Origin: Saccoglossus kowalevskii
Taxonomy: Eukaryota > Hemichordata > Enteropneusta > Harrimaniidae
Direction of reading: 5' to 3'
DNA: 20,069 nucleotides
Assembly: GCF_000003605.2 (NCBI RefSeq)
Contig: NW_003108085.1
Coordinates: forward strand, 252,079 to 272,147
Below are positions 1 through 20,069 of this stretch, piece by piece. The position numbers were made by a program, and so were the translations under genes. The first letter of the stretch is position 1. Each line of letters starts with the position of its first letter. The notes beneath the pieces are model-generated. The model saw nothing but the letters and a program-made list of their open reading frames with translations. It was not told where the DNA came from and searched no databases.

Positions 1-690
1 CCTAAAAACTATCAGGTCTGTGCAGTGTCCTATGACATCTATGTACCAAGTGTCATTGAAATGTGATGATTAGTACTTGAAATATCAAAAGCTGAAAATT
101 AATTAATTATGCAAATTAGGTAATTAATATGTACTCATATTACCCTAAAAACTATCAGGTCTGTGCAGTGTCCTATGACATCTATGTACCAAGTTTCATT
201 GAAATGTGACAATTACTACTTGAAATATCAAAAGCTGAAAATTAATTAATTATGCTAATTAGGTAATTAATATCTACTGATATTACCCTAAAAACTTTCA
301 GGTTTGTGCAGTGTCCTATGACATCTATGTACCAAGTGTCATTGAAATGTGATGATTAGTACTTGAGATATCAGTGGAAAAGCCGAAAATTGATTAATCA
401 TTATGCAAATTAGGTAATTAATATTGCACAGATTTTTACCCAAAACTAACCAAATCTGCGCATTAGTTTGGAGCATCTGTGTGCCAAGTTTCATCAAAAT
501 CCAATGAGTGGTTCTTTAGATATCAGTGGAACAGTCATGAAACAGCCAAAAATCAGCTAATTATCATGCAAATTAGGTAATTAATATGCATGGATTTTTA
601 CCTAATCAAATCTGCGCATTGGCCCAGAGCATCTATGCACCAAGTTTCATCAAAAACTGATGTATGGTTCTTGAGATATCAGTGGAACAG
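1..690. repeat. Degenerate ~143-160 bp tandem repeat, about five copies
   Basis: Copies begin near 1, 144, 287, 438 and 600. Shared blocks are CCTAAAAACT, a GTACCAAG-TTTCAT block, a GATATCAGTGGAA block and ATGCAAATTAGGTAATTAAT. The first two spacings are exactly 143 bp; later copies are longer and more diverged. The right-hand copies run into a CA-rich microsatellite and a hairpin, like the end of a dispersed element. No gene is seen here. Confidence 0.85.
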
Positions 691-693
691 ACG

Positions 694-738
694 GACACAC
701 ATACACACACACACATACACACATACAGACACACTAAC
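694..738. repeat. CA/TACA microsatellite
   Basis: This is a run of CACACATACACA-type dinucleotide repeats interrupted by T and G. It lies directly after the last copy of the 143-160 bp repeat. Confidence 0.9.
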
Positions 739-744
739 TGCAAA

Positions 745-776
745 GACTCCCTTTTTGTGCTTCGCACACGGGAGTC
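745..776. repeat. Nested hairpin at the end of a dispersed repeat
   Basis: The arms GACTCCC and GGGAGTC enclose a second inverted pair, GTGC-TTC-GCAC, giving a two-tier stem-loop in 32 bases. It lies just beyond the CA-rich tract, where a retroelement or MITE end would be expected. It could instead be a free-standing inverted repeat; no function is evident. Confidence 0.6.
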
Positions 777-784
777 AAAAACTA

Positions 785-888
785 TACTAGTATTCGCTGG
801 ATTTTAGTTTCACTGAGTCTTTCCTTCAGCGAAACTAGCGAAAATTAATTCCAAGCGAAATTAAAGTATTTTACAGTAATTAAGTGAA
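785..888. mobile_element. Partial reverse-orientation copy of the TTTTCGC-type MITE
   Basis: Read on the reverse strand, the 6871-6960 half of the MITE at 6871-7078 matches this stretch. Shared blocks are ATTCGCTGGATTTTA, CCTTCAGCGAAA, AGCGAAAATTAATTCCA and AAAGTATT followed by ACAGTA. Only one half is clear, so this looks like a truncated or decayed copy. Confidence 0.7.
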
Positions 889-1230
889 AAAGTTTCTGTC
901 GGATGTTGTATAATAACGATAAAGTTTTAGGACAATTCAAAGTACATGTATGTTTGCTCAGAAGGTATGTGATTTCATCAACCTCTGAAACATATCAAGT
1001 GATATTTTTGTCGTACTGTCTTTGTTGTTTGCTCATCATTTCATAACAGTAACTTTGAAAAGTATTTTCAATTTTTTTTTTTATGAACAAAAATATTAAA
1101 TGGTAAGCATGCACTATATTGTAGAAATCCTTGCTCAAATTCTCACTTAATTTGTTCGCAATCATCAGAAAAAATCATCTTTAAAAAATTGTAGAAAAAA
1201 AAAATTGTTGAAAAAAAAAGAAAAAAAATA
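889..1230. other. AT-rich non-coding stretch
   Basis: This stretch is AT-rich with several homopolymer A and T runs. I see no ORF, splice-flanked exon or RNA gene in it. On the gene model it is intron downstream of the last candidate microexon, or beyond the gene. Confidence 0.5.
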
Positions 1231-1234
1231 TTAC

Positions 1235-1246
1235 CTGTTTCCAGCA
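1235..1246 (-). CDS. Candidate 12-nt microexon, phase 1-1 (VLET-type)
   Basis: On the minus strand TGCTGGAAACAG lies between an acceptor ending CCTAG and the donor GTAATA. With an incoming G, the usual last base of upstream exons here, it reads Val-Leu-Glu-Thr and leaves a G for the next codon, so it preserves the phase 1 frame of the rest of the gene. The microexon at 5226-5237 encodes the same four residues with different codons. The acceptor tract is T-rich but interrupted by GCAAAA. A 12-nt match to splice signals can arise by chance, so only the pairing with 5226-5237 makes it notable. Confidence 0.35.
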
Positions 1247-1270
1247 CTAGGATTTTGCAAAAATACAAAA

Positions 1271-1677
1271 TGCATTAAAAAAAAGCAGTCAAAACATGCA
1301 GTTTATAAATTACGACCATCTCACCCTTATCTGGCGAAATGGTATAGTCCATCCATTGAAAATAGGATCAAACCATTATAAAGGAAGGTGAATTAGGTGA
1401 TTGAACCATGCATTAAAAAAAAGCAGTCAAAACATGCAGTTTATAAATTACAACCTTCTCACCCTTATCTGGCGAAATGGTATAGTCCATCCATTGAAAA
1501 TAGGATCAAACCATTATAAAGGGAGGTGAATTAGGTGATTGAACCATGCATTAAAAAAAAAGCAGTCAAAACATGCAGTTTATAAATTATGACCTTCTCA
1601 CCCTTATCTGGCGAAATGGTATAGTCCATCCATTGAAAATAGGATCAAACCATTATAAAGGGAGGTGAATTAGGTGC
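1271..1677. repeat. 138 bp direct tandem repeat, about three copies
   Basis: Units start at 1271, 1409 and 1547, each with TGCATT followed by an A-run, then AGCAGTCAAAACATGCAG and later GGCGAAATGGTATAGTCC. Copies are nearly identical. The unit contains a short stop-bounded frame on the minus strand (including MDYTISPDK) that repeats with the unit, perhaps remnant coding of a dispersed element. I could not assign it. Confidence 0.92.
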
Positions 1678-1805
1678 AGTGAAAAAAAAATACACAACAT
1701 TCAAAAATTGATAGGCATTAAAAAACTACTAGAGGTACATGCAGTGGATATGTTGGAAAAAAAGATTACATTTATTTAATGAACTGCCTTTAATTTATAC
1801 ATTTA

Positions 1806-3000
1806 TAGTTGCACAAACCAAGGGCAATAGTAACTGTACATGTCAAGGTCAATAGTAACTGCACAAATCTAGGGCAATAGTAACTGTGCATATCAAGGTC
1901 AATAGTAACTGCACAAATCAAGGGCAATAGTAACTACAAATCTAGGGCAATAGTAACTACAAATCAAGGGCAATAGTAACTGTACAAATCAAGGGCAATA
2001 GTAACTGTACAAATCTAGGGCAATAGTAACTGTACAAATCTAGGGCAATAGTAACTGCACAAATCAAGGGTAATAGTAACTGTATAAATCTAGGGCAATA
2101 GTAACTATAAATCAAGGGCAATAGTAACTGTACAAATCTAGGGCAATAGTAACTGTATAAATCTAGGGCAATAGTAACTGTACAAATCTAGGGCAATAGC
2201 AACTGCACAAATCAAGGTCAATGGTAACTGTATAAATCTAGGGCAATAGCAACTGTACAAATTTGGGCAATAGTAACTACAAATCTAGGGCAATAGTAAC
2301 TGTATAAATCTAGGGCAATAGTAACTGTACAAATCTAGGGCAATAGTAACTGTATAAATCAAGGGCAATAGTAACTGTATAAATCTAGGGCAATAGTAAC
2401 TATAAATCAAGGGCAATATTAACTGTACAAATTAGGGCAATAATAACTGTACAAATTAGGGCAATAGTAACTACAAATTTAGGGCAATAGTAACTGTACA
2501 AATCTAGGGCAATAGTAACTGTATAAATCTAGGGCAATAGTAACTGTACAAATTAGGGCAATAGTAACTGTACAAATCAAGGGCAATAGTAACTACAAAT
2601 CTAGGGCAATAGTAACTATAAATCAAAGGCAATAGTGACTGTTCAAATCAAGGAAAATAGTAACTGCACAAATTAGGGCAATAGTAACTGCACACATCAA
2701 GGGCAAAAGTAACTGTACAAATCTAGGGCAATAGTAACTGTACAAATCTAGGGCAATAGTAACTGTACAAATCTAGGGCAATAGTAACTGTACAAATTAG
2801 GGCAATAGTAACTGTATAAATCTAGGACAATAGTAACTGCACAAATTAGGGCAATAGTAACTGTATAAATCTAGGACAATAGTAACTGCACAAATCTAGG
2901 GCAATAGTAACTACAAATCTAGGGCAATAGTGACTGTTCAAATCAAGGAAAATAGTAACAACATAAATCAGGGGCAATAGTAACACCACAAATCTAGGGC
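1806..3000. repeat. Minisatellite, 24 bp monomer (zone 1)
   Basis: About 50 copies of a unit close to GGGCAATAGTAACTGTACAA followed by ATCT/ATCA/ATTA. Shortened variants of about 20 bp (AGTAACTACAAAT) are interspersed. It has no consistent open frame because the unit length varies. On the gene model it lies in the intron between the 12-nt candidates at 5226 and 1235. Confidence 0.97.
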
Positions 3001-5132
3001 AATAGTAACTTTACAGATCTTGGGCAATAGTAATTGCACAAATCAAGGGCACTAGTAACAATACATCAGGGGCACTAGTAACTGTACAAATTAAGGGCAC
3101 TAGTAACAATACATCGAGGGCAATAGTAACTGTACAAATCAGAGGCAATAGTAACAATACATCAAGGGCAATACTAACTGTACAAATCAGGGGCAATAGT
3201 AACAATACATCAAGGGCAATTGTAACTGTACAAATTAGGGCAATAGTAACTGTACAAATTAGGGCAATAGTAACTACAAATCTAGGGCAATAGTATTTTT
3301 ACAGATCTTGGGCAATAGTAATTGCACAAATCAAGGGCAATAGTGACTACACAAATCAGGGGCAATAGTCACTGTACAAATTAAGGGCACTAGTAACAAT
3401 ACATCGAGGGCAATAGTAACTGTACAAATTAAGGGCACTAGTAACAATACATCGAGGGCAATAGTAACTGTACAAATTAAGGGCACTAGTAACAATACAT
3501 CGAGGGCAATACTAACTGTACAAATTAAGGGCACTAGTAACAATACATCGAGGGCAATACTAACTGTACAAATCAGGAGCAATAGTAACAATACATCGAG
3601 GGCAATAGTAACTGTACAAATTAAGGGCAATAGTAACAATACATCGAGGGCAATAGTAACTGTACAAATTAAGGGCACTAGTAACAATACATCGAGGGCA
3701 ATAGTAACTGTACAAATTAAGGGCACTAGTAACAATACATCGAGGGCAATACTAACTGTACAAATCAGGGGCAATAGTAACAATACATCGAGGACAATAG
3801 TAACTGTACAAATTAAGGGCAATAGTAACAATACATCGAGGGCAATACTAACTGTACAAATCAGGGGCAATAGTAACAATACATCGAGGGCAATAGTAAC
3901 TGTACAAATTAAGGGCACTAGTAACAATACATCGAGGGCAATAGTAACTGTACAAATCAGGGGCAATAGTAACAATACATCGAGGGCAATAGTAACTGTA
4001 CAAATTAAGGGCACTAGTAACAATACATCCAGGGCAATACTAACTGTACAAATCAGGGGCAATAGTAACAATACATCGAGGGCAATAGTAACTGTACAAA
4101 TTAAGGGCACTAGTAACAATACATAAAGGGCAATACTAACTGTACAAATCAGGGGCAATAGTAACAATACATCAAGGGCAATAGTAACTGTACAAATTAG
4201 GGCAATAGTAACTGTACAAATTAGGGCAATAGTAACTACAAATCTAGGGCAATAGTAACTTTACAGATCTTGGGCAATAGTAATTGCACAAATCAAGAGC
4301 ATTAGTGACTACACAAATCAGGGGCAATAGTAACTGTACAAATTAAGGGCACTAGTAACAATACATCGAGTGCAATACTAACTGTACAAATTAAGGGCAC
4401 TAGTAACAATACATCGAGGGCAATAGTAACTGTACAAATTAAGGGCAATAGTAACAATACATCGAGGGCAATAGTAACTGTACAAATTAAGGGCAATAGT
4501 AACAATACATCGAGGGCAATACTAACTGTACAAATTAAGGGCACTAGTAACAATACATCGAGGGCAATAGTAACTGTACAAATTAAGGGCACTAGTAACA
4601 ATACATCAAGGGCAATAGTAACTGTACAAATTAAGGGCAATAGTAACAATACATCAAGGGCAATAGTAACTGTACAAATTAGGGCAATAGTAACTGTACA
4701 AATTAGGGCAATAGTAACTACAAATCTATGGCAATAGTAACTTTACAGATCTTGGGCAATAGTAATTGCACAAATCGAGGGCAATAGTGACTACACAAAT
4801 CAGGGGCGATAGTAACTGTACAAATTAAGGGCACTAGTAACTGTACAAATTAGGGCAATAGTAACTACAAATCTAGGGCAATAATAACTTTACAGATCTT
4901 GGGCAATAGTAATTGCACAAATCAAGGGCAATAGTGACTACACAAATCAGGGGCAATAGTAACTGTACAAATTAAGGGCACTAGTAACAATACATCGAGG
5001 GCAATAGTAACAATACATTGAGGGCAATAGTAACAATACATCGAGGGCAATAGTAACTGTACAAATTAAGGGCAATAGTAACAATACATCGAGGGCAATA
5101 GTAACAATACATCAAGGGCAATAGTAACGGAA
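3001..5132. repeat. Minisatellite, 48 bp dimeric unit with higher-order structure (zone 2)
   Basis: Two alternating 24 bp monomers, one with GGGCACTAGTAACAATACAT and one with GGGCAATAGTAACTGTACAA, form a 48 bp dimer. A distinctive junction block with TTACAGATCTTGGGCAATAG recurs near 3011, 3299, 4261, 4742 and 4890. Two of these spacings are close to 481 and 962 bp, so larger blocks were also duplicated. Because 48 is divisible by three, the minus strand stays open for hundreds of codons as a 16-residue Leu/Val/Ile-rich repeat. I regard that as a by-product, not a gene. Confidence 0.97.
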
Positions 5133-5222
5133 ATTTAAATAGTTAAAGTAGCACTGACAAATAAGAAGGAATAAAACAGAAAAAAACGTTAAGGAAATTT
5201 TACATCTAGAATTATTATCATG
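5133..5222. other. Short AT-rich spacer
   Basis: Unique AT-rich sequence between the minisatellite and the microexon candidate at 5226. Nothing else is evident. Confidence 0.4.
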
Positions 5223-5225
5223 TAC

Positions 5226-5237
5226 CTGTTTCCAAAA
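5226..5237 (-). CDS. Candidate 12-nt microexon, phase 1-1 (VLET-type)
   Basis: On the minus strand TTTTGGAAACAG is preceded by a long pyrimidine tract (TCTCTCTTCCTCTGTC, then ATTCTAG) and followed by the donor GTACAT. With an incoming G it reads Val-Leu-Glu-Thr, phase 1 on both sides. It differs from the 1235-1246 candidate at two bases, both synonymous (GTG/GTT for Val, CTG/TTG for Leu). The acceptor is one of the best in the window. There is no independent proof that it is spliced into the transcript. Confidence 0.42.
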
Positions 5238-5266
5238 CTAGAATGACAGAGGAAGAGAGATTAAAA

Positions 5267-5308
5267 GAATCAATCAATCAATCAATCAATTAATTAATTG
5301 ATTGATCA
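5267..5308. repeat. (ATCA)n / ATTAATTGATTG simple repeat with dyad symmetry
   Basis: ATCA repeats pass through TTAATTAATT into TTGATTGATC, so the whole tract can fold on itself. It lies 5' of the pyrimidine tract of the 5226-5237 candidate on the minus strand. Confidence 0.85.
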
Positions 5309-5309
5309 G

Positions 5310-5820
5310 TTTTAAGAAACAGAATAAATTTTCATACTTTCCAACATCAGAGCTATATGGTGACAGTAATGGGATTATTTTTGTAATTTGGGAATGTTTT
5401 AAATTTAAAAAAAAATTATGCTAATTACCAAATTTATGCTAATGATCAAATTTATGTTAATTACCAGTAGAATTTCATATTGTTTATGGATTTTAATTGA
5501 TATTCTTGACATACACAAAAAAATGTTGATAGAAAGGCACTATTTTTGTGGAAGGTTACAAAAAGAAATGTAGCAGTGAAATGGTCAAAAAAGTACAGTG
5601 AAGAGACTCATAACAATTTAAATAGCGATCAGTGATGGCACAAAAACTAGTTCTATAAAAGGAACGTAACTTGTACAAATTGAAACGTATCGCTATTGTA
5701 TCGTATACTATCAAGTAATCTGAAAGGATGGTTGTCTATTTGTTTAAATGTTTGTTAATTCATTCCTCCAGTGTAAACTTCTGACCAACGGAAATGTGTA
5801 AAGGATGAAGAAAGATATAG
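5310..5820. other. AT-rich intronic stretch with small ATGCTAATTACC-like duplications
   Basis: No gene is seen. Around 5415-5465 the motif AAATTTATGCTAAT, with variants, repeats two to three times. Otherwise the sequence is unique and AT-rich. Confidence 0.5.
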
Positions 5821-5827
5821 ACTCTAC

Positions 5828-5839
5828 CTTTTGGTTTCC
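5828..5839 (-). CDS. Candidate 12-nt microexon, phase 1-1 (GKPK)
   Basis: On the minus strand GGAAACCAAAAG follows a long pyrimidine tract (CATCTTTATCATCTCATC, then TCGTTTCCAG) and precedes GTAGAG. A TAAT-like branch-point context (GCTAATTC) lies upstream. Joined to the preceding exon's last G it reads Gly-Lys-Pro-Lys and keeps phase 1. The same bases overlap a near-palindrome, GTTTCC-CT-GGAAAC, that resembles an RFX-type site, so the conservation-like look may have another cause. Confidence 0.35.
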
Positions 5840-5964
5840 CTGGAAACGAGATGAGATGATAAAGATGAGATGAATTAGCAAAAAGGAAGGTGAATAAAAT
5901 ACAATCAAGTTTTACCCCTCATTGATTCTACTGAAATAAACTATGTAACACAGGAACAATTTAA

Positions 5965-6204
5965 CCTTTTCACCGCCAGTCCCCTCTTTTTATCACAAAC
6001 TCACAAAATAGGCTCAGTTATAGTCTGCACTTTCCTTCAGAAGATTGGGACAAAATTAGCCAAATGTTTTGAGTAAAAACTGAAAATTGACTCAAATTTT
6101 GTCTGTTGGCTCCAAAATATTAGGGTTTATTTCTAGAAATATTGAAGTATAAAAGAAAAAAGTGTGCATAATAATTTGGGCGAGAAAGTTTTGGGGTGAA
6201 AAGG
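5965..6204. mobile_element. piggyBac-like MITE (240 bp)
   Basis: The ends are perfect inverted repeats, CCTTTTCACC at the left and GGTGAAAAGG at the right, each flanked by TTAA (5961-5964 and 6205-6208). A TTAA target duplication with CC-starting ends is the hallmark of piggyBac-family elements. There is no transposase frame inside, so it is a non-autonomous MITE. Its interior is shared with the diverged copy at 16880-17145. Confidence 0.82.
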
Positions 6205-6286
6205 TTAAAATTGCATATCCACTATGTATTCTAGGCAGAACATCAGCCACTGAGTGTTTTGATCAACATGCAAAATGATAAAATCA

Positions 6287-6300
6287 GTTGCTATGGCAAC
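6287..6300. promoter_or_regulatory. X-box-like (RFX) motif
   Basis: GTTGCTATGGCAAC is a near-perfect palindrome fitting the RFX X-box pattern (half-site, two-base spacer, half-site). Inference only: it lies in the intron below exon 6535-6774. RFX sites often mark ciliary or neuronal genes in animals, but a single match is weak evidence. Confidence 0.35.
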
Positions 6301-6534
6301 AAATTCTGATTCGAGCACTGAATCTAGCCTTGCAAGAAACGAGATCATGAAAATTTTAACTACTGAATCAATCATTCAGGGTCGTTTGCATGTCGCATTT
6401 TCACGTTCTCATGATTTATAATTAGCAGTTGAAAAAAAAAAAACGAAAATCAAAACTCACATCACTGAAAAATTCCTAATTTACAGTATATATTTATGCA
6501 AATAAAATAGAAACAAAATGGTAACCATAACTAC

Positions 6535-6774
6535 CTTGATCGGATTCAGAACTCGGTTCCGGCGAATTGACAGTTACGATGGGAATCATTTCTTGATTGG
6601 CTTCTTTGTTCTTGTTTCCACCGAACAGATTCTTCACCGAGTTCAGGAATCCGCCCGTATTCTTGACACTGCCCGCACTCTTCTTAAAAAGCAATGATTC
6701 GCTGCCATCTTTAGCGTCACTCTGTGAATTCTCGTTCACGTCTGGGACGAGTAGCGGTTTGAGTAACTCGGACG
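6535..6774 (-). CDS. Coding exon, phase 1-1, 80 codons (tail module ending PEPSSESDQ)
   Basis: The acceptor is TCTTTTTTTAG followed by CGTCCGAG; the donor is GATCAAG followed by GTAGTT. The encoded module starts SSELLKPLLVPDVNENSQSD, continues through Ser/Lys-rich sequence and a short, possibly amphipathic FLNSVKNLFGG segment, then NKNKEANQEMIPIVTVNSP and an acidic Ser-rich end. It is less AT-rich than the flanks and uses mixed codons, as expected of real coding sequence. The first codon is split, T from exon 8290-8412 plus CG, giving Ser. No known domain is visible. It is probably a disordered region with many potential phosphorylation sites. The next exon downstream is uncertain; the 12-nt candidate at 5828 fits in phase. 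Confidence 0.82.
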
Positions 6775-6870
6775 CTAAAAAAAGATACATTGTACATGTC
6801 ACCTTTAATATATGCAACTGATACTGTGAGTTTTATTCTCACTATTTTTGCTAATAAATGAAATTGACTA

Positions 6871-7078
6871 CTGTAGAATACTTTATTTTCGCTTGGAATT
6901 TATTTTCGCTATTTTCGCTGAAGGGATGATTTCGTGAAAATAAAATCCAGCGAATATACTTTTTTTCCTATATTTCACATTAAACTCGTCAAAAATCAGT
7001 GAAAATATATTCCATACACAACGCCCAAAAAGCCTTTTCAGCGAAAATTAATTCCAGCGAAAATAAAGTATTCCACAG
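6871..7078. mobile_element. TA-flanked MITE with TTTTCGC-rich terminal inverted repeats (208 bp)
   Basis: The left end CTGTAGAATACTTTATTTTC and the right end, whose reverse complement begins CTGTGGAATACTTTATTTTC, form terminal inverted repeats that continue through GCTGGAATT and ATTTTCGCT motifs. TA lies on both outer sides, consistent with Tc1/mariner-type insertion. There is no coding capacity. A partial inverted copy lies at 785-888. Confidence 0.82.
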
Positions 7079-7156
7079 TATATTAAAAGAATATGAACAT
7101 GTAAAATAATAATGAAATGTATCGTGTGTCATTCCCAAATGATGAACTCAAAAGCA

Positions 7157-7360
7157 AAGAGTTCTATTTGCATCCCCACCCCTAACCCCAAATCTAACAG
7201 TAACCCTCACCCCAAGCCCTCCAATTCAATTGTAAATGCCCACTCTAGATAAATACAATTGCCCTTAGGAAGAGTATATACAATTAAATTGCTGGAGTGC
7301 TGGAGGATAGGGGTAAGAAAAGTGTTAGGGATGGGGAATGCAAAAGAAAATCTTTCAAAC
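7157..7360. repeat. Long imperfect inverted repeat (fold-back element)
   Basis: The left arm contains TTTGCATCCCCACCCCTAAC and later CAATTCAATTGTA. The right arm, read on the reverse strand, gives TTTTGCATTCCCCATCCCTAAC and later CAATTTAATTGTA. The arms are about 70 bp each around a centre near 7260. C-rich and G-rich strands segregate between the arms. No clear target duplication was found, so the element type is undecided. Confidence 0.75.
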
Positions 7361-7532
7361 TCAGAATCCAGTAGATGTTTTCAAAACATTAAAATAGTGA
7401 AAATAAGTGGTTAACAGTATGCCCCACCAGTTTACCCGTTAATTTAACTTTAGAAAAATCAAATCTAGAAATAAATATTTCTAATTTTGTAAAATTAAAG
7501 TAAAATTTTGACTTTTTGAGTTTTTCACTCAC

Positions 7533-7556
7533 AGACTCTGCAGTTCAACACAGTTT
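7533..7556 (-). CDS. Candidate 24-nt small exon, phase 1-1
   Basis: On the minus strand the 24 bases start AAACTGTGTT and end AGAGTCT. The acceptor is TTTATTTGTCTCTGACAG and the donor a near-perfect GTGAGT. In phase 1 it reads TVLNCRV between split codons. After an exon ending in G (as 9216-9341 does) the first codon is GAA. After exon 8290-8412, which ends in T, it would be TAA, a stop. The last base T plus CG of exon 6535-6774 gives Ser. The splice signals are good, but the frame is too short to be telling. Confidence 0.33.
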
Positions 7557-7559
7557 CTG

Positions 7560-8100
7560 TCAGAGACAAATAAATGTACTGATTGGCATTGACGCTGCAG
7601 TTCGGCGTCTTCTACACCGATCTGACGCATATTGCGCAAGGTGTGCCGGGAGTTTGTTCGAAATTTCGTACGTTTCGAAGTCAATTGTTGATTGCCACGT
7701 ATTTTACGGATATATTAAATCATTTCAGAGACCTATTTACTAAATAATGATAAATGAAACTTAGAAAACTTGTAAGAACAAACTGGGCCCAAATTGCGCA
7801 AATTGCAATAAGTTTACGCTGCTAGAGTCTGGTTCGGATGGAGTTCTACGCGTGATTTTACTGCGCTCAAGGACGTTCTATTTTCGAACTAGTTGAAACC
7901 GGAAATAACGCAACTACTTTCGAACTTCAAACACAAATTTGATTATCGTTATTATGTGTTTCTGTTGTTTCAAAGATTGAATTATGTATGACAATAATAT
8001 TTCACTCTATAAACAATATTTCACTAAAATATGTGATTCAAACAAAGGCAACCCAAATTGTAAAAAGCAATATCAAGTTCCGCATATAAACACTGTTGTA
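7560..8100. other. Intron with CpG-richer islands, no exon recognised
   Basis: Patches at 7580-7690 and 7810-7920 are less AT-rich and contain CpGs, an ATTGG box (7580s) and an ACCGGAAAT ETS-like site (near 7898). That mix is what an internal promoter or enhancer might show, but no transcript start can be placed. Plus-strand frames here lack supporting features. Confidence 0.3.
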
Positions 8101-8199
8101 AAGAGGCGGCGGAGCAGAATTTTAGCCAAAATCGGCTAGTAAGGCGTCATATGACACAGGTTTGTGCTGGGACAGCGCTTCCGGTGACGACACAACGGA

Positions 8200-8275
8200 G
8201 GGACTGGTTCTTATATAGAGGTGGGTCACTATAGACAGGTGGTCTTTATATACTGACACAGGTTTGAGTGTGCTG
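8200..8275. repeat. Degenerate ~25-45 bp repeat of a GTGGTCTTTATA-like motif
   Basis: TTATATAGAGGTGGGTCACT, TATAGACAGGTGGTCTTTAT and a third partial copy follow one another, preceded and followed by GACACAGGTTTG (8156 and 8261 area). This looks like decayed minisatellite in the intron directly below exon 8290-8412. Confidence 0.5.
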
Positions 8276-8289
8276 TAGGGATTACTTAC

Positions 8290-8412
8290 AGTGGGAGGAA
8301 CCAAGATCATGTTCATAAGCTGAGTTATTAGAATTAATAGCTCCGTCTGGCATGGAAGTAGACGAAGCTAGGCTACTGCTGGATATATTCTTCTTCATTC
8401 CAGTATTCTCAA
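8290..8412 (-). CDS. Coding exon, phase 1-1, 41 codons (Ser/Asn-rich tail module)
   Basis: The acceptor is TTTTTTGTATTTTTAG followed by TTGAGAAT; the donor is CCCACT followed by GTAAGT. The module reads ENTGMKKNISSSSLASSTS, then MPDGAINSNNSAYEHDLGS and SH. It is polar, Ser/Asn-rich, with no hydrophobic core, so probably disordered. Its length is a multiple of three, so it can be skipped in frame. The outgoing T joins CG of exon 6535-6774 to give Ser. It must not be followed by the 7533-7556 candidate, because T plus AA makes a stop. Confidence 0.8.
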
Positions 8413-8419
8413 CTAAAAA

Positions 8420-8627
8420 TACAAAAAACAAAAACAAAAAAAAAACAAAAATTATAAAGTATCTAAAATATAAAATTATATCTTTTGTGAACTTTCCTGA
8501 AATTTCATAAAAGTCAGGTTGTGTAAAGGATGCTAAAAATATTCAGTTCTACTGAAAATTTTAATAAAAATGTGTCTTTTCAGAGACAAAAACAAATTCA
8601 CTATCAATCAGCTTTTTTTTTTAAATG
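8420..8627. other. AT-rich intronic stretch
   Basis: An A-run-rich segment forms the pyrimidine tract of exon 8290-8412 on the minus strand. Beyond it the sequence is unique and AT-rich, with no exon seen. Confidence 0.5.
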
Positions 8628-8907
8628 CAAGCAAGCTACTTTATTACATGATTGTATCTGATTGGCTACTGGGCCCTAACATCTACCAGACAGACCAATC
8701 ACAGAGCAGCTTGTTTGTTGACAGGCAAGCTACTTTACATGATTGTATCTGATTGGCTACTCGGCCCTAACATCTACCAAACAGACCAATCACAGAGCAG
8801 CTTGTTTGTTGACAGGCAAGCTACTTTACATGATTGTATCTGATTGGCTACTCAGCCCTAACATCTACCAAACAGACCAATCACAGAGCAGCTTGTTTTT
8901 TGACAAG
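8628..8907. repeat. 91 bp direct tandem repeat, three copies
   Basis: ATTGTATCTGATTGGCTACT recurs at 8651, 8742 and 8833, exactly 91 bp apart. Each unit also carries GACCAATCACAGAGCAGCTT, so it holds ATTGG and CCAAT in inverted orientation and can fold. Apparent ORFs across it simply follow the repeat. Confidence 0.93.
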
Positions 8908-8999
8908 TATTTTTGACAAATAAAATTTAGGCTTGTATGTTAAAAAATTACTGCTGTAATAGAACAATAATTCCAGAAAGCACCAGGATGTATGCCAAT

Positions 9000-9185
9000 T
9001 CGGTGTGCTCTGATTGGCTTGGCAGGTAGGTGTTAAGGTTCTGTAGCCAATCAGATACAATCTTGTAAACATTTTCATAACTAACATAAGAGGAGAAATT
9101 TGATTGGCTATAATTTGTGTAATAAGACATTTGTATCCAATCAGCAACAACCTTATAATTTTGTAGCCAATCAGCAACAACCATC
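9000..9185. repeat. Inverted, diverged copies of the 91 bp unit
   Basis: CTCTGATTGGCTTGG and GTAGCCAATCAGATACAATC are the reverse complement of the unit at 8628-8907. GTAGCCAATCAGCAACAACC follows twice more near 9122-9184. The direct and inverted copies together make a large potential fold-back structure inside the intron between exons 9216 and 8412. Confidence 0.8.
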
Positions 9186-9215
9186 TAAGTATTAGATGAA
9201 TAAATTGAGATCTAC

Positions 9216-9341
9216 CTTTATTATCAACTTTAGTATTTTTATTCAGATTATTTTCATTGACTGTGTGGCTGTCTGAAGTTTGAATGCTGTATGTAGTAGA
9301 CACAGACATCGTCTCACCACTGTTAGCACCGTGAACTTTAC
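9216..9341 (-). CDS. Coding exon, phase 1-1, 42 codons (Thr/Ser/Asn-rich tail module)
   Basis: The acceptor TTTTGTTTTTTCTTGTCAG precedes GTAAAGTTCAC; the donor is AATAAAG followed by GTAGAT. With the incoming G the module reads GKVHGANSGETMSVSTTYS, then IQTSDSHTVNENNLNKNTKV and DNK. It has no aromatic or hydrophobic core beyond single residues and is likely disordered and phosphorylatable. Ends are G/GT-type, so it joins exon 11318-11383 upstream and exon 8290-8412 (as Val) or the 7533-7556 candidate (as Glu) downstream. Confidence 0.82.
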
Positions 9342-9539
9342 CTGACAAGAAAAAACAAAATATCAGATGGTAACATGAGTTGTCAATGATCACGACAACC
9401 ACAAGGACAGACATCTGCCCTGCTATTCCTTGCTGTCTAGATTTATTAAAGGAAAATATGGCATTGACAAAAATTGCAGATGTATATCCATATAGTCATG
9501 ATCATCTTGGAGAATCTGTTCAAAATCATTATCATAGAG
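9342..9539. other. Unique intronic sequence
   Basis: This segment lies between the exon acceptor and the 81 bp minisatellite. It shows no repeat unit or exon, though the last part (from about 9535) grades into the array. Confidence 0.4.
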
Positions 9540-11180
9540 AGTCTGGACCATCTAACTGCACTGTAATTGTCAATAGACTCCCTAAGCATAAGAACACAGT
9601 TTGAGACCTTTAACCTAGAGGGTCTAGTCCACCCAACTGCATTGTAATTGTTAATAGACTCCCTAAGCCTTGTAACACAGTTGGAGACCTTTAACCTAGA
9701 GGGTCTGGTCCATCCAACTGCACTGTAATTATTAATAGACTCCTTAAGCCTTGGAACACAGTTTGATACCTTTAACCTAGAGGGTCTGGTCCATCCAACT
9801 GCACTGTAATTGTTAATAGACTCCCTAAGCCTTGGAACACAGTTTGAGACCTTTAACCTAGAGGGTCTAGTCCACCCAACTGCATTGTAATTGTTAATAG
9901 ACTCCCTAAGCCTTGGAACACAGTTTGAGACCTTTAACCTAGAGGGTCTGGTCCATCCAACTGCACTGTAATTGTTAATAGACTCCCTAAGCCTTGGGAA
10001 ACAGTTTGAGACCATTAGCCTAGAGAATCTGGTCCACCCAACTGCACTGTAATTGTTAATATACTCATTAAGATTTGGAACAGAGTTTGAGACTTTTAAC
10101 CTAGAAAGCCTGGTCCATCCAACTACACTGTAATTGTTAATAGACTCCCTAAGCTTTGGAACACAGTTTGAGACCTTTAATCTAGAGGGTCTGGTCCACC
10201 CAACTACACTGTAATTGTTAATAGACTCCCTAAGCCTTGGAACACAGTTTGAGACCTTTAACCTAGAAAGCCTTGTCCATCCAACTGCACTGTAATTGTT
10301 AATAGACTCCTTAAGCCTTGGAACACAGTTTGATACCTTTAACCTAGAGGGTCTGGTCCACCCAACTGCACTGTAATTGTTAATAGACTCCCTAAGCCTT
10401 GGAACACAGTTTGAGACATTTAACCTAGAGGGTCTGGTCCACCCAACTACACTGTAATTGTTAATAGACTCCCTAAACTTTGGAACAGTTTGAGACCTTT
10501 AACCTAGAGAGCCTGGTCCACCCAACTGCACTGTAATTGTTAATGGACTCCCTAAGCCTTGGAACACAGTTTGAGACCTTTAACCTAGAGGGTCTGGTCC
10601 ATCCAACTGCACTGTAATTGTTAATAGACTCCCTAAGCCTTGGAACACAGTTTGAGACCTTTAACCTAGAGGGTCTAGTCCACCCAACTGCACTGTAATT
10701 TTTAATAGACTCCCTAAGCCTTGGAACACAGTTTGAGACCTTTAACCTAGAGGGTCTGGTCCATCCAACTGCACTGTAATTGTTAATAGACTCCCTAAGC
10801 CTTGGAACACAGTTTGAGACCTTTAACCTAGAGGGTCTAGTCCACCCAACTGCATTGTAATTGTTAATGGACTCCCTAAGCTTTGGAACACAGTTTGAAA
10901 CCTTTAACCTGGAGGGTCTGGTTCACCCAACTGCACTGTAATTGTTAATAGACTTCCTAAGATTTGGAACACAGTTTGAGACCTTTAACTTAGAGGGTCT
11001 GGTCCACCCAACTGCACTGTAATTGTTAATAGACTCCCTGAGTCCTGAAACACAGTTTGAGACCTTTAACCTAGAGGGTCTGGTCCACCAAAGCACCATG
11101 CATCAGCCCACAGGTCAAGACCATCAACCTAGAAGAGTCTGAACCCCCTAACTGCACTTTAATTGTTAATGGACTTCCTA
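9540..11180. repeat. Minisatellite, 81 bp unit, about 20 copies
   Basis: Each unit contains GGTCTGGTCCACCCAACTGC, then CTGTAATTGTTAATAGACTC, CCTAAGCCTTGGAACACAG and TTTGAGACCTTTAACCTA. Copies are 85-98% alike by eye; the edge copies at 11080-11180 are the most diverged. Since 81 is divisible by three, a 27-residue repeat stays open on the minus strand for part of the array, but later copies break it. It lies in the intron between exons 11318 and 9341. Confidence 0.97.
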
Positions 11181-11317
11181 AATGTTTATAATTGAACTTC
11201 TACACAAATCATGATTAACATTATTCCGTTATATGCTGCAATGAAACTGAACATCAGCATCTTGTATTGAACAACATCTCAAAATTTGAACATGTGGTCA
11301 ACCTTAGTGAGTCTCAC

Positions 11318-11383
11318 CTTTAGAGTGTTCAGTAGATGCAGCGTTGGTGCTCGTCGAATTCTTAGGTGTTCGATTACCGCCAC
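11318..11383 (-). CDS. Coding exon, phase 1-1, 22 codons (GGNRTP module)
   Basis: The acceptor GTTTTATCTATTATTAG precedes GTGGCGGTAATC; the donor is TCTAAAG followed by GTGAGA. The module reads GGNRTPKNSTSTNAASTEHS plus K. Its start resembles the start of the large exon 12840-13829 (GGNATPTANRK), and its middle resembles the end of exon 15532-15746 (STTNAATTSSSGNA). This suggests tail modules arose by exon duplication. It is polar and Thr/Ser/Asn-rich, a likely disordered linker, and can be skipped in frame. Confidence 0.8.
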
Positions 11384-11389
11384 CTAATA

Positions 11390-11845
11390 ATAGATAAAAC
11401 ACACAAAAGTCACACAAATTTTACATAATATACATGCAAGATCAAACTTGGTCAAAATATTCAACCAATAGACAATTTGCAGGTTTCAAGAGTGTGTTGT
11501 ACGTTAGTTTTGTTAGCAATTCAGCAGACTTGTTCGATGTTCGTGTATGCAGAGAATTATCAATAGCTCAAGCTTAATCAAATTTGTACATAGCAGCTTA
11601 GGGTTCACAGTGGTATTATACCAAGAATGTTTATCTTATGTTAACTAACTACAATTATGAAAATTACAAACAGCAGACAATTAAGACGGAATGGGTAAAA
11701 ATACCATGTGACACAAAAACACAACAACAACGACAACAACGTGAACAGGTCAGACAAATGTCATATATGTTCATTAAGAAAATATTCAAGTTGGAAAATG
11801 ATCTGCTAAAAGTAATTCTAGGCATTGAGACAACAACAAATGTTA
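11390..11845. other. Intron, AT-rich, with (CAA)n-like patch
   Basis: No exon is seen. CAACAACAACGACAACAACG-type low complexity lies near 11720, just upstream of the SINE. Confidence 0.5.
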
Positions 11846-11847
11846 CT

Positions 11848-12290
11848 GGTCACTGGTAGCATAGTGGTTGTCGCATCAGACTCATGGCCGGTAGACCCAA
11901 GTTCAAATCCTACTTTAGGCTGAACATCTATCCCTACCCTGGGTGAATGTGCCACAGACTCGATGGGAAGGCCTATTCCACTGGCCGAGATTTATTCACT
12001 CACGAATGCGACTTTGGGAGAACATTGGTTAAGGTCCACAGGTGCTTGTGTTCGACTGAGCCTGGTCGATGCCAGGATAGCGCATTAAAATTGCCATTTG
12101 ATAGGAAGATGGCCGCACAGCCCTGTCATGTTGTCCCAAATATGAATATGACTTCTGTGGCTAAAATGCACTATGTGTCAGCACTAGCACTTGCAATTGC
12201 ACATACAAACAAAATCAGGAGAGACAACAGTGACTTCCAATGTCGCCTGGCACAAAAATTTAAAAAAAAACAAAAAAACGCAACAAAAAA
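11848..12290 (+). mobile_element. tRNA-derived SINE
   Basis: A pol III A box, TAGCATAGTGG (11857-11867), and a B box, GTTCAAATCC (11901-11910), sit at tRNA-like spacing. Between them lies CAGACTCATGGCCGG, which resembles an anticodon arm with CAT. A body of about 330 bp follows and ends in an A-rich tail near 12250-12290. It is less AT-rich than its surroundings. The acceptor-stem pairing is poor, so it is a SINE head, not a functional tRNA gene. It lies antisense in the intron between exons 12840 and 11383. Confidence 0.75.
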
Positions 12291-12389
12291 ACACCAACAA
12301 CGTAGACAGGTGACGGATGTCACTTGCATGAAGAATGAAGGGACTGAGCTTTCTGCTCAAAGTTCACAAAAACAGAGGGAGTAACACCA

Positions 12390-12790
12390 TACAATAGAAT
12401 AGCTTCATTTAAACTCTCGGAGAGCCAAGTCATCTGTCACCTTCCATTAAATAAACATGCATAAACATATGCATTTTTTCCCCGTAAATTTTGATCCATA
12501 TATATCCATATATCCATTATATAAAAAATACATAAAAAATGTGCAAAATGCTGCAGCACAATTATTTAGATTAGACATAATGCAGAGTTCAGTTTAGACA
12601 GAGTTCTAGTTCAAACAGGATTCATTTTACAAAGTGTTGAGTTTGACTCGGAGAGTTTCAAGTTTAAACTGGTTTCAAAACACAGGGTTTCAATGGTTAA
12701 GTTTAAAAAGGTTTCCAAGTTAACATCAGTTCCAGTTGTATTGAAGATGTTGAATAAAAATGTCTATTTCTGGCAGAAACAAAACTAACC
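12390..12790. other. Intron with degenerate AGTTTCAAGTTTAAA-like repeats
   Basis: From about 12585 to 12735, GAGTTC, AGTTTAGAC, GAGTTTGAC, AGTTTCAAGTTTAAAC, GGTTTCAA and similar short words follow one another, as in an old microsatellite. An ATATATCCATATATCC patch lies near 12500. No exon is seen. Confidence 0.45.
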
Positions 12791-12839
12791 ATTTATAATA
12801 GCAAACACACAAAAGAAAGAAAAAAAAAATGAAACATAC

Positions 12840-13829
12840 CTTTTTTATTTTTGTCATCTTTTGATAAATTAGCAACTGATCCATTTTTCTTTTGACTTTT
12901 ATTACTCTGTATGGATGTTCCGGTGAATGGACGCGGCTTGCCTTTTGCAGTTGGTTTTTTATCCAGTTTATTGCTTGGTTTGTTCGTTCCTACGTCTGTT
13001 TCTTTTTTTGTCTGAGAGGATCGTTTCGCTGATGATTGTCTGGATGATGTTTTAACGGAAATATCATCTCGTGGGGAATCTCTGCCATTTTTGTTATTAA
13101 CATTTTCGGACTCGTTTTTTTTCGTATTCTCGTTATCAATCTTTGATTCACTTTTCACGTTCTTATCTTTCACTGGTGCGTCAATTTTTGGAGTTGCGTC
13201 AATCAAACCAGATGCCTCGCTTTTTTTGTTTGCGTCCACAGAATGAGCAGGTACAACAATTGGCTCAACCATGTCATCGGCTGTGTGTATTTCAGCAGCG
13301 GTTGTCAGTTTCATGGAACTTTCAGTTTTTATTTTCGTATCCATGTTGCTTACTGGCGTGTTTGCTGCTGCAACGACTGGAACATTTATTGGAGGACTTT
13401 CCTTGACGACCGTCTTTTCAGCGGCTGACGTTTTGTCTATTATTTTCATTCCTTCATCGCTGTGCATTGTTTCAACAGGCACAGCAATCGCGATGCCTTG
13501 TTTCCTATTAACAGCCGTACCACTTTTTTTCTCTTCAGTTCTATCAGACTCCTTCTCCCTCGGCGACTCCGGAATTTTCGAATCTGTCACTTTTTTTTCT
13601 TTAGATTCAGTTTCCTTACGAGGTGCAGTGCTAGTAATTTCCTTTTTCGTTTCTTGCACTGTCTTTTCTCTTGGCGAATCCAGTGCTTTTTTGTCTAGTG
13701 AGGTGGCATGAGCTTTCTTTTCACGTGGAGATTCCACTTTTTCTTTATCAGCTAAGGAGCCTGTGCCTTCTGATCCGATTGTGAAGTCAAATCGTGACTT
13801 TCTATTGGCTGTTGGTGTTGCATTACCCC
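12840..13829 (-). CDS. Large coding exon, phase 1-1, 330 codons (SPREK-repeat, Lys/Ser/Glu-rich)
   Basis: The acceptor TTTTCACCATTTTAG precedes GGGGTAATG; the donor is AATAAAAAAG followed by GTATGT. It begins GGNATPTANRKSRFDFTIGS. In the first third the motif SPREK recurs (VESPREK, LDSPREK, PESPREK), with a related RDSPRDD near the end. Pairs of Lys/Glu-rich and Ser-rich stretches follow, and the last part is basic (RSSQTKKE, KLDKKPTAKGK, SQKKNGS). No transmembrane or catalytic motif is visible. SPR/SPK sites suggest proline-directed or basophilic kinase targets. The exon is long and symmetric. It could be a cytoskeleton-, microtubule- or scaffold-binding tail, but that is only inferred from composition. 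Confidence 0.88.
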
Positions 13830-13869
13830 CTAAAATGGTGAAAATTGCAGTGGAAAGAAACAACAAACA

Positions 13870-14049
13870 AACAAACAAGATTTATTATATCAGTGATAGA
13901 TGGATTAAGTCCTGTTCTATTCTATAGATTCCTATAAAAATTTCATGGAATTTTTAAAAATCCTATAGAAAACTTTAGAATTTAATGGAGCTTTGGCAAA
14001 TTATCCATTAAATTCACAATATTGAAATTGAATTCACAATATAGTATTT
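13870..14049. other. Intron, AT-rich
   Basis: It begins with a short (CAAA)n run near 13860-13880. The rest is unique and AT-rich with no exon seen. Confidence 0.4.
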
Positions 14050-14560
14050 TTATAGAAGAGACATTTTAAGATAACAGTGACATTTTACCAACAATGAACA
14101 ACAGTATGCATTTTTCAAACTGTCAAAAAAATAGTTAATGATCACAGACAGAAACGCTACAGACAACGATAACAATGACAGACCTTTACCCACAATGGAA
14201 TATATCTCACACAAACTCTAAAAATAAAAATTTTGTTAGTGAGCACAGATCAGACAAAAACACTACAGACTATGATAACAATGAAAAACCTTTACTCTCA
14301 ATGGGGAACAACAGAATGCACTTTTTAAACTCCCTAAAATTAAAAAACAAAAACAAATTTGGTTAGTGTGCCACACAAACGCTACAGACAACGATGACAC
14401 TGACAGATCTTTACCCACAATGGAAAACAACAGTGGAATATATCTCACACAAACTCTAAAAAAAACAAATTTTGTTAGTGAGCACAGACCAGACAGAAAC
14501 GCTACAGACAACGAAGACACCGACAGACAGTTACCTCTTAGGTGTGATGTATTCTTCAAA
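14050..14560. repeat. ~110-120 bp tandem repeat, four to five copies
   Basis: Units contain ACGCTACAGACAACGA, TGACAGACCTTTACCCACAA, CTCACACAAACTCTAAAAA and TTTTGTTAGTGAGCACAGA. Copies start near 14050 (diverged), 14154, 14262, 14378 and 14500. Frames on both strands across it follow the repeat and are not genes. Confidence 0.85.
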
Positions 14561-14582
14561 GATGAAGGGCTTTGAAATTTAC

Positions 14583-14612
14583 CTGCAATAGCGTTTGTCA
14601 CGGTTATAAATT
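14583..14612 (-). CDS. Candidate 30-nt small exon, phase 1-1
   Basis: The minus-strand exon starts AATTTATAACC and ends GCTATTGCAG. The acceptor is CATATTTTTGTAAG and the donor GTAAAT. With the incoming G it reads EFITVTNAIA, then G for the next exon, so it fits exactly between exons 15532-15746 and 12840-13829. Length and phase match the other modules. The acceptor tract is only moderate. Confidence 0.33.
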
Positions 14613-15300
14613 CTTACAAAAATATGGCCAGCATGACCTATTAAATAGATTTTAACTAAGTTTTGGTCTCTTTTTTTTATAAAATGTTTATGAAATTGAG
14701 TAGGATATGGGAATTTGCAAAACTTCTGCAGAAAATCTTCTAGACAATTACAATCCATTAATTTTCGATCAAAATCTATGCAATTCAATGGAAATTATTC
14801 AGATAATTTCCATAAATTTTTTTTAGGAAATTTCATGAGTAAATGAAAATCAACAAATTTTGTAATAATGAAATTTTTTTTTGGAGTGCTGTTCTGCGAC
14901 ATGAAGAGTCAGTAATTTTCGCAAAATATTGTCTTCCCGAATGTAATAAAATGCAAGTTTTAAATTTTGTTACCGGAAAAATATCTAAAAACTACACCCA
15001 TCTCGAATCAATCATAGATATTCACAGCTAAGTTCAAAAATGAGATATCTGGCTGGATCCAGAACACAAGGCTGTGCCAACCTTTCCCAAGTAAAACAGA
15101 ATGAAAACGCTCCTATACTGTGAGTTGTCGTTTAAAAGGTAGCTGTTGTCGCGCTGCGCATGTTCAACATTTGTGTTGATAAACATTGAATTTCCCACAA
15201 TTCAATGTGCTCTTCTAATGGAAATCACAAGTATGAGGTTTGACCTGGGCGTGACTTACACTAATTACCGACGGTGACTCCTTCAATACCTTCCAATCAC
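14613..15300. other. Intron, AT-rich left part and CpG-richer right part
   Basis: The part up to 15030 is AT-rich with no exon seen. From about 15120 to 15300 there are more CpGs (GTCGCGCTGCGCATG, ACCGACGGTGAC), consistent with the neighbourhood of an internal promoter. Confidence 0.35.
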
Positions 15301-15311
15301 ATGAAAATTAC

Positions 15312-15376
15312 CTAATTAAAGCTTGGTAATGTCTCAGTTTGTACTCGTTGATCTGCGCAACAGTCAAAGTCGCCAT
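15312..15376 (-). CDS. Candidate alternative first coding exon (MATLTVAQINEYK)
   Basis: On the minus strand AAAGATGGCGACT offers a good initiation context and a YY1-like AAGATGGC core. The frame runs MATLTVAQINEYKLRHYQ, then ALI, and ends at AG followed by GTAATT, phase 2. Amino-acid composition looks protein-like. A TATATAA lies only about 8 bases before the ATG, too close to serve as its TATA box. Phase 2 does not fit the phase 1 exons downstream. It does fit the start of exon 15532-15746, which lies on the wrong side. So it may be a chance frame, a first exon needing an unseen partner, or an assembly-order problem. Confidence 0.28.
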
Positions 15377-15531
15377 CTTTGTTTATATAATATGAGACCC
15401 ATATAACTCACGCAAATTATAAAATGATCGGGAAATCAGCCATAGAAGTATAAAGATATTTTCCACACTTGAATGCACGTAACCAACGACAAAGACAAAA
15501 TTTTTCAGAGAATAAAATAAAAACATCTCAC

Positions 15532-15746
15532 CAGCATTTCCTGAGCTGGAAGTAGTTGCAGCATTTGTAGTACTTGGATTCACCGCAACCTCCTCTTTAA
15601 TCTCAGTGCCCCGGATCCTGCTCGACTTCGGTCGTAGCCTTCCACTGATTGGACGCACCGGTGCATGAATCATTTCCGGCTTCCCAGTCGCTGGATCTAA
15701 CATTATCATTTCGGCCCTTTCCAAAAAGGTCATGAACTCTGGCCAA
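15532..15746 (-). CDS. Coding exon: EF-hand exit helix plus start of tail
   Basis: The acceptor GCTCTTCCCTCGCTTTTAG precedes TTGGCCAGAG; the donor is AATGCTG followed by GTGAGA. It enters in phase 2 and leaves in phase 1. The first residues, with the split codon as Ser, are SWPEFMTFLERAEM. Here Glu sits at loop position 12, followed by Phe and the hydrophobic pattern of an EF-hand F helix, so the loop itself must be in the preceding exon. Next come IMLDPATGKPEMIHAPVRPI and SGRLRPKSSRIRG, a basic linker, then KEEVAVNPSTTNAATTSSSG. The open frame continues upstream of the acceptor without an ATG, but the EF-hand break and acceptor argue for splicing here. Confidence 0.78.
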
Positions 15747-15789
15747 CTAAAAGCGAGGGAAGAGCATTCACGGATGAGCAAAGAAGATT

Positions 15790-15803
15790 GTCGCCATGGA
15801 AAC
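15790..15803. promoter_or_regulatory. X-box-like (RFX) motif, imperfect
   Basis: GTCGCCATGGAAAC has two X-box half-sites with an AT spacer and one mismatch in the right half. It lies 130 bp from a better match at 15934. Confidence 0.25.
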
Positions 15804-15933
15804 TCTTCCCTCGCCCCTGGTCCACTCGGATTTCAATTGTACACGTAAGCGAGACAGATGACGTGAACACAAAATACAAGATAAGCAAGACTTGTTAGTG
15901 TTGATTTGATTTGTTGATGTTGAGAAGATGAGT

Positions 15934-15947
15934 GTCGTCATGGCAAC
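15934..15947. promoter_or_regulatory. X-box-like (RFX) motif
   Basis: GTCGTCATGGCAAC fits GTNRYC-NN-RGYAAC fully. It lies in a CpG-containing stretch 190-400 bp upstream, on the minus strand, of exon 15532-15746, along with a TGACGTGAAC CRE-like half site near 15857. Inference: possible enhancer or alternative promoter. Confidence 0.35.
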
Positions 15948-16032
15948 AGTGACACTGCATCATTACATGCATTCGTGAGCGAAGTAAAAGATGAAAGTGA
16001 AAGACTAGTGGATAGAAAGAGTTTTTTGTAAG

Positions 16033-16160
16033 ATGTTTTTAGTTGAAAGCATTGAGACAGATTTCACACACTGTATTGATGATGGCTTTCTTGGAATCTT
16101 AGCGGAACCGATGTTGGGCAGAGTCGTGACTTTTACGGAAAGGCAACCACAGGAGGAAAA
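16033..16160. other. Less AT-rich block, open on both strands, unassigned
   Basis: About 120 bp with balanced composition. The minus strand can be read TTLPNIGSAKIPRKPSSIQ, then CVKSVSMLSTKN; the plus strand has MFLVESIETDFTHCIDDGFL. Neither has convincing splice sites or a recognisable domain. It could be a remnant of a dispersed element or an unrecognised exon. Confidence 0.25.
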
Positions 16161-16199
16161 AAAAATTAAAAAAAGCGATTGTGTTTTTTTTTTCTTGTC

Positions 16200-16390
16200 G
16201 GAATTTCATACTTCATATGCATATCACATTCACAAAATTTAATTCAGCTACATTTCTGATTACCATATTTGGAATTTCATACCTTATTTGCATATCACAT
16301 GCATATAATTAAATTCAGAAACTATTGATCACCATATTAGGGAATTTTTACCTTATTTGCATATCACTCCACATATACATTACCATATTA
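16200..16390. repeat. Degenerate ~70 bp repeat, about three copies
   Basis: GGAATTTCATACC, TTATTTGCATATCAC and ATTACCATATT recur at about 16200, 16271 and 16340. The units carry ATTTGCAT octamer-like words by composition. There is no coding. Confidence 0.75.
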
Positions 16391-16875
16391 GATGACCTGT
16401 TCACCATATATGGTCAACATATTACCTTATTTGTCCATTCTTCTCATCATCACATCTGTTCAGTAAACTATTTAGTAACCCACCATGTACTGGTAAATGA
16501 AATTCTTCACAAATTTTTTTCATCTAAAAAATAATTGTGAGAATACAATTTTAAGGAAGAAAAAAAAAATTAGGAAAAAATACAACTTCTATGAGTTCAT
16601 CACCCTTTTAAACCACTTTTATAAATTTTCAAAATTTACCTAATTTTCTCCAAACTTCTGATCAAGACTTGTAGTCAATGGAAAATTATGCTAATTTTTC
16701 CACAATTGTGAACAAAAATTATGCAAGAAAATTAACAAACTTTTGGTAGAAGAAAATTGTGATACTCAAAAAGTTTGAACGTTTCGTGGTATATTCACTG
16801 TAAATCGCCTTAATTCCGTGAGAGACACATTTTTTGCGAATTTTGTGTGACAGTAGCAAACTTTGTAGCAGTGAA
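16391..16875. other. AT-rich intronic stretch
   Basis: No gene, exon or clear repeat is seen. Several A and T runs occur. Confidence 0.45.
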
Positions 16876-16879
16876 GATT

Positions 16880-17145
16880 TTTCTGCTTTCCTATCACACA
16901 ACATGTCCTCAATGACATTTTTCTACAATTTTCAAAATAGTTCCATTTATAGTCTGCACTATAAATCAGAAGATGTTTCAGTAGATCGAAACAAATATAG
17001 CACATTTTTTGAGTAAAACTGAAAATTGACTGAAATTTTGTCTGTGTGGACTCCAAAATTAGTGTTCATTTCCAGAAATTTTGAAGAATATAAAAGGAAA
17101 GTGATGAAAAATTTGGGCCAGAAAGCATGGTGGTGTGAAGGTTAA
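16880..17145. mobile_element. Diverged copy of the TTAA-flanked MITE
   Basis: It shares with 5965-6204 the blocks TATAGTCTGCACT, TCAGAAGAT, TTTTGAGTAAAA-CTGAAAA, TTGACT-AAATTTTGTCTGT, CTCCAAAAT and TTTCCAGAAAT-TTGAAG, in the same order and strand. The right end GGTGTGAAGG is followed by TTAA (17142-17145). No matching left terminus was found, so the left end is lost or mutated. Confidence 0.78.
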
Positions 17146-17279
17146 AAACATTGGCATTGGAGTAAAGTGCATTTCAAAAAGTAGTTTTACAGTTAACCTT
17201 AATACTAAACTTGACTGCTATAATTGCATGGAAACTGCATTTTGATCACATGTAAATGACATGCAAATGATGTCATGGT

Positions 17280-18085
17280 ATGGGCATGCTATGAGTCTAT
17301 ATCTGGAAATGCTGATTGTCACTTAGCAATTCATATAAGCATGCACATATCAGTAGCATGCACTTATTGTCATGGCAGTTACATGTACATGTTATGCGCA
17401 TGCTATGAGTCTATATCTGAGAATGCTGTCACTTGGCAGTTCATACAAGCATGCACATATCAGTAGCATGTACATATTGTCATGGCAGTTACATGTACAT
17501 GTTATGCGCATGCTATGAGTCTATATCTGAGAATGCTGTCACTTGGCAGTTCATACAAGCATGCACATATCAGTAGCATGTACATATTGTCATGGCAGTT
17601 ACATGTACATGGTATGCGCATGCTATGAGTCTATAACTGAGAATGCTGTCACTTAGCAGTTCATACATGTATAAGCATGCACATATCAGTAGCATGCACA
17701 AGATGTCAGGGCTGTTGCATGGTACTAGTATGCACATGCTATGAGTCTGTATTTGGAAATGATAACTAGTGCTTAGCAGTTCATATAAGCATGCACATAT
17801 CAATAGCATGCACAAGATGTCAGGGCTGTTGCATGGTACTAGTATGCGCATGCAATGAGTCTGTATTTGGGAATGATAACTAGTGCTTAGCAGTTCATAT
17901 AAGCATGCATATTTCAGTAGCATGCACATGATGTCATGGCAGTTGCATGGTACTAGTATGCGCATGCAATGAGTCTGTATTTGGGAATGATAACTAGTGC
18001 TTAGCAGTTCATATAAGCATGCATATTCCAGTAGCATGCACATGATGTCATGGCAGTTGCATGGTATGCGCATGTTATGAGGCTG
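17280..18085. repeat. ~110-115 bp tandem repeat, eight units
   Basis: GCATGCTATGAGTCTATATC recurs near 17284, 17398, 17508 and 17618 at 110-114 bp spacing. More diverged units follow near 17732, 17848, 17963 and 18072. Units are rich in GCATGCACAT and TACATGTACATG, alternating purine-pyrimidine words. The last four units form a subfamily with GGTACTAGTATGC. Long minus-strand frames here follow the repeat. Confidence 0.93.
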
Positions 18086-18109
18086 TATCTGTAGCATGCA
18101 CATGTAATT

Positions 18110-18430
18110 ATTATTTTAGTGAATCCTTAATTTCACTTTGAGATAATTTCTAAAGCTTTATTGACATCTTGAAATATGAAGTGGAATATTGTAATTTTTT
18201 ATTTTTAGTGGATTAAGAGAAATACAGTACTATATATTTTTTTAAGACATGAGTGCCAGATTTTTTTTACACCCAAAATTTAGTTATTTTATTCTCACTT
18301 TTTGTAAAATTTTCACTAAATTTCATCACATTTTTTTGTCCAGACAGACAAGTTCAGATATTGCCTTTAGTTTTTGATCAAAAGATTTGTCAGTTTTTAT
18401 CAACATGTATTATGTATTAACTCTGTGCAG
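18110..18430. other. AT-rich intronic stretch
   Basis: T-runs and A-runs with no supported exon or repeat. Confidence 0.45.
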
Positions 18431-18434
18431 TGGT

Positions 18435-18710
18435 TTATCACGTGTCCGTATATACTACGTATACGTAGGAATACGTTAGACAGCATTGTTCTGCATTAGG
18501 TGTACGTTAATGTGCGCACTGTATACTTCCGGTCTCCGTAAATACACTGCTGTGTATATTTGCGTATCAGTATGTTCCGAATGTGTGAATATACGTTACG
18601 TATTCCCCGTACATACGTTGAATGTACGTGTGCGCCAACCAACGTATATTTTCGAATATTGGGAATATACGCGTACGAATACGCTAATGTATACCATATA
18701 CCAACGATTT
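18435..18710. repeat. CpG/ACGT-rich block of short dyad symmetries
   Basis: TACG, ACGT and CGTATA words are packed densely: CGTATATACTACGTATACG, ATACGTTACGTAT, CGTACA and TGTACG with a 9-base spacer, and CGTATATT with AATATACG around a 13-base spacer. CpG frequency is far above that of neighbouring introns. No unit of fixed period was found. Open frames on both strands are a result of composition. Confidence 0.55.
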
Positions 18711-18826
18711 TGCCCAGTGAAAAAAGCAGACTATACAGAATTATTTTGTAGATGGTGCAGAAAGTTGACAATGGCACACAAAATGTACAGTAAGATAGAT
18801 TGCTGTGGAGATAGTTTAGATTCTTA

Positions 18827-19122
18827 GGCCAGACTTTTATTATCCCTTGTTTTTACCGCCCGCTGCACTACAAAATCCAAGTTGCATTTTTGTGGAAGTA
18901 TCATGATCAAAGTACCGAAGTCTCGCGCAGATGAGAAACAAGGTTTTACATGAAATAAAATTGTATTTCATTTCTTCTCTCCGATCAATAATCTCACTTA
19001 CAATTCTTTGAGAATCACACAAATCTAATGGAAAAAATAAATTAATTTTATTTTTTTTCTGCCCTCCTCAAAAAAATTGCCTTATAAAAACCCGAGAAAC
19101 AAGGAATAAAAAAAGTCTGGCC
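18827..19122. mobile_element. Harbinger-like MITE (296 bp)
   Basis: The left end GGCCAGACTTTTATTATCCC and the right end, whose reverse complement begins GGCCAGACTTTTTTTATTCC, are terminal inverted repeats of about 26 bp with roughly two mismatches. TTA lies immediately outside both ends (18824-18826 and 19123-19125). A 3 bp TTA duplication is typical of PIF/Harbinger elements. There is no transposase inside. One minus-strand frame contains an EF-hand-like word (YFDHDTSTKM), but no fitting donor follows. Confidence 0.78.
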
Positions 19123-19125
19123 TTA

Positions 19126-19424
19126 CCAAAAAAAAATTCATGACTTATGTCTGAGTCAATAATTGCACAAAATTTAAAAAAAATTAAATAATAAAAATAT
19201 GTTGAATGACCTTTACATTCAATTCACAATAATTGTCATCATGCCAGAAAATTTCAGATCATTTCAGGTTCCAACTTTATTGCATATTTCAGTTTTATTT
19301 GTTAATGCTCTTCAACCCATGTGGATTCAAAAACATTATGTTGAATCATTCTGACTCGCTGCAATACGAAACAATATCATATCCACATGAAATATGTGTG
19401 ACACTACAGAAACCTGATAATCAA
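19126..19424. other. AT-rich intronic stretch
   Basis: No exon or repeat is identified between the MITE and the EF-hand exon array. Confidence 0.4.
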
Positions 19425-19483
19425 CACTAGATGGCGCCGTAACATTATAGAGGGCAGTATAAGTGCAATATTTGTATTCTCAC

Positions 19484-19558
19484 CTGTTTTTTCTCAAGCT
19501 GACCACTTTGTTCTTTGTCTCTCTCCTTAAACACCGCCCTGAGGTCATTCAACTCAAA
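19484..19558 (-). CDS. EF-hand-type exon, copy 1 (25 codons)
   Basis: The minus-strand frame reads FELNDLRAVFKERD, an EF-hand entering helix, then loop DKEQSGQLEKKQ, with Asp1, Glu3, Ser5, Gly6, a hydrophobic residue (Leu) at 8 and Gln at 12, where Glu is usual. The donor is AAACAG followed by GTGAGA. The acceptor is either CTCAGAG (75 bp, phase 0-0) or CTCAG (77 bp). The phase 0-0 choice would let copies be joined in frame. This copy has the most intact loop. Calcium binding is doubtful because position 12 is Gln and position 3 is Glu. Confidence 0.68.
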
Positions 19559-19661
19559 CTCTGAGCTAAATTAATATGCACATTTTCCCCCTGGATAATG
19601 AACACTAGAGGGCAGTGTAACATTATAGAGGGCAGTATAAGTGCAATATTTGTATTCTCAC

Positions 19662-19736
19662 CTGTTTTTTCTCAAGCTGAAAACTTCGTCTTTTGTCTCT
19701 CTCCTTAAACACCGCCCTGAGGTCATTCAACTCAAA
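19662..19736 (-). CDS. EF-hand-type exon, copy 2 (loop altered)
   Basis: Same helix as copy 1, but the loop reads DKRRSFQLEKKQ: the conserved loop Gly6 is Phe and position 3 is Arg. Splice signals are intact (AAACAG then GTGAGA). By family rules this loop should not bind calcium normally. It may be a non-binding variant module or a decaying exon. Confidence 0.6.
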
Positions 19737-19838
19737 CTCTGAGCTAAACTAATATGCACATATTTCCCCAGATAATAAACAATAGAGGGCAGTGTAACAT
19801 TATAGAGGGCAGTATAAGTGCAATATTTGTATTCTCAC

Positions 19839-19913
19839 CTGTTTTTTCTCAAGCTGACCACTTCGTCCTTTGTCTCTCTCCTTAAACACCACCCTGAGGT
19901 CATTCAACTCAAA
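19839..19913 (-). CDS. EF-hand-type exon, copy 3
   Basis: The helix reads FELNDLRVVFKERD (Ala to Val) and the loop DKGRSGQLEKKQ. Gly6 is present, but position 3 is Gly. Splice signals are intact. Position 12 is Gln as in copy 1. Confidence 0.62.
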
Positions 19914-20016
19914 CTCTGAGCTAAACTAATATGCACATATTTCCCTCAGATAATAAACACTAGAGGGCAGTGTAACATTATAGAGGGCAGTATAAGTGCA
20001 ATATTTGTATTCTCAC

Positions 20017-20069
20017 GTGTTTTTTCTCAAGCTGACCACTTCGTCCTTTGTCTCTCTCCTTAAACACCA
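20017..20069 (-). CDS. EF-hand-type exon, copy 4, truncated by the window edge
   Basis: The visible part reads VFKERDKGRSGQLEKKH. The last exon base before GTGAGA is C instead of G (AAACAC), which weakens the donor and changes Gln to His. The 5' part of the exon lies beyond 20069. Confidence 0.55.

Follow-up and report, generated by a model that had tools for sequence, protein, structure and literature searches.

A tandem array of EF-hand exons in an apparent calcium-sensor-like gene of Saccoglossus kowalevskii, probably captured by near-neutral local duplication

Does a run of nearly identical EF-hand exons in the hemichordate Saccoglossus kowalevskii offer a gene selectable versions of a calcium sensor, or has a local tandem duplication caught an exon? 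The exons lie at one end of the stretch of DNA that was analysed as a whole, called the window here (20,069 nucleotides; positions 252079-272147 of contig NW_003108085.1, abbreviated C255), and the genome searched comprised 572 Mb in 4830 contigs. A preliminary description had reported four copies of an exon plus intron every 177-178 bp. The EF-hand exon array was confirmed: Tandem Repeats Finder returned a single array at 19416-20068 with a period of 178, 3.7 copies and 94% matches, and the copy-to-copy distances were 178, 177 and 178 bp. The units were read as follows, with the coordinates of the window.

19416-20068, minus strand: EF-hand exon array, head to tail, unit of 177-178 bp, at least four copies, the fourth cut (Tandem Repeats Finder)
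19484-19558, minus strand: exon core of copy 1, last in gene order, FELNDLRAVFKERDKEQSGQLEKKQ, donor CAG/GTGAGA (translation)
19662-19736, minus strand: exon core of copy 2, FELNDLRAVFKERDKRRSFQLEKKQ, Phe instead of loop Gly6 (translation)
19839-19913, minus strand: exon core of copy 3, FELNDLRVVFKERDKGRSGQLEKKQ (translation)
20017-20069, minus strand: exon core of copy 4, VFKERDKGRSGQLEKKH, cut by the window end, donor CAC/GTGAGA (translation)
19566-19661, minus strand: intron separating copies 2 and 1, 96 nt with a TTTAG acceptor or 101 nt with CTCAG (sequence)
19439-19483, minus strand: 45-nt donor-side intron block of copy 1, invariant in 4 of 4 copies, starting in the others at 19617, 19794 and 19972

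On the minus strand each unit encodes the peptide FELNDLRxVFKERDKxxSxQLEKKQ, ending in His in copy 4. Translation of the four copies gave the loops DKEQSG, DKRRSF, DKGRSG and, with the terminal His, DKGRSG, in agreement with the earlier reading. The His of copy 4 had been listed as a peptide difference; the change is indeed present, and because this G-to-C, Gln-to-His substitution is also the last exon base, it alters the donor site too. Identity among the copies was about 91-98%, from column counts. Right after the last base of the window 11,468 N begin, which may be an assembly gap, and the copy number is therefore a lower bound. The array unit, searched in the whole genome with a program that skips very common words, gave four matches, every one inside the array. 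Copy 1 forms the array edge, and its outer intron is the most diverged of the copies; edge copies of tandem arrays usually are.

The identification of the repeated exon as an EF-hand was borne out by partner exons, which together with a family match place the array in a gene. The exons that follow the array in gene order are listed below.

16426-16523, minus strand: next exon, MKKICEEFHLPVHGGLLNSLLNRCDDEKNGQI, start of EF-hand 2 (translation; profile match of the spliced product)
15532-15746, minus strand: exon after that, WPEFMTFLERAEMIMLDPATGKPEM..., reading WPEFMTFLERAEMIML..., end of EF-hand 2 (translation; profile match)
12840-13829, minus strand: long Lys/Ser-rich exon, probably of the same gene (frame-consistent, phase 1 to 1)
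8290-8412, minus strand: probable exon of the same gene (frame-consistent)
6535-6774, minus strand: probable exon of the same gene (frame-consistent)

Spliced to its two partner exons, an array copy supplies the first hand of an EF-hand pair that matches Pfam DUF5580_M. The match scored 45.2 bits with copy 1, 39.2 with copy 2, 44.7 with copy 3 and 44.3 with copy 4, whose query borrowed the first half of copy 3 because copy 4 is cut. The curated cut-off of 24 bits was passed with each single copy, and the score was 23.7 bits without any copy. Residues 2-70 of the one-copy query aligned to profile positions 18-86; as the two segments are equal in length, the spacing of the family fits a single copy. 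Two copies in tandem, with copy 1 placed before copy 2 and so opposite to gene order, reached 46.4 bits, barely above one copy. DUF5580_M was the better family match, since EF-hand_7 gave only 37.2 bits with copy 1. Compared with solved structures, the spliced sequence was closest to radial spoke protein 7, an EF-hand protein (entry 8snb), EFCAB6 and calmodulin; the query used for this comparison had Leu where the DNA encodes Met at the exon junction, and the DUF5580_M scores use Met. We take DUF5580 (Pfam PF17743, PF20742 and PF20743) to be the family of human C1orf87. In the literature, DUF5580 returned no papers by name, and C1orf87 was in no title or abstract among the matches listed. Judged from the sequence, the array appears to sit in a functioning gene whose product is probably calcium-sensor-like.

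Exon-wise genome searches with PF17743 (N-terminal) and PF20743 (C-terminal DUF5580) gave no match and found 0 of 14 controls, so that absence is not implied; the same search with DUF5580_M also returned nothing, again with 0 of 14 controls, which says little for split exons. The best matches of a protein search of the genome outside this gene had E values of 0.06, 0.2 and 0.3. The scanned parts of C255:283616-316399 yielded neither an upstream exon nor the 5' end of the gene. No Pfam match above the curated cut-off was obtained on the minus strand of window positions 1-19850, with stops read as X, or in C255:283616-301389, 301400-305514 and 311400-316399. Reading frames of at least 85 codons in C255:271400-331399 were inspected by eye. 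Two candidate 12-nt microexons of phase 1, at 5828-5839 and 5226-5237 on the minus strand, were also picked out by eye and match the other phase-1 exons of the gene.

One option in the preliminary description was that the copies form a selectable cassette by which a calcium sensor is tuned. Position 6 of an EF-hand loop is usually Gly; this Gly is kept in three of the four copies and is Phe in copy 2. At position 12 all four copies carry Gln or His and none carries Glu or Asp; the usual residue there is Glu, with Asp in about 10% of loops, in the account of PMC9177970. With Glu or Asp at position 12 and Gly at position 6 as the marks of a canonical calcium-binding EF-hand, the first hand is not one, and the loop of the second hand, DDEKNGQISWPE, carries Asp, Gly and Glu at positions 1, 6 and 12. 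Because position 12 is non-acidic in every copy, a tuned calcium site is doubtful. The first EF-hand may be structural, and may yet have a role in binding.

Equal substitution in exons and introns had been named as a test of the cassette, and the comparison was run. Variable columns numbered 7/75 in the exon and 13/104 in the intron, with no measurable difference (Fisher P = 0.63); copies 2 and 3 differed at 4/75 exon and 6/104 intron positions, and the lowest Fisher P of the six pairwise exon-intron comparisons was 0.10. With rates that did not differ, a non-acidic position 12 in 4/4 copies and no loop Gly in copy 2, the proposed tuning was not sustained, and the other option raised at the time, one working exon with relaxed extra copies, fits better. 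Every exon difference is nonsynonymous, as had been stated (7/7 variable columns), though by chance alone about one set in five would look the same. The expected synonymous share of single changes in the array exon is about 20-23%, so that 0/7 synonymous has P 0.16-0.20, or 0.21-0.26 when the adjacent GGT-to-TTT pair is taken as one event. The 12-residue loop holds 6 of the 7 changes (P = 0.05-0.08), or 5 of 6 events (P = 0.09-0.13). The 45 nt adjoining the donor showed no variation in all four copies. When the outer 25 and 9 unit columns were dropped, a trimming decided on once the data had been seen, variable columns numbered 7/75 in the exon versus 1/70 in the flanking intron (P = 0.06), an excess that could hint at diversifying change or at a kept intronic signal. 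From four copies, these counts demonstrate neither positive nor purifying selection, and seven exon changes are few.

These counts bear on a functional mutually exclusive exon set, in which each mRNA would take one copy and the resulting EF-hand 1 variants would bind ions or partners differently, in the manner of the alpha-actinin EF-hand exons. The wholly nonsynonymous differences and their concentration in the loop speak for such a set, but divergence is similar in exon and intron, the absence of synonymous changes falls short of significance, and copy 2 fits DUF5580_M worse. Known functional cases are mostly ancient as PMC9741552 presents them, whereas the present copies are about 91-98% identical. 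The layout is that of a mutually exclusive cluster, since homologous exons lie side by side and agree in length and frame (three full copies and one cut), and open frames, splice signals and length are kept in the copies. Their splice sites are nevertheless nearly identical, so that little is visible by which they could be told apart. On balance we regard a functional set as unlikely, even with the features of the reading frame that follow.

Of the AGs beside the exon, TTTAG, CTCAG and CAGAG occur in each of the three copies whose acceptor is inside the window; copies 2 and 3, but not copy 1, also have a fourth one, TATTAG. The exon measures 75 nt with CAGAG, 77 nt with CTCAG, 82 nt with TTTAG and 87 nt with TATTAG. 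When the exons are 77 or 82 nt long, the joins 3+2 and 3+2+1 hit a stop at most four codons into the second copy, and skipping every copy also gives a stop codon. Because both joins and skips stop, use of a single copy is likely to be enforced by the frame, provided that splicing takes TTTAG or CTCAG as its acceptor. This holds for two of the four candidate acceptors and accords with a mutually exclusive set, as does the report that 60% of human clusters hold exons of length not divisible by three (PMC5740500).

With TTTAG or CTCAG the introns between copies are 95-101 nt. Introns of about 100 bp had been said often to block the splicing of neighbours, an argument that turned out weak: PMC7969005 puts the limit for steric exclusion at a donor-to-branch-point distance of about 50 nt, 95-101 nt leaves room, and exclusion would require a branch point unusually far upstream. 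Among human clusters, 9% have less than 50 bp from donor to branch point (PMC5740500). Acceptor permitting, the reading frame, with its stops on joining 77- or 82-nt exons, is a stronger argument for exclusion than intron length.

With 75- or 87-nt exons (CAGAG or TATTAG), joined copies stay open. The array could then be a case of repeat growth, in which successive copies of a symmetric exon are joined in frame, giving a protein with several EF-hand 1 segments in a row. The family score is kept by the tandem two-copy query (46.4 bits), and the upstream AG of a close pair is preferred at mammalian NAGNAG sites (PMC3250501), a preference that by analogy might make TATTAG the chosen site in copies 2 and 3. 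At acceptor position -3, however, C or T is favoured (PMC3250501): TTTAG and CTCAG carry the favoured base and CAGAG has the unfavoured G, while 7/7 other acceptors of the gene have T or C by eye, five of them from inferred exons. Copy 1 is without TATTAG, and the partner EF-hand is single, so added first hands would be unpaired. We consider repeat growth improbable.

It is also conceivable that the visible copies are by-products of decay that are never spliced, with a working EF-hand 1 exon inside the run of N. The array does run into 11,468 N, the donor of copy 4 is altered, the loop of copy 2 is damaged, and the array acceptors have weak pyrimidine tracts by eye. Copies 1 and 3, on the other hand, appear intact and score as high as any, and this reading is very unlikely. 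A frame-locked splicing lottery, finally, would combine, in a growing array of nearly identical exons, equivalent splice sites with a near-random choice of copy; only single-copy transcripts would be productive, first-hand variants would be mixed without a regulatory code, and copy number would be free to vary between individuals. We give it little chance.

The array itself, its position before the partner exons, the sufficiency of one copy for the family match and the lack of a measurable difference in divergence between exon and intron were observed directly, and the explanation that we judge probable is that a near-neutral local tandem duplication captured the EF-hand exon, with one copy used at a time. 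In this account the gene encodes an EF-hand pair like that of the DUF5580 middle domain, and one of its internal exons would have been caught in a minisatellite-like duplication of about 178 bp, together with about 70 bp of the intron downstream and about 30 bp of the intron upstream. The window holds nine substantial tandem arrays, which together account for 41% of it, so a tandem duplication that engulfs an exon needs no special explanation. The copies would then be drifting about as fast as their own introns. One copy per transcript would be expected, as joins and skips break the frame with TTTAG or CTCAG, and faulty splice products would go to nonsense-mediated decay. The choice of copy would probably follow splice-site strength and order, not a regulated programme, and the loop differences would have little effect, the first loop being a non-canonical calcium site in every copy. 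If the copies are neutral, the locus is a clean case of a tandem repeat absorbing an exon without visible gene breakage, and a caution against reading nonsynonymous differences among a few copies as selection. If all copies are used, it would be a young exon array caught early, of use in studying how mutually exclusive exons might arise through reading frame alone and ahead of any regulation.

RNA pairing was compared with shuffled sequences. Inter-copy intron hairpins gave z values of -3.3 (19568-19661), -0.6 and -3.5, and +0.7 after copy 1; because the hairpin is absent in one of the three inter-copy introns, there is no sign of its upkeep. For duplexes between donor side and acceptor side, equally good shuffles numbered 7, 22 and 27 per 1000 for copies 3, 1 and 2. 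Donor-acceptor arm pairing was -18.8, -16.1 and -16.3 in the three inter-copy introns and -17.6, -12.1, -6.1, -0.9 and -8.4 (the last one base off) in five other introns of the gene model. Pairing in the array was thus stronger than in 4/5 control introns; the exception, the intron after copy 1, is not independent because it uses the donor of the array. We treat splice-arm pairing as an open lead only. A docking site was sought in the downstream intron (16524-19410) with three query blocks, for which 24/60, 17/60 and 3/60 shuffles were as good. No clear site emerged, two blocks being no better than shuffles and the acceptor-side block marginal (3/60), with its best partner in a 114-bp tandem array. 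A search of the window against Rfam, at gathering thresholds, gave 0 matches.

A further motif recurs in the array.

19424-19437, 19602-19615 and 19957-19970, plus strand: CTCF-core-like motif in copies 1, 2 and 4, consensus CCASYAGRKGGCRS, one mismatch

We presume CCASYAGRKGGCRS to be the CTCF-core consensus, and the motif is a candidate by that consensus. Three occurrences were found in the window, all in the array and downstream of the exon, with 0.07 expected; being copies of one unit, they count as one event. The motif of copy 1 is the CpG-bearing form ACACTAGATGGCGC. CTCF has links to splicing (PMC8373115), and the motif is regarded as a candidate lead only. Were copies chosen near-randomly, as in the lottery described above, the inter-copy hairpins and this motif might bias the choice.

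Several known systems resemble the array in part. In ACTN1 and ACTN4, as described in PMC9741552, homologous neighbouring exons encode the same EF-hand segment and calcium binding is kept in only one of the two exon forms; there the exons form a pair, whereas the candidate set here has at least four near-identical copies, none acidic at position 12. OGDH exons 4a and 4b (calcium-insensitive and calcium-sensitive) likewise differ in the calcium loop with a short intron between them, but exclusion there comes from distant branch points, which lie only 25-41 nt away from the donor (PMC7969005). Dscam-type docking and selector arrays, for which PMC6071210 sets out an origin model, share the tandem exon with adjacent intron and possible stem-loop arms; the present array is without a clear docking site in the downstream intron. 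With the DUF5580 family the gene shares a middle domain with an EF-hand pair (45 bits), and differs in the long Lys/Ser-rich tail that seems to follow. Minisatellites are known to take in an exon. The 178-bp head-to-tail unit, the most diverged copy at the edge and the other arrays nearby recall such exon-containing minisatellites, although the unit here carries a complete coding exon with both splice sites.

Among the other repeats, two large arrays lie at 1813-5128 (25-bp unit, 137 copies) and 9535-11089 (81-bp unit, 19 copies); the latter is crossed by minus-strand frames of 350 and 149 codons and is apparently intronic. The run of N at C255:272148-283615 opens inside the EF-hand exon array, and the repeat that follows these 11,468 N resembles, by eye, the 143-bp tandem repeat at window positions 1-424. 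A second run of N occupies C255:305516-310406. Beyond it, a plus-strand reading frame at C255:329740-329994 is armadillo repeat-like by eye and probably belongs to the next gene.
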